Origin: Nitratireductor luteus | GTDB taxonomy: Bacteria; Pseudomonadota; Alphaproteobacteria; Rhizobiales; Rhizobiaceae | Direction of reading: 5' to 3' | Assembly (NCBI RefSeq): GCF_026162365.1 | Contig: NZ_JAOANW010000008.1 | Span: 62,001 to 126,000, forward strand | Length of the DNA stretch: 64,000 nucleotides | In this document: positions 1 to 64,000 of the stretch, one piece after another | How the letters are laid out: every line of letters begins with the position of its first letter | How positions within the stretch are numbered: position 1 is the first letter of the stretch | Made by a program: the position numbers and the translations under genes | The notes under the pieces: model-generated | What the model saw: only the letters and a program-made list of their open reading frames with translations | Database searches by the model: none | Told to the model about the DNA's origin: nothing

Positions 1-837
1 TACGTCGCCGCGCCCGATGCCTGACAGCTCCATCAGCTTGGGCGTGTTGATCGCGCCGGCCGCCAAGATGATTTCGCCCCGCGCCTCCGCGCGGCGCGGC
101 ACCCCGCCTTCCCTGTAAAGAATGGCGCGCGCCCGTCCTTCGGCGATCTCGATGCGTTCAGCCACCGCGCCGATGACGATCCGCAGATTGGGCCGGCCGC
201 GCACCGGGTCGAGAAACGCCTTAGCCGTGTGCCAGCGCACGCCGCGCTTCTGGTTCACTTCGAAATAGCCGGAGCCCTCATTGGTTCCGGTGTTGAAATC
301 CTCGGTGCGCGGCACGCCCATTTCCTCTGCCGCATCGCGAAAGGCGTCGAGGATCGGCCAGGAAATGCGCTGCTTTTCCACCCGCCATTCGCCGCCCGCT
401 CCGTGCATGGGGCCAGAGCCGCCATGGTAATCCTCCGATTTCAGGAAATAGGGCAGAACGTCGTCCCACCCCCAGTCGGTGTTTCCCTGCTGGCGCCAGC
501 CGTCATAATCGGCAGCCTGGCCGCGCATATAGATCATGCCGTTGATGGACGAGCATCCGCCCAGCACCCTGCCTCGTGGATAATTGAGCGCGCGGCCATT
601 CAGCCCCGCATCAGGCTCCGTCTTCATCATCCAGTCGGTGCGGGGGTTTCCCATGCAGAACAGGTAACCGATGGGGATGTCGATCCAGTGGTACCGCGCG
701 CTGCCACCGGCTTCCAGCAGCAGAACGCTATTTGTCGGGTCCCGCGAGAGCCGGTTTGCCAGAACGCACCCGGCCGACCCCGCCCCCACGACGATATAAT
801 CGTAGCACCCTTCCTCGCGGCGCTCATCCTGCCCCAT
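1..837 (-). CDS. GMC family oxidoreductase (choline/alcohol dehydrogenase-like), C-terminus cut by the window edge
   Basis: The 279 visible codons are the N-terminal half of an FAD-dependent glucose-methanol-choline oxidoreductase. A dinucleotide-binding motif [17 protein letters not shown] lies near residues 14-30, followed by LLLEAGG (the Glu that binds the FAD ribose) and the family signature [20 protein letters not shown] near residues 90-110. The frame runs off the left edge, so the substrate-binding and catalytic His part is missing. The ATG at 837 is chosen because the flavin motif follows directly. The family oxidises alcohols, choline and similar substrates; the actual substrate cannot be told. 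It is divergent from the BASS transporter, with about 190 bp between them in which I see nothing specific. Confidence 0.9.
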
Positions 838-1028
838 ACGACCTCCTCCCCTCGATTCCGGCAACAATAGAGCACGGCCTAGCGCTATGGGAAGCTGCTT
901 GAGCCGCGCGTTTGTGCAAGATCGATTAGGCCGATGCTCCACCGGCACGGCGAGTCCGGGCAGTGCCCGTTTGACGCCCAAGGCGCGGGGGCGGTAAGAA
1001 CCGGGTCCAACTTGTTCGGGGAATATTC

Positions 1029-2012
1029 ATGGCCGGCCTGGCGGCAGCACCCATTTCCATGCTTGGCCGCGCGGCGCGGCACGCTCCGTGGCTGCTGATC
1101 GGCGGGCTGGTCCTCGGGATCGCCTCGCCGGAGCTCGCCCGGCTGCTCAAGCCGTGGATCGCCGAGATGATCGCGGCGATGCTGTTTCTGGCGGCGTTCC
1201 GCGTCGGGCCCCGCCAATTGGTGGGCGCGGCGCGCGACCTGCGGCATTCGCTGAGCGCCGTGTTGACGCTTCAACTGGCCCTGCCCGTCATCGTCGCGGT
1301 CGCTCTCAACGCGATGGGCATCGACGGGGGGCTCGCCATGGCGTTGCTGCTGATGACGGCGGCGGCACCCATTTCCGGCAGCCCCAATCTCGCGATCATC
1401 ATGGGCGGCGACCCGGCGCCATCGCTCAGGCTTTTGAGCGTGGCGACGGCGATCCTGCCGCTGACGGTCATTCCCGTCTTCTGGCTGAGCCCGGCGCTGG
1501 GTTCGCCCAACGAGATATTCGCCGCCGCGGGAAAGCTGCTCGCCGTCATAGCCGCATCCGTCGCCGCCGCGATTGTCCTGCGCCGCTTCACAATGCCCAA
1601 TCCGCGCATTGAACACATCAAGGCGATCGACGGACTGTCCGCAATCGTCATGGCGGCGGTAGTCATCGGGCTCATGTCGGCGGTGGGCGATGCCCTCTTC
1701 GAAAGGCCGGCGCTGCTGGTGTTCAACCTGGCGGTGGCCTTTGCCGCCAATCTGGCGCTGCAGGTCGCCACGCTGCTGACAAGCGGGCGCTTCCTGAGCG
1801 CCGAGGACAGCGTTTCCGTGGCGATTGCCGCCGGCAACCGGAATATCGCACTTTTCCTCACGGCGCTGCCGGCCGCGATAACGGATCCGCTGCTCCTGTT
1901 CATCGGCTGCTATCAGATTCCGATGTATCTGACGCCGATGATGCTGGGACGGCTCTACCGCCGGCGCATCGCCCACGGCCGGCAGACCGCCGAAGCGGGA
2001 GCGGCCGATTGA
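1029..2012 (+). CDS. Bile acid:sodium symporter (BASS) family membrane protein
   Basis: This 327-residue protein is almost wholly hydrophobic, with about nine or ten predicted membrane segments. It contains the GNRNIALFL motif near residue 275 that is typical of bile acid:Na+ symporter-like and ArsB/ACR3-related proteins. Bacterial members move organic anions such as pantoate or keto acids, so no substrate is assigned here. GGGGAA stands five bases before the ATG. The 3' end overlaps the sfsA start by four bases (TTGA), so the two are probably translationally coupled at the head of a plus-strand operon with map and radC. Confidence 0.8.
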
Positions 2013-2716
2013 AGTTTCCCTCTCCCCTGATCGAGGCCCGGCTCATCCGGCGCTACAAGCGGTTCCTTGCCGACGTGGAGATGGCGGACGGGTCGATGAT
2101 CACCGCCGCCGTTCCCAATACCGGCTCCATGCTCGGCCTCACCGCGCCGGGCTCGCGCGTGTTCTTGTCGCAATCGGCCAATCCGAAGCGCAAATATGCC
2201 CACACCCTGGAGGTGGTGGAGGCCGACGGCACGCTGGTCGGCGTCAACACAGGACTGCCCAACCGGCTGGCCGCCGAAGCCATCCGCGCCGGCATCGTCG
2301 ACGATCTTGGAGAGTACCCCACCCTGCGCCCCGAGCAGCGTTATGGCGAACGCTCCCGCATCGACTTCCTGCTCGAGCACCCCGCCCGCCCGCCGGCCTA
2401 TGTGGAGGTCAAGAACGTCCACTTCATGCGCGAGTACGGCTTGGCCGAATTCCCCGACACGGTGACAGCGCGCGGCGCGCGGCATCTCGACGAGCTGGCG
2501 TCGATGCGCCGAAGCGGGGCGCGTGCGATCATGATCTATGTCGTGCAGCGCGGCGACTGCGACCGCTTCCGCCTGTGCAGCGACCTTGACCCGCAATATT
2601 GCACCGCATATGCGCGGGCGCACGCTGCCGGGGTTGAAGCTTTCGTGCTACGATGCCAAATCAGTGAGCTTGAGATCGCGCCCGAGCGCCTGATTGAAAT
2701 GGACATGTTACGCTGA
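2009..2716 (+). CDS. sfsA: SfsA family protein (DNA/RNA nuclease, sugar fermentation stimulation)
   Basis: At 235 residues it has the normal SfsA length. Characteristic segments are [13 protein letters not shown] at the N-terminus, the PNTGSM motif near residue 36, SRIDFLLE and VEVKNV in the middle (a PD-(D/E)XK-like nuclease core, E-x-K visible), and [16 protein letters not shown]. The TTG start overlaps the stop of the upstream transporter gene and is the only start compatible with the family N-terminus. SfsA proteins bind DNA, and some have nuclease activity; the cellular role is uncertain. The gene ends one base into the map start codon. Confidence 0.93.
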
Positions 2717-3543
2717 TGGTCACCTATCTTGACGCCGACACCGCGCCTTTGCGCAACACAGGCCAGATCAGGCTTTATGGGGAAGATGGGTTCGCCGGGA
2801 TGCGTAAGGCATCGCAGCTCACCGCACGCTGCCTGGACGAGCTCGTCTCCATCGTGCAGCCCGGCGTGACCACAGCGGCGATCGACCGTTTCGTTTTCGA
2901 ATTCGGCATGGACCATGGCGCGATGCCGGCGACGTTGAACTATCGCGGCTACACCAAATCCTCCTGCACGTCGATAAACCACGTCGTGTGCCACGGTATA
3001 CCGGACCAGAAGCCGCTCAAGGAAGGCGACATCGTCAATATCGACGTCACCTACATCCTCGACGGCTGGCACGGCGATTCCAGCCGCATGTATCCCGTCG
3101 GCAAGATCAAGCGCGCTGCCGAGCGCCTTCTGGAAGTCACCCATGAATGCCTGATGCGCGGCATCGACGCGGTGAAGCCCGGCGCGCGCACCGGCGCCAT
3201 CGGCGCGGCGATCCAGGCCTATGCCGAGTCGGAGCGCTGCTCGGTCGTGCGCGATTTCTGCGGCCATGGGCTGGGGCTTCTCTTCCACGACGCACCCAAT
3301 ATCCTGCACTATGGCAGCCCCAATGAGGGGGTGGAGATGAAGCCGGGCATGATCTTCACCATCGAGCCGATGATCAATCTCGGCCGGCCCCATGTGAAGG
3401 TTCTTTCCGACGGCTGGACCGCGGTCACCCGCGACCGTTCCCTGTCGGCGCAATACGAGCACAGCATCGGCGTCACCCAAAACGGCTGCGAAGTTTTCAC
3501 TCTCTCCCCCGCCGGGCTGGACCGTCCAGGGCTCGCCGCCTAA
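2716..3543 (+). CDS. map: Type I methionine aminopeptidase
   Basis: This 275-residue cytoplasmic metalloenzyme removes the initiator Met from nascent proteins. The di-metal ligands of the pita-bread fold are recognisable: Asp in [17 protein letters not shown], His in FCGHGLGL, Glu in FTIEPM and Glu in QYEHSIG. The His of SINHVVCHG is the usual substrate-contact residue. The ATG shares its A with the sfsA stop (TGATG), which is close translational coupling. Length and motifs are ordinary for an essential housekeeping gene. Confidence 0.97.
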
Positions 3544-3575
3544 GATGCCGGCGTGACCCAGGGGCGGGAGCGGCA

Positions 3576-4343
3576 ATGAGCGGCGACGACGAGCGATCGT
3601 TTTTCAGCGAAGGCGCGCCTTCCGGACCGGAGATCGACCTTGCGAAGGTCGAGGCCGCTCCTTCCTTCCGCAGGAAGCATTTCGAAGGCCACCGCGACCG
3701 GCTGCGGCAGCGCTTCGAGGAAGCCGGCGCGGACGCGCTCGCCGACTACGAGCTTCTGGAAATGCTGCTGTTCCGCTCCATCCCCCGCGCCGACACCAAG
3801 GCGCCGGCGAAAGCCCTGCTCGAACGCTTCGGCACCATCGGCGAGGTGCTGGGCGCGCCCGCCAGCCGCTTGCGCGAGGTCAAGGGCATCGGCCAGGCCG
3901 CCGCGCTTGATATCAAGCTCACCGCCGCCCTCACCCAGCGCATGCTGAAGAACGAGCCCCGCGGCAAGCAGGTGCTTTCGTCCTGGGCGCAGGTCCTCGA
4001 ATATTGCCGCGCGACCATGGCCTTCGAGGACCGGGAACAGCTTCGCATTCTCTTTCTGGACAAGAAGAACGCGCTCATCCGCGACGAGCGCCAGCAGACC
4101 GGCACGGTCGACCACACGCCCGTCTATCCGCGCGAAGTGGTCAAGCGCGCACTCGAACTCTCGGCGACCGCCATCATCCTGGTCCACAACCACCCGTCCG
4201 GCGATCCCACGCCCTCGCGGGCGGATATCGAGATGACCAAGACGCTCATCGAGACGGCAAAGCCGCTGGGTATCGCCATCCACGACCACATCGTCATCGG
4301 CAAGGACGGCCACGCCTCCCTGAAGGGGATGCAGCTTATCTAG
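3576..4343 (+). CDS. radC: RadC family JAB-domain protein
   Basis: This 255-residue protein has an N-terminal helix-hairpin-helix-like region ([22 protein letters not shown], then VKGIGQAAA) and a C-terminal JAB/MPN domain. The metal-binding signature [14 protein letters not shown] (H-x-H-x10-D) lies near residues 206-219, with an upstream conserved Glu in the DKKNALI region. RadC was first linked to DNA repair, but its biochemical function remains unsettled. The gene is about 30 bp downstream of map and is convergent with cysG, whose stop is only ten bases away. Confidence 0.95.
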
Positions 4344-4352
4344 GGCCTGCCC

Positions 4353-5768
4353 CTAGGCATGTGCAACGGCCGGCCGCTCCACGCTGGAAGCAGCCGCCAA
4401 TGCGCCGAATACCGCCCCGACTCCGATCAGAACCGGCTCGTCATACCCTATTTCGGCCATTCCCTCGCCGATTTCCGCGACCGTCCCCGTCCATCGCCGC
4501 GACTTCGGGCGGGAGACGGAACTGCAGACCACGGCTGGCGTTTTGCCGGGCAGTCCATGCTCCTGGAGCGTGGCCGATATGGATGCGGCGGTACGTCCGC
4601 CCATATAGAAGACGGTCGTCGTGCGGCGGCTGGCCACCGCCCGCCAGTCCATGTCCTCCGGCAATCTGCCGTGCCGGCTGTGACCGGTCACGAAGCGCAC
4701 GGACTGGGCGTGGTCGCGGTGGGTCAGGGAGATGCCGAGGGCAGCCGCCATGGCCGAAGCCGAGGTGATGCCAGGCACTACAGTGACGGGAATGCCCTCC
4801 GCCTGAAGTCGGGCGATTTCCTCGCCGGCGCGGCCGAAGATCATGGGATCACCGGATTTGAGCCGCACGACATTCTTGCCGGCGCGGGCCAGTTTCACCA
4901 TCATGTCGTTGATATCTTCCTGGCGGCAGCTTTCGCGCCCGCCGCGCTTGCCCACCAGCATGCGGCGCGCCTCGCGACGGGCGAGCTCCAGCACACCGTC
5001 CGAAACGAGATCGTCGAACAGGATGACGTCGGCGGCCTGCAGCGCCCGCACGGCCTTGAGCGTGAGCAGTTCCGCCTCCCCCGGCCCCGCGCCCACCAAG
5101 GTGACACGGCCTGTTTTCCTGGCCTGCGCGATCCGTGCGCAATCGTCGATGATGTTACGCCCGGCATCACGGCCAGGCGGTGCGCCGAATGCGCGGTCTA
5201 CATAGCGTTCCCAGAACAGGCGGCGCGGCGGCCCCTCCTTCAGTCGCTCCGTCACCTCCTGCCGAAGCCGTCCGGCAAGCGCCGCCCAGGCCGCGAGCGC
5301 GGGCGGCAGCAACGTCTCGATGCGGCGGCGGATCGCTTGCCCGAGAATGGGGGCCGCACCCGCCGTCGAGATGCCGACCACTACCGGCGAACGATTGACG
5401 ATGGAGCCGAACTGGAACTGGCAGAACCGCGGCTTGTCGATGACATTGACCGGCACGCCGGCAGCGCAGGCGGCCGAATGAAACCGGGCTGCTTCCGTCA
5501 TGTCGGCAGCATCGCAGACAGCAAGGCCCGCTCCCTCCAGATCCGAAGGCTCCCACTCCCTCTTATGCCAATGGAACCAACCACTTGCCGCGCCCTCCTG
5601 AATCAATTCCTCAAAGACGCACCCCAGTTCATTTGCGAAGACGTGCACATGCGCCCCGGACGCCGCCAGCAGCTCGCCCTTCCACGCGGCAGCATCCGAG
5701 CCACCGGTGAGCACCACCCGTTTTCCCTGCAAATCGAAGAAGACTGGCAGGACGGCAAGCGCCTCCAT
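4353..5768 (-). CDS. cysG: Siroheme synthase (multifunctional CysG)
   Basis: This 471-residue bifunctional enzyme makes siroheme, the cofactor of the nitrite reductase encoded upstream. The N-terminal half is the Met8/CysG precorrin-2 dehydrogenase-ferrochelatase, with FFDLQGKRVVLTGGSDAA as its NAD-binding start. The C-terminal half is uroporphyrinogen-III C-methyltransferase, with VTLVGAGPGEAELLTLKA, the RLKSGDPMIFGRAGEE motif and VVPGITSASA. The ATG at 5768 is preferred over the 60-codon longer frame because that extension lacks similarity and would overlap nasA. Sitting 28 bp after nasA as last gene of the operon, it couples cofactor supply to nitrate assimilation. Confidence 0.95.
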   Translation of the reverse strand: MEALAVLPVFFDLQGKRVVLTGGSDAAAWKGELLAASGAHVHVFANELGCVFEELIQEGAASGWFHWHKREWEPSDLEGAGLAVCDAADMTEAARFHSAACAAGVPVNVIDKPRFCQFQFGSIVNRSPVVVGISTAGAAPILGQAIRRRIETLLPPALAAWAALAGRLRQEVTERLKEGPPRRLFWERYVDRAFGAPPGRDAGRNIIDDCARIAQARKTGRVTLVGAGPGEAELLTLKAVRALQAADVILFDDLVSDGVLELARREARRMLVGKRGGRESCRQEDINDMMVKLARAGKNVVRLKSGDPMIFGRAGEEIARLQAEGIPVTVVPGITSASAMAAALGISLTHRDHAQSVRFVTGHSRHGRLPEDMDWRAVASRRTTTVFYMGGRTAASISATLQEHGLPGKTPAVVCSSVSRPKSRRWTGTVAEIGEGMAEIGYDEPVLIGVGAVFGALAAASSVERPAVAHA

Positions 5769-5796
5769 GCGCCTCCTGCCCCTGCGCGGCGCGGTC

Positions 5797-8460
5797 TCAC
5801 TCGGCTGCGATGATCTGGGCGGCATCGATGATCCCCTTGATCTCGGCGCGGCAAGAGCCGCAATTCGTTCCCGCGGAAGTGGCCTTCCCGACAGCTTCGA
5901 CGGAACCGCAGCCGGTGCGGATGGCGGCGGCGATGTCGTTGACCCCAACGCCGAAGCAGGAGCACACGATCGCGCCGGGGTCGGGCCGGTCCGCCCCCGC
6001 CCTGCCCGCGATCACGCGGAAGCGGCTGCGCGGATCGTCATGGGAGGCGGCGAGCTGTTCCACAGCAAATCCGCGCGAGACGGCGACCGGGTCGCGCGAA
6101 AGATGGAGCGCGCCCACCAGCCGCGCCCCGTCGAAGGCGGCCAGCCGGTGATCGCCCTTGCGGGCATCGTGATAGGCGATCGTTTCGACGGTGCTGTCTT
6201 CGGATAGCCCCAGAGCACGGCGGAAGAAGGCGTCCGGCGCTTCGATCTTCGCGGCGAACGCCATCTCCGTGCGCCAGCCCTCCTTTGCCCGCGCCATCGC
6301 CCAATAATCGGCGTCCCGCATGTCGGGTCTGCGCGCGCTAACGGCAAATCCGTAGAGGGCGGCGGCGAAACGGCTGATCCTGACGGCGACATTCTTCAGT
6401 GCCGGCTGGCCGGAAAACGGATCAGCGACCGGTGCCATGACGGCGCCGACGCGGCCGGTGCCGGCAAACTGGTCGGTCCAGTGCATCGGCACAAAGACGG
6501 AACCGCGCCGCTGCCGGTCGGTCAGCAGCGCGCGGACGACGACCGATCCGTGAGGACTTTCAATCCGGACAAGCTCCGCCTCGGCGATGCCCAGGCGGGC
6601 GGCGTCCGCGGAGTGAAGCTCGCCATAGGGTTCGGCCATGTGGGCGGAAAGGCGGGCGCTTTTTCCCGTGCGGGTGAGCGTGTGCCAGTGATCGCGGACG
6701 CGGCCGGTGTTGAGCGTCCAGGGATAATCCTTGCCTGTGACGTTTCGCGGCTGTGGATGCACCGGGACGAAGCGCGCCTTCCGGTCGGCGTGGAAAAAGC
6801 CGCCTTCGCCGAAGAACCTTGTTCGGCGGCGGTCTTCGCCGGCCCGCTGCGGCCACTGGAAAGGCGCCAACCGGTCATATTCGCTCTGCGATATGCCGGA
6901 ATAGGCGCCGATATCGAAATCGCGCGCGCCCGCATTCTCCAAAGCCGAAAGAGCGGCATGCTCGCGGAAGATCTCGGCCGCATTCCGAAAGTCGAACGCC
7001 CCGGCAAAACCCATGCGCTTGCCGACTTCCGCCAATTGCCACCAATCGGGCCTGGCCTCGCCGGGCAGCGGCAGGAAGGCGCGCTGGCGCGAAATACGGC
7101 GCTCCGAATTGGTCACCGTGCCGTCCTTCTCGCCCCAGGCCGCCGAAGGCAGCTTCACATGGGCATGGGCCAGCGTATCGGTATCGGCCACGATATCGGA
7201 AACCACCACCAGCGGGCAGGCCTTCAGCGCCGCCGCCACGGCATCGGCATCGGGCATGCTGTCGACGGGATTGGTCGCCATGATCCAGATCGCCTTGATG
7301 CGCCCCTCCGCCACGGCCTGGAACATCTCCACTGCCTTGAGGCCCGGCTTGTCGGCGATGCGCGGCGCGTTCCAGAAGCGCTGGACAAGATCGCGGTGCG
7401 AAGCGTTCTCGATGTCCATATGGGCGGCGAGCATGTTGGCAAGCCCGCCCACTTCGCGGCCGCCCATGGCGTTGGGCTGTCCGGTGACCGAGAACGGGCC
7501 CATGCCCGGCCGTCCGATCCGGCCCGTCGCCAAATGGCAATTGATGATGGCGTTGACCTTATCGGTGCCGGAGACGGACTGGTTGACCCCCTGGCTGTAA
7601 ACCGTCACCACACGCTCGGTAGCCGCAAAGAGCTGGTAGAACGCCTCGACCTCGCCGACGGCGAGCCCGGATTCGCTTGCGACGCGGTCGGGGCTGAATT
7701 CGGACGCCGCTTCCAGAGCGGTGTTGAATCCCTGCGTGTACTTTTCGACATAGGCTTTCGAAACGGCGCCGTTTTCGCAGATGTGCCGGAGCAGCCCGGC
7801 GAACAAAGCGGTATCGCCGTCCGGTGCGATCGCGAGATGCTGGTCGGCGATATCGGCCGTCATCGTGCGGCGCGGATCGATTAGCACGACGTTCATCGAA
7901 GGCCGCTTCTCCTTGGCGGCCGCAAGGCGCTGGTAGATAACCGGGTGGCACCAGGCGAGATTGGAGCCGGTGATGACGACGAGGTCGGCCTGCTCCAGGT
8001 CCTCATAGGTTCCCGGCACCGTATCCGAACCGAAGGCGCGGCGGTGACCGGCGACGGAAGACGCCATGCACAGCCGCGAATTGGTGTCGATATTGGCCGC
8101 ACCGACGAAACCCTTCATCAGCTTGTTTGCGACATAGTAGTCTTCGGTGAGGATTTGCCCGGAGACGTAGAAGGCGACCGAACCGGGACCGTACGCGGCG
8201 ATGGTCTCACGAAAGCCCCGCACCACACGGTCCAGCGCCGCGTCCCAGCTTGCCCGTTTGCCGCCGATCTCGGGATAGAGCAGCCGGTCCTCGAGGCTCA
8301 TCGTCTCGCCCAGCGCCGACCCCTTGGAGCATAGCTTGCCGAAATTGGCCGGATGCTCTGGATCGCCGGCGACTTTCAGCGAGCCGTCGGGCTGGGGATT
8401 GGCGAGCACGCCGCAGCCGACGCCGCAATAGGGGCACGTTGTGTGAACCGGCTCAGGCAT
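5797..8460 (-). CDS. nasA: Assimilatory nitrate reductase, catalytic subunit
   Basis: This 887-residue cytoplasmic molybdoenzyme reduces nitrate to nitrite. The N-terminal [4Fe-4S] domain shows CPYCGVGCGV and a fourth Cys in KLCSKG. The bis-MGD domains follow, including SNLAWCHPV and VYSQGVNQS. The C-terminus is a BFD-like [2Fe-2S] domain (IVCSCFGVG, then GTNCGSCRAE). The ATG at 8460 is chosen over an in-frame ATG seven codons upstream because GGGGAAGGG stands about eight bases before it and the cluster motif begins a few residues later. No separate NasB/NasC electron-donor subunit is seen nearby, so electrons probably enter through the C-terminal cluster from an unlinked reductase. Confidence 0.95.
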   Translation of the reverse strand: MPEPVHTTCPYCGVGCGVLANPQPDGSLKVAGDPEHPANFGKLCSKGSALGETMSLEDRLLYPEIGGKRASWDAALDRVVRGFRETIAAYGPGSVAFYVSGQILTEDYYVANKLMKGFVGAANIDTNSRLCMASSVAGHRRAFGSDTVPGTYEDLEQADLVVITGSNLAWCHPVIYQRLAAAKEKRPSMNVVLIDPRRTMTADIADQHLAIAPDGDTALFAGLLRHICENGAVSKAYVEKYTQGFNTALEAASEFSPDRVASESGLAVGEVEAFYQLFAATERVVTVYSQGVNQSVSGTDKVNAIINCHLATGRIGRPGMGPFSVTGQPNAMGGREVGGLANMLAAHMDIENASHRDLVQRFWNAPRIADKPGLKAVEMFQAVAEGRIKAIWIMATNPVDSMPDADAVAAALKACPLVVVSDIVADTDTLAHAHVKLPSAAWGEKDGTVTNSERRISRQRAFLPLPGEARPDWWQLAEVGKRMGFAGAFDFRNAAEIFREHAALSALENAGARDFDIGAYSGISQSEYDRLAPFQWPQRAGEDRRRTRFFGEGGFFHADRKARFVPVHPQPRNVTGKDYPWTLNTGRVRDHWHTLTRTGKSARLSAHMAEPYGELHSADAARLGIAEAELVRIESPHGSVVVRALLTDRQRRGSVFVPMHWTDQFAGTGRVGAVMAPVADPFSGQPALKNVAVRISRFAAALYGFAVSARRPDMRDADYWAMARAKEGWRTEMAFAAKIEAPDAFFRRALGLSEDSTVETIAYHDARKGDHRLAAFDGARLVGALHLSRDPVAVSRGFAVEQLAASHDDPRSRFRVIAGRAGADRPDPGAIVCSCFGVGVNDIAAAIRTGCGSVEAVGKATSAGTNCGSCRAEIKGIIDAAQIIAAE

Positions 8461-8583
8461 GGGAGATACCCTTCCCCGCATGCACCACCGTCATCCCGGC
8501 CGACCGCAGGGAGAGCCGGGACCTATTGAGAGGCGCGGCCGGGTTCCGCAGGAAGCGCGGGAGGTGCCAATATGCGCTGGGAT

Positions 8584-8650
8584 GAGGACCGGGCCGTACT
8601 CTACGATGCTCTTCCAATAGGTTCCGGATAGCCCTTCGGGCTTCCGGGAT
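8584..8650. repeat. Dispersed palindromic repeat, copy A, between nirD and nasA
   Basis: A block of about 67 bp closely matches 55339-55405. It ends in a strong hairpin, CCGGATAGCCC / TTC / GGGCTTCCGG. It lies in the 222-bp gap between nirD and nasA inside the operon, so it is probably transcribed. The 5' part of the same gap (8490-8580) is also repeat-like and GC-rich, with no open gene. Confidence 0.75.
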
Positions 8651-8682
8651 GACGGTGCTGGTTGCATGTTCTCGCAAAGCCT

Positions 8683-9027
8683 TCACGCCGCCTTTTCCGC
8701 CGCGGGGGTCAGGGCGAGCAGAATCTGGCTGCCATCGATCCGCACCGGGAATGCGGCAGTCGCCCCCTCGTCGGCGCCTTGTGCCTGGCCGGTTTCGAGC
8801 GAAATCACCCAATTGTGCAGCGGGCAGGTCACGCAGCCGTCGTGGACGATGCCCTGGCTCAGCGGGCCGTTGCGATGGGGGCATTTGTCTTCCAGCGCGA
8901 AGATGCGGTCGTCAGCGGTGCGGAAGATGGCGATGGTCATGTCGCCGTTCTTCACGCAGCGCGCGCCCCGGCGCGGAATGTCGTCCACGGTGCCCACGGC
9001 CACCCAGTTTCCTGCTATCGCGCTCAT
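8683..9027 (-). CDS. nirD: Nitrite reductase small subunit, Rieske-type
   Basis: A 114-residue NirD. The Rieske [2Fe-2S] binding residues are present: CPHRNGPL near residue 49 and CPLHNWVI near residue 68. NirD is the small partner of the assimilatory NAD(P)H nitrite reductase NirB in the cytoplasm. Its ATG overlaps the nirB stop by four bases (ATGA), which supports coupled synthesis in a stoichiometric complex. Length is normal. Confidence 0.95.
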   Translation of the reverse strand: MSAIAGNWVAVGTVDDIPRRGARCVKNGDMTIAIFRTADDRIFALEDKCPHRNGPLSQGIVHDGCVTCPLHNWVISLETGQAQGADEGATAAFPVRIDGSQILLALTPAAEKAA

Positions 9028-11471
9028 TCAGCCGCCTCCAGCGAAAGCGTCGCCATCGGCTTGAACTCGTGCTTGTCCTTGCCGGAGACGCGCTCCGACC
9101 ACGGGTCCACCTGGGCGAATTTCTGCGAGAAGACGAAGCGGTCGTAGTAGCTCTTGCGCTTTTCGGCGTCGTCCATGATCTGCCGGCGCACCTCGTCATA
9201 GCCGATGCGCTTGGCCCATTTGTAGATGCGCTCCAGATAGCGCCCCTGCTCGCGGTACATCTGCACCAGCGCCACGACATGCTCCAGCGCCTCGTCCTCG
9301 GTCTTCACATGGCCCAGCACCTCGGTGCCCTTGATGTCGAGGCCGGCCGCGCCCGCGAAGTGGATCTCGAAGCCTGAGTCCACGCAGATGATGCCGACGT
9401 CCTTGCAGGTGGCCTCCGCGCAATTGCGCGGGCAGCCCGACACCGCCATCTTGACCTTGGCCGGCGTCCACGAGCCCCACATGAACTTCTCGATGCGGAT
9501 GCCCAGCCCCGTGGAATCCTGCGTGCCGAAGCGGCACCAGTCGGAGCCGACGCAGGTCTTCACCGTTCTGAGGCCCTTGGCATAGGCATGGCCCGAGACG
9601 AAACCGGCCTCGCCAAGATCGGCCCAGACGGCAGGCAGGTCCTCCTTCCGGATGCCCAGCATGTCGATGCGCTGGCCGCCGGTGACCTTCACCGTCGGGA
9701 TGGCGAACTTGTCGACCACATCGGCGATGGCCCGCAGTTCCTTCGAACTCGTCACGCCGCCCCACATGCGCGGCACGACGGAATAGGTCCCGTCCTTCTG
9801 GATATTGGCGTGGACGCGCTCATTGATGAAGCGCGACTGATAATCGTCGGCATATTCGTCCGGCCAGTCGGCCACCAGATAGTAATTGAGCGCCGGGCGG
9901 CACTTGGCGCAGCCGCAGGAGGTCTTCCACTCCAGCTCCTGCATGACGGCGGGGATGGTCTTGAGACCCTTCGCCTTGATGAGCCGGCGCACATCGTCAT
10001 GGCCGAGATCCGTGCAGCCGCACATGGGCGTGACGGCGGCGGGATTGTAGGCATCGCCCAGCGTCAGCGACAGCAACTGCTCGACGAGCCCGGTGCAGGT
10101 GCCGCAGGAGGCGGACGCCTTGGTGTGGGCGCGCACGCCATCAAGCGAGGTGAGGCCGTTGGCCGTGATTGCGTTGGTGATCTTTCCCTTGCATACGCCG
10201 TTGCAGCCGCAGATTTCCGCATCATCCGGCAAGGCTGCAACGGCCGCCATAGGGTCCAGTTGCCCCCCTCCCTGGTAGGCCTGGCCGAAGATGAGCGTCT
10301 CGCGCATCTCCGAAATGTCCGTCTGTTTCCTTTTCAGGTCGTTGAACCAGGCACCGTCCGCCGTTTCGCCGTAGAGCACGGTGCCGACGATGCGGTTGTC
10401 CTTCAGCACGACACGCTTGTAGACGCCCGCGGCCGCGTCGCGCAGCACGATCTCCTCGCGGTCGTCGCCCTCGGCGAAATCGCCCAGCGAATAGAGATCG
10501 ATACCGGTGACCTTCAGCTTGGTCGGCGTATCCATGTGCTCGAAACGGGCGGTCTCGTCGCCGCTGAGGCGGCTCGCCGCCACCTCGGCCATCTTGTAGA
10601 GCGGCGCCACGAGCCCGTAGACCTGACCGTCGACCTCGGCGCACTCGCCCAGCGAGAAGATGTCGGCATCGCTGGTGCGCATGCCGGCATCGACCACGAT
10701 GCCGCGGTTGACCGTCAGCCCCGCATCGCTGGCAAGCTGCGCGTTGGGGCGGATGCCCACGGCCATGACGACAAGCGAGGCCGGGATCACCGTGCCGTCA
10801 GCCAGCTCGACGCCCTCCACTTTGCCGTCCCCGAGGATCGCCTTCGTGTTGGCCTTGCACATCACGTTGATGCCGCGCTCTTCCAGCGCGCGCTGGAGGA
10901 GGTAACCGGCCGCCGGGTCGAGCTGGCGTTCCATCAGCGTCGGCATGATGTGGAGCACGGTGACTTCCATGCCGCGCTCGCTCAGCCCCGCCGCGGCCTC
11001 CAGCCCCAGGAGACCGCCGCCGATGACCACCGCCTTGTCGCGCGACTGGGCGGCCAGCAGCATGGCGTTGACGTCGTCGAGATCGCGATAGGTCAGAACG
11101 CCGGGCATGTCGTGGCCGGGAACGGGAATGATGAACGGGTTGGAGCCCGTCGCGATCACCAGCTTGTCGTAGGACGCGATCTCGCCCTTGTCGGAGGTGA
11201 CGGTCTTCGCCGCCCTGTCGATGCCGGTGATCTTGTGGCCCTTGTAGAGCGTGATGCCGTTGTCGATGTACCAGCCGTCGCCATGGATGACGATCTCCTC
11301 GAACGATTTCTCGCCCGAAAGAACCGGCGACAGCATGATCCGGTCGTAGTTCACGCGCGGTTCGGCGTTGAAGATGGTGACGTCGTAGCGGCCCGGCGCG
11401 GCCTCGAACAGGCGTTCGAGCATGCGGCCGGGCGCCATCCCGTTTCCGATGATAACGAGTTTTTCCTTCAT
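9024..11471 (-). CDS. nirB: Assimilatory nitrite reductase [NAD(P)H] large subunit
   Basis: This 815-residue enzyme reduces nitrite to ammonium with NAD(P)H. The order of domains is an FAD/NAD(P) pyridine nucleotide-disulphide oxidoreductase domain (VIIGNGMAPGR; VVIGGGLLGLEAA), two BFD-like [2Fe-2S] segments (CGCNGVCKGK...CGTCTGL and CGCTDL...CGCAKC), then the siroheme/[4Fe-4S] domain. The cluster ligands of the last are CVGSDWC and CPRNC. The ATG at 11471 has GGAG eight bases upstream. A GTG at 11480, overlapping the previous stop, is possible but has a poorer ribosome site. The gene lies between the transporter ATPase and nirD in the nitrate operon. Confidence 0.96.
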   Translation of the reverse strand: MKEKLVIIGNGMAPGRMLERLFEAAPGRYDVTIFNAEPRVNYDRIMLSPVLSGEKSFEEIVIHGDGWYIDNGITLYKGHKITGIDRAAKTVTSDKGEIASYDKLVIATGSNPFIIPVPGHDMPGVLTYRDLDDVNAMLLAAQSRDKAVVIGGGLLGLEAAAGLSERGMEVTVLHIMPTLMERQLDPAAGYLLQRALEERGINVMCKANTKAILGDGKVEGVELADGTVIPASLVVMAVGIRPNAQLASDAGLTVNRGIVVDAGMRTSDADIFSLGECAEVDGQVYGLVAPLYKMAEVAASRLSGDETARFEHMDTPTKLKVTGIDLYSLGDFAEGDDREEIVLRDAAAGVYKRVVLKDNRIVGTVLYGETADGAWFNDLKRKQTDISEMRETLIFGQAYQGGGQLDPMAAVAALPDDAEICGCNGVCKGKITNAITANGLTSLDGVRAHTKASASCGTCTGLVEQLLSLTLGDAYNPAAVTPMCGCTDLGHDDVRRLIKAKGLKTIPAVMQELEWKTSCGCAKCRPALNYYLVADWPDEYADDYQSRFINERVHANIQKDGTYSVVPRMWGGVTSSKELRAIADVVDKFAIPTVKVTGGQRIDMLGIRKEDLPAVWADLGEAGFVSGHAYAKGLRTVKTCVGSDWCRFGTQDSTGLGIRIEKFMWGSWTPAKVKMAVSGCPRNCAEATCKDVGIICVDSGFEIHFAGAAGLDIKGTEVLGHVKTEDEALEHVVALVQMYREQGRYLERIYKWAKRIGYDEVRRQIMDDAEKRKSYYDRFVFSQKFAQVDPWSERVSGKDKHEFKPMATLSLEAAE

Positions 11472-11476
11472 GGGTC

Positions 11477-13228
11477 TCACTCCGCTGCCGCCAGGCGGGC
11501 GTCTTTTTGCCGCGCGATGCGGTGGACCCGCTTGGTCTTGATGGATTCGAGCTGTTCGGCGCTCGGATCGGCGCCGCCCTCATAGGCTTCCAGGAACTCC
11601 AGCAGCTCTTCGCGATAGGCGTAATAGTCGGGATGGGCGAGCAGCGCGGCCCGCGAGCGCGGACGCGGCAGGTCGACCTCCATGATGTTGCCGATCCTGG
11701 CATTGGGCCCGTTCGACATCATCACCACCCGGTCGGCCAGAAGGATCGCCTCGTCCACGTCGTGGGTCACGCAGACGGCGGTGACCTGGGTACGCTTCCA
11801 CACCTCCATGAGCACATCCTGCAACTCCCAGCGCGTAAGGCTGTCGAGCATGCCGAATGGCTCGTCGAGCAGCAGCAGCTTGGGCGACAGCGCGAAGGCG
11901 CGCGCGATGCCCACGCGCTGCTTCATGCCATTGGAAAGATCCTGCGCGAGTTGGTGCATGGAAGCGCCCAGACCGACACGCGTCAGGTAATACTCGATCA
12001 CGTCGCGCTTTTCGGCCTTGCTGGCGTCGGGGTACACCTTGTCGACGCCGAGCTCGACATTCTGGTACGCCGTGAGCCAAGGCATGAGCGAAGGCGACTG
12101 GAATACCACCGCCCGCTCCGGCCCCGCGCCCGCCACTTCGGTGCCGTCGAGGATGATGCCGCCCTCGGAGATCTTGTTGAGCCCGGCAGCCATCGTCAGG
12201 ACCGTGGACTTGCCACAACCCGAATGGCCGATGAGGGTGATGAACTCCCCTTTCCTCACCTTGAGATCGAAACCGTCAACGACCGTCAGCGGACCCTTGG
12301 GGGTCGGATAGACCTTCTTCAACTGGCTGAACTCTAGATAGCGCTCCGTCACCGGGCTTTGCGCGGCACGCCGGTAGGCGGTAGGCAGCCGCTCGCGCTG
12401 GGTGATAGGAACGATATCCGGCAGAACGATATCGCGCTCCGCATCCGCGCCACGCTCCGCGCCGATATCCATCAGATACTGCGTGACCTCGGCCCGCAGC
12501 TTGATGAAGGCGGGATCCGAATTCATCTCGGCCCGGTCGCGCGGGCGCGCCAGGTCGACCTTGAATTCGGGCCCGAAATGCGCGTCCGGACCGGGCGTCA
12601 GCGGCACGATGCGATCAGCCAGGAGGATAGCCTCGTCCACGTCGTTGGTGACGAGGATGATGGTCTTCTTCTCCTTCTGCGAGATCGCCGCGAACTCGTC
12701 CTGAAGTTTCGCGCGCGTCAGGGCATCAAGAGCGGAGAGCGGCTCGTCCATCAGGAGCACTTCCGGCCGCATGGCGAGCGCCCTGGCGACCGCCACGCGC
12801 TGGCGCATGCCGCCCGAAAGCTCCGCCGGCTTGCGGTCGCGGGCATGCGACAGCCCCACCATCTCGATATAGGTGTCGACGATGGCGCGGCGCTCCGCCC
12901 GCTTCTTCTTCTTGAACACGGTGTCGACGGCCAGCGCCACATTGCCCTCGACGGAGAGCCACGGCATCAGCGAATAGGACTGGAACACGACGCCGCGCTC
13001 CGATCCCGGCCCGTCGACCTCCTTGCCCTTGAAGATGACGCCGCCGGCATCCGGCCGGATGAGCCCTGCCAGCGCGGAAATCAGCGTCGTCTTCCCCGAG
13101 CCCGAGAAGCCGACGATGGCGATGAACTCGCCCTCTTCCACTTTCAGATTGATGTCGGTGAGGACGCGGTTGCGTTTCGCGCCCTCGCCGAAATGTTTGG
13201 TCAGTCCGGATATTTCAAGAAATGCCAC
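11477..13228 (-). CDS. Nitrate ABC transporter, double ATP-binding protein
   Basis: Its 583 residues hold two complete nucleotide-binding domains in one chain. The first has Walker A GFSGSGKTT, signature LSGGMRQRV and Walker B LLMDEPLSALD. The second, from about residue 290, has [19 protein letters not shown] and LLLDEPFGMLD. Both resemble NrtC/NrtD/SsuB-type ATPases. It energises uptake of nitrate/nitrite with the NrtB permease (13238-14323) and the NrtA binding protein. The cyanobacterial system uses two separate ATPases, one fused to a binding domain; here both are fused to each other and no binding domain is attached. The stop overlaps the alternative GTG start of nirB. Confidence 0.92.
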   Translation of the reverse strand: MAFLEISGLTKHFGEGAKRNRVLTDINLKVEEGEFIAIVGFSGSGKTTLISALAGLIRPDAGGVIFKGKEVDGPGSERGVVFQSYSLMPWLSVEGNVALAVDTVFKKKKRAERRAIVDTYIEMVGLSHARDRKPAELSGGMRQRVAVARALAMRPEVLLMDEPLSALDALTRAKLQDEFAAISQKEKKTIILVTNDVDEAILLADRIVPLTPGPDAHFGPEFKVDLARPRDRAEMNSDPAFIKLRAEVTQYLMDIGAERGADAERDIVLPDIVPITQRERLPTAYRRAAQSPVTERYLEFSQLKKVYPTPKGPLTVVDGFDLKVRKGEFITLIGHSGCGKSTVLTMAAGLNKISEGGIILDGTEVAGAGPERAVVFQSPSLMPWLTAYQNVELGVDKVYPDASKAEKRDVIEYYLTRVGLGASMHQLAQDLSNGMKQRVGIARAFALSPKLLLLDEPFGMLDSLTRWELQDVLMEVWKRTQVTAVCVTHDVDEAILLADRVVMMSNGPNARIGNIMEVDLPRPRSRAALLAHPDYYAYREELLEFLEAYEGGADPSAEQLESIKTKRVHRIARQKDARLAAAE

Positions 13229-13237
13229 ATCCGCCTC

Positions 13238-14323
13238 CTATCGGTTGGCCGAGAAGGTGAAGGCGCGCTGCAGCGCATACATCAGCCGGTCGAGCATGAA
13301 GCCGATGATGCCGATGGTCAGCACGGCAACCATGATCTTGGCGAGCGACTGCGAGGATCCGTTTTGGAACTCGTCCCACACGAACTTTCCGAGCCCAGGG
13401 TTCTGCGCCAGCATTTCCGCCGCGATCAGCACCATCCAGCCGACGCCGAGCGACAGGCGCAGGCCGGTGAAGATGAGCGGCAGCGCCGACGGCAGCACCA
13501 GCTTGGTGATGGTCTTGGCGGTCGGGAGCTGCAGCACGCGGCCGACATTCATCAGGTCCTTGTCGACCGAGGCCACGCCCAGCGCCGTGTTGATCAATGT
13601 CGGCCACAAAGAGCACAGCGTGACCGTGACGGCCGAGATCAGCAGCGACTTCGGCAGCCAATCGACCGTATCCACGTAAAGCGCCGAAATGATCATCGTC
13701 ACGATGGGCAGCCAGGCGAGCGGCGACACCGGCTTGAAGATCTGGATCAGCGGATTGATGGCCCCGTTCACCGTCTTTGAAAGGCCCGACGCAATGCCCA
13801 GCGGAACGGCGACGAGCGTGGCGATCAGGAAACCGAAGCCGACGGTGACCAGCGATGTGGCGATCTGGTCGAGATAGGTCGGTCGGCCGGTGTAATCGCG
13901 CCATTTGACCCGGTCCTCCCGACCGTCCGTGATGAGCTTGTCGTTGCGGGCTTTCTGGCGCTCGTGGAACTCCACCGCCTTCTGGCGCTCGGCCTTGTGG
14001 TCCTCCCACAGATTGACCGCCTGGTCCCACACCGCGACGGGGCCGGGTATGGCGCCCAGCGAAGTCTGCACCTGCGGCGCCAAAACGGCCCAGGCGGCGA
14101 TGAAAAGGCCGATGCCGATCAGCGGGATGACCAGCACGCGCTTGAGCTCTCCGGCCTGTTCACGCGGGTTGTCGCCGGCCGCGATCTTGAGGATCGGCGT
14201 CAGCCAGGAGAGCCCCAGCGCGTCGAGCCAGCCAGCCGCCTTGTTGATCCGTGTGAACAGGCGCTCCTTCCTGGCTTCGCGCTCGGCGCTCCTCGTGTCG
14301 ATTGCGTGGCTGGTGTCGGTCAT
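13238..14323 (-). CDS. nrtB: Nitrate/nitrite ABC transporter permease
   Basis: A 361-residue inner-membrane protein of the binding-protein-dependent permease family. The N-terminal 100 or so residues carry one membrane segment and a charged stretch (EDHKAERQKAVEFHERQKARND) that is longer than in cyanobacterial NrtB. The C-terminal part has the usual five to six helices and a coupling loop of EAA type around NVGRVLQLPTAKTI. Nine bases separate it from the ATPase gene and 36 bases from nrtA. It forms the channel of the nitrate importer. Confidence 0.93.
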   Translation of the reverse strand: MTDTSHAIDTRSAEREARKERLFTRINKAAGWLDALGLSWLTPILKIAAGDNPREQAGELKRVLVIPLIGIGLFIAAWAVLAPQVQTSLGAIPGPVAVWDQAVNLWEDHKAERQKAVEFHERQKARNDKLITDGREDRVKWRDYTGRPTYLDQIATSLVTVGFGFLIATLVAVPLGIASGLSKTVNGAINPLIQIFKPVSPLAWLPIVTMIISALYVDTVDWLPKSLLISAVTVTLCSLWPTLINTALGVASVDKDLMNVGRVLQLPTAKTITKLVLPSALPLIFTGLRLSLGVGWMVLIAAEMLAQNPGLGKFVWDEFQNGSSQSLAKIMVAVLTIGIIGFMLDRLMYALQRAFTFSANR

Positions 14324-14359
14324 GTCACGTCCTTGTGCGTTGGTTGGTCGGGCGGGAGG

Positions 14360-15757
14360 CTAGCCCCCCACGACCTCGGTGCCCTCCACCGTCTGGCCGG
14401 ACTTCAGGCCGATCGGCAGGGAATCGATGTAGGCGTTGGGTTTGCGGCCGTCATAGGCGACGCCGTCGATGATATCGGCGGCCGGCGTCGGCGCGCGGTA
14501 GCCGTCGGAATCCCAGGGGAAATCGGCCTCGTCCACGTGGCCTTCCTCGACCAGCATGCGCGCCGCTTCCAGATAGAGATCCGGGCGGTAGACCGACTTG
14601 GCCACCTCGTCGTACCAGCTATCCGGCCTGGTTTCGGAAATCTGGCCCCAGCGGCGCATCTGTGTGAGGTACCAGACGGCGTCCGAGTAGAAGGGGTAGG
14701 TCGCGAAATAGCGGTAGAACACGTTGAAATCGGGCACCGCGCGCTTGTCACCCTTCTCGTATTCGAAGGTTCCTGTCATCGAATTGGCGATCACCTCCGC
14801 GTCGGCACCGACATATTCGGGCTTCGACAGGATCTCGACCGCCTCCATCCGGTTGGCGTTGTCGTTCTCGTCAAGCCACTTGGCCGCGCGGATCAGCGCC
14901 TTAGTGATGGCGAGCGTGGTGTTGGGGTTTTCCTCGACGAACTCCGCGGTCAGACCGAACACTTTTTCGGGATTGTTTTTCCAGATCTCGTAGTCGGTGA
15001 TGACGGGAACGCCTATGCCCTTGAAGACGGCCTGCTGGTTCCATGGTTCGCCCACGCAATAGCCATGGATCGTGCCGGCCTCCAGCGTCGCCGGCATCTG
15101 CGGCGGCGGCGTCACCGAAAGCAGCGCCTCGGCCTTGATCTGGCCCGATGCGTCGGTCGGCGAATAGAAGCCCGGATGAATGCCGCCGGAGGCCAGCCAG
15201 TAACGCAGCTCGTAATTGTGGGTGGAGACGGGGAAGACCATTCCCATGTTGAAGGGCCTGCCTTCCGACCTGAACCGGTCGACCACCGGCTTCAGCGCAT
15301 CCGCCTTGATGGGATGCACCGGTTTGCCGTCCTCGACCGGGACGTGCTCCTTCATCATCTCCCAGACCTCGGTCGACACGGTGATGCCGTTGCCGTTGAG
15401 GTCCATGGAAAATGGCGTCACGATATGCGCTTCGGTACCGAAGCCAATCGTCGCGGCCAGCGGCTGACCCGCCAGCATATGCGCGCCGTCGAGTTCGCCG
15501 GTGATCACGCGATCGAGCAGCACTTTCCAGTTGGCCTGGGGTTCGAGCGTGACATAGAGACCTTCATCCTCGAAATAATGAAGCTCCTTGGCGACCGCCA
15601 GCGGCGCCATGTCGGTCAGCTTGATGAAACCGAAGGTCAGTTCGTCCTTCTCGACGTCGAGCATGTCCGCCTGGGCGGCCGATACGGCCATCCCCAGCAA
15701 GGCGGTGGCGCCGATCATCTTTCGCATCCCGGCCGAAGCCTTGAAAATTCCTGTCAT
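14360..15757 (-). CDS. nrtA: Nitrate/nitrite ABC transporter substrate-binding protein
   Basis: A 465-residue exported binding protein of the NrtA/CmpA type. The N-terminus has a signal peptide ending near AVSAAQA. The binding domain begins [20 protein letters not shown] and includes [29 protein letters not shown] and LRYWLASGG. The ATG at 15757 is used because AGGGAGA lies about seven bases before it. A longer frame reaches back to 15868 but would translate the terminator hairpin. It is the first gene of the nitrate operon, behind a structured leader. Confidence 0.95.
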
Positions 15758-15821
15758 CGCGGTCTCCCTGGAGGCTGCGCCGCTTGGGATCGGCGGTCCT
15801 CTTGGTTGATGTTGAGCCATG

Positions 15822-15885
15822 AAAAAAGGCTGCCGAAGATTTGCCGCGCCCCACATGGAAGCGCACAAACCCGTCCGGCAGCCTT
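15822..15885 (-). terminator. Intrinsic terminator in the nrtA leader
   Basis: Read on the minus strand, AAGGCTGCCG (15885-15876) pairs perfectly over ten bases with CGGCAGCCTT (15835-15826). The 3' arm runs straight into six T residues (15827-15822). The loop of 40 bases can itself fold. It lies wholly between the promoter and the nrtA start, so it should block the operon unless read-through is allowed. That is the layout expected for ANTAR-controlled antitermination. Confidence 0.85.
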
Positions 15886-15890
15886 GCCTG

Positions 15891-15936
15891 TGCGCCCTTC
15901 ATTGGACGCATCTTGTTGGTGTCCCCTCTGGACCCA
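15891..15936 (-). ncRNA. Two-hairpin ANTAR-type target in the nrtA leader RNA
   Basis: Hairpin 2 (15910-15891) is TGCGTCC / AATGAA / GGGCGCA. It has a seven-pair stem with one G-U pair and a six-base loop with A at position 1 and G at position 4, the rule for ANTAR-bound loops. Hairpin 1 (15936-15917) has TGGGTCC pairing with GGAC(A)CCA around a bulged A. Its loop AGAGG also has A1 and G4 but is five bases in this fold. The terminator starts five bases after hairpin 2. The nearby nasT supplies the ANTAR protein. Function is inferred from fold and position. Confidence 0.75.
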
Positions 15937-15946
15937 CAGAATACTA

Positions 15947-15962
15947 TGCAGAAACCGTGCCA
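15947..15962 (-). promoter_or_regulatory. Sigma-54 (-24/-12) promoter of the nitrate operon
   Basis: On the minus strand TGGCACGGTTTCTGCA matches the RpoN consensus TGGCAC-N5-TTGCA at all but one position. The invariant GG and GC are separated by exactly ten bases. Transcription would start near 15936, at the foot of ANTAR hairpin 1. Confidence 0.85.
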
Positions 15963-16070
15963 GTTTTTGGCAAGGACAAATTTCGTTTAATTATCAATGT
16001 GTTGATTTTTCCGGCCGGAAAGCGGGAGCTGGCGGCGGCGATGAGCGCCTGACCAAACCGGCATCGCAAT

Positions 16071-16085
16071 GCACAAATATTGTGC
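16071..16085. promoter_or_regulatory. NtrC-like dyad upstream of the nrtA promoter
   Basis: GCACAAATATTGTGC is a perfect GCAC-N7-GTGC dyad of NtrC-enhancer type. It lies about 140 bp upstream of the predicted start, a usual distance for an activator of sigma-54 RNA polymerase. A second, weaker half-site (GCAAAACTTGTGC) begins about 15 bp further upstream. The rest of the 377-bp gap between nrtA and nasS is AT-rich without a gene. Confidence 0.65.
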
Positions 16086-16134
16086 GACGCACTATGAAGA
16101 GCAAAACTTGTGCAAAGCCGATCGGTCCGGCGCG

Positions 16135-17373
16135 TCACGCTTCTTGCGCGGCGGCTCCCGCCTGGGCGGCGATATAGGCGTCGAGGGTGGCGGGGTCGAA
16201 AATGGCCCCATCGAAAAAGCCGTCCGGCCCCAGCACGAGCTTGCCCGCAGTCGCCCCCACCGGTGTCGGCACGGTCAACGCGCCTTCCACCTTCATGCTG
16301 GCCGATGGCATGGCACGGTCCAGCGGGGCCAGCGCCCGCCTGTAGATGTCCGGCCGATAGGAGGTTCTGGCCTTTTCAGCATTCTCGGCGCTATGGGGCA
16401 CCTGCCCCCAACGCACCATCTGGGAATAGAACCACAAGGCGTGGCTCTGCCAGGGGAAGGTCGCCGCCTTTCCCGCAGGCACGAAGAAGTCGGCTATTTC
16501 CGCGATCCCGCCACCCGTCTCGACCCGTCCTTCCAGAGCCCGCAGGAGGAGACCGACGGGCTTGTTCAGATAAGCCTCGCCAGCGAGAATTCCGGCGAGG
16601 TCTTCCCGATTCTCCGGCACAGCGCACCATTCGCCGGCGCAATAGAGAGCGCGGATGAGTGCCGCCAGCCTGTCCTCATGCGCCTCCGCCCAGTCGCGGC
16701 GCACGCCGAGCACCTTCTCGGGGCTGTTCTTCCAGATGGCCGCCTTCACGGTGACGATATGGCCGTGCCCGCCCGCGACGGCCACGCTGTTCCACGGCTC
16801 GCCGACGCAAAACCCGTCGATCCGCCCGGCAGCCAGGGCATCGGACATCAGGGGCGGCGGCACGACGGTGATTTCGACATCGCGTTCGGGATCTATCCCG
16901 CATGCGGCCAGCCAGTAACGGAGCTCGAAATTGTGCCCGGAGTGCGGATGGACGACGGCGAAGCACAACCGCTCCCCACCCCGCCCAGCGCGCCATGCGA
17001 TTATTTCCCGCAAGGCCGCGCCCGCAGAGGCCGGATCGTCAATGCCGCGCGCGCCCGCTTCCGCCATCCCCGCCCACAGCGCGTTGCCGACCGTCACCGC
17101 ATTGCCGCCCAACCCCAGCGACATGGGTGCGACGAGCGACAGCCGCATGGGGGTCAGGCCGAGATTGGCGGCAACGGGCATCGGCGCAAGCATATGCGCC
17201 ACATCGAAATGCCCGACCGCGACGCGGTCGCGGACATTCGCCCAGGAGGTCTCGCGCATCAGCGCAAGCTCTATGCCCTCCTCGGCGGCAAAGCCCCTCT
17301 CCCGCGCCGCAACCAGGATGGCGCTGTCGAGCAGGGGCAGGAAACCCGCGGTGATGTGATGGGTGGCGCTCAT
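16135..17373 (-). CDS. nasS: Cytoplasmic nitrate sensor, NrtA-like (NasS)
   Basis: This 412-residue protein is homologous to the binding protein NrtA (HFDVAHMLAPMPVAANLG, ELRYWLAACG, CVGEPWNSVAVAGG) but starts directly with MSATHHITAGFLPLLDSA and has no signal peptide. That is the hallmark of NasS. In Azotobacter, Paracoccus and Bradyrhizobium, NasS holds the antiterminator NasT until nitrate or nitrite binds. Its ATG overlaps the nasT stop by four bases, so the partners are co-translated. The C-terminus ends shortly before the regulatory region of nrtA. Confidence 0.92.
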   Translation of the reverse strand: MSATHHITAGFLPLLDSAILVAARERGFAAEEGIELALMRETSWANVRDRVAVGHFDVAHMLAPMPVAANLGLTPMRLSLVAPMSLGLGGNAVTVGNALWAGMAEAGARGIDDPASAGAALREIIAWRAGRGGERLCFAVVHPHSGHNFELRYWLAACGIDPERDVEITVVPPPLMSDALAAGRIDGFCVGEPWNSVAVAGGHGHIVTVKAAIWKNSPEKVLGVRRDWAEAHEDRLAALIRALYCAGEWCAVPENREDLAGILAGEAYLNKPVGLLLRALEGRVETGGGIAEIADFFVPAGKAATFPWQSHALWFYSQMVRWGQVPHSAENAEKARTSYRPDIYRRALAPLDRAMPSASMKVEGALTVPTPVGATAGKLVLGPDGFFDGAIFDPATLDAYIAAQAGAAAQEA

Positions 17374-17972
17374 GGCAGACCTCCTCCGTCGAGCAGGCCC
17401 GAAGCCACCACAAGGCTTTGGGCGATTTCGGAAATCTTGCGGTTCTGGTTCATCGCCGTGCGGCGCAAAAGCGCATAAGCCTCTTCCTCCGAAAGGCCCC
17501 GCGAACGCATGAGGATGCCCTTGGCCTTATCGATGATCTTGCGCGATTCGAGCGCGCTACGGGCCTCGTCCAACTCGCGGGACATGCGCGAGAAAGCGTT
17601 GAACCGGCTGATCGCCATGTCGAGGATGGGTTTCACCCGCTCCTGCCGCAACCCGTCGACCACATACGCGGAGACGCCGGCGTCCACGGCGGCCTCAATC
17701 GCCGCCTGGTCGGAGCGGTCGACGAACATGGCAATCGGCCGTTTGACCGCCCGCGACAGGTTGAACATGTTCTCCAGCATGTCGCGATTGGGATTTTCAA
17801 GATCGATGACGATGACGTCCGGTTCGATATCGGCGATGCGCCGGGCAATGGCGTTGACATCATGGACAATCGTGACGCGCTCATGCCCCGCCTCACGCAG
17901 GCCGGCCTCTATGATGGAGGCGCGCGGGCGGTTTTCGTCGATGACCAGTATGGAGAGAGAGCGCGAAGACAT
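17370..17972 (-). CDS. nasT: ANTAR-domain response regulator/antiterminator
   Basis: A 200-residue protein. The N-terminal receiver-like domain has ILVIDENRPRA and the candidate phospho-acceptor Asp in DVIVIDLENP. The C-terminal ANTAR RNA-binding domain has a coiled linker (MSRELDEARSALESRKIIDKAK) and AKGILMRSRGLSEEEAYALLR. NasT binds leader RNA and prevents termination in the nas operon; NasS keeps it inactive without nitrate. The ATG at 17972 is preferred; a GTG at 17993 would place the start inside the upstream palindrome. A matching two-hairpin target lies in front of nrtA. Confidence 0.93.
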   Translation of the reverse strand: MSSRSLSILVIDENRPRASIIEAGLREAGHERVTIVHDVNAIARRIADIEPDVIVIDLENPNRDMLENMFNLSRAVKRPIAMFVDRSDQAAIEAAVDAGVSAYVVDGLRQERVKPILDMAISRFNAFSRMSRELDEARSALESRKIIDKAKGILMRSRGLSEEEAYALLRRTAMNQNRKISEIAQSLVVASGLLDGGGLP

Positions 17973-17989
17973 GCTCTTATTTTGCGCAT

Positions 17990-18004
17990 GCACAATGATT
18001 GTGC
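17990..18004. promoter_or_regulatory. NtrC-like dyad immediately upstream of nasT
   Basis: GCACAATGATTGTGC is a GCAC-N7-GTGC dyad like the one before nrtA. It is embedded in a longer near-palindrome with TTGCGCA at both ends (about 17982-18013). It ends 17 bases from the nasT ATG. That position would fit direct control, perhaps repression or autogenous nitrogen control, rather than a distant enhancer. I see no clear sigma-54 element here. Confidence 0.5.
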
Positions 18005-18038
18005 AATGCGCAAATACAAACTTTCCCGGGAACCCGGA

Positions 18039-18632
18039 TCAGGAAGCCCGCCGGTCAGCTCTGTTGAACGCGCTGTCGCTGCCGGGACTTGCCTCGGCAC
18101 GTTCGACGGCCGAGTGGCTCGAGGCTTCGCCCAGTTCCTGCAGCAGGCGCAGGCGGGCGCGGTTCAGCCGGCTCTTGATAGTGCCCATGGCGCAGCCGCA
18201 TATTTCGGAGGCTTCCTCGTAACTTGCACCCAGCACACCGATCAGCATCATGACCTCACGCTGGTTTTCCGGCAGACGCTGGATGGCGTTGTGAATCTCC
18301 AGCCCGCGCGCCGACCACTCCTGGGTGGCACCGACGAACGGATCGCCCGAAACGCAGTCTGCCGAGCCCGGCGCTTCCCGCTTGGCGACTTTGACTCTCG
18401 TGTAGAACGTGTTGCGCAGGATGGTGAAGAGCCACGATTTCATACTGGTGCCGGGCCGGAATTGATGAAGATTTGCCAGTGCCTTGGTCAGCGTTTCCTG
18501 CACGAGGTCGTCGGCGTCGGTCACATCACGGCAGAATGTGCGGGCGAAAGCGCGCAGTGCGGGGATGAGTTCGACAATCTCCGACTTTACCGTGCCTGGC
18601 ACGCTGTGATCTGAATGGCGGGGCAATGCCAT
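18039..18632 (-). CDS. ECF-type RNA polymerase sigma factor (EcfG/RpoE-like)
   Basis: A 197-residue group-4 sigma factor. Region 2 shows RAFARTFCRDVTDADDLVQ and SMKSWLFTILRNTFY; region 4 shows LPENQREVMMLIGVLGASYEEASEICGCAMGTIKSRLNRAR. The sequence is closest in style to the EcfG general-stress sigma factors of Alphaproteobacteria, but no phyR or nepR gene is adjacent, so it may be a paralogue. The C-terminal 25 residues after the helix-turn-helix are low in complexity. It is transcribed away from the copper ATPase gene. Confidence 0.88.
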   Translation of the reverse strand: MALPRHSDHSVPGTVKSEIVELIPALRAFARTFCRDVTDADDLVQETLTKALANLHQFRPGTSMKSWLFTILRNTFYTRVKVAKREAPGSADCVSGDPFVGATQEWSARGLEIHNAIQRLPENQREVMMLIGVLGASYEEASEICGCAMGTIKSRLNRARLRLLQELGEASSHSAVERAEASPGSDSAFNRADRRAS

Positions 18633-18679
18633 TGCGAAGCCTCCTGCCTATGACGCGACGATTGCGGGATCGATCACTT

Positions 18680-18705
18680 AATGCGCAATGGCTTCGCCCG
18701 GTTCC
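18680..18705 (-). promoter_or_regulatory. Possible ECF-type promoter before the sigma factor gene
   Basis: On the minus strand GGAAC (18705-18701) is followed after 17 bases by CATT (18683-18680). This resembles the EcfG-type GGAAC-N16/17-CGTT promoter with one mismatch in the -10. It lies about 50 bp before the ATG and would imply autoregulation. The evidence is weak. Confidence 0.35.
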
Positions 18706-18785
18706 ACACATGCGGCCACCTCCCTCGCCCGCAAACGGAAAACCTCTCACATATGAGTATTGGGGAAGTTGCCTCGCGCAGGTCG

Positions 18786-18841
18786 GCGTCCGAATGGACG
18801 CAGGATCAGCGTGAGGCTTCTTCGAAGCGTCACGCTGATCC
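18786..18841. repeat. Palindromic element downstream of the copper ATPase gene
   Basis: Two hairpins lie side by side. GCGTCC-GAAT-GGACGC spans 18786-18801. A 39-bp perfect palindrome spans 18803-18841, with outer arms GGATCAGCGTGA / TCACGCTGATCC and inner GCTTC/GAAGC. The element lies after the ATPase stop and may stop its transcription, but lacks a T run. Its GCGTCC-GAA-GGACGC core recurs at 62555-62570. Confidence 0.75.
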
Positions 18842-18866
18842 GTGTCGTCGTGGAGCGCGATCTGGA

Positions 18867-21356
18867 CTAAAGCGACACGCGCCGCAGCCTGAGCGCGTTG
18901 GCGATCACGCTTACCGAGGACAGGCTCATGGCCGCCGCCGCGATCATCGGAGAAAGCAGCATGCCGAAGACGGGATAGAGAATGCCGGCCGCGATCGGCA
19001 CGCCAACGCCGTTGTAGATAAAGGCGAAGAACAGGTTCTGTTTGATGTTGCGGATGGTGGCCAGCGCCAGCTTGCGCGCCCGCACGATGCCGTTCAGATC
19101 GCCCTTTACCAGGGTGAGGCCGGCGCTTTCCATCGCAACGTCGGCGCCTGTGCCCATGGCGATGCCGACCTCGGCGGCGGCCAGCGCCGGCGCATCGTTG
19201 ACCCCGTCGCCGGCCATGGCGACGCGCGCTCCCTGCGCCCGCAGATCGTCAACAATCTTCTTCTTGTCCTCGGGCAGGACGTCGGCCCGCACCTCGTCGA
19301 TGCCCATCTTGGCCGCCACCGCCTGTGCCGTGCGCGCATTGTCGCCGGTGGCCATGATAATCCTCAGCCCCAGATCGTGCAGCGCGCGGATGGCCTCTGC
19401 AGCCGTTTCCTTGATCGGGTCCGCCACGGCGACAAGCCCGCCCGCCTTGCCGTCGATCGCGACATACATGGCGGTCTTGCCTTCGGCCTGTAGCGCTTCG
19501 ACGCGATCCTGGAGCCCGGAAATGTCGATACCCAGACCCTCCATCATCCCGCGATTGCCGAGCACCACCCGCTTGCCCGAAATCCGGCCCGAGACGCCCT
19601 TGCCGGTAACCGCTTCGAAGTCCTCGCTCGGGGACGTCTTCAGCCCCTCGGCTTCCGCGCCGGCGACGATGGCCTCGGCCAGCGGATGCTCGGAGCCGCG
19701 TTCGAGGCTCGCCGCCAATTGCAGGAGTTCCTGCCGATCCACGCCTTCCACCGTCACCACGTCCGACAGTTTCGGCCTGCCCTCGGTCAAGGTTCCGGTC
19801 TTGTCCACGATCAGCGTGTCGACGCGCGAGAAGCGCTCCAGCGCCTCGGCGTCGCGGATGAGAACGCCGGCCTGCGCTCCCCTGCCCGTCGCCGTCATGA
19901 CCGACATAGGTGTCGCCAGGCCGAGCGCGCACGGGCAGGCGATGATGAGCACCGAGACTGCCGCCACAATGGCATGGATCATGGCCGGCTGCGGCCCCAC
20001 CAGCGCCCATATGACGAACGCAATGACAGCCACCAGGACGACCGCCGGAACGAAATAGGCGGCGACCCGGTCGGCCATGCCCTGGATCGGAGCGCGCGAT
20101 CGCTGGGCCGAAGCCACCATCTCCACGATGCGCGCCAGCATCGTATCCGCACCGACCTTCTCGGCGCGCACGATGAGCGAGCCGTTCTTGTTGAGCGTGC
20201 CGCCGGTGACGTCGTCTCCGGCCTGCTTTTCGACCGGAATGGGTTCTCCGCTGATCATGGACTCGTCGACTGAAGATCGTCCCTCCTCGACCACACCGTC
20301 GACCGGCACGCTTTCGCCCGGCCGCACGCGGATGAGATCGCCGACGACAACCTCCTCCAGCGGCACGTCCTGTTCGCTACCGTCGTCGGATATGCGCCGC
20401 GCGGTCTTGGGCGACAGATCGAGCAGCGCGCGGATGGCCGAACCCGTGCGTTCACGCGCCTTGAGCTCCAGAACCTGGCCAAGGAACACCAGCGTGACAA
20501 TGACGGAGGCCGCCTCGAAGTAGACCGGGACCGTGCCGCCATGCGTGCGGAAGGAAGGCGGAAATGCGTGCGGAAAGAGTGTCGCCACGACGCTGTAGCC
20601 ATAGGCCGCCCCGACACCGATCGCGATCAGCGTCCACATGTTGGGGCTGCGGTTGACGATGGACTGCCAGCCGCGCTTGAAGAATGGCTTGGCCGCCCAC
20701 AGCACCACCGGCGTGGCAAGCACAAGCTCGGCCCACGCCGCAACCTGATCTCCCAGCCACTGGCGGACAGGCAGGCCCACCATCGACCCCATGGCGATGA
20801 CGAGCAGTGGCAGGGAAAGCGCAGCGCTGACCCAGAAGCGGCGGGTGAAGTCGACCAATTCCGGGTTCGGCCCCTCCTCACCCGTGGGCACGCCCATCGG
20901 TTCCAGCGCCATGCCGCATTTGGGGCAGTCGCCCGGCTTATCGCTGACCACTTCAGGATGCATGGGACAGGTGTATTTCGTGCCTTCCGGCATCGGTTCG
21001 CGCGCTGGTCTTTCGGCCAGATAGCCTGCCGGATCGGCCTTGAACTTTTCCAGGCAACGCGCCGAGCAGAAGTAAAAGCCCTCGCCTTCATGGCGGAAAA
21101 AATGCCTGGCGGTGGCCCGGTCGACGCTCATGCCGCAGACCGGGTCCCTCGCCTCGATATAGGCCTCCGGCTCCTTGGCAAACTTGTCACGGCAGGACTG
21201 GCTGCAGAAATGGAACAGATGCCCGCCGTGCTCATGCGACGGTTTTCCGCTATCCGGATCGACCGTCATACCGCAGACGGGATCGCGTATGACGGTGTCC
21301 TTCAACAGGCCGCTCTCATTCTCATGTGTTCCGCAACAATGCGCGTCTTGTGACAT
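18867..21356 (-). CDS. Copper-translocating P-type ATPase with YHS domains
   Basis: An 829-residue inner-membrane P1B-type ATPase. The N-terminus is unusual: two YHS-type metal-binding modules ([10 protein letters not shown]...FCSQSC and [10 protein letters not shown]...FCSARC) and a heavy-metal-binding domain (YTCPMHPEV...CPKCGM). The transmembrane part has the CPC motif in [13 protein letters not shown], and the catalytic core has DKTGTLTEG and [13 protein letters not shown] and the context indicate Cu(I)/Ag(I) export. The ATG at 21356 has GGAG eight bases upstream. A MerR-family type promoter directly precedes it; the regulator gene is not in the window. Confidence 0.94.
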
Positions 21357-21403
21357 TCCCGCTGCTCCATTCACATAGGCGATTCAGGTCGCCGACTTGC
21401 ATG

Positions 21404-21434
21404 GAGATAGGCCTTCCAGTTACTGGAAGGTCAA
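21404..21434 (-). promoter_or_regulatory. CueR/HmrR-type promoter of the copper ATPase gene
   Basis: On the minus strand -35 TTGACC (21434-21429) and -10 TATCTC (21409-21404) are separated by 19 bp, the over-long spacer typical of MerR-family activation. The spacer holds the dyad CCTTCCAGTTACTGGAAGG (21412-21430, as read on the plus strand), the CueR-type operator. Copper-induced transcription is inferred. Confidence 0.85.
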
Positions 21435-21438
21435 GGGA

Positions 21439-22143
21439 TTAGTTGATATCCGCTTTTTTGTCGGACCGGGCCTCGGCGAGGAGCCTCGAAAAACTCGTCG
21501 TCAGATGGGCGCGCCGCACATGGCCGACGGCGGAAAGATCGGCGCTTTCGATCGCCAGCATCACATCGCGCATTTCGCGCTGGAAGGATTCGACCTCAAG
21601 ACGCAGCATGTCGCGATAGTGGTCGAAGCGCGATGCCGTCTTCAGCCAGATGCGTGTCGTCTGGAAGTAGAGCCGCTCAGAGATGTCGCGCAGCGGTTCG
21701 TTTGCCGTAAGCCGAAGGATGAGCTGGAAGAAATCCATGTTCAGGCGGGCAAATTCGCGCGCGTCGAGCCTCGAGGCCAGCTCGGCGCATCTGGCCTCCA
21801 TTTCGAACAGTTCGTTGAGCATCGCTTGGTCAGGCGGGACCGGCATGAGCTTGCCGATCAGTTCGGCCAGTTCGATGCGCAGGCGGTAGACCTGGGAGAG
21901 TTCCTCAATGTCGATGTCGGTGACAATGGTTCCGACCCCGTGCACCGACCACAGCAGGCCCTCATCCTCAAGCCGCGCCAGGACGCGGCGGATAGGTGTG
22001 CGGCTGGTGTGAAACTCCTCCGCCAGATCCTCCTCGCGCAGCCGCCTTCCGGGCGGATAGTCGAGGAGGCAGATACGTTTGCGCAGCGTTGCGTAGATGC
22101 GCTCGTAGCGGGCGCGTGCATCGCTGGCGGGGATATCGGTCAT
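21439..22143 (-). CDS. GntR family transcriptional regulator, FCD type
   Basis: A 234-residue regulator. A winged helix-turn-helix (IYATLRKRICLLDYPPGRRLREEDLAEEFHTSRTPIRRVLARLEDEG, split here by the wing) fills the first 80 residues. An all-helical FCD ligand-binding domain follows. The ATG at 22143 overlaps the stop of the upstream deacetylase gene by four bases, so regulator and enzyme are co-translated. It probably controls the adjacent ectoine-type genes. The known ectoine regulator EnuR is a MocR-type GntR protein with an aminotransferase domain, so this one is of another subfamily. The ligand is unknown. Confidence 0.88.
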   Translation of the reverse strand: MTDIPASDARARYERIYATLRKRICLLDYPPGRRLREEDLAEEFHTSRTPIRRVLARLEDEGLLWSVHGVGTIVTDIDIEELSQVYRLRIELAELIGKLMPVPPDQAMLNELFEMEARCAELASRLDAREFARLNMDFFQLILRLTANEPLRDISERLYFQTTRIWLKTASRFDHYRDMLRLEVESFQREMRDVMLAIESADLSAVGHVRRAHLTTSFSRLLAEARSDKKADIN

Positions 22144-23300
22144 CGGACCAGTTGAGCCGACAGCCGCTCGAGCATGCCGAGGCATGCGTCGAGCTGCTCG
22201 AGGGAAATGAACTCGTCCGGCTTGTGCGCCTGCTCTATGGAGCCCGGACCGCAGATCACGGCCGATATGCCTGCGGTCTGGAACAAACCCGCCTCCGTGC
22301 CGAACGCGACGACTTCCGCCTCACTGAGGCCGGTAAGCTCCGACACAATACGCCGCGCTTCCGACTGAGCGGCGGGCTCCAGCCCCTCCACCTCGCCGAT
22401 CACCTGCGTGACGATATCGGCCTCGGCATGGACGGCCTGCATCGCCGGACGCAGAACCTCGTCCACATAAGCCTGGATATTGTTCTTGACGAAAGCGGCG
22501 TCGGCATCGGCCACCGGCCGCATTTCCCATTCGACGCTGGCATGGCTGGCAATCACGTTGCGGGCCGACCCGCCATCGAAGCGGCCGACCTGCAGCGTCG
22601 TCCAGGGCGGGCTGAAGCGGTTGGACTTCGCCGCCCGCTCCTTCAGCTCCTCGGACAGCGCCATCAGCCGCGAGATGTAGCGCACGGCATATTCGATTGC
22701 GTTGACCCCGCGGTCGGGATCGGAGGCGTGTCCCGCGCGGCCGCGAAATTCCGTCGTGTATTCGTAGCAACCCTTGTGCCCTTCGATGATGCGCATCAGG
22801 GTCGGCTCGCCGATAATGGCGGCGGACGGGCGCAGATCCATCCGCTCCAGTTCGCTCACCAGCGTACGCGCGCCCAGGCACCCGACCTCCTCGTCATAGG
22901 TGAAGGCAAAATGCAGCGGGCGCTTCAGCTCGAGCGCAGCGAAATCCGGCGCCTTGGCCAGGCAGCAGGCGATGAAGCCCTTCATGTCGCATGTTCCGCG
23001 CCCATAGAGCCGGCCATCGGCCTCGCGCAGCACGAAGGGATCACTGGACCAGTTCTGGCCCACCACCGGCACCACATCCGAATGTCCCGAAAGGACGATG
23101 CCGCCGTCGCCCTCGGGTCCCAGCGTGGCGAAAAGATTGGCCTTGGTGCCGCTCTCGTCGCGCATGATGGAGATGCGCGCGCCCACTTCCGACATCAGTT
23201 CGGTGGCGTAGGCGATCAGTTCGAGATTGCTGTCGGCCGATATGGTCGGAAACGCGACCAGCTCGGCCAGGATGTCGCGGGCGCGCGCAAGCGTGGCCAT
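22140..23300 (-). CDS. ArgE-like M20 N-acetyl amino acid deacetylase
   Basis: This 386-residue M20 metallohydrolase has the length and motifs of acetylornithine deacetylase: LSGHSDVVP with the metal His, YGRGTCDMKGF with the bridging Asp, and TYDEEVGCLGA with the catalytic and metal-binding Glu pair. It lies one base after eutD/doeA in the same direction. In ectoine breakdown the hydrolase yields N-alpha-acetyl-L-2,4-diaminobutyrate, a one-carbon-shorter homologue of acetylornithine, and EutE/DoeB (an M14-type enzyme) normally removes the acetyl group. No M14 enzyme is present here, so this protein may fill that step. The alternative is ordinary ArgE. Confidence 0.88.
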   Translation of the reverse strand: MATLARARDILAELVAFPTISADSNLELIAYATELMSEVGARISIMRDESGTKANLFATLGPEGDGGIVLSGHSDVVPVVGQNWSSDPFVLREADGRLYGRGTCDMKGFIACCLAKAPDFAALELKRPLHFAFTYDEEVGCLGARTLVSELERMDLRPSAAIIGEPTLMRIIEGHKGCYEYTTEFRGRAGHASDPDRGVNAIEYAVRYISRLMALSEELKERAAKSNRFSPPWTTLQVGRFDGGSARNVIASHASVEWEMRPVADADAAFVKNNIQAYVDEVLRPAMQAVHAEADIVTQVIGEVEGLEPAAQSEARRIVSELTGLSEAEVVAFGTEAGLFQTAGISAVICGPGSIEQAHKPDEFISLEQLDACLGMLERLSAQLVR

Positions 23301-23301
23301 G

Positions 23302-24486
23302 TCAGTCCTTCACGATCAGTTCGCGAGGCCGGCGGCAGAGCGCCTCGGCCGGCCCTTCGTCCTTAATGAGAATGCTTTCGGTGATTTCCAGGCCCCAATC
23401 GGCCATCCACAGGCCCGGCATGAAGTGAAAGGTCATGCCCGCCTCAAGGACGGTTTCGTCCTCGCGGCGCAGCGAGATCGTGCGCTCGCCCCAATCGGGC
23501 GGATAGGAAATGCCGATCGCATAGCCGCAGCGCCCGTCGCGCTTGATGCCGGCCCGTTCCAGCGCGCCGTAAAGCGCATCGGCCACCTGCCCCGCACGGT
23601 TGCCCGCTTTGGCGATCTCAAGTCCGGATTCGATGCCCTCCACCAGCGCCTTCTCCGCATCCAGCATGTATTGCGGCGGCTTGCCGAGGAACACGGTGCG
23701 GCAGAGCGGCGCGTGATAGCGTCGGTAGCAGCCGGCGATCTCGAAGAACGTTGCCGAACCCTGCTCGAAACGGCGGCTATCCCAGGTCAGGTGCGGTGCG
23801 GCGGCATCCGAGCCCGTCGGCAGCAGCGGCACGATGGCCGGATACTCGCCCCAGTCGTCGTCGACGCCGCGAATGGCGTCGCCGTAGATTTCGGCCACCA
23901 GATCATTCTTCTTCAGCCCCGGTTCGATGCGTTCGACGATGCCGTCTATCATCTTTTCGGAAATGCGCGCGGCGCGGCGCATGAAGATGATTTCCTCCTC
24001 GGATTTGACCGCCCGCTGCCAGTTCACGAGCGCGGTGGCATCCACGAACTTGGCGTCCGGGAGTTCCTCCTTCAGAACCAGATAGGCCTTGGCGGAGAAG
24101 TAGTAGTTTTCCAATTCCACGCCGACGCGCTGATTGGCATAGCCATAGGCGCGAATGATCTCGGCCAGGTGCTGCATGGGATGCAGCGTGGTGGCCTGTA
24201 TGTAGTGATCCGGATAACGCAGCACGCGCTCGTCATCCATGTAGACGGTGCGCACGGCGCCATTGCCGTCCATCGCCCGTCCCCACCAGATTGGATCCTG
24301 ATCCTTGAAGACGAGCACGCCCTGGTGGACGTAGAAGGACCAGCCGTCATAGCCCGTCAGCCAGGCCATGTTGGACGGATCCTCGACGAACAGAATATCG
24401 ATTCCTTTCGCCTCCATGGCCCTGCGGGTTTTATCCAAGCGCTGGGCGTATTCCAGAGCGGTAAAGGGCAATGCGACTGCTGGCAT
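23302..24486 (-). CDS. eutD: Ectoine hydrolase (EutD/DoeA), M24 family
   Basis: A 394-residue creatinase/M24-fold protein. Segments shared with DoeA/EutD are DPSNMAWLTGYDGWSFYVHQ near residue 38, GALRTVYM-like NGAVRTVYMDDE, YPDHYIQAT, LVNWQRAVKSEEE, YPAIVPLLPTG, PHLTWD, SATFFEIAGCYRRYHAPL, YPPDWGERT and MTFHFMPGLW. The enzyme opens the ectoine ring to acetyl-diaminobutyrates in the cytoplasm. It starts the minus-strand unit eutD-argE-like-gntR and is divergent from eutB. The gene name rests on remembered family similarity, not on a search. Confidence 0.87.
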   Translation of the reverse strand: MPAVALPFTALEYAQRLDKTRRAMEAKGIDILFVEDPSNMAWLTGYDGWSFYVHQGVLVFKDQDPIWWGRAMDGNGAVRTVYMDDERVLRYPDHYIQATTLHPMQHLAEIIRAYGYANQRVGVELENYYFSAKAYLVLKEELPDAKFVDATALVNWQRAVKSEEEIIFMRRAARISEKMIDGIVERIEPGLKKNDLVAEIYGDAIRGVDDDWGEYPAIVPLLPTGSDAAAPHLTWDSRRFEQGSATFFEIAGCYRRYHAPLCRTVFLGKPPQYMLDAEKALVEGIESGLEIAKAGNRAGQVADALYGALERAGIKRDGRCGYAIGISYPPDWGERTISLRREDETVLEAGMTFHFMPGLWMADWGLEITESILIKDEGPAEALCRRPRELIVKD

Positions 24487-24537
24487 ATAAGACCTCCAAA
24501 GGCCGGCGCGACGTGATTCCGCCGGGTACTTTCGCAG

Positions 24538-24547
24538 TTGTATACAA
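24538..24547. promoter_or_regulatory. Candidate GntR operator 1
   Basis: TTGTATACAA is a perfect palindrome of the GT-N2-AC type bound by FCD-class GntR regulators. It lies 51 bp before the eutD start in the 200-bp divergent region. A near copy is at 24632. Confidence 0.5.
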
Positions 24548-24631
24548 ATTGGTGAGCGTCACCCATAATGAATGCGTCATTCCCTGTCGTAATAGCGATT
24601 GCGCAGGCATCGTGATCGCTTCTATCCTGAG

Positions 24632-24641
24632 ATGTGTACAA
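24632..24641. promoter_or_regulatory. Candidate GntR operator 2
   Basis: ATGTGTACAA repeats the TGTNTACAA pattern of the site at 24538 with 94 bp between site starts, 45 bp before the eutB start. Two sites near the two divergent starts would let one regulator control both units. No other gene is seen in this region. Confidence 0.45.
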
Positions 24642-24686
24642 ATCGCTCTTTCCGGAAACCGTTATGCAGATGGAGGATCTTCCCGC

Positions 24687-25697
24687 GTGACGCTTGCCCT
24701 TGCCGACATCATCGCTGCGCGGCGCGCTATTGCCGGCATCGCCAGCCTCGACACGCCGCTGGTCCCCTCACCTTATCTGAGTGCCAGGATGGGCACCGAC
24801 ATCCACCTGAAGCTGGAGATCGGCCAGGCCACGGGCGCGTTTAAGCTGCGCGGCGCCGCCAATGCTGCGGAGAACCTGCCGGAGGACGTGCCGGGCGTCA
24901 CCTGCTGCTCGACCGGCAATCACGGGCGGGCCGTCGCCTATGCCGCTCGCATCCGCGGACTGCGCGCCGTCATCTGCATGTCGAAGCTCGTGCCGAAGGC
25001 CAAAATCCAGGGGATCGAGGCGCTGGGCGCGGAGGCGCGCATTGTCGGCCGCAGCCAGGACGAAGCGCAAATCGAGGCGACACGCCTCGTCGAAGAAGAA
25101 GGGTTTGCCGAAATCTCGCCTTTCGACGGGCCGGCGGTGATTGCCGGCCAAGGCACCATCGGCCTTGAGCTGATCGAGCAATGCCCAGAACTGACGACCG
25201 TTCTCATACCGCTGTCGGGCGGCGGGTTGGCCGGCGGCGTCGCATTCGCGCTGAAAAGCATGAAACCTTCCATCCGCGTCATCGGCGTGACCATGGAAAA
25301 CGGCGCGGCCATGCATGCGGCCCTCGCAGCAGGCAAGCCTGTGCCGGTCGAGGAAGTACCGAGCCTTGCCGATTCGCTCGGCGGCGGCATCGGCAGCGCC
25401 AACACGCACACTTTCGCGCTCTGCCGGGATTATCTGGACGAGATCGTGCTGGTTTCCGAAAGCGACATCTATCGCGCGATGCAGACGCATTATTTCGAGG
25501 ACCGCATCGTCTGCGAAGGGGCAAGCGCCGTCGGCGCGGCAGCGCTCCTTAGCGGCCGCGTGCGCGATCCCAGGGGCCCGGCGGCGACCATCATCACCGG
25601 ACGCAATGTCGACATGTCCGTTTTCACCGACATCGTCAACGGCCGCGACGTGAGGCTCGGCGACACGACACTTGAAGGACAAGCCTATGCCGCGTGA
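24687..25697 (+). CDS. eutB: EutB-like threonine dehydratase family protein (hydroxyectoine utilisation)
   Basis: This 336-residue fold-type II PLP enzyme has the PLP Lys in TGAFKLRGAAN (Lys 53). STGNHGRAVAYAAR and the glycine loop LSGGGLAGG follow. The ending with TGRNVDMSVFT is typical of EutB. EutB proteins take part in turning hydroxyectoine into ectoine, together with EutA and EutC. The GTG start has GGAGG nine bases upstream; the open frame extends further but lacks family similarity there. EutA is not found nearby. It overlaps eutC by 11 bases. Confidence 0.85.
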   Translation: MTLALADIIAARRAIAGIASLDTPLVPSPYLSARMGTDIHLKLEIGQATGAFKLRGAANAAENLPEDVPGVTCCSTGNHGRAVAYAARIRGLRAVICMSKLVPKAKIQGIEALGAEARIVGRSQDEAQIEATRLVEEEGFAEISPFDGPAVIAGQGTIGLELIEQCPELTTVLIPLSGGGLAGGVAFALKSMKPSIRVIGVTMENGAAMHAALAAGKPVPVEEVPSLADSLGGGIGSANTHTFALCRDYLDEIVLVSESDIYRAMQTHYFEDRIVCEGASAVGAAALLSGRVRDPRGPAATIITGRNVDMSVFTDIVNGRDVRLGDTTLEGQAYAA

Positions 25698-26679
25698 CAT
25701 CTTCATCCTCACCGAGGCAGAGCTTCGCAAGACCGTCGAGCTCGACGCCAGAGCGGTCGATGTGGTGGAAAAGGCCTTCGCGGCCCTCGGCACCGGCAAG
25801 GTCGTCATGCCGCCGATCCTGTCCATGGCCATCCCCGAGGCCAATGGCGAGGTGGACGTGAAGACGGCCTATATTCCCGGCTTCGACGGCTTCGCGATCA
25901 AGGTCAGCCCCGGTTTCTTCGACAATCCAAAGCTCGGCCTGCCAAGCCTCAACGGGCTGATGATCCTGTTTTCCGCCAGGACCGGGCTGGTGGAAGCGCT
26001 GCTGCTCGACAATGGCTACCTCACCGACATACGTACCGCCGCCGCCGGCGCCGTCGCCGCCAGGCATCTGGCTCCGCAAAAGGTGGAAACCGCCGGCGTT
26101 TTCGGCACCGGCGTACAGGCGCGCCTGCAGATGGAGGCGGCGCATCTCGCGCGGCCCTTCCGCAAGGCGCTGGTCTGGGGCCGCGATCAGGCGAAGGCGG
26201 AAGCCTGCGCCCGCGATATTGCGGAAAGGCTGGGAATAGAGGTCGTCGCCGAAGAGGATCCGGAAAAAGTGGTCGCCGAAAGCCAGCTCGTCGTCACCAC
26301 CACCCCGGCCGAGGAGCCGATCTTCAAGGCCGACTGGCTGCATCCGGGCCTTCACATCACCGCCATGGGCTCCGACCAGGAAGGCAAGAACGAGATCGAT
26401 CCGGCCGCGCTTGCCAAGGCCGACATCTTCGCCTGCGACCGCGTCAGCCAGTGCGAAAAGCTTGGTGAGCTGCGCTCCGCGATCGCCGCCGGCCTTTGGA
26501 ACAGGGAAGCCCCGCCGGAACTGGGTGAAATCGTGGGCGGTGCAAAGAAGGGACGGGAAAGCGACCACCAGGTGACGATCTGCGACCTGACGGGCACCGG
26601 CGCGCAGGATACTGCCATCGCAACCTATGCGCTGGAGATGGCGCGCAAGGCGGGCGCGGGCAGCGTTATCCGGAGCTGA
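25687..26679 (+). CDS. eutC: EutC-like ornithine cyclodeaminase/mu-crystallin family protein
   Basis: A 330-residue protein of the OCD/mu-crystallin family. The substrate region includes KVSPGFFDNP and LPSLNGLMI, and the NAD-binding Rossmann motif is GVFGTGVQARLQ near residue 140. The ATG at 25687 has AAGGA seven bases upstream and overlaps the eutB end. EutC is one of the three proteins linked to hydroxyectoine conversion; the reaction it performs is not well defined. An alternative reading is a general amino acid dehydrogenase or cyclodeaminase. Confidence 0.83.
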   Translation: MPRDIFILTEAELRKTVELDARAVDVVEKAFAALGTGKVVMPPILSMAIPEANGEVDVKTAYIPGFDGFAIKVSPGFFDNPKLGLPSLNGLMILFSARTGLVEALLLDNGYLTDIRTAAAGAVAARHLAPQKVETAGVFGTGVQARLQMEAAHLARPFRKALVWGRDQAKAEACARDIAERLGIEVVAEEDPEKVVAESQLVVTTTPAEEPIFKADWLHPGLHITAMGSDQEGKNEIDPAALAKADIFACDRVSQCEKLGELRSAIAAGLWNREAPPELGEIVGGAKKGRESDHQVTICDLTGTGAQDTAIATYALEMARKAGAGSVIRS

Positions 26680-26749
26680 CGGTACGGCGTCGACCACGGC
26701 GGCCGATTGTGCCAGTTTGGCGCTCATCCCTGAATATACGGACCCGCGA

Positions 26750-27235
26750 ATGCTGAAGCTCGACGACCGCGACCTCAAGATCCTAGCCATCCTGCAGAAG
26801 GAAGGCCGCATATCCAAGGCCGCGCTCGCCGAACGGGTGAACCTGACGCCGGCCCCCTGCTGGGAACGCCTCCAACGGTTGGAAAAGGCGGGCGTGATCA
26901 CCGGATACCGGGCGGAAGTGGCCATCAACAAGCTGGCCCCGCATATCCTGGTTTTCATGGCGGCGGAACTGGAAGGCCATCGCGCTGAAAATTTCCAGCT
27001 TTTCGAGCGAGCCGTCCAGAACATCGACGAGATCGTGGGGTGCTGGGCGGTCGGCGGCGGCTTCGATTACATCCTCCAGATAGTGGCCCGCGACATCGAC
27101 ACCTATCAGCGCCTCGTCGACCATCTCCTGGAGGCGCATCTGGGGCTGGTCCGCTATTTCACCTATATCGTCACCAAGCCCGTAAAGCGCCCCGGCGCGA
27201 TTCCGCTCGACATGCTCATGTCCGAGCCCGAGTAA
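26750..27235 (+). CDS. Lrp/AsnC family regulator (DoeX-like)
   Basis: A 161-residue feast/famine regulator. A helix-turn-helix (LKILAILQKEGRISKAALAERVNLTPAPCWERLQRLEKAG, split here) fills the first 60 residues and a RAM effector domain follows (GCWAVGGGFDYILQIVARD). The ATG at 26750 starts the family-typical MLKLDDRD. Ectoine clusters in Halomonas and Ruegeria carry an AsnC-type gene (doeX/asnC) at the same relative place, so a role in sensing a pathway intermediate is likely. The 139-bp gap that follows probably holds the promoter of the dehydrogenase gene. Confidence 0.86.
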   Translation: MLKLDDRDLKILAILQKEGRISKAALAERVNLTPAPCWERLQRLEKAGVITGYRAEVAINKLAPHILVFMAAELEGHRAENFQLFERAVQNIDEIVGCWAVGGGFDYILQIVARDIDTYQRLVDHLLEAHLGLVRYFTYIVTKPVKRPGAIPLDMLMSEPE

Positions 27236-27374
27236 GCGCCCAAAAAAACATCTGCGCACGCCCGCGCCTTGGAACGTTTCTTTGGCGACGTACCCCTATT
27301 TCTGCTGAAAATTTGCCGCTGCCTGCCCCATCCTTCACCGCAGTAAGCCCTCACACTGCGATGGAGAATGCGCC

Positions 27375-28865
27375 ATGTCAGCTTTTGCAGCACTTCAGAA
27401 AACCTCCCTTGCAGCGCTCAACGATCCGCGGCTTTTCCGCGAATACGCCTATGTCAACGGCCATTGGGTCGCCGGCGATGGCGACATGCAGATCGACGTG
27501 ACCAATCCGGCCGATGGCGCGCGGCTTGGCTCCGTTCCGATGCTCAGCGCCGCGCAGGCCGAAGCCGCGATCGAGGCCGCGCGCGGGGCCTTTCCGGCAT
27601 GGGCCGCCCTTGCCCCGCAGAAGCGGACCGAAATCCTCAAACGCTGGCACGGCCTGATCATGGCCGCGCGCGAGGACCTCGCCCATCTGATGGTGCTGGA
27701 GCAGGGCAAACCGCTTTCGGAAGCGCGCGGCGAGATCGATTATGCCGCTTCCTTCGTCGAGTTCTACGCCGAGGAAGCCAAGCGCGTGAACGTGGAGGGC
27801 ATCACCTCCCACCTGCCCGATGCCGACATGCAGGTGAGCCGCGAGCCCGCCGGCGTCGCCGGCCTCGTCACGCCGTGGAACTTCCCCTCCGCCATGCTCA
27901 CCCGCAAGGCGGCGGCAGCGCTTGCCGCCGGCTGCACGGTGGTCGCCCATCCCTCGTCGGAGACGCCGTTCTCGGCGCTGGCGCTGGCCGAACTGGCCGA
28001 GCGTGCCGGCTTCCCCGCCGGCGTCTTCAACATCCTGACGGGCAAAGCCACTGAAGTGGTCGGCGCCATGACTGCCTCCCGCCATGTCCGCGTCCTGTCC
28101 TTCACCGGATCCACCGAAATCGGCCGGCTGCTCTATGGACAGTCGGCGCCGACGGTGAAGAAGCTCGTGATGGAACTGGGCGGTCACGCGCCCTTCATCG
28201 TCTTCGCCGATTGCGACCTGGAGCGTGCAGTGGAAAGCGCGATGACGGCGAAATTCGCGACTTCCGGCCAGGATTGCCTCGCCGCCAACCGGCTCTATGT
28301 CGAGCGGCCGGTCTATGACGCCTTCGTGGCGGCGTTCGCCCGCAAGGTGCGCGCCTTGAAGGTCGGCAACGGGCTGACCGATCCCGATATCGGCGCGCTC
28401 ATCCATGGCCGCGCCGTGGCCAAGCAGGAAGAGCATGTAGCCGACGCGCTGGAAAAGGGTGCCCACCTCGTCACCGGCGGCAAGCGCCACAAGGCGGGCG
28501 AGAACTTCTTCGAGCCGACCGTGCTGGCCGACGTGCCGGCGGATGCGCTGATCTTCCACGAGGAAACCTTCGGTCCCGTCGCCGCCATCGCCGCCTTCGA
28601 CAGCGAGGACGAGGTCGTCGCTCGCGCCAACGACACCGAAACGGGGCTGGTGGCCTACCTGCACACCCAGGACCCCTCGCGCATCGCCCGCGTCTCGCGG
28701 GCGCTCGAATTCGGCATGGTGGCCATCAACCGCACCAAGATCACCGGCGCCCCGATCCCCTTCGGCGGGGTGAAGCAGGCCGGGCTCGGGCGCGAAGGCT
28801 CGCGCCACGGGCTGGAGGCCTACACCAATATCAAATATGTCTGCCGCGACATCGCGCGGGACTGA
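27375..28865 (+). CDS. NAD(P)-dependent aldehyde dehydrogenase (DoeC-like aspartate-semialdehyde/succinate-semialdehyde dehydrogenase)
   Basis: A 496-residue ALDH of the succinate-semialdehyde group. The active-site Glu is in MELGGHAP (Glu 267) and the nucleophile in SGQDCLAANR (Cys 301); TPWNFP and FTGSTEIG bind cofactor. In ectoine breakdown the equivalent enzyme (DoeC/Ssd) oxidises L-aspartate-beta-semialdehyde to aspartate. That is the product expected from the aminotransferase encoded 70 bp downstream. Assignment to this step rests on context, because the sequence alone would allow succinate semialdehyde. Confidence 0.88.
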   Translation: MSAFAALQKTSLAALNDPRLFREYAYVNGHWVAGDGDMQIDVTNPADGARLGSVPMLSAAQAEAAIEAARGAFPAWAALAPQKRTEILKRWHGLIMAAREDLAHLMVLEQGKPLSEARGEIDYAASFVEFYAEEAKRVNVEGITSHLPDADMQVSREPAGVAGLVTPWNFPSAMLTRKAAAALAAGCTVVAHPSSETPFSALALAELAERAGFPAGVFNILTGKATEVVGAMTASRHVRVLSFTGSTEIGRLLYGQSAPTVKKLVMELGGHAPFIVFADCDLERAVESAMTAKFATSGQDCLAANRLYVERPVYDAFVAAFARKVRALKVGNGLTDPDIGALIHGRAVAKQEEHVADALEKGAHLVTGGKRHKAGENFFEPTVLADVPADALIFHEETFGPVAAIAAFDSEDEVVARANDTETGLVAYLHTQDPSRIARVSRALEFGMVAINRTKITGAPIPFGGVKQAGLGREGSRHGLEAYTNIKYVCRDIARD

Positions 28866-28934
28866 AATCGACCGGAGCATGGCGGGATGGCCAAACGCCA
28901 TCCCGATCTGGCCGCTGATACAAGGAGAAGAAAA

Positions 28935-30308
28935 ATGCTTTTGAAGAACGACCAGCTGGATCAGTGGGACCGGGATAATTTCTTCCACCCCTCGACCCAC
29001 CTCGCCCAGCACGCGCGTGGTGAAAGCCCAAGCCGCATCGTCACCGGCGGTTCCGGCGTCTATATCGAGGACCGCGACGGCAACCGCCTGCTCGACGCCT
29101 TTGCCGGCCTTTACTGCGTCAATGTCGGCTACGGCCGCAGCGAGATCGCCGATGCCATCGCAAGCCAGGCCAAGGAGCTGGCCTATTACCATGCCTATGT
29201 GGGCCATGGCACGGAAGCCTCGATCACCCTTGCCAAGATGATCCTCGACCGGGCGCCGAAGAACATGTCGAAAGTCTATTTCGGCCTTGGCGGATCGGAT
29301 GCCAACGAGACCAATGTCAAGCTGATCTGGTACTACAACAACATCCTGGGCCGGCCGGAGAAGAAGAAGATCATCTCGCGCTGGCGCGGGTATCACGGGT
29401 CGGGTCTTGTGACCGGATCGCTGACGGGGCTCGAACTCTTCCACAAGAAGTTCGACCTGCCGCTGGCGCAGATCCTGCACACGGAAGCCCCCTACTACTA
29501 CCGCCGTCCCAAGGACGACATGAGCGAGGAAGAGTTCTCCGCCCATTGCGCGGCCGAGCTCGAGGCGCTGATCGAGCGCGAGGGCGCCGACACCATCGCC
29601 GCCTTCATCGGCGAGCCGGTGCTTGGCACCGGCGGCATCGTGCCGCCGCCCGCGGGCTACTGGGCAGCGATCCAGAAGGTGCTGAGAAAGCACGACATCC
29701 TGCTGGTCGCCGACGAGGTCGTCACCGGCTTCGGCCGCCTCGGCTCCATGTTCGGCTCGCTGCACTACGACATCGAGCCCGACCTGATCACAATCGCCAA
29801 GGGCCTGACTTCGGCCTACGCCCCGCTGTCTGGCTCCATCGTCGGCAAGAAGATGTGGGAGATTCTGGAAAAAGGCACCGACGAGAACGGCCCCATCGGC
29901 CATGGCTGGACCTATTCGGCCCATCCTATCGGCGCCGCCGCCGGCATCGCCAATCTGAAGCTGGTGGACAGCATGGGCCTCGTCGAGAATGCCGGCAAGA
30001 CCGGCAGCTATTTCGTCAACGCCATGCGTGACGCCATCGGCGGCCATGCCCATGTCGGCGATGTGCGCGGCGAAGGCATGCTGTGCGCCATTGAGTTCGT
30101 CGAGAACAAGGAAAAGCGCAAGTTCTTCGACGCTTCGCGGAAGATCGGCCCCCAGATGGCGGCCGCCACGCTAGAGAACGGCGTCATCGGCCGGGCCATG
30201 CCGCAGGGCGACATCCTCGGCTTTGCCCCGCCGCTCTGCCTGACGCGCGAGGAAGCCGACAAGGTGGTGGACGCGACGGCCAAGGCCGTGAAGAAAGTCC
30301 TGGCATAA
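28935..30308 (+). CDS. Class III aminotransferase (DoeD-like diaminobutyrate transaminase)
   Basis: A 457-residue fold-type I PLP enzyme. The PLP Lys is in LITIAKGLTSAYAPL (about residue 289), LLVADEVVTGFGRLG holds the Asp that binds the pyridine ring, and FGLGGSDANETNVKL is near residue 115. The ATG at 28935 follows AAGGAG with eight bases between; the longer frame from 28887 is not needed. In the ectoine pathway DoeD/Atf converts L-2,4-diaminobutyrate to aspartate semialdehyde. Relatives also use beta-alanine, putrescine or taurine-like amines. Confidence 0.88.
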   Translation: MLLKNDQLDQWDRDNFFHPSTHLAQHARGESPSRIVTGGSGVYIEDRDGNRLLDAFAGLYCVNVGYGRSEIADAIASQAKELAYYHAYVGHGTEASITLAKMILDRAPKNMSKVYFGLGGSDANETNVKLIWYYNNILGRPEKKKIISRWRGYHGSGLVTGSLTGLELFHKKFDLPLAQILHTEAPYYYRRPKDDMSEEEFSAHCAAELEALIEREGADTIAAFIGEPVLGTGGIVPPPAGYWAAIQKVLRKHDILLVADEVVTGFGRLGSMFGSLHYDIEPDLITIAKGLTSAYAPLSGSIVGKKMWEILEKGTDENGPIGHGWTYSAHPIGAAAGIANLKLVDSMGLVENAGKTGSYFVNAMRDAIGGHAHVGDVRGEGMLCAIEFVENKEKRKFFDASRKIGPQMAAATLENGVIGRAMPQGDILGFAPPLCLTREEADKVVDATAKAVKKVLA

Positions 30309-30316
30309 AGGACAGC

Positions 30317-30343
30317 GCCGGGGAAGGCTTGTCCTTCCCCGGC
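30317..30343 (+). terminator. Strong hairpin after the aminotransferase gene
   Basis: GCCGGGGAAGG / CTTGT / CCTTCCCCGGC is an 11-bp perfect stem 8 bp after the stop. There is no T run, so it may stabilise the upstream mRNA or attenuate rather than end transcription into the transferase gene 22 bp further on. Confidence 0.6.
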
Positions 30344-30364
30344 AAGCGGGGGTAGGACAAAGGC

Positions 30365-31015
30365 ATGAACAAACCCGTCCTGCACAATTATTTCCGCTCC
30401 TCGACATCGTACCGCGTGCGCATCGCGCTGGAGATGAAGGGCATCGACTACGACTACGAGGCGCTTCACCTGCGCCATGGCGAGCATCGCGGACAGGCCT
30501 ATCTGTCGGTCAATCCGCAGGGCCTCGTTCCGGTGCTCGTCTGGACCGACGGAACGATGGTGTCGCAATCGCTCGCGATCATGGAATTTCTGGAAGACGT
30601 GGCGCCCGAACCCGCACTGCTGCCGTCCGATCCGGCCGGCCGCGCACGCGTGCGCATGCTGTCCCAGATGATCGGCTGCGACATCCATCCACTCAACAAT
30701 CTGCGTGTGCTGGGAGCGTTGCGCGAGCGTTTCGGCGCCGACGACGCGGCGGTCGGCGACTGGTTCCGCCATTGGGTGGCCGAGACGTTCCGGCCGATGG
30801 AGACGATGCTGGCGAAAGATCCCCGCACCGGCACCTTCTGCCACGGCGAAACGCCGGGCATGGCCGATATCTGCCTCGTCGCGCAGGTCACCAACAACAA
30901 GCGCTTCGACGTCGACATGACGCCCTACCCGGCGCTTCGCAGAATCCACGAAGCCTGCATGGCGCTGGAGCCTTTCGGCAAAGCGGCCCCGGCCAACCAG
31001 CCGGACGCCGAATAG
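30365..31015 (+). CDS. Glutathione S-transferase family protein, zeta class (maleylacetoacetate isomerase-like)
   Basis: A 216-residue GST. The thioredoxin-fold N-terminus has the zeta-class active-site motif SSTSYRVRIAL (residues 12-22) and the glutathione-binding VNPQGLVPVL and SQSLAIMEFL. The helical C-terminal domain includes TPGMADICLVAQV. Zeta-class enzymes isomerise maleylacetoacetate in tyrosine breakdown, but no homogentisate genes are in the window. It follows the ectoine-type aminotransferase in the same direction, so it may be part of that cluster with an unknown role, or separately transcribed. Confidence 0.88.
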   Translation: MNKPVLHNYFRSSTSYRVRIALEMKGIDYDYEALHLRHGEHRGQAYLSVNPQGLVPVLVWTDGTMVSQSLAIMEFLEDVAPEPALLPSDPAGRARVRMLSQMIGCDIHPLNNLRVLGALRERFGADDAAVGDWFRHWVAETFRPMETMLAKDPRTGTFCHGETPGMADICLVAQVTNNKRFDVDMTPYPALRRIHEACMALEPFGKAAPANQPDAE

Positions 31016-31029
31016 TCAGGCCGCCGGCT

Positions 31030-31572
31030 TCATCCCGCGGCGGCTGTTGGAAGGACTGGCGCTGCAACGTCGACGAAGGGCACGTCGTCCAGAACGATAT
31101 GGCCTACGGTTTCGCCTTCCTCGAAGGAAAGATGCGCCTTGAATTTGCTTGCCAGCCGCCGCATCGCATCGTTCTGCGGGTGTGTGGTGACGCGCAGCTG
31201 CGTGTATCCCAGCGCGCGGGCATGGGCGATCAGCCGCTCGAAAAGGAGGCTGCCGATACCACGATGTTGCAATTCCTTTTCCACGCTGAATGCGATCTCG
31301 CCGGTCGGCGGGTCGCGTTCGGGGCGCTCATGAAGCTCGGCTGCGCCCAGGATACGCATTCCCTCGACATAGCCGACGACCGTCGCGCCTTCGCGGAAAC
31401 ACCGTTCGGCATAGCGCTCCAGAAACGCGTCGCTGGTCGCCCCGTTGAAGCGGTCGCGCCGGCTTTGACGATCGAGCCGCATCAAATGATCGCGGAAGAG
31501 CGGCAGTTCGGAAGGCCGCAGCCGACGGACGACGCCGGAGGGCTGAATATCGGGTGATGCTTTCACGATCAT
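31030..31572 (-). CDS. GNAT family N-acetyltransferase
   Basis: A 180-residue acetyl-CoA-dependent transferase. Motif A with the pyrophosphate-binding loop is visible in ELQHRGIGSLLFERLIAHA near residue 105. The N-terminal LRPSELPLFRDHLMRLDRQSRRDRF resembles rhizobial GNAT proteins that are sometimes fused to other domains; here it stands alone. The ATG at 31572 has GGAG eight bases before it. Substrate unknown. It is convergent with the transferase gene and divergent from rirA. Confidence 0.82.
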   Translation of the reverse strand: MIVKASPDIQPSGVVRRLRPSELPLFRDHLMRLDRQSRRDRFNGATSDAFLERYAERCFREGATVVGYVEGMRILGAAELHERPERDPPTGEIAFSVEKELQHRGIGSLLFERLIAHARALGYTQLRVTTHPQNDAMRRLASKFKAHLSFEEGETVGHIVLDDVPFVDVAAPVLPTAAAG

Positions 31573-31732
31573 AAGTCGCACTCCACACGGGTTTCCTCCC
31601 CGAGCCGTTCGACTCGCCGCATATATTGTGCAACGCAGCATAAACTTCAATAAGCCCGCCGATCACGTTTTGCCGCATGAAACCGAACTTCGACACCCAG
31701 TGGCTCACCTGCCGGGCAGGATCATGATAAGT

Positions 31733-31747
31733 TGATCGGACAGATCA
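31733..31747. promoter_or_regulatory. RirA-type iron-responsive operator before rirA
   Basis: TGATCGGACAGATCA fits the rhizobial IRO pattern TGA-N9-TCA and is a five-base-armed palindrome (TGATC/GATCA). It lies about 75 bp upstream of the rirA ATG and implies autoregulation. A GGAATTATTCTAAA stretch at 31768-31781 resembles half of an Irr (ICE) box; this is weaker. Confidence 0.6.
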
Positions 31748-31823
31748 TATTTAAGCCATTCGGAACTGGAATTATTCTAAACTATACGCCATATTGAAGG
31801 CGTACTGCATTGAAAGGGATTCC

Positions 31824-32285
31824 ATGCGCCTCACCCGTCAAACCAATTACGCCATCCGCATATTGATGTATTGCGGTGCCAATGAAGGACGCCTGAGTCG
31901 CATCCCCGATATTGCGCAGGCCTATTCCCTGTCGGACCTTTTCCTGTTCAAGATCCTGCAGCCGCTCGTGGAGCATGGCCTTGTCCAGACGGTGCGCGGC
32001 CGCAACGGGGGCGTCCGCCTGGCAAAGCCGGCCGACGAGATCACCTTGTTCGACGTGGTGCGGGTGACGGAAGAGAATTTCGCCATGGCCGAATGCTTCG
32101 AGAACGACAGCGCCGAATGCCCGTTGATCGACGGTTGCGGGCTCAACGAGGCACTGCGCAAGGCGCTGAACGCGTTTTTCGAGGTGCTGGCATCCTATAC
32201 GATCCAGGATCTGGTCGATGCCCGCCCGAATATGCGCGGCCTGCTCGGCATCGACCTGCCGGAAGCCTCCGCGGCCGCCAACTGA
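31824..32285 (+). CDS. rirA: Rrf2 family iron-responsive regulator RirA
   Basis: A 153-residue repressor that senses iron-sulphur status. The N-terminal winged helix begins MRLTRQTNYAIRILMYCGANEG and includes FLFKILQPLVEHGLVQTVRGRNGGVRL. The three cluster Cys of RirA are spaced C-x7-C-x5-C in ECFENDSAECPLIDGCG near residues 91-105. With iron, RirA represses iron and heme uptake genes in rhizobia. The ATG at 31824 gives the exact RirA N-terminus. The gene is convergent with hmuV, with only one base between stops. Confidence 0.95.
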   Translation: MRLTRQTNYAIRILMYCGANEGRLSRIPDIAQAYSLSDLFLFKILQPLVEHGLVQTVRGRNGGVRLAKPADEITLFDVVRVTEENFAMAECFENDSAECPLIDGCGLNEALRKALNAFFEVLASYTIQDLVDARPNMRGLLGIDLPEASAAAN

Positions 32286-32286
32286 G

Positions 32287-33081
32287 CTAGCTCGACGCGG
32301 CCGCTTGCGGCAGCACGAAGGGGATCGTGGCGGGCGGCAGTGCCCCCACGTCTAGCGGGCACTCGAATACATCAGACAAGAGCCGGCTTTCCATGATCTG
32401 CCCTGGCGAGCCAGCGGCGGCGATCCTTCCCTTGCGCATGACGATCATCCTGTCGGCATAGGCGGCGGAAAGATTGAGGTCGTGCAGCACCGCGACCACC
32501 CCGCCCCCGCGCGCGGTGAATTCCCGGGCGATCTTCATGACGATGAGTTGGTGCTTGATGTCGAGGCTGGAGACGGGTTCGTCGAGCAGCAGATAGCGCG
32601 GCCTGCCCTCCAGCACCGGCGCCCATACCTGGCAAAGAACCCGCGCAAGCTGCACCCGTTGCTGCTCGCCACCCGACAACTCCTGGTAAAGCCGGCCGGA
32701 AAAGCCGCTCAGGTCCACCTTGTCGAGCGCGCGGGCCGGCAAGTCGTCCTGCGCTCCCAGGAGTGCTCCCGACCGCCCGCCGGTCATGCCAAGCCGCACC
32801 ACCTCGCCCACCGTGAACGGGAACGACATGGTGGTGGACTGCGGCAGGACCGCGCGCCAGAGCGCGGCCTGCGCGGGTCTCATCGCGGCAAGATCGCCAC
32901 CATTGATGGTGATCTGCCCGTCATAGGCGAGATCACCCGAAAGGGCCTTCACCAGCGTCGACTTGCCCGATCCGTTCGGTCCGACAATCGCGGTCAGCTG
33001 TCCCGGCGGGGCCTGGATATCCAAATCCCGGAGGATGGGCTTGCGGTTGATGGCCACGCTGACCTGTCTTGCTTCGATCAT
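32287..33081 (-). CDS. hmuV: Heme ABC transporter ATP-binding protein
   Basis: A 264-residue ATPase of the FecCD/BtuD group. Walker A is VGPNGSGKST near residue 34, the signature LSGGEQQRVQLARVL and Walker B YLLLDEPVSSLD. It powers HmuU for import of heme from the periplasm. It is the last gene of hmuPSTUV, ten bases after hmuU, and its length matches HmuV of rhizobia and Yersinia. Confidence 0.95.
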   Translation of the reverse strand: MIEARQVSVAINRKPILRDLDIQAPPGQLTAIVGPNGSGKSTLVKALSGDLAYDGQITINGGDLAAMRPAQAALWRAVLPQSTTMSFPFTVGEVVRLGMTGGRSGALLGAQDDLPARALDKVDLSGFSGRLYQELSGGEQQRVQLARVLCQVWAPVLEGRPRYLLLDEPVSSLDIKHQLIVMKIAREFTARGGGVVAVLHDLNLSAAYADRMIVMRKGRIAAAGSPGQIMESRLLSDVFECPLDVGALPPATIPFVLPQAAASS

Positions 33082-33091
33082 ATCCGATGCC

Positions 33092-34183
33092 TCAAAGGTC
33101 CAGCAGCCCGCGCCGCCGCAGCAGCACCCACAGGAAGAAGGGCGCGCCGAAGAACGCGGTGACGATGCCGATCGGCAGTTCCGCCGGCGCCACGATGGTC
33201 CGACTCACCGCATCGGCAAGAAGCAGAAGACTGGCGCCTAGCAGCGCCGACGCCGGCAGCAGATAGCGATGGTCCGGCCCGATGATGAGGCGCAGCAGAT
33301 GCGGCACGACGATGCCGACAAAGCCGATGCCCCCGGAGACGGCGACGGCAGCGCCAGTGGCGGCGGCAACCGCGACGATGGCCACGTTCTTGACCGCCTG
33401 GACGGAGATGCCGAGATGCCTTGCCGAGGCCTCGCCGAGCGCCAGCGCGTTAAGCCCGCGCGACAGGAACGGCGTGGCGGCAAGCGCGACGACTATGATC
33501 GGTCCGGCGGCGGCGACCTTGGCCCATGTCGACCCGCCGAGCGATCCCAGGCTCCAGAATGTCAGATCCCGCAACTGCCGGTCGTCGGCGTGATAGATGA
33601 GGACGCCGGACATGGCATTGGCCAACGCCCCAAGCGCGATGCCGGCCAGGAGCATCGTGGCTACGGAAGTCTGCCCTCGCCGCGTAGCGATACGGTAGAG
33701 CGCAAGCGTGCTGACCAGTCCGCCCAGGAACGCCGCCATCGGCAGCGCATAAATGCCAAACAGCGCCGTGACCGGAGCCAGAACGGTGCCGCCGAGCACG
33801 ATGAAGGTGATGGCGCCGAGCCCTGCCCCGGCGGAGACGCCGACAATGCCGGGGTCGGCCAGCGGATTGCGGAAGAGCCCCTGCATCAAGGCACCCGAAA
33901 CCGCGAGCGCCGCGCCTACCAGCGCTCCCAGCACGATGCGAGGCGCCCTGATTTCCAAGACGATGAGACGGTCCCTTACCGAAAGGGCATTTGGTTCCGA
34001 CAGGCCCGCAAGCGCCTTCAGGACGCCCAGGACAGAAGCATCGGATGCCCCGGTAGCCACGCTTACGGCAGCGACCGCCAGGAGCAGGGCCGAAAGAGCC
34101 AGGATCGCCAGCCGCCCCCGCGCCGAACGGTCGCCCTCACGCGCGGCGGCAGAGTCCGCCAGGATCATCGCCAGCGCCGACAT
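33092..34183 (-). CDS. hmuU: Heme ABC transporter permease, FecCD family
   Basis: A 363-residue inner-membrane protein of the FecCD/BtuC family with about ten membrane segments. Family motifs include GALMQGLFRNPLADPGIVGVSAGAGLGA and GGIGFVGIVVPHLLRLIIGPDHR (each quoted only in part of the conserved block). It forms the heme channel with HmuV. It lies directly after hmuT with three bases between stop and start. Confidence 0.94.
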   Translation of the reverse strand: MSALAMILADSAAAREGDRSARGRLAILALSALLLAVAAVSVATGASDASVLGVLKALAGLSEPNALSVRDRLIVLEIRAPRIVLGALVGAALAVSGALMQGLFRNPLADPGIVGVSAGAGLGAITFIVLGGTVLAPVTALFGIYALPMAAFLGGLVSTLALYRIATRRGQTSVATMLLAGIALGALANAMSGVLIYHADDRQLRDLTFWSLGSLGGSTWAKVAAAGPIIVVALAATPFLSRGLNALALGEASARHLGISVQAVKNVAIVAVAAATGAAVAVSGGIGFVGIVVPHLLRLIIGPDHRYLLPASALLGASLLLLADAVSRTIVAPAELPIGIVTAFFGAPFFLWVLLRRRGLLDL

Positions 34184-34186
34184 CGG

Positions 34187-35080
34187 TCAGTTGGCCGCCA
34201 GCGAACCATAGAGCGCGGTGGCCAGTTCACGAACGGCGCCCGCGGTGCGCGGGCCGAAACCGATGAGATACGACCCGTCCATGCGCACGATCGCCTTGTC
34301 GCGGGCAGCTTTCGTCGGCGCGATCGCCGGATGCGCGAACAGTTCCCGATCGGCTATGCCGTGATCGCCACCGCGGTCCATCATCAGGATGACCTCGGGA
34401 TCGGCTTCCGCGACGGCCTCTTCCGACAATTGCTTGTAGCCGGAGAAGGAGGTGATCGCGTTCTGCCCGCCGGCCATTTTTATGATGCCGTCGGCGGCCG
34501 TATCGCGGCCGGATCCCATGATGCGCCCACCCTGCATACTGAGAATGAAGAGCACGCGTTTGCGATCCTCGATGGAGGCCGTCAGTGCCTGCGCCGCCGC
34601 AAGTTCCCGCTCCACCTCGGCGGAAAGGCCCGCTGCCTTTTCGGGAACATTCAGCGCAGCGCCAACGATTGCGATCTTTTCCATTATGCCGTTCGCATCG
34701 AAACGCTCCGGCACCAGCACGATCGGCACGCTGCTTTTTTCCAGGACGTCGACCGCTTCGGCCGGTCCGCTGCCTTCAAGCGCCAGGATGGCATCCGGAT
34801 TGACCGACAGGACACCCTCCGGCGAGAGCGCGCGCATGTAGCCGACATCCGGCAGCGCCTGCGCCTCCGGCGGATAGACGCCCGTGGAATCGCGGGCCAC
34901 CAACCGGTCCTCCTCGCCGAGCGCATAGACGATCTCGGTTATCGACCCGCCGATGGCCACCACCCGTGCCGTCCCATCGAAAGGCTTCGTTCCGCTTCCG
35001 GCCGCTGCCTGGCCGGACAGGCCGGCGACCAGCCCTGCCAGCAGGACGCCCGCGAACCGATTGAGATGGGTGTGAAACAT
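34187..35080 (-). CDS. hmuT: Periplasmic heme-binding protein
   Basis: A 297-residue type III substrate-binding protein with a signal peptide (MFHTHLNRFAGVLLAGLVAG, cleaved after AAA). The mature part has VVAIGGSITEIVYALGEEDRLVARDSTGVYPPEA, typical of HmuT/ShuT (only part quoted as one block here). A Tyr in the GVYPPEA region is the usual heme ligand. The ATG at 35080 is chosen because GAGG stands nine bases before it. An ATG at 35086 and a GTG at 35095 that overlaps the hmuS stop are alternatives. It hands heme to HmuUV. Confidence 0.92.
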   Translation of the reverse strand: MFHTHLNRFAGVLLAGLVAGLSGQAAAGSGTKPFDGTARVVAIGGSITEIVYALGEEDRLVARDSTGVYPPEAQALPDVGYMRALSPEGVLSVNPDAILALEGSGPAEAVDVLEKSSVPIVLVPERFDANGIMEKIAIVGAALNVPEKAAGLSAEVERELAAAQALTASIEDRKRVLFILSMQGGRIMGSGRDTAADGIIKMAGGQNAITSFSGYKQLSEEAVAEADPEVILMMDRGGDHGIADRELFAHPAIAPTKAARDKAIVRMDGSYLIGFGPRTAGAVRELATALYGSLAAN

Positions 35081-35091
35081 TCGCATATCCC

Positions 35092-36153
35092 TCACGCCGC
35101 CGTTGCGCGCGGCACGCGCGGCAGATGCTCGATCAGGAACCGCCAGTCCTCGCGCTCGCCCTCGCCCTCATGGCGCTTGCCGAAGAACTGGATGATGAGA
35201 CTGCCCTTGGCGTCATAGGCTTCGAGCGAGGTGACATGCCCGTCCTTCGTCGGCTTGCGCACCGCCCAGAGCTCCGCCACGTGATCGGTGCGAAGATGCA
35301 GATGGAAGGTCGGGTCCATTACGTTGAGCCATGGGCCCATCGGCTTGACATTCATCACCGGCCCCGAGTGGATCTGTATGCAGCCCCGGCTTCCCACGAA
35401 GCACATGATCGGTATTTCCTGCGCCACCGCATGGCTCATCATCGCGCCGAGCGCGCTGCCGTCGAGCCGCCAGGCGAAGTCGTCGCCGATCATGTGGACC
35501 GCCTGATAGCGCGAAAGCTTGAGCGTGCGCAGAATGGACACGAACTGATGCACATCCTTCATGTCCGCCCAGCGCTGGCGCAGAGTGTCGAACAGCTCGG
35601 CATCGCCCTCGGCCGCCGTCTCCACCGGTTTTGGCGCGGGTGTGCTGGTGACGACCTGCTGGCTCTGGTCGCCCATCGCCAGCGTCTCTACGAGTTGCTG
35701 ATAGGCATAAAGGTTTGAATCGCCCCGCAGATGCACCTTGTGCACGGCATCGCCCGCCGCGTCGAAGAACTGGAGGCTGTAGCGCTTGTCCGCGCCACTT
35801 CCCTTTTCGACGGCGAAACCGTGCGCCCAATGGCTGGGGAATATGCGCAGGTCAATATCGCTCCCCAGCACGATCGCATGCTGCCGTGATGCCGTCACCT
35901 TTTCATAGACGCCGATCTTTTCATGGACCGCGCTTTCATTGCGCGTGAGCGCCATCACGGGGCCGAGCGCTTCGAGCCCCTTGAGCAGGCGTTCGACGTC
36001 GGGCGCAATGCGCGTGACGCCATGACCGCAATGGGCCGCGACAAACTCGGCTTCCGAGACCGAAAGCTTCTGCGCCAGATCGCGCTCCCGCATTTTCGGA
36101 AACTCGGCGCGGGCGCGCCGGATCGCCTCCGGTTCAACAGTCTGCTGGCTCAT
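35092..36153 (-). CDS. hmuS: Heme utilisation/degradation protein HmuS
   Basis: A 353-residue cytoplasmic HemS/HmuS family protein made of two repeated halves of about 170 residues. The N-terminal half shows LGPVMALTRNESAVHEKIGVYE and the C-terminal half IPIMCFVGSRGCIQIHSGPV; a conserved His that binds heme is expected in CGHGVTRI. It accepts imported heme and releases iron or passes heme on. The gene lies between hmuP and hmuT in the operon. Confidence 0.94.
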   Translation of the reverse strand: MSQQTVEPEAIRRARAEFPKMRERDLAQKLSVSEAEFVAAHCGHGVTRIAPDVERLLKGLEALGPVMALTRNESAVHEKIGVYEKVTASRQHAIVLGSDIDLRIFPSHWAHGFAVEKGSGADKRYSLQFFDAAGDAVHKVHLRGDSNLYAYQQLVETLAMGDQSQQVVTSTPAPKPVETAAEGDAELFDTLRQRWADMKDVHQFVSILRTLKLSRYQAVHMIGDDFAWRLDGSALGAMMSHAVAQEIPIMCFVGSRGCIQIHSGPVMNVKPMGPWLNVMDPTFHLHLRTDHVAELWAVRKPTKDGHVTSLEAYDAKGSLIIQFFGKRHEGEGEREDWRFLIEHLPRVPRATAA

Positions 36154-36172
36154 GAATATCCCCGAGCATGCG

Positions 36173-36382
36173 TTACTTGTTCAAAATGAGCTTGCCCTGA
36201 CGGGTGATCTTGAGCCGATAGAACGCGCCGCCATGCTCGATCGCGATCTCGCGCCGCCCGCAGAACAGATCCACGCTCGAAAGCGTCCGGTCGCTGAACG
36301 GGTAGCTGTGGCCGTTGCCCTCCGTCGCGGGCAGAACCCTGCGGTTGTCGGTCATCATGTCGCCGCGCAAAATCTGGTTCAT
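36173..36382 (-). CDS. hmuP: Hemin uptake protein HemP/HmuP
   Basis: This small protein of up to 69 residues begins the hmu operon. Its C-terminus LFCGRREIAIEHGGAFYRLKITRQGKLILNK carries the HemP pattern (E-x-x-I-x-H-x-G-x-x-YRL, TR-x-GKLIL). In Bradyrhizobium and Sinorhizobium, HmuP activates transcription of the outer-membrane heme receptor gene, the one divergently placed here. Either the first ATG at 36382 or one nine codons later could be used. It stops 19 bases before the hmuS start. Confidence 0.9.
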   Translation of the reverse strand: MNQILRGDMMTDNRRVLPATEGNGHSYPFSDRTLSSVDLFCGRREIAIEHGGAFYRLKITRQGKLILNK

Positions 36383-36453
36383 CGCTCAATCTCCTTCTTT
36401 CGAATGCGCCATCCTCATTGAAGGATGACCTCTCCACCGAAGCCTCGAAAAGC

Positions 36454-36494
36454 GTCAACACGGTTTGTTGACATAAACAATCATGTTTTATAGA
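36454..36494. promoter_or_regulatory. Divergent heme-operon control region with RirA-type box and inverted repeat
   Basis: TGACATAAACAATCA (36469-36483) fits the TGA-N9-TCA iron-responsive operator. Overlapping it, TTGACA (36468-36473) and TATAGA (36489-36494) could be -35 and -10 of the receptor gene, though the 15-bp spacing is short. An inverted repeat GTCAACA-CGGTT-TGTTGAC (36454-36472) overlaps the box and may be a second regulator site. The rest of the 313-bp gap, to 36695, holds a GC-rich leader of about 200 bases without a gene. Confidence 0.6.
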
Positions 36495-36695
36495 CACTGC
36501 AATACCGGAGTAATCGAGTCAAGATTAATTGCTTCGGGAAAGGCGCCTTCCCCCGCCCACTGAGGATGAGGGGCGGGGCAGAAGAAACCAGGCGAAGAGG
36601 GGCATGCGGAAAGCCGCCTGCTCCTGCTTGGCCGTGCGGCCAGCAATTCCCATCCCGGGGAAAGCCAGCGACCGACAACATAAGGGATGTGTCAG

Positions 36696-38879
36696 ATGAC
36701 GGGGCTGCTGGCTCGTAACAGGTTGATTGCGCTCGGTGGGGCGGGCGCGCTTTCATTTCTTCTTCTGCCGACGGCATCGGCGCAACAGGCGGCCGACAAT
36801 ACCGTCGGCGTCACCGCGCTGCAGCGGCTGATCGTCGGCGCGGGCGTCGAAAAAGTGGCGATCGATACGCCGCAATCGGTGACCGTGATAGAGCAGGAGG
36901 ATATCGACGAGGCACAGGCTACCAATCTGGGCGACGTCCTCAAGCGCATTCCGGGCGTCAACACGTCCGGCTCCGACCGCGCATTCGGCCAGACCTTCAA
37001 TATCCGCGGCATCGGCGCACCCGAATCGGCGGGCGAGGAAGGCCGCATCATCGTCACCGTCGACGGCGCGACCAAATTCTACGAACAGTACCGAATGGGC
37101 GGCTTCTTCTCCGACCCCGAGCTTTATAAAAGGGTGGAGGTGTTGCGCGGCCCCGCCTCTTCCACGCTCTATGGGTCGGGCGCGCTCGGCGGCGTCATCC
37201 GCTTCGAAACCAAGGACGCTTCCGATTTCATCGCCGACGGCCAGACGGGCGCGCTGCGCCTGAAAAGCGGCTACAACTCCAACAAGGACGGCTGGCTCGG
37301 CTCTGCCATCCTCGCCCAGCGCTTCGGAAACGCCGATTTCCTCATTGCCGGCAATTACCGCAAAGCGGACGCCTACGAGACGGGCGACGGTACGATCATC
37401 TCCAGCTCCGACTTCAAGGCATGGTCCGGCCTTGCCAAGGGCACATTCAAGATCGGCGAGGAAGGCACGCTGCGCGTCTCATATCAGCAATGGGATTCGG
37501 ACGCGCCCGACCAGGACTACGCGCAGGTCGGCGGCCCGGTCATGGGCGGAACGGTATCCGGCTTCGGCACAGTCGACCGTCATGTCATCGACCGCACCGG
37601 CGTCGTCTCCTACGAGAACCCTTTCTCGGACAACGACCTTCTGGACCTGAAGCTCTCCGCTTCCTATTCGGATACGAGCGTAGAGCAGCGCAACGCTTCC
37701 GGAACCATTGTGATGGGCGGCCCTTTCACCTGCGCAGAGACAAACCTTTTTTGCGATACGGACTATGGCTATCAGACCTGGCAGTTCAACGCCGAGAACA
37801 CCAGCGAATGGCAAGGCGAAAGCTGGAAGAACTATCTGACCTATGGTTGGCAAACATCGTATCAGCGCAGGACCGCTGAAGCAGTACAGTTAAGCGGCGG
37901 CACAGATGGAATCACGTTTCATCCCGAAGGGACGGATTTCAAAACCGGCCTCTTCGTGCAGGATGAATTCGTGTGGAACGAGCGCCTGACGCTCATACCC
38001 GGCATGCGCATCGACTGGCACCGCCTCTCACCCGGCGACAGCACCGGCATTTCGGAGGACAGCGAAGCATTCGCCTTCTCTCCAAAGATTGCGGCGCAGT
38101 ATAAGTTCAACGACACGTTTTCCGTCTTCGGTTCGTTCGCCCACACCGAGCGTTTCCCAACGATCGACGAAGTCTATTCGACAAGCGCTTTCATGAACGT
38201 ATATCTGCCTAGCCTAGACCTGAAGAAGGAGCGTGCGAACAATTTTGAAGCCGGATTTGCTATCTCCGGGTACGACGTCGTCCAGGCCGGCGACGGTGTT
38301 CAACTAAAGGCCACCGGCTTCTATAATCGCATTACCGATTTGATCGACAACAATCCCGCCGTGAGCGGCTTCGGCTTCACCAACGCGCCGGGCTACATGA
38401 ACATCGCTAATGCCGAAATCTACGGCGCGGAAGTCGAGCTGGCCTACGATTCCGACTATGTGTTCGCCCAGGCCGGCTATGCCTATACAGTCGGCAAGGA
38501 CAAGGATACCGGCGACCATCTGACCTCGGTCGCCCCGCACGAGCTGTCGCTGACGCTCGGCGGCAAGCTGCCGCAGCACGATCTCCGCTTCGGCTGGCGC
38601 GCGCGCTTCGCGGCCGCTCCGCAGGATTCATGCCGGCGGTCGGAAAGCATCGTCGTCTGCGCGGGCGACAGTTCGCAAGGATCGACGCGCTTTGCCGAGG
38701 CGTTCAACGTGCATGACCTGTTCCTGACCTGGAAGCCCGGCGAAGGCCAGTTCGCCGGCTGGGTGGCCCAGTTCGGCGTCGATAACGTCTTCAACCAGCA
38801 GTACAAGGAATTCCTGCACAACGAGCCCGCCAAGGGCCGCACGTTCAAGGTTTCCCTTTCCAAGCAGTTTGGGTGGTAG
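36696..38879 (+). CDS. TonB-dependent heme/hemoglobin receptor
   Basis: A 727-residue outer-membrane receptor. A signal peptide ends at TASAQQ. The plug domain follows (TPQSVTVIEQEDIDEAQ, GDVLKRIPGVNTSGSDR, FNIRGIG, EVLRGPASSTLYGSGALGG), then a 22-strand beta-barrel ending in the aromatic KVSLSKQFGW. It resembles the HmuR/BhuA/ShmR group. The ATG at 36696 is used because AAGGG lies nine bases upstream; the ATG at 36687 touches that site. It is the first gene of an operon with its own exbB-exbD-exbD-tonB energising set. Confidence 0.93.
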   Translation: MTGLLARNRLIALGGAGALSFLLLPTASAQQAADNTVGVTALQRLIVGAGVEKVAIDTPQSVTVIEQEDIDEAQATNLGDVLKRIPGVNTSGSDRAFGQTFNIRGIGAPESAGEEGRIIVTVDGATKFYEQYRMGGFFSDPELYKRVEVLRGPASSTLYGSGALGGVIRFETKDASDFIADGQTGALRLKSGYNSNKDGWLGSAILAQRFGNADFLIAGNYRKADAYETGDGTIISSSDFKAWSGLAKGTFKIGEEGTLRVSYQQWDSDAPDQDYAQVGGPVMGGTVSGFGTVDRHVIDRTGVVSYENPFSDNDLLDLKLSASYSDTSVEQRNASGTIVMGGPFTCAETNLFCDTDYGYQTWQFNAENTSEWQGESWKNYLTYGWQTSYQRRTAEAVQLSGGTDGITFHPEGTDFKTGLFVQDEFVWNERLTLIPGMRIDWHRLSPGDSTGISEDSEAFAFSPKIAAQYKFNDTFSVFGSFAHTERFPTIDEVYSTSAFMNVYLPSLDLKKERANNFEAGFAISGYDVVQAGDGVQLKATGFYNRITDLIDNNPAVSGFGFTNAPGYMNIANAEIYGAEVELAYDSDYVFAQAGYAYTVGKDKDTGDHLTSVAPHELSLTLGGKLPQHDLRFGWRARFAAAPQDSCRRSESIVVCAGDSSQGSTRFAEAFNVHDLFLTWKPGEGQFAGWVAQFGVDNVFNQQYKEFLHNEPAKGRTFKVSLSKQFGW

Positions 38880-38881
38880 CG

Positions 38882-39343
38882 ATGCTCGTTTCGAAAACAA
38901 CCCGCATTCTCTGTCTGGCCCGCATCCTCTGTCTGGCAGGAGGCGCGCTCTGCGCGTCTCCACTTCTTGCCGCGGCTCAGGACGCCGCGTCCGAGCCGGC
39001 AATCGTGCTGGAGCTGAACGGTCTCGAACCGTCCCAAAAGGGGTGCCGGTTCACTTTCGTCGCCGTGAGCGGTTTGAAGACCGACATCGAACGGGCCGCC
39101 TACGAGGTGGCCCTTTTCGGCAAGGACGGGCTCGTGCAGCGGCTGACGGTCCTCGACTTCAAGGACCTGCCGGCCGGCAAGACCAAGGTCCGCCAATTCG
39201 ACCTTGCCGACGTGGATTGCGGCCAGGTCGGCCGCGTCCTCATCAATGCGGCTTCTGCCTGCGAGGGCGAAGACCTCGGCGAAAACGCCTGCATCACCGA
39301 ACTCAAGACCGAAACGCGCGGCGACGTGGGCTTCGGCCTCTAA
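38882..39343 (+). CDS. Small secreted protein of unknown function in the heme receptor operon
   Basis: I do not recognise a named family. The 153 residues start with a signal peptide (about 33 residues, cleaved near LLAAAQD). The mature part of about 120 residues has four Cys (in KGCRFTF, DVDCGQVG, SACEGED and ENACITE), which could form two disulphides in the periplasm. It is two bases after the receptor stop and 56 bases before exbB, so it is in the operon. A role in heme capture or in TonB-system assembly is plausible but not shown. The signal peptide coding region holds an imperfect 18-bp tandem repeat (38903-38938). Confidence 0.8.
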   Translation: MLVSKTTRILCLARILCLAGGALCASPLLAAAQDAASEPAIVLELNGLEPSQKGCRFTFVAVSGLKTDIERAAYEVALFGKDGLVQRLTVLDFKDLPAGKTKVRQFDLADVDCGQVGRVLINAASACEGEDLGENACITELKTETRGDVGFGL

Positions 39344-39399
39344 AAATTGAGCGCAGAATTGCCAGCCCTAGTAAAAATGCCAGCTTTAGGAATTCTCGA

Positions 39400-40083
39400 A
39401 TGACTGTTGAACTCGTCGATGCGATCGCCTCCTTCGTGAAACTGGGCGGGCCGGTGGTGGCCATCCTGATCGTGCTGTCGGTTTTCGCCCTGGCACTGAT
39501 CCTGTTGAAGTTCGCCCAGTTCTGGCGCGAGAGAGTCGGTCGGCACCGGAGGGCGGAGCGTGCGCTGCACGCCTGGTTCCATGACGGCTATGGTAATGCA
39601 CGGGCCATCGCGGAGACGGACCGTTCGCCGGTGGGAACGGCGCTTGCCACCGCCATGCGCCTGGCGGCCATGCGCCAGGCCTCCCGGCAAGCCGTCGAGG
39701 ACGACGTTTCGCGGCTTTCGTTGACGAGGCTGCATGATCTGCAGCGCGGCTTTCGCGCCCTCGACGCCATCGCGCAGATTGCCCCGCTGCTGGGCCTGTT
39801 CGGCACCGTGATCGGCATGATCGACGCATTCCGGCAGTTGCAGACAGCCGGTAACGCCGTCGACCCGTCGCTGCTGGCCGGCGGCATCTGGGTGGCGCTG
39901 CTGACGACGGCGACAGGGCTTGCGGTAGCCATGCCGGTGCAGCTGATTCTCACCTGGTTCGAGACGCAGCTGGAGAACGAACGCGTCGCCATCGAGACGA
40001 TGACGGGCGCCGTGCTCTCGCACCGGCCACCTGAAGCGGCGGTGGAGCAGCCAGACACGGCAGGGGCGGTCCATGCGCATTGA
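39400..40083 (+). CDS. exbB: MotA/TolQ/ExbB proton channel family protein
   Basis: A 227-residue inner-membrane protein with three membrane segments: near residues 12-35, and a pair in IAPLLGLFGTVIGMIDAF and GGIWVALLTTATGLAVAMPVQ. ExbB forms the proton-driven motor that energises TonB. The ATG at 39400 has AGGA eight bases before it; a long upstream open frame is an artefact. The 3' end overlaps the first exbD by 11 bases. Confidence 0.92.
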   Translation: MTVELVDAIASFVKLGGPVVAILIVLSVFALALILLKFAQFWRERVGRHRRAERALHAWFHDGYGNARAIAETDRSPVGTALATAMRLAAMRQASRQAVEDDVSRLSLTRLHDLQRGFRALDAIAQIAPLLGLFGTVIGMIDAFRQLQTAGNAVDPSLLAGGIWVALLTTATGLAVAMPVQLILTWFETQLENERVAIETMTGAVLSHRPPEAAVEQPDTAGAVHAH

Positions 40084-40456
40084 ACTTGCCAGCGCCAGGA
40101 GACGCCCGCTGTCGCTGACCCCGCTCATCGACATCATCTTCCTGCTGCTTCTGTTCTTCATGCTGTCCTCGACCTTTACCCGTTTTTCCGAGGTCGAGAT
40201 TTCCGGCGGTCGGGCGGGCGCCCAGGCATCGGCCCAGAGGCCGGATGTCCTGATCCGCATCGATGGTGAAGCCTGGCGCGTGAACGGTCTTTCCCTCGAC
40301 GCCGACGCCGCCATCGAGGAACTGACCCGGCTGTCGGAAAACGGTGCCGCCAAAGCCGTTCTTCTGGTGCGCGACGGCATGAACTCCCAGACGCTGGTCG
40401 GCGCCGTGGAGCGCATCGGCCGCGAAACCCGGCTCGACCTGACCGTTGCAAGGTGA
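40073..40456 (+). CDS. exbD: ExbD/TolR family biopolymer transport protein 1
   Basis: A 127-residue protein with one N-terminal membrane helix (LTPLIDIIFLLLLFFML) carrying the conserved proton-path Asp in PLIDIIF. A small periplasmic domain follows (VLIRIDGEAWRVNG, VLLVRDGMNSQTLV). It works with ExbB and TonB. It overlaps exbB and is followed after five bases by a second exbD. Confidence 0.9.
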   Translation: MRIELASARRRPLSLTPLIDIIFLLLLFFMLSSTFTRFSEVEISGGRAGAQASAQRPDVLIRIDGEAWRVNGLSLDADAAIEELTRLSENGAAKAVLLVRDGMNSQTLVGAVERIGRETRLDLTVAR

Positions 40457-40461
40457 CTGCC

Positions 40462-40866
40462 ATGATGCGTCTTTCCCGCCCCCTGCCCGCCCGACGCCGC
40501 GAAACCACCATCGCGCTGATCAATGTCGTCTTCCTGATGCTGATCTTCTTCCTGATCGCCGGGACGCTCACGCCGCCGCTCGACAAGGACATAGACCTGA
40601 TCAAGACGGCGACTGCCGACCCTTCAGATCCGCCCAACGCCCTCTTCGTGACGCAGGACGGCGAATTGCGTTCGCAGGGTCAGGCCACCGATGTCGCGGC
40701 GTTCGTCTCGACGCTGAGCGCGGAAACCGGCGAAGAGGAACCGCTCAGTGTCAAGCTGGCCGCCGACCGGGAACTGCCGGCAACCCGGCTGATCGAGATC
40801 GTTGGTGAATTGCGGCAGGCCGGCGTTGCCAAGGTCAGCATCGTCACTGAACGGGCCACGCAATGA
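40462..40866 (+). CDS. ExbD/TolR family biopolymer transport protein 2
   Basis: A 134-residue second ExbD-like protein. The membrane helix is INVVFLMLIFFLIAGTL. The position equivalent to the conserved Asp is Asn (ALINVVF instead of PLIDIIF), a notable change in the proton path. The periplasmic domain ends LRQAGVAKVSIVTERA, as in ExbD. The ATG at 40462 has AAGG eight bases before it; a GTG at 40453 overlapping the previous stop is the alternative. The stop overlaps the tonB start (ATGA). Confidence 0.88.
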   Translation: MMRLSRPLPARRRETTIALINVVFLMLIFFLIAGTLTPPLDKDIDLIKTATADPSDPPNALFVTQDGELRSQGQATDVAAFVSTLSAETGEEEPLSVKLAADRELPATRLIEIVGELRQAGVAKVSIVTERATQ

Positions 40867-41816
40867 GGCGCGGCGCCTCCTGGAAATGGGCGGCGGCGCT
40901 GGTGCTCTCGGGGGTGCTGCATGCCGGCGCGGTCGCCTATGTGCTGCCGTCGGCCGATGAAGTGAAGATTGCCGGCGGCTCGACTTCCGAGATTGCCATC
41001 GAAGGCTCCGCCTTTGCCGATATGATAACGGCCGGCGCGCCGGCGGAGATCGTTGAGGCCGAAGCGCAGCCGGACACGACGGTGACGCCTGTCGAACCGG
41101 ACGCGACCGCCATCGACCCGGTCGAGCAGAGCGTGACGCAGACAACCGAGGTCACGCCCGAACCAGTGCAGCCGCCCGAAGCCGATATGGCCGAACTCGT
41201 TACCCCGGAGGTGCAGCCTGTCGAGCAGATCCCGAAGACCGCCGATACCGTGCCGGTTGAAGCTGTCGAGCCGAAGCAGGCCGAAGAGACCGTCGCCGCG
41301 CTTGCCAATGTGCCGAGGCCAACGCCCCGCCCCGCCTATACGCCGCCCAAGCCCGTAAAGCAGGCCGCCGCGCCGGCAAGGCGGAAGGCCGCAACTCCCC
41401 CTCCCGCGAAGAAGTCCGCGGGCGCTGGCGGCAATGACGAGAGGAGCGCCAAGAAAGGTTCTGCCGGACAGGCCCGCAGCGGCGCCAGCGGCGGCGAGCA
41501 GACAGCCCGCGCCACCCGGCAGGGCAATGCCGCCGTCTCCAACTATCCGGGCAAGGTGGTAAGCAAGCTGCGCCGTGCCTTGCGTTATCCTCGACAGGCC
41601 AAGCGCGATGGCTTGCGCGGAGAAGCCCGGGTCGCCTTCACCATCAGCCGCAACGGCAGCGTCAGCGGCATCCGGATCGTGCGCAGTTCCGGCTCGCCTG
41701 TCCTGGACCAGGCCGCCGTTGAAACCGTGCGCCGCGCAGCGCCATTCCCTGCCATACCCGGCAATGCTGGCCGCGCCAGCTGGCCCTTCACGGTGCCACT
41801 GGCCTTCGCGCGCTGA
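40863..41816 (+). CDS. tonB: TonB family protein
   Basis: A 317-residue energy transducer. One N-terminal membrane anchor (WKWAAALVLSGVLHAGAVAYV) is followed by a long acidic Pro/Glu/Val-rich periplasmic spacer, a basic Pro/Lys/Ala stretch, and a C-terminal TonB domain (LRRALRYPRQAKRDGLRGEA, FPAIPGNAGRASWPFTVPLAF). It links ExbBD to the heme receptor at the start of the operon. The stop is seven bases from that of putA on the other strand. Confidence 0.92.
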   Translation: MRRGASWKWAAALVLSGVLHAGAVAYVLPSADEVKIAGGSTSEIAIEGSAFADMITAGAPAEIVEAEAQPDTTVTPVEPDATAIDPVEQSVTQTTEVTPEPVQPPEADMAELVTPEVQPVEQIPKTADTVPVEAVEPKQAEETVAALANVPRPTPRPAYTPPKPVKQAAAPARRKAATPPPAKKSAGAGGNDERSAKKGSAGQARSGASGGEQTARATRQGNAAVSNYPGKVVSKLRRALRYPRQAKRDGLRGEARVAFTISRNGSVSGIRIVRSSGSPVLDQAAVETVRRAAPFPAIPGNAGRASWPFTVPLAFAR

Positions 41817-41823
41817 TCGCTGT

Positions 41824-44800
41824 CTACGAGGCAGCTAACAGGCTGGCGTTGCCGCCGGCGGCCGTGGTGTCGACGCACACCGCGCGCTCGTGAACATAGG
41901 CCGCCGGATAGACGATCTCGGTGACGAGCGGCACGATGGGACCGTGGCGGGCGGCCAGCGATGCTCGCAGCGCTGACAGCCAACCGGTCTCGCCGCTCGC
42001 GGCCACCAGGTCGACGGATAGAACCTTCAAGACAGCTTCGGGGCATATCCCATCGAGCGCGGCCAGCGGGAACTCCGGCTTCAAAAGCGGCTTCAACAGT
42101 TCCGGCGCATCCGGATGGACGGCAAGGACGGTATTGCCCGCGGCCAGGGCCTGGATGACCTGGGCGACGAGCGCTTCCTCCCCCGCGCCTAGGCACAGCG
42201 CACGGCCACGCGGCACGAGTTGCAGGGCGTTGGCCTCGCCGGTCGGTCCAGGCAGGTCGACCGGCCCGTGATCGAGCGCGGCTGCCGTCCCCAGAATATC
42301 GGCATGCCGCCCCCGCAGGGCACGCCGCAGCATGGCGACGCGGTCGGCCCGGCGTGGCCAATCGCCCCTGGCCGGGTCGGGCACGGCGCGGCGCAGGGTG
42401 CCGGCGTCCAGCTCTTCGCCGGTGGGCTTCGAGCCGGAAGCGGCAGCATTCTTGCGGAAGCGGCGCAGATAAAGCGGCCCGCCGGCTTTCGGACCGGTTC
42501 CCGAAAGCCCTTCCCCGCCGAAGGGCTGCGAGCCGACGACCGCGCCGATCTGGTTGCGGTTCACGTAGATGTTGCCGGCATGCACCTGATCGACGATCTC
42601 CTGCACCCGCACATCGATGCGTGTGTGAAGACCGAAGGTCAGGCCGTAACCTCTTGCGTTTATGGTCGAAATGACTTTCTGGAGATTCTCCGCCTCGAAA
42701 GTCGCCACATGCAGGATGGGCCCGAAGATCTCACGCTCGACCTCCTCGATGCCGCCCACCTTGAACGCTGCCGGCGCCACGAAGCGCCCGTTTTCCGGCG
42801 CGTCGAGCTTGGCGATGAGCCGTCCCTCGTCGGCCATCTTATGGCTGTAGGCATCGATGGTCTGCCGCGCCTCGTCGTCGATCACCGGGCCCACGTCGGT
42901 TGCAACGTCCCACGGATCACCGATGTGGAGCGCCTTCATGGCGCCCTCCAGCATGGTCACCAGCCGCTTTTCCACGTCCTTCTGCACATAGAGCACCCGC
43001 AGCGCCGAGCAGCGCTGGCCAGCGCTCTGGAATGCGGAGGCGACGATGTCGCGCACGGCCTGCTCGGGTAGAGCGGTTGAATCGACGATCATCGCGTTGA
43101 GCCCGCCGGTCTCGGCGATCAGCATGGCATCGGGCGAAGCGGTCTCGGCGAGCTGCCGCTCGATCAGGCGTGCGACATCAATGGAGCCGGTAAAGCAGAC
43201 ACCGGCAATGCGGCTGTCGGCCGTCATCGGAGCGCCCACCGAAGGACCGTCGCCCGGCAGGAACTGCAGCACGTCGCGCGGGATGTCCGCTTCATGCATC
43301 AGCGCCACCGCGCGCGCCGCGATGAGCGGCGTCTGCTCGGCCGGCTTGGCGGCGACGGCATTGCCGGTGGCGAGCGCGGCCGCGATCTGGCCGGTGAAGA
43401 TGGCGAGCGGAAAATTCCACGGCGAAATGCACACGATCACGCCGCGCGCGCTGGTTTCTCGCTCCGCGGCCACCGCCTCATTGGCGTAATAGCGCAGGAA
43501 ATCCACCGCCTCGCGCACTTCGGCGACGCCGTCGGCGAGCGATTTGCCCGCCTCGCGCGTGGCGAGCGCGAAGAATTCGGCCGCGTTCTCCTCGTAGAGA
43601 TCGGCAATCCGGCGCAAAATGTCGGCACGCTCGCCAACCGGGCGCGCAGCCCAGGCGGGCTGGGCCTCCGCGGCGATGCCGATGGCCTCGCTCACCTGTT
43701 CCGGCGTCGCCTCCACGACGCTGCCCACCACCTCGTCCAGTCTTGCGGGATTGAGCAGTCGGCGCGGCACCGCGCCGCCCGTGGCGCGCGTCGACGGTCC
43801 TGCCGCCCATTGATGCGGAGGCGCGAAGACGGCGCGCCCGGCATCGATGCCGTCCAGTGTCGTCGGGTCGGTGAGATCCCAGCCGCTGGAGTTGCGGCGG
43901 CCGGGGCCGAAAATAGCCGCCGGCATGGGGATCGCGGGGTTGGAGGCCCGATTGTTGGCCACCACGGCCGCAAACGGATCGCGCGCGATCTCCTCGGCGC
44001 TCACCTCCTCATCGACGATCTGGTGGACGAAGGAGGAATTGGCCCCGTTTTCCAGAAGCCTGCGCACCAGATAGGCCAGCAGATCGCGATGCGCCCCCAC
44101 CGGCGCATAGATGCGGCAGCGCGTGCCCTGGCGCTTGCGCACCACCTCGTGCAGTGCTTCGCCCATGCCGTGGAGCCGCTGGAACTCGAATGCCTGCTTG
44201 TCTTCGGCCATGGAAAGAATGGCGGCGACCGTATGGGCGTTGTGCGTGGCGAATTGGGGGTAGATGCGGTCCGTCATCGACAGGAGCTTGCGCGCGCAGG
44301 CGATGTAGGAGACGTCCGTGTTCACCTTGCGCGTGAAGACGGGATAGCCGTCAAGGCCCATGACTTGGGCGCGTTTGATCTCGGTGTCCCAATAGGCGCC
44401 CTTGACCAACCGCACCATGATCCGGCGGTCGAGCTTCCCGGCCAGTGCGTGCAGCCAGTCTATGACCAAGGGCGCGCGCGGACCGTAGGCCTGGACAACG
44501 ACGCCGAACCCGTCCCAGCCCTGCAGCGACGGATCGGACAGAACCTCTTCGATCACGTCGAGCGAAACGTCCAGCCGGTCGGCTTCCTCGGCATCGATGT
44601 TGAGGCCCATCCTGGCCGCCCTGGCCGCTTGCGCGAGTTCCAGCAGCCGCGCCGTCATCAGCGGCATCATCTGCGCCTCGTGCGTCGCCTCGTAGCGCGG
44701 ATGCAGCGCGGAAAGCTTGACCGATATGCCTGGATTGACACGGATGTCGCCGCTTTTAGCTTCGGCCTTGAGCGCTACGATGGCGTCCGCATACGCCTTA

Positions 44801-45441
44801 TGATAACGCTGCGCATCCGCCTCGGTGCGCGCGGCTTCGCCCAGCATATCATAGGAATAGGTGTAGCCTTTCGCGGTCATCGAGCGGCCGCGCTTGACCG
44901 CCTCGGCAATGGTGCGTCCGAGCACGAACTGCTCGCCCATCTCGCGCATTGCAGCGGCGACCGCGGTACGGATCACCGGCTCGCCCAACCGCCGCACCAT
45001 GCCGCGCAGCAGCGATTCCACGCCGTCGCCGCTTTCGTCCAGCACCCGCCCCGTGAGCATCAGCGCCCAGGTGGAGGCATTGACGAAAATGGAGGCCGAT
45101 TCGCCGGAATGGGCAGACCAGTCATGCGGGGCGATCTTGTCGCGGATCAGATCGTCGACCGTCTCGGCATCCGGCACGCGCAGCAGCGCCTCGGCAAGGC
45201 ACATCAGCGCCACGCCCTCGCTGGTCGAAAGGCCGTATTCGGAAAGGAACGCCTCCATCAGATGGAGGTCGGAATCCGACCTTACCGCCCGCACCAGCTG
45301 CGCCGCCTCGGCCGATATCGCCGCCCGCCGCGCCTCCGAGAGACCGGCCATGGCCATCAGCGCGGACACGGCCTGTTCCTCATCGGCCAAATAGTGCTCA
45401 CGGATCGTCCGGCGGATGGCATCCAGATCTGGCAACGGCAT
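41824..45441 (-). CDS. putA: Bifunctional proline dehydrogenase / glutamate-semialdehyde dehydrogenase
   Basis: A 1205-residue PutA oxidises proline to glutamate at the membrane. It has an alpha-helical N-terminal arm and a proline dehydrogenase FAD barrel (RVDVSLDVIEEVL-like segment, RLVKGAYWDTEIKRAQ, ATHNAHTVAAIL). The P5C dehydrogenase follows (ISPWNFPLAIFTGQ, FTGSIDVARL, AGQRCSALRV with the catalytic Cys about residue 811). An extra C-terminal domain from about residue 1000 completes it. There is no ribbon-helix-helix DNA-binding domain at the N-terminus, so regulation falls to the divergent Lrp-type gene. Confidence 0.95.
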   Translation of the reverse strand: MPLPDLDAIRRTIREHYLADEEQAVSALMAMAGLSEARRAAISAEAAQLVRAVRSDSDLHLMEAFLSEYGLSTSEGVALMCLAEALLRVPDAETVDDLIRDKIAPHDWSAHSGESASIFVNASTWALMLTGRVLDESGDGVESLLRGMVRRLGEPVIRTAVAAAMREMGEQFVLGRTIAEAVKRGRSMTAKGYTYSYDMLGEAARTEADAQRYHKAYADAIVALKAEAKSGDIRVNPGISVKLSALHPRYEATHEAQMMPLMTARLLELAQAARAARMGLNIDAEEADRLDVSLDVIEEVLSDPSLQGWDGFGVVVQAYGPRAPLVIDWLHALAGKLDRRIMVRLVKGAYWDTEIKRAQVMGLDGYPVFTRKVNTDVSYIACARKLLSMTDRIYPQFATHNAHTVAAILSMAEDKQAFEFQRLHGMGEALHEVVRKRQGTRCRIYAPVGAHRDLLAYLVRRLLENGANSSFVHQIVDEEVSAEEIARDPFAAVVANNRASNPAIPMPAAIFGPGRRNSSGWDLTDPTTLDGIDAGRAVFAPPHQWAAGPSTRATGGAVPRRLLNPARLDEVVGSVVEATPEQVSEAIGIAAEAQPAWAARPVGERADILRRIADLYEENAAEFFALATREAGKSLADGVAEVREAVDFLRYYANEAVAAERETSARGVIVCISPWNFPLAIFTGQIAAALATGNAVAAKPAEQTPLIAARAVALMHEADIPRDVLQFLPGDGPSVGAPMTADSRIAGVCFTGSIDVARLIERQLAETASPDAMLIAETGGLNAMIVDSTALPEQAVRDIVASAFQSAGQRCSALRVLYVQKDVEKRLVTMLEGAMKALHIGDPWDVATDVGPVIDDEARQTIDAYSHKMADEGRLIAKLDAPENGRFVAPAAFKVGGIEEVEREIFGPILHVATFEAENLQKVISTINARGYGLTFGLHTRIDVRVQEIVDQVHAGNIYVNRNQIGAVVGSQPFGGEGLSGTGPKAGGPLYLRRFRKNAAASGSKPTGEELDAGTLRRAVPDPARGDWPRRADRVAMLRRALRGRHADILGTAAALDHGPVDLPGPTGEANALQLVPRGRALCLGAGEEALVAQVIQALAAGNTVLAVHPDAPELLKPLLKPEFPLAALDGICPEAVLKVLSVDLVAASGETGWLSALRASLAARHGPIVPLVTEIVYPAAYVHERAVCVDTTAAGGNASLLAAS

Positions 45442-45648
45442 CGTGGCGCACTCCTCATGTCTACGACCAGCTTAGCATCGCAATTGCCGTTCCTGAAAAG
45501 GCCGGATGCAGCCGATGGAACCTTGACCTCGATGCCATCCGGCTTCTCTAGCATGCCGCAAAACGCGCACACGGACTGAATCATTGCTATATGCAGTGCA
45601 TTCAGACTAAAATTGCTCTTCAAACAGATCAAATGAGATTGTCGTTCC

Positions 45649-46101
45649 ATGTCTGCAGGACAACTGGACCGCATCGACAGGAATATCGTCGACGCCCTTT
45701 CCCGCAACGCGCGCCTTTCCCTCAGCGCGCTCGCCCAGGAGGTCGGCCTTTCAAAGACGCCGGTCCAGACCCGGCTCCGACGCCTGGAAGAGGAAGGATA
45801 TATCCGCGGCTATGCGGCGCTCGTGGACCGTGAGCGCATGGGCGAAGGGCACATCGCCTTCGTCCAGGTGACGCTCTCCGATACGCGGTCGTCAGCGCTG
45901 GAAGCCTTCAACAAGGCAGCGCTGGCCGTGCCCGAAATCGAGCAGTGCCACATGATAGCGGCGAGCTTCGACTACCTCCTCAAGATCCGCACCCGCGACA
46001 TCAAGGCCTATCGCCGGGTGCTGGGCGAGCGGATCTCCGCCCTGCCCCATGTCTCGCACACCTCGACCTTCGTTGCGATGGAGACGGTGAAGGATCGTTA
46101 G
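45649..46101 (+). CDS. putR: Lrp/AsnC family proline regulator
   Basis: A 150-residue Lrp-type regulator with a helix-turn-helix (ARLSLSALAQEVGLSKTPVQ) and a RAM domain (HMIAASFDYLLKIRTRD). Divergent placement from putA matches PutR of Agrobacterium, Rhodobacter and Brucella, which activates putA when proline is present. The 207-bp intergenic region (45442-45648) must hold both promoters; the stretch GCTATATGCAGTGCATTCAG is AT-richer and is the likely control site, but I see no secure operator. Confidence 0.88.
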   Translation: MSAGQLDRIDRNIVDALSRNARLSLSALAQEVGLSKTPVQTRLRRLEEEGYIRGYAALVDRERMGEGHIAFVQVTLSDTRSSALEAFNKAALAVPEIEQCHMIAASFDYLLKIRTRDIKAYRRVLGERISALPHVSHTSTFVAMETVKDR

Positions 46102-46156
46102 AATGCCGTGCATCCGTTCGAACGCACAAAGGGACGCTCCAACTTCTGGAATCCAC

Positions 46157-46201
46157 GCATCGTGCTTTCCGAAAAAGCGATTCTGATTTTCGGGCCGATG
46201 C
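46157..46201. repeat. Rhizobiales-type dispersed palindrome after putR
   Basis: GCATCG-tgctttC-CGAAAA pairs with TTTTCGG-GCCGATGC across an eleven-base centre, giving a long hairpin with a bulge. It fits the dispersed palindromes common between genes in Rhizobiales. It lies between putR and the sugar kinase gene and could end transcription of putR. Confidence 0.65.
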
Positions 46202-46269
46202 TGTAGCCGATTTGCCGGGCTGGCCGAACGTGCTATGCGCCCATGGTTTTATTATGGAGGGGAATGCGC

Positions 46270-47199
46270 ATGGCGAACCACGGTGTGGCGTCGATCGGCG
46301 AATGCATGCTGGAGCTTTCCGGTGGCAGCCAAACCGGCGACTGGAAGCTGGGCTATGCCGGCGATACGTTCAACACGCTCTGGGCTCTGCGCGCGCTGAC
46401 CCCGGACGAGACGCCCGCCGACTATGTCAGCGCCTTCGGCGACGATCCGTTCTCGCAGCAGCAGATCGCCTTCTTCCGCCAACATGACATCGGCACGGCG
46501 GCGAGCCCGGTCATTCCTGGCGCGCGGCCAGGGCTGTATGCCATCACCTTGGACGGCGCCGAACGCTCCTTCACCTATTGGCGCTCCGACGCCGCCGCCA
46601 GAAGGCTGGCGGACGATACCAACGCATTGGCAAAAAGCCTTGAAAACCGGCAGCTTATCTACTTTTCCGGAATCACCCTGGCAGTTCTGTCCGAAGCCGG
46701 GCGCAGCATCCTCGTGAACGCCCTGAAACAGGCGAGGGTCGGCGGCAGCCTGATCGCCTTCGATCCCAACTACCGCCCGCGCCTGTGGCCTTCTCCCGAT
46801 GCCGCCCGCGGCGCGATCGCAAAGGCGCTTGAAGTGACGGACATCGCGCTGCCGACATTCCCGGACGAGGCCGAGCTTTTTGGCGATGCAACGCCCGCCG
46901 ATACGGCCCGGCGCCTGGCCGAAGCCGGTATCGGCGAAATCGCCGTCAAAAACGGCGACAAGTCGACGCTGCTCCTGTTCGAGGGCAAGACCGCCGAAAT
47001 TCCGGTCGAGCCGGTGTCGAACCCGGTCGATACGACCGGCGCGGGCGACTCCTTCAATGGCGGCTATCTGGCCGCCCGCCTTGCCGACGATACGCCGGAC
47101 GGCGCCGCGGGCAGAGCTCACCGGGTGGCCGCCGCCTGCATCAAGGTGCACGGCGCACTGGCACCCTTCGAGGTGCTACGGAAAGCTTTTGGACGCTAG
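46270..47199 (+). CDS. kdgK: PfkB family carbohydrate kinase (2-keto-3-deoxygluconate kinase-like)
   Basis: A 309-residue ribokinase-fold kinase. The N-terminal substrate motif is IGECMLELSG and the ATP/catalytic signature DTTGAGDSFNGGYLAARL lies near residue 257, with the catalytic Asp in GAGDSF. The FDPNYRPRLWP segment is typical of KDG kinases, which phosphorylate 2-keto-3-deoxygluconate. The ATG at 46270 has GGAGG nine bases before it. No other hexuronate gene is nearby, so the sugar is a probable assignment only. Confidence 0.85.
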   Translation: MANHGVASIGECMLELSGGSQTGDWKLGYAGDTFNTLWALRALTPDETPADYVSAFGDDPFSQQQIAFFRQHDIGTAASPVIPGARPGLYAITLDGAERSFTYWRSDAAARRLADDTNALAKSLENRQLIYFSGITLAVLSEAGRSILVNALKQARVGGSLIAFDPNYRPRLWPSPDAARGAIAKALEVTDIALPTFPDEAELFGDATPADTARRLAEAGIGEIAVKNGDKSTLLLFEGKTAEIPVEPVSNPVDTTGAGDSFNGGYLAARLADDTPDGAAGRAHRVAAACIKVHGALAPFEVLRKAFGR

Positions 47200-47210
47200 G
47201 GGCCGCAGCC

Positions 47211-48668
47211 CTACAGCCCTAGCCCGCCGATGCAGACATATTTGGTGTCGAGGTAATCCTCGATGCCCTGATGCCCGCCTTCCCTGCCGAGGCCTGATTC
47301 CTTCACGCCGCCGAAGGGTGCTTCCACGGCGGTGATGACACCTTCATTGACGCCGACCAGCCCGTATCTCAGCCCTTCCATCACGCGGAATGCGCGGCCC
47401 AGATCGGACGTGTAGAAATAGCAGGCCAGGCCGAAGACCGTATCGTTGGCCAACGCCACGCCGTCCTCCTCCTTCTCGAAACGGAAGATGGGCGCGACCG
47501 GGCCGAAGATTTCTTCCTGCATGAAGCGCATTTGCGGCGTCGCTTCGGTGATGATGGTCGGCTCGAAGAATGTGCCGCCGAGCGCATGCCGGCTGCCGCC
47601 CGTGGCCACCTTGCCGCCCTTGGAGGTGGCGTCGGAGATGAATTCCTCGACCTTTTCCACCGCCTTGTCGTCGATCAGCGGTCCCTGCTGGGTGCCATCG
47701 TCGAGGCCGGAGCCGACCTTCAGCCGCTTCGTCTCCTCCACCATCTTCTCGACGAAGCGGTCGTAGATGCCCGCCTGCACGAAAAGCCGGTTCGTGCACA
47801 CGCAGGTCTGCCCGGAATTGCGGTATTTGGCCGCGATGGCGCCCTGCACAGCCCGGTCAAGATCGGCATCGTCGAAGACCAGGAAGGGCGCGTTGCCGCC
47901 AAGCTCCATCGACACCTTCTTCACCGTGTCAGCCGACTTCTTCAACAGCACCTTGCCGACTTCGGTGGACCCCGTGAACGTTATCTTGCGCACGAGAGGA
48001 TTCGAGCAAAGCTCGTCGCCGATCTGCGAGGCCGAGCCCGTCACGATGTTGACGACACCTTTGGGTATGCCGGCCTCCTCGCACAGAACGCCCCAGGCAA
48101 GACCCGAATACGGTGTCTGCGAAGCCGGCTTGGCGACCGCCGTGCAGCCGGCCGCGATCGCCGGTCCAAGTTTGCGCGCCAACATGGAGGAAGGAAAGTT
48201 CCACGGCGTAATGGCGCCGACAACGCCGACCGGCTCCTTGGTTACCATGATGCGGCGGTCCGCCCAGGGCGAAGGTACCGTATCGCCATAGATGCGGCGG
48301 CCTTCTTCGGCATACCACAGCACATAGGACGCGGACATGCCGACCTCGCCCTTGGCCTCGGCGAACGGCTTGCCCTGCTCCATAACCAGGAGCTCCGCCA
48401 AGGCATCCTGATTGTCCATGATCACGTCATGCAGCTTGCGCAGCATCCGGGCGCGCTCGGCGGCGGATGTTTTCCTGAAACTCCCGAAAGCTTCCTGCGC
48501 GGCCTCGATGGCGCGCCGTGTCTCGGCCCCGCCGGCCTTCGGCACACCGCCAATGCGCTGGCCGTTGGCCGGATTGACGACGTCGATCATCTCGCCCGAA
48601 TCGGCGCCGACCCAGGCCCCGCCGACATAATTGGCTTCCTTCAGAAAATGGCTTGTCTTCTGCAGCAT
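47211..48668 (-). CDS. gabD: NAD-dependent succinate-semialdehyde dehydrogenase
   Basis: A 485-residue ALDH of the GabD group. TPWNFPSSML, FTGSTEVGKVL, MELGGNAPF (active-site Glu) and NSGQTCVCTNR (nucleophile Cys followed by a second Cys two residues on, as in redox-regulated SSADH) are present. It ends with GREGGHQGIEDYLDTKYVCIG. It oxidises succinate semialdehyde from GABA breakdown. It is a paralogue of the aldehyde dehydrogenase of the ectoine-type cluster. It stands alone here, convergent with kdgK. Confidence 0.9.
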   Translation of the reverse strand: MLQKTSHFLKEANYVGGAWVGADSGEMIDVVNPANGQRIGGVPKAGGAETRRAIEAAQEAFGSFRKTSAAERARMLRKLHDVIMDNQDALAELLVMEQGKPFAEAKGEVGMSASYVLWYAEEGRRIYGDTVPSPWADRRIMVTKEPVGVVGAITPWNFPSSMLARKLGPAIAAGCTAVAKPASQTPYSGLAWGVLCEEAGIPKGVVNIVTGSASQIGDELCSNPLVRKITFTGSTEVGKVLLKKSADTVKKVSMELGGNAPFLVFDDADLDRAVQGAIAAKYRNSGQTCVCTNRLFVQAGIYDRFVEKMVEETKRLKVGSGLDDGTQQGPLIDDKAVEKVEEFISDATSKGGKVATGGSRHALGGTFFEPTIITEATPQMRFMQEEIFGPVAPIFRFEKEEDGVALANDTVFGLACYFYTSDLGRAFRVMEGLRYGLVGVNEGVITAVEAPFGGVKESGLGREGGHQGIEDYLDTKYVCIGGLGL

Positions 48669-48822
48669 AAATACCTCCTCGACGGTTCAGCGCACCGCTT
48701 CCATAGAATGAATACCGGTCAAGGTAACGTGGGGCATCACCGGGCCGGCAGCAAGCGTCCCCCTCATACCAACCCCGCCTGAAATCTAGTGCCAGCCCCT
48801 ACCGGGACAAGGCCTGCCCGGC

Positions 48823-49773
48823 CTAGCCGAACACCCATTGCGCGATCGATAGCCAGAAGGCGGTGGTCAGCACCGCCAACGCCGTTCCGATGGTCGTGGT
48901 GTTGGAAGCTAGCGCCTGACCGGTGCCGAACTGGGAGGCAATCAGATAGGGGTTGACGCCAGTGGGTAGCGAGGCGGCGGCCACCACCACCTTGGCGCTC
49001 ATCGGCGGAAGGCCGATGAGCTTGGCGAGCACCAGCGCGGCAGCCGGCATGAGAAACAGCTTGAGAAAAGCAACCGCCATGGCCGGCTTCACATTGCCGG
49101 AAATACCGTAGCGGCGAAGCCCGAGCCCCATGGCGAACAGCGCGACGGGGCCGGCAACATTGGCAAGCGAATCCACGAGCCGCGACATCAGCGATGGCAT
49201 TTCCATGCCGATGAAGCGCCACAAGAGCCCGCAGACAATGCCGATGATGAGCGGATTGGAGAACATCTTGCGGGCGAAATCCGCCAGCAGCTCGCGCGGG
49301 GACGCCTTGGGACCGGCCACCGGCCCGACGAGCCCGAACAGGAGGATCGACATGCCAATCACGATTGGCAGGTGGATCGAGACGATCAGCGACAGCGTCT
49401 CGAACCCCCGCTGCCCATAGACGCCAAGCATGAAGGGAATGCCCAGCAGAACCAGATTGGAGAACCCTCCGGCAAGCCCGCCCACGACGCCGGCCTGCTT
49501 CTCGCGCTTGAACACATACACGACCATGAGCTGCGAGACCGTCCATGTGGCGGCAATGGCCGGGAAATATGCCGCCCATAGGCCCCATGGCAGGCCATCG
49601 CCGAAATCGGCATTGGCCATGGTGCGGAACAGAAGCAGCGGAACCGCCACCGACACGGCGAAGGCGGTAAGCGCCTCGCCAGTCGCCTCGTTCAGGAAAC
49701 TGCGCCACCCACTGGCATAGCCAAGCGCGACAAGACCGAATACGAAGGCGATGGTTTCGACAAGGGATGACAT
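48823..49773 (-). CDS. AEC family transporter (auxin efflux carrier-like)
   Basis: A 316-residue membrane protein with about ten segments. It has the family's inverted five-plus-five layout, with VSVAVPLLLFRTMA near residue 42 and ASLPTGVNPYLIASQFG near residue 265. Bacterial AEC proteins export or import small organic acids such as malonate or malate; no substrate is assigned. The ATG at 49773 gives a normal N-terminus (MSSLVETIAFVFGLVALGYA), but the purine-rich tract directly abuts it. An ATG four codons upstream is possible. Confidence 0.83.
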   Translation of the reverse strand: MSSLVETIAFVFGLVALGYASGWRSFLNEATGEALTAFAVSVAVPLLLFRTMANADFGDGLPWGLWAAYFPAIAATWTVSQLMVVYVFKREKQAGVVGGLAGGFSNLVLLGIPFMLGVYGQRGFETLSLIVSIHLPIVIGMSILLFGLVGPVAGPKASPRELLADFARKMFSNPLIIGIVCGLLWRFIGMEMPSLMSRLVDSLANVAGPVALFAMGLGLRRYGISGNVKPAMAVAFLKLFLMPAAALVLAKLIGLPPMSAKVVVAAASLPTGVNPYLIASQFGTGQALASNTTTIGTALAVLTTAFWLSIAQWVFG

Positions 49774-49889
49774 CTCCCCCGCCATAAGCCGAGTCCGCAT
49801 CCGGGTAAAGCTCAAGCAGGATGTGCGGGTTTCCCTCAAACACGTATCGATCATATATGTATGGTTGATACTCGATACAGGATTGCCGA

Positions 49890-50441
49890 ATGTTACGCTG
49901 GTTGCCTCTCCTTCTCGCGCTCCTCATGGCCCCGGCCCAGGCCACCGAAGCGGGGTGGGCGCTGCTTCGCAACGGCGGCCAGGTGGTTCTGCTCAACCAT
50001 GCCGATGCGCCCGGGACGGGCGATCCCGCAGGCTTCGAGATCGGCAATTGCGCCACACAGCGCAATCTTTCCGCACGTGGGCGACAGCAGGCCAAACGCA
50101 TCGGTGCACTGTTTTTTGCGCGCGCAGCACCCGTCGGCCAGGTCCTGACCAGCCGCTATTGCCGGACGCGGGACACGGCCGAGTTCGCCTTCGGCGACAG
50201 CGTCCTGGAGGACTTCGAGCCGCTGGACCAGCTCTCGCCCGACCCTGAAGCCGCCGCGGCGCAAATCGACGCAACACTGGAGCGGATATTGGGCTATACC
50301 GGCTCCGGGAATCTCGTAATGGTGACGCACCCTTCCAACATCGAGGCGCTGACCGGCGTGCGGCCCCGCGACGGCGAAGCTGTAATCCTGGCACGCGGCG
50401 AGGACAGCGTCAGTGCAGCCGCGCGCATCGCCTTCAACTGA
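49890..50441 (+). CDS. Histidine phosphatase-fold protein with altered active site, probably exported
   Basis: A 183-residue protein with a signal peptide (MLRWLPLLLALLMAPAQA). The fold is that of the histidine phosphatase (phosphoglycerate mutase-like) superfamily: GGQVVLLNHADAPG, CATQRNLSARGRQQAKRIG, SRYCRTRDTA and VMVTHPSNIEALTG. In active members the first motif reads RHG or RHA; here the Arg is Asn (AAC codon), while the His, the later Arg and the second His are kept. It may be inactive or have changed activity. Function and partner are unknown. Confidence 0.82.
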   Translation: MLRWLPLLLALLMAPAQATEAGWALLRNGGQVVLLNHADAPGTGDPAGFEIGNCATQRNLSARGRQQAKRIGALFFARAAPVGQVLTSRYCRTRDTAEFAFGDSVLEDFEPLDQLSPDPEAAAAQIDATLERILGYTGSGNLVMVTHPSNIEALTGVRPRDGEAVILARGEDSVSAAARIAFN

Positions 50442-50550
50442 GCACAACGGCCGCTTGCCGCCCATCAGCCCTTTTCCTGCCGCAAAAAACCGATTACAGA
50501 GCCGCTCATCCGCAAGCTGAAACGAATCTCCCCACACCGAGGGACCTGCC

Positions 50551-50832
50551 GTGACCACGACATTCGACAAAGTAGCCGACATTATTTCCGAGACCAGCGA
50601 GATCGACCGCGAAAAGATCTCGCCGGAAAGTCATACGATTGACGATCTGGGCATCGATAGCCTCGATTTTCTCGACATCGTCTTCGCCATCGACAAGGAA
50701 TTCGGGATCAAGGTGCCCTTGGAGAAATGGACCCAGGAGGTCAACGACGGAAAGGTTTCCACCGAGGAATATTTCGTCATGAAGAACCTCTGCTCCAAGA
50801 TCGATGATCTGGTCGCCGCGAAAGCCGCCTGA
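50551..50832 (+). CDS. acpXL: Acyl carrier protein AcpXL for very-long-chain fatty acids
   Basis: A 93-residue acyl carrier protein with the phosphopantetheine Ser in [14 protein letters not shown] (Ser about residue 37). The long C-terminal extension after the third helix ([29 protein letters not shown], quoted in part) is typical of AcpXL. It carries the 27-hydroxyoctacosanoic-type chain later attached to lipid A in rhizobia and Brucella. The GTG start follows GAGGGA with five to six bases between. It begins the XL operon. Confidence 0.94.
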
Positions 50833-50880
50833 GCCCAATCCATCGGGCCGCCCGCGGAACCGCCAGAAAATGAGGCCGAT

Positions 50881-52056
50881 ATGAACCCGAACGACGTCGT
50901 CATCACCGGCATCGGCATCGTGTCGTCGCTCGGCCTTGGCGTTGAGGAACACTGGAACGCGCTGGCCGACCCGAAACCGGTCCTCGATGGCGAACGCTTC
51001 GCGCCCTATGTCGTCCATCCCCTGCCCGAGATCGACTGGAGCACGCAGATCCCGAAGCGCGGCGATCAGCGGCAGATGGAAACGTGGCAACGGCTGGGCA
51101 CCTACACGGCCGGCCTCGCACTGGCCGATGCGGGCATGAAGGAAGACGAAGCGCTCTGCGCCTCGATGGACATGGTGGTGGCCGCCGGCGGCGGCGAACG
51201 CGACATCGATGTCGATCAGGGCATCCTCGATGCCTCGCTGACCCGCAACGACCATGACGTGCTGCTCAACGAGAAGCTGACGACGGAACTGCGCCCTACC
51301 CTCTTCCTGGCGCAGCTTTCCAATCTGCTGGCCGGCAACATCTCCATCGTTCACAAGGTCACCGGCTCCTCGCGCACCTTCATGGGTGAGGAAGGAGCGG
51401 GCGTTTCCGCCGTGGAAACCGCCGCCGCCCGCATCCGCTCCGGTCAGTCGAGCCACCTTCTGGTGGGTGCGGCCTTCCAGACCGAGCATCCCGACATGCT
51501 GCTCGCCTACGAGTTGGCCGGCTTCCTCCAGCGCGGCGACTGGTCATCCGTCTGGGCACGGCACGAACAGGACGGCGGCGGCGTCATCACCGGTTCCGGC
51601 GCTGCCTTCCTGGTGCTCGAATCGCGCGAACACGCACAAAAGCGCGGCAGGGAGGCCTACGCCGCTATCGGGCCCGTCGTATCGGGCCGTGCGTCGCGCG
51701 AAGATGCAGCATTGGAGACCGGCCTTCGCACGATGGTCGAAACGCTGGGCGATGCGCCGACCCTAGCGCTCTCCGGCGCATCGGGCGCACACTCGGTCAC
51801 GGCCCTAGAACGGCGCTTGCTCGAGGAGCGGGACAATCTGGCCGTGCGCGGCTTCTCTTCGCTGACCGGCCACCTGAAAGAGGCCCAGTTTCCCTTCGCG
51901 GTGGCACTGGCGGCCATGGCCATTCACAAACAGGCGGCCTATCCCGCCTTCGACCCCGACCGCGAAAAATCGACCGACGCCGCACCTTCCACCATATTGG
52001 CCACCGCCATCGGCTACAACTGCTTCGAAGGCATGGGCCTCGTGGTCAAGGCCTGA
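50881..52056 (+). CDS. fabF2XL: Beta-ketoacyl-ACP synthase-like protein without active-site Cys (FabF2XL)
   Basis: A 391-residue thiolase-fold protein. The N-terminus VVITGIGIVSSLGLGVEEHW is KAS II-like. The nucleophile elbow reads GSSRTFMGEEGAGVSAVE, with no Cys; the first catalytic His region is LSGASGAHS instead of NAHGT; the GH of SSLTGHLKEA remains. It therefore cannot condense alone and resembles the chain-length factor of type II polyketide synthases. It presumably pairs with FabF1XL, encoded 16 bases downstream, to make the very long acyl chain on AcpXL. Confidence 0.88.
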   Translation: MNPNDVVITGIGIVSSLGLGVEEHWNALADPKPVLDGERFAPYVVHPLPEIDWSTQIPKRGDQRQMETWQRLGTYTAGLALADAGMKEDEALCASMDMVVAAGGGERDIDVDQGILDASLTRNDHDVLLNEKLTTELRPTLFLAQLSNLLAGNISIVHKVTGSSRTFMGEEGAGVSAVETAAARIRSGQSSHLLVGAAFQTEHPDMLLAYELAGFLQRGDWSSVWARHEQDGGGVITGSGAAFLVLESREHAQKRGREAYAAIGPVVSGRASREDAALETGLRTMVETLGDAPTLALSGASGAHSVTALERRLLEERDNLAVRGFSSLTGHLKEAQFPFAVALAAMAIHKQAAYPAFDPDREKSTDAAPSTILATAIGYNCFEGMGLVVKA

Positions 52057-52072
52057 CAGAAAGGGCGCGCCC

Positions 52073-53341
52073 ATGAAGACGACCGACAAATTTGGAAGGC
52101 CCCTCGTCGCCGTGACAGGCATGGGCGTGGTCACATCGCTCGGCCAGGGCAAGAAGGACAATTGGGAGGCGCTGACCAGCGGCCGCTCCGGCATCCACGC
52201 CATCACCCGTTTTCCGGTCGACCACCTGGCGACGAAGATTTCCGGCATGGTCGATTTTCTCGAAGAGAGCGACAAGGGAGCAAGCCGCCTCACCTACGCG
52301 CTGGCCGACCTTGCCGCGAGCGAGGCGCTGGCCGAATCCGGACTGCCCGCCACCAATTTCGCCGGTCCGCTGTTTCTGGCCGCCCCGCCCGTGGAGATCG
52401 ACTGGCACCATCGGCTGAGCCTTTACGCCCGTTCCGACAAGGGCGGAGACTGGCGTAGCCTGATCGAGGCCGCGCGCAAGCTGCGCGACAGCGAACTATT
52501 CGACGAAACGCAATTCGCCACGATCGCCGACCGGCTGGCCGATAAATACGGCACGCGCGGCCTGCCCATCACGCTTTCGACCGCATGCGCCTCCGGAGCC
52601 ACAGCGATCCAGCTCGGCACGGAGGCCATCCGCCGCGGCGAATGCGACCGGGCGCTGGCTATAGGCGCGGACGGTTCGGCGACGGCGGAGGCGCTTATCC
52701 GCTTTTCGCTGCTTTCGGCGCTCACCACCCAGAACGATCCGCCGGAAAAGGCATCCAAGCCCTTCTCCAAGGACCGCAGCGGCTTCGTGCTGGCCGAAGG
52801 CTCTGGCGCGCTGGTGCTGGAATCCCTGGAAAGCGCGCTGGCGCGCGGAGCCGATGTGCTGGGCATCATGCGCGGCTGCGGCGAGAAGGCTGACGATTTC
52901 CACCGCACCCGCTCCAAGCCCGACGGCTCTCCCGCCATCGCCGCCGTGCGCGCCGCCCTCGACGATGCCGGCATGAGCACCGACGAGATCGAGTACATCA
53001 ACGCCCACGGCACATCGACCCAGGAAAACGAGAAGATGGAGCATCTTTCGCTCTCGACCGTTTTCGGCGAGCGGATCAGCGCCATCCCGATTTCCTCCAA
53101 CAAATCGATGATCGGCCATACGCTGTCGGCCGCCGGCGCGATCGAGGCGGTGTTCTCCTTCATGACCATGCGCGAAGGCGTGATCCCGCCCACCATCAAT
53201 TACGAGGTTCCGGACCCGGCGATCGAGCTGGACGTGGTGCCCAATATCAAGCGCGCGGCCGATGTCGCGGCCGTCCTGTCGAACTCGTTCGGCTTCGGCG
53301 GCCAGAATGCCTGCCTTGTCATGGCGCGTGAAGCCGGATAA
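52073..53341 (+). CDS. fabF1XL: Beta-ketoacyl-ACP synthase FabF1XL
   Basis: A 422-residue KAS II-type enzyme with the full triad: Cys in LSTACASGATAI, His in INAHGTSTQENE and His in SNKSMIGHTLSAAGA. It ends with SNSFGFGGQNACLVM as in FabF. It elongates the acyl chain on AcpXL in the cytoplasm. It lies between fabF2XL and the dehydrogenase gene, in the order known from Rhizobium leguminosarum. Confidence 0.93.
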   Translation: MKTTDKFGRPLVAVTGMGVVTSLGQGKKDNWEALTSGRSGIHAITRFPVDHLATKISGMVDFLEESDKGASRLTYALADLAASEALAESGLPATNFAGPLFLAAPPVEIDWHHRLSLYARSDKGGDWRSLIEAARKLRDSELFDETQFATIADRLADKYGTRGLPITLSTACASGATAIQLGTEAIRRGECDRALAIGADGSATAEALIRFSLLSALTTQNDPPEKASKPFSKDRSGFVLAEGSGALVLESLESALARGADVLGIMRGCGEKADDFHRTRSKPDGSPAIAAVRAALDDAGMSTDEIEYINAHGTSTQENEKMEHLSLSTVFGERISAIPISSNKSMIGHTLSAAGAIEAVFSFMTMREGVIPPTINYEVPDPAIELDVVPNIKRAADVAAVLSNSFGFGGQNACLVMAREAG

Positions 53342-53371
53342 GTCGGCAGCCTTTCAAAGGAACGACATTTC

Positions 53372-54400
53372 ATGCGCGCACTGCAACTCGTCGCCGACCG
53401 CAAGCTCGAACTGAGCGAGGTTCCGCCCCCGCCCCCGCCGGGCCAGGGCGAGGTGACGGTCAATATCCGGGCCGTGGCGCTCAACCATATCGATGTGTGG
53501 GGCTGGCGCGGAATGGCCTTTGCCAAGCGCAAGCTGCCCCTGACCGTAGGTGCCGAGGCCTCGGGTGTGGTCGACGCCGTAGGCGCTGGCGTGAGCGGCC
53601 TCCTGCCCGGCCAACTGGTCTCGATCTACGGTGCGCGCACCTGCGGGCTTTGCCGCCCCTGCCGCGAAGGCCGCGACAATCTTTGCGAACATGTGGGCGG
53701 CGTGCACGGCTTCCATCTCGACGGCTTCGCCCAGGAAAAGATCAACCTGCCGGCGCGCCTGCTGGTCCCCGCCCCGCCCGGCGTCGACGAGATCGGCGCG
53801 GCGGTGGCGCCCGTGACCTTCGGCACCGTTGAGCACATGCTGTTCGACAACGCGAAGCTGCAGCCCGGCGAGACGATCCTGGTCCACGCAGGAGGCTCGG
53901 GCATCGGATCGGCGGCGATCCAGCTCGCCAAGCGCATGGGCTGCACCGTCATCACCACCGTAGGCTCGGATGTCAAGATCGAGCGAGCCAAGGCGCTGGG
54001 CGCCGACCACGTCATCAACTACCGCGAAGACCGCTTCGAAGGCGCGGTGCGCAAGATCACCAGGAAGCGTGGCGTCGATGTGGTGTTCGAGCATGTGGGC
54101 GCCGACACCTGGGCGGGATCGATGCTCTGCCTGAAGCGCGGCGGCCGGCTTGTCACCTGCGGCTCCACCTCCGGCGTGTCGACCAGCATGAATCTCATGC
54201 AGCTCTTCCAGCAGCAATTGAAGCTGTTCGGTTCCTTCGGCTGTCGCATGGAGAACATGGCCGACGCAATGCAGAAGATGGCTGCCGGACTGGTCGCGCC
54301 CGTCATCGACACGGAAGTCGGCATCAGTGAGATCGACAAGGCGCTCGCGCGCATGGAAGGGCGCGACGTCTTCGGCAAGATAATCCTGCGCCTCGAATAG
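53372..54400 (+). CDS. Zinc-type alcohol dehydrogenase / enoyl reductase-like protein of the XL cluster
   Basis: A 342-residue MDR-superfamily oxidoreductase. The N-terminal GroES-like part shows GAEASGVVDAVGAGVSG and the structural Zn Cys cluster CGLCRPCREGRDNLC near residues 90-104; the NAD(P) motif is HAGGSGIGSAAIQLAK. Its position between fabF1XL and lpxXL matches the adhXL/fabXL gene, thought to reduce an intermediate of the very-long-chain fatty acid. The reaction has not been proven. The stop is one base from the lpxXL start. Confidence 0.87.
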   Translation: MRALQLVADRKLELSEVPPPPPPGQGEVTVNIRAVALNHIDVWGWRGMAFAKRKLPLTVGAEASGVVDAVGAGVSGLLPGQLVSIYGARTCGLCRPCREGRDNLCEHVGGVHGFHLDGFAQEKINLPARLLVPAPPGVDEIGAAVAPVTFGTVEHMLFDNAKLQPGETILVHAGGSGIGSAAIQLAKRMGCTVITTVGSDVKIERAKALGADHVINYREDRFEGAVRKITRKRGVDVVFEHVGADTWAGSMLCLKRGGRLVTCGSTSGVSTSMNLMQLFQQQLKLFGSFGCRMENMADAMQKMAAGLVAPVIDTEVGISEIDKALARMEGRDVFGKIILRLE

Positions 54401-54401
54401 G

Positions 54402-55322
54402 ATGAAACCGTTTCTGGTCAGGCTCGGCCGTATGCTCAAGACGGCTGAACACTGGGTGAGCGCCCAGCTCATGCTGGCCATTCTGGCACTGCTGCGCCGA
54501 CTGCCTCCCGAAAAGGCGCTGGACTTTGCCGAGAATGCCGCGCGCAAGGTCGGCCCGAAACTGGGCCGTCATCGCGTGGCAATGGGCAATCTGCGCCAGG
54601 CCTATCCCGACAGAAAGCCCGAGGAACTGGAAACGGTCGCCTCGGACATGTGGGCCAACATGGCGCGTCTGGCGGTCGAGTATGTTTTTCTCGACAAGCT
54701 GTTCGACTACGATCCGGACGCCGCCGAGCCCGGCCGGGTGGAGGTCAAGGGCCGCGAGATTTTTGAGCGTGTGCGCGACGAGGACGGTCCGCACATCTTC
54801 TTCACCGGCCATCTCGGCAATTTCGAGTTTCTGCCGATAGCCGCCTCGACATTCGGCCTGGGTATAACTTCCCTGTTCCGCGCGCCCAACAATCCCTATG
54901 TCGCCGATTACGTTCACAAGACGCGCAGTTCTTCCATGGGAAAGCTGCTCGCATCCCGTTCAGGGGTCGCCTTGCAACTGGCCCGGATTCTGGAAGACGG
55001 CGGCAATATCGGCGCACTGGTCGACCAGAAATTCATGCGCGGCGTCCCGACCCGCTTTTTCGGCCGCCCGTGCCAGACGAGCCCGCTGGTGCCGAAACTC
55101 GCCCGGCAATATGAGTGCGACGTCTATCCGGCCCGCTGCATCCGCCTGCCCGGCGGCCGTTTCCGGCTCGAAGTTGAAGACAAGCTGACATTGCCGCGCG
55201 ACGACACGGGCGCCGTTGACGTCGACCGCATGGCCCAGCAGCTCAACGACGTCGTCGAGCGGTGGGTGCGCGAGGATCCCGGCCAGTGGATGTGGTTCCA
55301 CAAACGCTGGGACATACGTTGA
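54402..55322 (+). CDS. lpxXL: Lipid A very-long-chain acyltransferase LpxXL
   Basis: A 306-residue LpxL/HtrB family acyltransferase on the inner membrane. It has one N-terminal membrane segment, the catalytic H-x4-E motif HLGNFE near residue 137, and VDQKFMRGVPTRFFG with the conserved Arg-containing second motif. It transfers the long acyl chain from AcpXL to lipid A. It is the last gene of the five-gene operon; its ATG follows adhXL by one base. Confidence 0.92.
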   Translation: MKPFLVRLGRMLKTAEHWVSAQLMLAILALLRRLPPEKALDFAENAARKVGPKLGRHRVAMGNLRQAYPDRKPEELETVASDMWANMARLAVEYVFLDKLFDYDPDAAEPGRVEVKGREIFERVRDEDGPHIFFTGHLGNFEFLPIAASTFGLGITSLFRAPNNPYVADYVHKTRSSSMGKLLASRSGVALQLARILEDGGNIGALVDQKFMRGVPTRFFGRPCQTSPLVPKLARQYECDVYPARCIRLPGGRFRLEVEDKLTLPRDDTGAVDVDRMAQQLNDVVERWVREDPGQWMWFHKRWDIR

Positions 55323-55338
55323 TACGTTGCACCAGAGC

Positions 55339-55405
55339 GAAGACCGGGGCCGCGCTCTACGATGCTCTTCCGATAGATCCCGGATAGCCCTTCGGGCTTC
55401 CAGGA
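55339..55405. repeat. Dispersed palindromic repeat, copy B, after lpxXL
   Basis: This block matches copy A (8584-8650) nearly base for base, including CTCTACGATGCTCTTCC and the hairpin GGATAGCCC-TTC-GGGCTTCC. It begins 16 bp after the lpxXL stop and may end that operon. Orientation relative to the plus strand is the same as copy A. Confidence 0.8.
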
Positions 55406-55441
55406 ACGAGGAGAACCTATCCCGCTCTGCCGCTACAGCTA

Positions 55442-55873
55442 TCAATCCACTACCACGACCCGCGTATTGCCCGGCCCCACCTGCTTGACCAGCGAATAAA
55501 GCCGCGCCGCGTTGGACGTATGCAGCCGCACACAGCCGTGCGACGCGGGGCTTCCAAGCCTGCTGATGGCGTTGGTTCCGTGGATCGCATAGCCGCGATG
55601 ATAGAAGATCGAATACGGCATCGGCGACATGTCGTATTTGCGCGAATGCCACATGCGATGCATGCGCTTCGGCCGCCACTGGCCGCGCGGCGTGACATAG
55701 CCGCGCCGTGCGGTCGACACCTTCCAGCGATAGATCACCCGGCCCCGATGTAGCACCGTCATCGTCTGGCTGGAAACGTCCACCTTCGCCACCAGCTTGG
55801 CAGCAACACTTTCCCCTCCGGATCCAAACATGATCGCTGCCGCGACCATGGCACCTCCGATAAGCTTTCGCAT
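55442..55873 (-). CDS. L,D-transpeptidase family protein (YkuD domain)
   Basis: A 143-residue exported protein. The signal peptide is MRKLIGGAMVAAAIMFGSGG. The YkuD domain follows, with the catalytic block HGTNAISRLGSPASHGCVRLH holding the His and the nucleophile Cys. Such enzymes cross-link peptidoglycan or attach proteins to it. It is at the short end of the family, with no LysM or other added domain. GGGGGAT lies about three to eight bases before the ATG at 55873. Confidence 0.9.
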   Translation of the reverse strand: MRKLIGGAMVAAAIMFGSGGESVAAKLVAKVDVSSQTMTVLHRGRVIYRWKVSTARRGYVTPRGQWRPKRMHRMWHSRKYDMSPMPYSIFYHRGYAIHGTNAISRLGSPASHGCVRLHTSNAARLYSLVKQVGPGNTRVVVVD

Positions 55874-56066
55874 ATCATCCCCCTGCCCATGTTGCGCCGA
55901 CCAGTATAGTCGGCCCCGCCAACGCAAGAATTAAGCATCAAATGAAAATTTTGTGCAATTATCGGCTGATCATGTCCTGGTGACGAAGCAGGAGGCAGGC
56001 TCTGGCGTGATCGGTTGGGCCCTCTGGCCCCTTGCCAGATTGAGCGCCAACCGGCCCAATTCCGCC

Positions 56067-57353
56067 ATGTTCGAGAATCTCTACCGCGCTATAGAAGACC
56101 GCACCGAAGAACTCGTTGCGCTGACCTCCGACCTCATCCGCTTCCCCACGGTCAATCCACCGGGTGAGGCCTATACGCCATGCGCCGAATTCATCGCGCG
56201 CCGCCTCGCCGCAAAGGGCTTCCAGACGCTGTTCATGCGCGGTGAAGGCACGCCCGGCGACAGCGACCGCTATCCACGGACCAATGTCATTGCCCGCAAG
56301 GAAGGCCGCGGTCCCGGCCCGACCGTTCATTTCAATTCGCATATCGACGTGGTCGAGGCCGGCGAAGGCTGGACGATGGATCCTTATGCGGGGCTCGTCC
56401 GCGACGGCAAAGTCTATGGGCGCGGTGCCTGCGACATGAAGGGCGGGCTGGCCGCCTCGATCATTGCGGCCGAAGCCTATATCGCCGTCAATCCGGGTTT
56501 CTCCGGCGCTATAGAGATTTCGGGCACCGTGGACGAAGAATCCGGCGGCTATGGCGGCGTCGCCTATCTGGCCTCCAAGGGCCTGTTCTCCAAGCCGCGC
56601 GTCGACCACGTCATCATTCCCGAGCCGCTGAACAAGGACCGCATCTGCCTTGGTCATCGCGGCGTCTGGTGGGCCGAGATCGAAACCCACGGCTCCATCG
56701 CCCATGGCGCCATGCCCTTCCTGGGCGATTCGGCGATCCGCCACATGGGCGCCGTTCTGCATGCCTTCGAGGAAGAGCTTTATCCCGCCCTCGACCGCAA
56801 GCAGACCCAGATGCCCGTGGTGCCGGAAGGCGCCCGCCGCTCGACGATGAACATCAATTCCGTCCATGGCGGCCAGACGGAGGACTTCTTCCCCGGTCTG
56901 CCGTCGCCCAATGTCGCCGATTCCTGCCGCCTCGTGGTCGACCGCCGCTTCCTGATCGAGGAGGACATCGCCGAGGTGAAGGGCGAAATCGTCGCCATCC
57001 TGGAAGGGCTGAAGAAGAAGCGCCCGCGCTTCGACTACGCCATCCGCGACCTAATGGAAGTGCTGCCGACCATGACCGAGCGAGACGCGCCGGTGCCGGA
57101 GGCGCTGGCCGGTGCCATTCGCCAGGTGTTCGGCCGCGAGCCGGACTACGTGATTTCACCCGGCACCTACGACCAGAAGCACGTCGCCCGCCTTGGTCAT
57201 TTGCACGATTGCGTGGCCTATGGCCCCGGCATTCTGGACCTTGCCCACCGCCCGGACGAATGGGTGGGCATCGATGACATGGTGGAATCGGCCAAGGTCA
57301 TGGCCATCGGCATCGACGCCCTTTTGAACGGGGCCGCCAAGTCCGCCGTATAA
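56067..57353 (+). CDS. M20 family amidohydrolase (ArgE/DapE-like)
   Basis: A 428-residue M20 metallohydrolase. The metal and catalytic residues are in FNSHIDVVEAG, YGRGACDMKGGLA and GTVDEESGGYGG, and the C-terminus has the metal-binding His in ILDLAHRPDEW. The ATG at 56067 gives the family N-terminus, but no good ribosome site precedes it; a longer frame from 55953 has no similarity. It heads a plus-strand set with a complete peptide-type ABC transporter, so it probably cleaves an imported N-acyl or dipeptide-like substrate. ArgE and DapE themselves are less likely. Confidence 0.86.
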   Translation: MFENLYRAIEDRTEELVALTSDLIRFPTVNPPGEAYTPCAEFIARRLAAKGFQTLFMRGEGTPGDSDRYPRTNVIARKEGRGPGPTVHFNSHIDVVEAGEGWTMDPYAGLVRDGKVYGRGACDMKGGLAASIIAAEAYIAVNPGFSGAIEISGTVDEESGGYGGVAYLASKGLFSKPRVDHVIIPEPLNKDRICLGHRGVWWAEIETHGSIAHGAMPFLGDSAIRHMGAVLHAFEEELYPALDRKQTQMPVVPEGARRSTMNINSVHGGQTEDFFPGLPSPNVADSCRLVVDRRFLIEEDIAEVKGEIVAILEGLKKKRPRFDYAIRDLMEVLPTMTERDAPVPEALAGAIRQVFGREPDYVISPGTYDQKHVARLGHLHDCVAYGPGILDLAHRPDEWVGIDDMVESAKVMAIGIDALLNGAAKSAV

Positions 57354-57510
57354 GCCGATTTACTCGACAGCCAATTCGCGCTTTCATGCGCGCGATGGCG
57401 TTTATGCGGCAAAGCAAGAAGAGGAAGCGTCTTTGTGCGGCCCAATGGACGTACGGCGCTCCAGAGCCGCTCGCAATGTCGGGCGGCTCGCAATTTGGGA
57501 GATGAGAAGA

Positions 57511-58989
57511 ATGAAGAAACTGGCTGCATTCCTGGGCGCGACCGCAGTCGTCGCGGCGATGAGCAGCGCGGCATATGCCGCGCGCACGGACCTCGTCCTG
57601 GGCGTCGTCCTGGAACCGCCGCATCTCGACCCGACCGCCGGCGCCGCGGCAGCCATCGACGAGATCGTCTACGCCAATGTCTTCGAGGGCCTGACACGCA
57701 TCGGCCAGAACGGCGAAGTGCAGCCAGCGCTGGCCGAGAGCTGGGAAATCTCCGACGACGGCAAGTCATATACGTTCAAGCTGCGCGAAGGCGTGACCTT
57801 TCACGACGGCACCAGCTTCGAGGCCGAGGACGTGAAGTTCACCCTCGAACGCGCCATGGCGGACGATTCGACCAATGCGCAGAAGGTCCTGTTCTCGGCC
57901 ATCGAAAGCGTGGAGGCGGTCGATCCGGCGACCCTCAAGGTGACGCTCGATCATCCGCAGGGCTCATTCCTCTACAATATGGGCTGGGGCGATGCCGTCG
58001 TGGTGGCGCCGGAAACGGCGGACGGCAACAAGGAAAAACCCGTCGGCACCGGCCCCTTCAAATTCGAGAACTGGGCCAAGGGTTCCTCCGTCACCATCGT
58101 GAAGAACCCCGACTATTGGGGCGAGCCGGTGGCGCTCGACAAGGCGGAGTTCCGTTTCATCCCCGATGCGGCGGCCGCCATTCCGGCCCTCCTATCGGGC
58201 GATGTGCATGCTTTCCCCATGTTCCCGGCCGATGCGGTCACACAGGTCCAGGGCGACCCCCGTTTCGAGGTGGTGATCGGCGCCACCGAAGGCGAAACGA
58301 TCCTCGCCACCAACAACGGCAAAGAGCCCTTCAACGATTTGAAGGTGCGTCAGGCCATCGCCCACGCGCTCAACCGCGACGAAATCATCATGGGCGCGTC
58401 GAACGGCTTCGGCGTTCCCATCGGCTCCCATTTCTCGCCGGCCAACGAGGCCTATGTCGACCTCACCGGCACCTACCCCTACGATGTCGAAAAGGCGAAG
58501 GCCCTGCTTGCAGAGGCCGGTTATCCAGATGGCTTTTCCGGCACACTCAAGCTTCCGCCACCGGCTTATGCGCGTCAGGGCGGCGAAGTCGTGGCCTCGC
58601 AGTTGCGGGAAATCGGCATCGATCTGGAGATCGTTCCCGTCGAATGGGCGCAATGGCTGGAACAGGTCTTCACCAACAAGGACTATGACCTGACGATCGT
58701 CTCCCATACCGAGCCCAACGACATCAACATCTACGCCCGCGACGACTACTACTTCAACTACGACAATGATGCGTTCGACGCGGTGATCGAGGAGCTCGAC
58801 CGCGTCTCCGATCCGGATAAGCGCAACGAACTATACGCCAAGGCCCAGCGCATCATCGCCGAGGATGCGGTGAACGGCTTCATGTTCCAGCTGCCGAAGA
58901 CCGGTGTGTGGGATGCGAAGCTGGAAGGCATGTGGGAAAACATGCCGATCCAGGCGAACGACCTGACCGGGGTGCGCTGGGCGGAATGA
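57511..58989 (+). CDS. Peptide-type ABC transporter substrate-binding protein (SBP family 5)
   Basis: A 492-residue exported binding protein. The signal peptide is MKKLAAFLGATAVVAAMSSA, cleaved after AYA. Family 5 motifs are LDPTAGAAAAIDEIVYANVFEGL, ESWEISDDGKSYTFKLREGVTFHDG (each a part of the block), VGTGPFKFENW and IAHALNRDEI. The ATG at 57511 has GGGAG nine bases upstream. It delivers oligopeptides or similar ligands to the permeases encoded just after it. The 157-bp gap before it shows no gene. Confidence 0.92.
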   Translation: MKKLAAFLGATAVVAAMSSAAYAARTDLVLGVVLEPPHLDPTAGAAAAIDEIVYANVFEGLTRIGQNGEVQPALAESWEISDDGKSYTFKLREGVTFHDGTSFEAEDVKFTLERAMADDSTNAQKVLFSAIESVEAVDPATLKVTLDHPQGSFLYNMGWGDAVVVAPETADGNKEKPVGTGPFKFENWAKGSSVTIVKNPDYWGEPVALDKAEFRFIPDAAAAIPALLSGDVHAFPMFPADAVTQVQGDPRFEVVIGATEGETILATNNGKEPFNDLKVRQAIAHALNRDEIIMGASNGFGVPIGSHFSPANEAYVDLTGTYPYDVEKAKALLAEAGYPDGFSGTLKLPPPAYARQGGEVVASQLREIGIDLEIVPVEWAQWLEQVFTNKDYDLTIVSHTEPNDINIYARDDYYFNYDNDAFDAVIEELDRVSDPDKRNELYAKAQRIIAEDAVNGFMFQLPKTGVWDAKLEGMWENMPIQANDLTGVRWAE

Positions 58990-59035
58990 GCATAACAGGC
59001 ACGGGTTTGGAGCCGCGCAGGCTGAATCGCAAGAC

Positions 59036-59983
59036 ATGATCCCATACCTTGCCAAGCGGCTCCTCACCGGGCTCCTGACGCTGCTTGCCGCTTCCATCAT
59101 CGTCTTTTCGGTGCTGGAAGTGCTGCCGGGCGATCCGGCGCGCATCATGCTGGGCATGAATGCCAGTCCAGAGGCGCTGGCGGCGCTGCGCATGGAAATG
59201 GGCATCGACCAGCCCGTCCTGGCCCGCTACCTTGATTGGGTAGCCGGGCTGGCAACCGGCGATTTCGGCCGGTCCTACACCTATTCGACGCCCGTCATCG
59301 ACCTGATCGCCGAGCGCGTCGCCGTCTCGCTGCCGCTGGCGCTGCTGGCGCTTGCGCTGTCGACGCTGATTGCCCTGCCGGTGGGCGTCTACGCCGCCTC
59401 GCGCCGGGGCACGCTCTCCGACACGCTGACCATGGGGCTGGCGCAGGTGGGTGTGGCCATCCCCAATTTCTGGTTCGCGATGCTGCTCGTCTATGTTTTT
59501 GCGGTCGGCTTGCGGCTGGTGCCCGCCGGCGGCTTTCCGGGCTGGGACCAAGGCATCCTGCAAGGGCTGGCGGCCCTCCTGCTACCCGCCGTGTCTCTGG
59601 CGCTGCCGCAGGCCGCCATTCTCGCCCGTGTCACCCGTTCGGCAATGCTGGAGGTGCTGGGCGAAGACTATATCCGCACCGCCCGCGCCAAGGGCCTGCC
59701 ACGGCGGGCGGTTCTGTGGCGGCACGCGCTGCGGAACGCGCTCATCCCGGTGCTGACCATAATGGGCCTGCAGTTCGCTTTCCTGCTTGCCGGCACGATC
59801 ATCATCGAGAACGTGTTCTACCTGCCGGGGCTGGGCCGCCTCGTCTTTCAGGCCATCAGCCAGCGCGATCTCATCGTCGTGGAAGGCGTGGTCATGCTGC
59901 TGGTCGCAACCGTCATTGCGGTGAACATGCTGGTCGACGTGTGCTACGCCATCGCCGATCCAAGACTGAGGACGGCGCGATGA
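59036..59983 (+). CDS. Peptide-type ABC transporter permease, DppB-like
   Basis: A 315-residue inner-membrane permease. It starts MIPYLAKRLLTGLLTLLAAS and includes VLPGDPARIMLG and the coupling segment DYIRTARAKGLPRRAVLWRHALRNALIPVLT (quoted as two parts of the family EAA loop). About six membrane segments. It overlaps the next permease gene by four bases. Confidence 0.92.
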   Translation: MIPYLAKRLLTGLLTLLAASIIVFSVLEVLPGDPARIMLGMNASPEALAALRMEMGIDQPVLARYLDWVAGLATGDFGRSYTYSTPVIDLIAERVAVSLPLALLALALSTLIALPVGVYAASRRGTLSDTLTMGLAQVGVAIPNFWFAMLLVYVFAVGLRLVPAGGFPGWDQGILQGLAALLLPAVSLALPQAAILARVTRSAMLEVLGEDYIRTARAKGLPRRAVLWRHALRNALIPVLTIMGLQFAFLLAGTIIIENVFYLPGLGRLVFQAISQRDLIVVEGVVMLLVATVIAVNMLVDVCYAIADPRLRTAR

Positions 59984-60849
59984 GCCTTGATCCCGTTTTC
60001 ATCGCGGGGCCTGAACGCCACATTCTGCGCCAGGCGCTCTCCAATCGCTCGTTCCTCATCGGCCTTGCCATCGTCGCGCTTGTGGCGGCCATGGCCATCG
60101 TCTCCTTCGTATGGACGCCCCACGATATCACGCGCCTTCAGGTTTCCGACCGCATGCAGGGCCTGTCGCTGGCCTACCCCTTCGGCACCGACCATCTCGG
60201 CCGCGACATCCTCTCCATGATCATGATCGGGGCGCGCAATTCCATCGCCGTGGCCATCCTTGCCGTCGGCATCGGCATCGGCCTCGGCGTGCCGCTGGGC
60301 TGCTGGGCCGCCGCGCGCGGCGGCTGGCTGGACGAGGCGGTGATGCGCGTCAACGACCTCGTCTTCGCCTTTCCCGCCCTTCTGTCGGCGGTGATGATCA
60401 CCGCGATCTTCGGCCCCAGCGCGATCAATGCGATCATCGCCATCGGCATCTTCAATGTGCCGGTCTTTGCCCGCGTGGCCCGTGCCGGCGCGCTGGCCAT
60501 CTGGCCGCGCGAATATGTGCTTGCCGCCCGCGCATCCGGCAAGGGCCGCTTCCTGATCACCGTCGAACACATATTGCCGAATATCGCCAGCGTGCTTCTG
60601 GTGCAGGGCACGATCCAGTTCGCGCTGGGCATACTGGCCGAGGCGGGCCTGTCTTATCTCGGCCTCGGCGCACAGCCGCCTATGCCTTCCTGGGGCCGCA
60701 TGCTGTTCGACGCCCAGACCCGCATGGTAGTGGCCCCTCACCTGGCGCTCTTCCCCGGCCTTGCCATCGTCGTCACCGTGCTCGGGCTGAACCTGCTCGG
60801 CGATGGCCTCCGCGACGTGCTCGACCCCCGCGTGAGGCGCCAGCGATGA
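59980..60849 (+). CDS. Peptide-type ABC transporter permease, DppC-like
   Basis: A 289-residue permease. It has a cytoplasmic N-terminus, a first helix at IGLAIVALVAAMAIVSFVW, the LAYPFGTDHLGRDILSM motif of DppC-type proteins and the coupling loop EYVLAARASGKGRF. ATGA overlaps join it to the permease before and to the ATPase after. The longer open frame upstream is out of phase with the real dppB-like gene and is discarded. Confidence 0.92.
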   Translation: MSLDPVFIAGPERHILRQALSNRSFLIGLAIVALVAAMAIVSFVWTPHDITRLQVSDRMQGLSLAYPFGTDHLGRDILSMIMIGARNSIAVAILAVGIGIGLGVPLGCWAAARGGWLDEAVMRVNDLVFAFPALLSAVMITAIFGPSAINAIIAIGIFNVPVFARVARAGALAIWPREYVLAARASGKGRFLITVEHILPNIASVLLVQGTIQFALGILAEAGLSYLGLGAQPPMPSWGRMLFDAQTRMVVAPHLALFPGLAIVVTVLGLNLLGDGLRDVLDPRVRRQR

Positions 60850-62462
60850 GCCTGCTCGAGATCGAGAATCTGTCGCTGGACATAGGCGGCACGCCCATCC
60901 TGAAGGATATCAGCCTGTCCATCGGGCGGGGTGAGGTCATGGGTCTGGTGGGGGAATCGGGTTCCGGCAAGTCGATGACGGCGCTTGCCGTCATGGGGCT
61001 TCTGCCACACGCCGCCCGTGCCAGGGGCAGCATCATGTTCGACGGAATAGACCTTGTGGCCGCGCCCGAGGCGGCCATGTGCCGGCTGCGCGGCGACGAT
61101 CTGGGCATGGTCTTCCAGGAGCCGATGACGGCGCTCAACCCGGTCAAGACCATAGGCGAGCAGGTGGCGGAGGGCATTCGCTGGCATACCGGCGCCAACA
61201 GGGCCGACGCCGAGACGCGCGCCCGCGCCATGCTCCATCGCGTCGGCCTGCCCGAAGCGCAATTTCCGCTGACCCGCTATCCGCACGAGCTTTCCGGCGG
61301 CCAGCGCCAGCGCGTGGTGATCGCCATCGCCTGCGCGCTGAAGCCCAAGCTGCTGATCGCCGATGAACCCACCACCGCGCTCGACGTCGTGTTGCAGGCG
61401 CAGATCCTCAAGCTCTTGAAGAGCCTGGTGGCGGAGGACGGAATGAGCCTGCTTCTCATCTCCCACGATCTTGCCGTGGTGGCGGATATGGCCGAACGGA
61501 TCACCATCATGCGCCATGGCGAGGTGATGGAGGCCGGCAACACCAAGCAGACGCTGTCGCAGCGTGCCCACCCCTATACGAGGCAGCTTGCCGAAGCCTC
61601 CACCCATGTTCCCCATCGCCCGCAATCACCCGGCCAATCCAAGCCCGCGCCCTTGCTGCAGGTAAAGGAGGTCGTGCGCGATTATCCGGTGCGCGCGCGT
61701 CGGCTTTTCACGCGCCCCGCGCCCTTCCGCGCGGTCGACCATGTCTCGTTCGAACTGCCCGCCGGGCGTTCGATGGCGCTGGTCGGGCGGTCGGGCTGCG
61801 GAAAATCCACCCTCGCCCGTATGATCCTGGCGCTGGATCGCCCGACGGCGGGCTCCATTCGTTTTCAGGGCGAAGCGCTGGAGGATAAGAGCGAGGATGC
61901 GCTCAGGCCGCACCGCCGCAACATGCAGGTCGTGTTCCAGGACCCCTACGGCTCCTTCAACCCGCGCCACAAGGTGGAACGGCTCGTCGCCGAGCCCCTG
62001 CACCTTTTGGACCGCAGGCCGTCGCCGGCGGAGCGCCGCGAGAGCGTGGCCGAGGCCCTGTCGCAGGTAGGGCTTTCGCCTGCCGACATGGAGAAATACC
62101 CGCATGAGTTCTCGGGCGGCCAGCGCCAGCGCATCTCCATCGCCCGCGCCATCATCACGAGGCCCAAGCTGATCGTGGCCGACGAGCCTGTCTCCGCGCT
62201 CGACGTTTCCATACGCGCCCAGGTGCTCGACCTCTTCGCCGACCTCAACGCCAGGCTCGGCGTGGCCTATCTCTTCATCACCCACGACCTGACCGTGGCG
62301 CGCGCCATTACCGACGAGGTGATGGTGATGCATGACGGCAGGATCGTCGAACGCGGGCCGACGGCGCGCGTGCTCCATCACCCCGAGACCGTGCCCGCCC
62401 GCGCCCTCATCGATGCCGCCCCCGATCTCGAACGCGCCCTGCAGAGGCAAGGCGCCGCCTGA
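60846..62462 (+). CDS. Peptide-type ABC transporter double ATP-binding protein (DppD-DppF fusion)
   Basis: A 538-residue protein with two ATPase domains, as in GsiA or YejF. Domain one: Walker [10 protein letters not shown], signature [12 protein letters not shown], Walker [13 protein letters not shown]. Domain two from about residue 270: [21 protein letters not shown] and [12 protein letters not shown]. It powers the two adjacent permeases. It ends the operon before a strong palindromic repeat. Confidence 0.93.
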
Positions 62463-62494
62463 GGCGCAAGGACGCTGCGCTAAAGCATTTTGCA

Positions 62495-62581
62495 GTCAGA
62501 TGGAATCATCTGACGTCCGCATAAATGCGGAAAAACAAGAAGATAGAGCGCCATGCGTCCGAACGGACGCATGGCGCTCTA
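62495..62581. repeat. Palindromic repeat element after the ABC operon
   Basis: Two hairpins. GTCAGATG-GAAT-CATCTGAC covers 62495-62514. A 17-bp perfect stem (62544-62560 with 62565-62581) encloses GAAC, with arms TAGAGCGCCATGCGTCC and its complement. The GCGTCC-GAA-GGACGC core is shared with 18786-18801. Lying between two converging genes, it probably ends transcription from both sides. Confidence 0.8.
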
Positions 62582-62974
62582 GATTCCATCTTCCTCGATG
62601 TCCAAGAGCACGGCAACGCGGCTGCGGGCCCGCTCGATATGCGGCTTCAGCGCCTCGTCGTGTCGGCAGATGGCCATGATCGTGCGGCCGAGAGCCACCT
62701 TTTCCGGCCGGGGCTTTTCCTGAAAATGCGCCGCCGCGCCGGCCGCACCCGCCTCGCCGAGGGCGCGCAAGGAGACGTAGATTTCCAGGAAATCCGCTTC
62801 ATTGAGGCCGAAGGCGCGGCGGGCGACCCGTCGCAGCACCGTCATCGTATTCTTGTCCGGTGCGCCGTCCGACAAGACCAGCCGCAGGAGCAGCAACACT
62901 TCAGCGGCATCTGCCGCCGGGTCAGCAGCGGGTGCGGAGGGAACCTCGCGGTCCGGTTCTTTTGCGGAAACCAT
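62579..62974 (-). CDS. Hypothetical small helical protein
   Basis: I do not recognise the family. The 131-residue protein is soluble, with an Ala/Pro-rich start and a helical core (AEVLLLLRLVLSDG, TVLRRVARRAFGLNEADFLEIY, RTIMAICRHDEALKPHIERARSRV, quoted in part). The pattern 'LLLLRLVLSDG...AFGL' is faintly like TerB-type tellurite-resistance domains, but that is weak. The ATG at 62974 has AAAGGGG nearby and is preferred over one 24 codons upstream. It is divergent from the TSUP permease, with about 100 bp between them. Confidence 0.7.
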   Translation of the reverse strand: MVSAKEPDREVPSAPAADPAADAAEVLLLLRLVLSDGAPDKNTMTVLRRVARRAFGLNEADFLEIYVSLRALGEAGAAGAAAHFQEKPRPEKVALGRTIMAICRHDEALKPHIERARSRVAVLLDIEEDGI

Positions 62975-63081
62975 GCCGCCCCTTTCCGACTTCCGGTGCT
63001 GGCACAAGCGAAATCTCCTTGCACCTGGCGCCGGTCTGTGATGCAAGTCCGCCTCTTGCCTTTGCAGGTTAATATTGCCAA

Positions 63082-63867
63082 ATGTTTGACATATTCGGTG
63101 AAACGCTCGTTCTCCTTGCTTTCGCCGCTTTTTTTGCCGGCTTCATCGACGCGATTGCAGGCGGCGGTGGTCTGGTAACGATCCCTGCCCTGCTTCTGGC
63201 CGGCTTCAGCCCCATAGAATCACTCGGCACCAACAAGTTGCAGGGCCTTTTCGGCTCCGGCTCTTCGGTGATCGCCTACGCAGCCAAGGGCCATGTCGAC
63301 CTCAAGGCACAATTGCCGTGGGCGCTGCTTTCGTTTCTCGCCTCCATCGGCGGGGCGGCGCTCGCGACCATCCTGCCCGGCGCGGTTCTTGAAACGATAC
63401 TGCCGCTGCTTCTGATCGGCATCGCCGTCTATTTCGCGCTAAAGCCCGATATGGACGATCTCGACCGGATACGCCGCATTTCGCCCGCCTTGTTCGGCTT
63501 CACGGTCGTGCCTCTGATCGGCTTTTACGACGGCGCGTTCGGGCCGGGAACCGGCTCCTTTTTCATGATCGCCTTCGTCGCCTTTGCCGGCTTCGGCGTC
63601 TTGAAGGCGACCGCGCACACCAAGCTTTTGAACTTCTCGTCGAATGTCGGCGGCTTCCTTGCTTTCGCGCTGGCGGGGGCGGTGGTCTGGAAGGCCGGGC
63701 TCGTCATGGGCGCGGCGCAATTCGCCGGCGCGCGGCTCGGCGCCTCGCTTGCCATGAAGAACGGCGCTAAGCTCATCAAACCACTGCTGGTGATCACCTG
63801 CATCGCGCTCGCCATCAAGCTCCTGACCGAGGACGGGAACCCGATCGCCGCCTATATTGGCCTATAA
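63082..63867 (+). CDS. TSUP family permease (TauE/SafE-like)
   Basis: A 261-residue membrane protein with about seven to eight helices. It has the TSUP repeats: FFAGFIDAIAGGGGLVTIPALLLAG near residues 13-37 and GFYDGAFGPGTGSFFMIAFV near residue 146 (each split across the two halves of the protein). The family moves sulphite, sulphoacetate or other sulphur-containing and organic anions. No sulphur gene is adjacent, so the substrate is open. Confidence 0.88.
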   Translation: MFDIFGETLVLLAFAAFFAGFIDAIAGGGGLVTIPALLLAGFSPIESLGTNKLQGLFGSGSSVIAYAAKGHVDLKAQLPWALLSFLASIGGAALATILPGAVLETILPLLLIGIAVYFALKPDMDDLDRIRRISPALFGFTVVPLIGFYDGAFGPGTGSFFMIAFVAFAGFGVLKATAHTKLLNFSSNVGGFLAFALAGAVVWKAGLVMGAAQFAGARLGASLAMKNGAKLIKPLLVITCIALAIKLLTEDGNPIAAYIGL

Positions 63868-63920
63868 CCGCCCGGTCAGCCTAGGAATTCACGCAGGCAC
63901 AACTTTGTCGCGAGGATCCT

Positions 63921-64000
63921 ATGACACTCAATGCACCGACCAAGCTCGTATTCCTGATCTCCCTTCTGATCGCCATCATCGCGCTCGTCGGCGCTTTCGG
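63921..64000 (+). CDS. Start of a small membrane protein, cut by the window edge
   Basis: An ATG with GAGGAT just upstream opens MTLNAPTKLVFLISLLIAII, continuing hydrophobic to the window end (26 full codons). It looks like the first transmembrane helix of a short conserved rhizobial membrane protein. Function unknown. Confidence 0.6.
   Translation, partial: MTLNAPTKLVFLISLLIAIIALVGAF

Follow-up and report, generated by a model that had tools for sequence, protein, structure and literature searches.

The ectoine catabolic cluster described here raises the question of which enzyme takes on the deacetylation that follows ectoine hydrolysis, when the gene next to the hydrolase encodes a protein of the ArgE type and not EutE/DoeB. 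Ectoine is a salt-stress compound and a widespread nutrient in marine and soil environments. The window analysed, a stretch of 64,000 nucleotides from Nitratireductor luteus, carries a divergent ectoine catabolic cluster, in which EutD, an M20 protein and a GntR-type regulator are encoded on the minus strand, and EutB, EutC, an Lrp-type regulator, a dehydrogenase and an aminotransferase on the plus strand. On the basis of comparative sequence analysis we propose that the M20 protein very probably performs the EutE/DoeB step, taking the place of the M14 deacetylase by non-orthologous replacement. The features concerned are as follows.

23302..24486, minus strand: ectoine hydrolase EutD/DoeA (M24), 394 aa; TIGR02993, 622.7 bits against a cut-off of 613.
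22140..23300, minus strand: M20 (ArgE-like) deacetylase, 386 aa, assigned by NF005710, TIGR01892 and Pfam; proposed N-alpha-acetyl-L-2,4-diaminobutyrate deacetylase replacing EutE/DoeB.
21439..22143, minus strand: GntR/FCD regulator; passes the cut-offs of PF00392 and PF07729 when scored as the longer open reading frame 21439-22185.
24487..24686, no strand: intergenic stretch of 200 bp separating the divergently oriented eutD and eutB genes, read from its letters; putative promoter region.
24687..25697, plus strand: EutB, threonine-dehydratase-like; TIGR02991, 417.8 bits against a cut-off of 413.35.
25672..26679, plus strand: EutC, cyclodeaminase-like; TIGR02992, 493.3 bits against a cut-off of 471.65.
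26750..27235, plus strand: Lrp/AsnC regulator, likened to DoeX by position; passes the cut-offs of PF13412 and PF01037.
27375..28865, plus strand: aldehyde dehydrogenase, DoeC/Ssd-type by position; PF00171; among NCBIfam models, one for succinate-semialdehyde dehydrogenase matches best, without reaching the cut-off.
28887..30308, plus strand: class-III aminotransferase, DoeD/Atf-type by position; PF00202, and NF005684 over cut-off.

EutD, EutB and EutC pass the curated cut-offs for the ectoine catabolic (eut/doe) cluster; the dehydrogenase, aminotransferase and Lrp protein can be likened to DoeC, DoeD and DoeX, respectively, by position and family only. A single base (C, at 23301) separates the EutD stop codon from the M20 start codon, and the M20 stop and the GntR/FCD start codon share the 4 nt of an ATGA; eutD and the M20 gene are presumably co-transcribed. 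A sequence-only reading of this DNA had placed an ArgE-type M20 enzyme, not an M14 enzyme, one base past EutD, and the curated models confirm this: the protein scores 491.5 bits against NF005710 (cut-off 412) and 403.6 bits against TIGR01892 (cut-off 297.7), exceeding both ArgE cut-offs, and its Pfam domains are Peptidase_M20 and M20_dimer. As an M20 protein it falls outside the definition of EutE/DoeB (M14, AstE/AspA-type, above 402.7 bits against TIGR02994). Residues H73, D75, D105, E137, E138, E165 and H359, which we take to be the M20 metal-binding and catalytic positions, are intact, being invariant in an alignment of 40 sequences and the same in E. coli ArgE. The AlphaFold2 model (pLDDT 92, pTM 0.87) has E. 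coli ArgE (8uw6) as its closest match in the PDB, with a TM-score of 0.86 at 33% identity; the ArgE structures described in the available part of PMC11270798 are open forms without bound substrate.

The host assembly (4.92 Mb, 45 contigs, 99.94% complete) was searched for a conventional deacetylase. Across all contigs, the EutE model TIGR02994 finds nothing at E<=1, and the AstE/AspA M14 model returns a chance-level match only (E 0.54, below cut-off). The ArgE equivalog model gives 11 matches, of which the window M20 alone is over cut-off, such that the host genome holds no second ArgE by this measure; ArgJ is over cut-off. ArgJ regenerates ornithine without ArgE and makes the latter dispensable, and its presence over cut-off therefore suggests that ArgE is unnecessary for arginine synthesis in this host. 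The window's cluster itself shows no ectoine transporter; a separate contig of the genome encodes an EhuB, a component of the ectoine ABC transporter, that exceeds its cut-off, and in the related Chelativorans (L014) both ehuA and ehuB are over cut-off inside the ectoine cluster.

The arrangement recurs among the 80 EutD loci nearest to that of the window, 64 of which have a same-strand match to the window M20 (>=57% identity) starting 0-181 bp past EutD, one of them (L045) ending at a contig end. EutE was found in none of the 80 stretches by tblastn (one EutE query, E<=1e-5). A GntR homologue adjoins the M20 in 45/64 M20-type loci, in which EutB, EutC and the aminotransferase are each present in 52, the Lrp gene in 48 and the dehydrogenase in 46, some stretches being short. 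The other 16 loci lack an M20 after EutD, the sequence running out within 300 bp of that gene in two of them (L065, L079); seven genomes from these 16 loci, of Roseovarius type, were checked and have an orthologous M20 outside the stretch around EutD. Three gene-called 4-kb stretches with such displaced M20s (L165, L168, L173) show no ectoine gene by eye. All 24 genomes in a first set reached through the nearest loci carry the orthologous M20 and none has EutE over cut-off; in a second set of 49, the sole genome with EutE over cut-off is that of Maritimibacter sp. 55A14. M14 homologues at E<=1e-20 occur in 7 of the 24 and 13 of the 49 genomes, Maritimibacter among them, and 19 of these 20 genomes (out of 73) have none over the EutE cut-off. 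The tested Nitratireductor genomes likewise lack EutE over cut-off, some holding M14 homologues of 190-285 bits. Such sub-cut-off homologues could act as the deacetylase in the genomes that have them.

In an order-wide survey of 297 genomes, a EutD homologue (E<=1e-80) was found in 97. At the 83 strong EutD loci (>=590 bits), M14 EutE lies nearby in 36, an orthologous M20 (>=57% identity) in 22, a distant M20 in six and neither in 19; M14 EutE and M20 were found together at none of the 83. In the 22, the M20 takes the slot and the strand of EutE, the match ends lying 4-149 bp apart. Five of the six distant M20s sit directly downstream of EutD, and the sixth upstream and opposite; the five belong to one genus, are 44-47% identical, and lie between eutD and a doeC-type gene. 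The sequence-only reading proposed a variant pathway through non-orthologous replacement, for which the absence of EutE and the neighbourhood survey provide support, with N-alpha-acetyl-L-2,4-diaminobutyrate (alpha-ADABA) as the presumed substrate. The variant reading is supported and can be widened from a single case to a common alternative form, seen in 64/80 nearest and 22/83 strong loci and never at one locus with M14 EutE. The best reading of these comparisons is that the replacement is widespread in Hyphomicrobiales and extends to some Rhodobacterales.

For the 19 loci with neither gene (L107-L125), stretches were fetched and searched again by tblastn, that of G038 ending 250 bp past EutD. 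Two of the genomes (G037, G068) have EutE at another EutD and two (G012, G204) an orthologous M20 elsewhere; L114 and L122 were inspected by eye, and the EutD of L122 adjoins gyrB. At the level of genomes, the orthologous M20 occurs in 27/297, and every one of these also encodes a EutD homologue under the E<=1e-80 limit (Fisher p 5e-15, uncorrected for kinship), although the homologue is well under cut-off in G133 and G283 and the M20 match is partial in G204. M20 and EutD are adjacent in 24 of the 27, and apart in G133, G012 and G204. Within the 97 EutD genomes, 26 have the M20 only, 42 EutE only, one both and 28 neither, which amounts to near-exclusion of the two deacetylases (Fisher p 1.4e-7, again uncorrected for kinship). 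G224, the sole genome with both, carries two EutD genes, each with a deacetylase of its own: M14 follows EutD at one locus and M20 at the other. Six of the 28 genomes with neither have a distant M20 near EutD. Because 19/83 loci and 28/97 genomes have neither by these criteria, EutD does not require either deacetylase.

In a quick tree, the 79 distinct M20 rows at least 57% identical to that of the window group into a single clade, with top SH-aLRT support, the sister group of which comprises 25 of 27 background ArgE-like rows. The five slot-occupying distant M20s branch outside both the clade and its sister group, in a tree whose root is unsure because E. coli ArgE forms a very long branch. 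In sequence comparison, E180 and F333 are constant in 79/79 clade M20s, and also in the five slot-occupying distant M20s and three of three other EutD-near M20s (8/8); among background ArgE-like rows, E180 occurs in 2/27 and F333 in 5/27. The shared pair may be ancestral rather than convergent. We lean towards the view that M20 enzymes took over the ectoine deacetylase step at least twice in alphaproteobacteria, once in the window clade and once in the distant M20s, both from an ArgE-like pool, and that ectoine consumers counted by eutD-eutE pairs are undercounted.

The EutD tree places 67/69 M20-paired EutDs in one clade (99), together with 17 other nearest-set rows. Members of the same M20 clade are nevertheless paired with EutDs outside the main EutD clade in G127 and G242, and in G283 with a EutD homologue 42% identical to that of the window. 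In G012, EutD groups near the M14-type EutDs and the M20 lies elsewhere, opposite a doeD-type gene that scores above the cut-off of its family; no EutE match was found there at E<=1e-40. The M20 there also lies opposite an Lrp-like gene (L138), recognised by eye, for which an NCBIfam search at 1e-60 returned nothing. A Mesorhizobium plasmid carries genes for a MocR-type regulator, doeA and argE in that order, its argE product being 62.8% identical to the window M20 and annotated in the record as ornithine biosynthesis. An Alisedimentitalea plasmid record, with a EutD 64.5% identical, annotates no deacetylase beside EutD. The repeated pairing with differing partners is the strongest sign that the association would be functional.

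In the proposed pathway, EutD would open the ectoine ring to yield alpha-ADABA, and the M20 protein, as an ArgE-type amidohydrolase dependent on metal, would hydrolyze the acetyl amide to acetate and diaminobutyrate, which the aminotransferase and dehydrogenase would convert to aspartate. The replacement would have been drawn from acetylornithine-deacetylase-like enzymes, the usual substrate of which is one methylene longer than alpha-ADABA. The product of hydroxyectoine may presumably be used as well.

The same observations might be explained if the M20 were an ordinary ArgE of arginine synthesis that sits in the ectoine cluster by chance, given that it passes the TIGR01892 equivalog cut-off and that its predicted fold is nearest to E. 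coli ArgE. Yet the host has ArgJ over cut-off, co-occurrence with EutD homologues in 27/27 genomes and near-exclusion of EutE are unexpected for an arginine gene, and the window clade stands apart from the rest of the ArgE-like proteins that were sampled across the order; we regard this explanation as highly improbable. A neighbourhood formed by chance or hitch-hiking, with no functional link, would draw on the fact that gene order is shared by descent among kin and that our statistics are uncorrected for kinship, but is extremely hard to credit when different EutD lineages and regulators accompany the same pairing, including the MocR-doeA-argE order of Mesorhizobium, and when a distant M20 occupies the same slot at five loci of one genus.

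A third possibility keeps the M20 in the ectoine pathway and assigns it another substrate, such as gamma-ADABA or the hydroxyectoine product, with alpha-ADABA left to an unrecognised enzyme. EutB and EutC, which are linked to hydroxyectoine use, are present in the cluster, and the EutD of H. elongata yields both ADABA isomers according to the available part of PMC5924519. However, the M20 holds the slot of EutE, the two are mutually exclusive at loci, and EutB and EutC are each found in only 52/64 M20-type loci, where some stretches are short. ArgE-type chemistry is, moreover, N-alpha deacetylation. We therefore consider a different substrate unlikely, and return to replacement of EutE at the alpha-ADABA step as the preferred reading.

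This reading bears on how ectoine consumers are counted and annotated. In the available portions of the published work, DoeB is placed in M14 and deletion of doeB leads to accumulation of alpha-ADABA (Schwibbert et al., PMC3187862), and PMC8739950 describes the 363 genomes of Mais 2020 as chosen for having eutD and eutE side by side. An older count, by Schulz 2017, used only EutD as the query and gave 539 orthologues, according to PMC5924519. Counts based on eutD and eutE would miss the M20-type alphaproteobacterial group, or call it incomplete, and databases label the M20 deacetylase as an arginine-synthesis enzyme, as in the Mesorhizobium record. As the accessible parts of PMC13188858 show, that study pursued genomes in which both EutE and EutB are present; it places the EutDs of Nitratireductor and Roseovarius in a separate clade C, with their transporters, and makes no comment there on a deacetylase. 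The terms argE, acetylornithine and M20 do not occur in its main text. Because Nitratireductor and Roseovarius EutDs are included there, its authors may count something as EutE in these genomes. In the open-access literature, we found no paper that describes replacement of EutE by an M20 or ArgE protein, nor one naming both 'ectoine hydrolase' and 'acetylornithine deacetylase'. A EutD-EutE bi-module has also been reported: if EutE aids the release of the EutD product, then the M20 should do so too, or EutD needs no such help.

Three known systems invite comparison. One is AbgB, which we take to be M20-type. It resembles the window protein as an M20-type gene in putative Bacillota ectoine clusters without eutE, and differs in phylum and subfamily; the likeness is one of description only, and the available text of PMC13188858 leaves its role unassigned. 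EutE/DoeB (M14, TIGR02994, EC 3.5.1.125) shares with the window M20 the position after EutD, the presumed reaction and the pathway context, whereas it belongs to an unrelated family and was never found with an M20 at one locus. With ArgE (M20, TIGR01892; E. coli 7rsf and 8uw6), the window M20 has in common its family, metal-site residues, fold and presumed N-alpha deacetylation; in contrast to ArgE, it stands in an ectoine cluster of a genome with ArgJ, forms a clade of its own, and would act on a substrate one methylene shorter.

In five genomes of one genus (G273, G239, G197, G084 and G119; loci L127-L131), a second, distant M20 enzyme, 44-47% identical to the ArgE-like M20 of the window, is placed between eutD and the doeC-type aldehyde dehydrogenase gene, in clusters that share the collinear order eutB-eutC-eutD-M20-doeC-doeD-lrp-type. 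No EutE over the cut-off was found with these five clusters.

Orthologues of the window M20 (57% identity or more) also occur away from EutD, as in the Roseovarius-type genomes (L165, L167-L170, L172 and L173), where three 4-kb stretches inspected held no ectoine genes beside the displaced M20. In genome G012, EutD lies at another place than the orthologous M20, which is arranged as follows:

L138, 3410-6728: orthologous M20, with an Lrp-like gene and the gene for a doeD-type aminotransferase lying opposite it

Neither deacetylase lies near EutD in 19 of the strong EutD loci (those of at least 590 bits; L107-L125), in one of which, L122, EutD adjoins gyrB.

Other genes of the window include the following, the isomerase gene standing immediately 3' of the doeD-type gene:

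13238-17993, minus strand: putative components of a nitrate/CmpA-type ABC transporter, together with a putative ANTAR-type regulator (by eye)
18867-21374, minus strand: putative P-type ATPase of the copper type, its N-terminus carrying two YHS-like repeats (by eye)
30365-31015, plus strand: maleylacetoacetate isomerase (TIGR01262 over cut-off)

M20 enzymes were also seen in other settings. At L140 and L141 (G036 and G144), a distant one precedes EutD-like paralogues (38-39% identical), which possibly serve a different imino-acid pathway. On Pantoea and Klebsiella plasmids (L210 and L211), an M20 annotated argE, about 48% identical, lies within a RidA-DUF1028-ABC transporter-GST-dehydroquinate dehydratase cluster, which is not an ectoine cluster.
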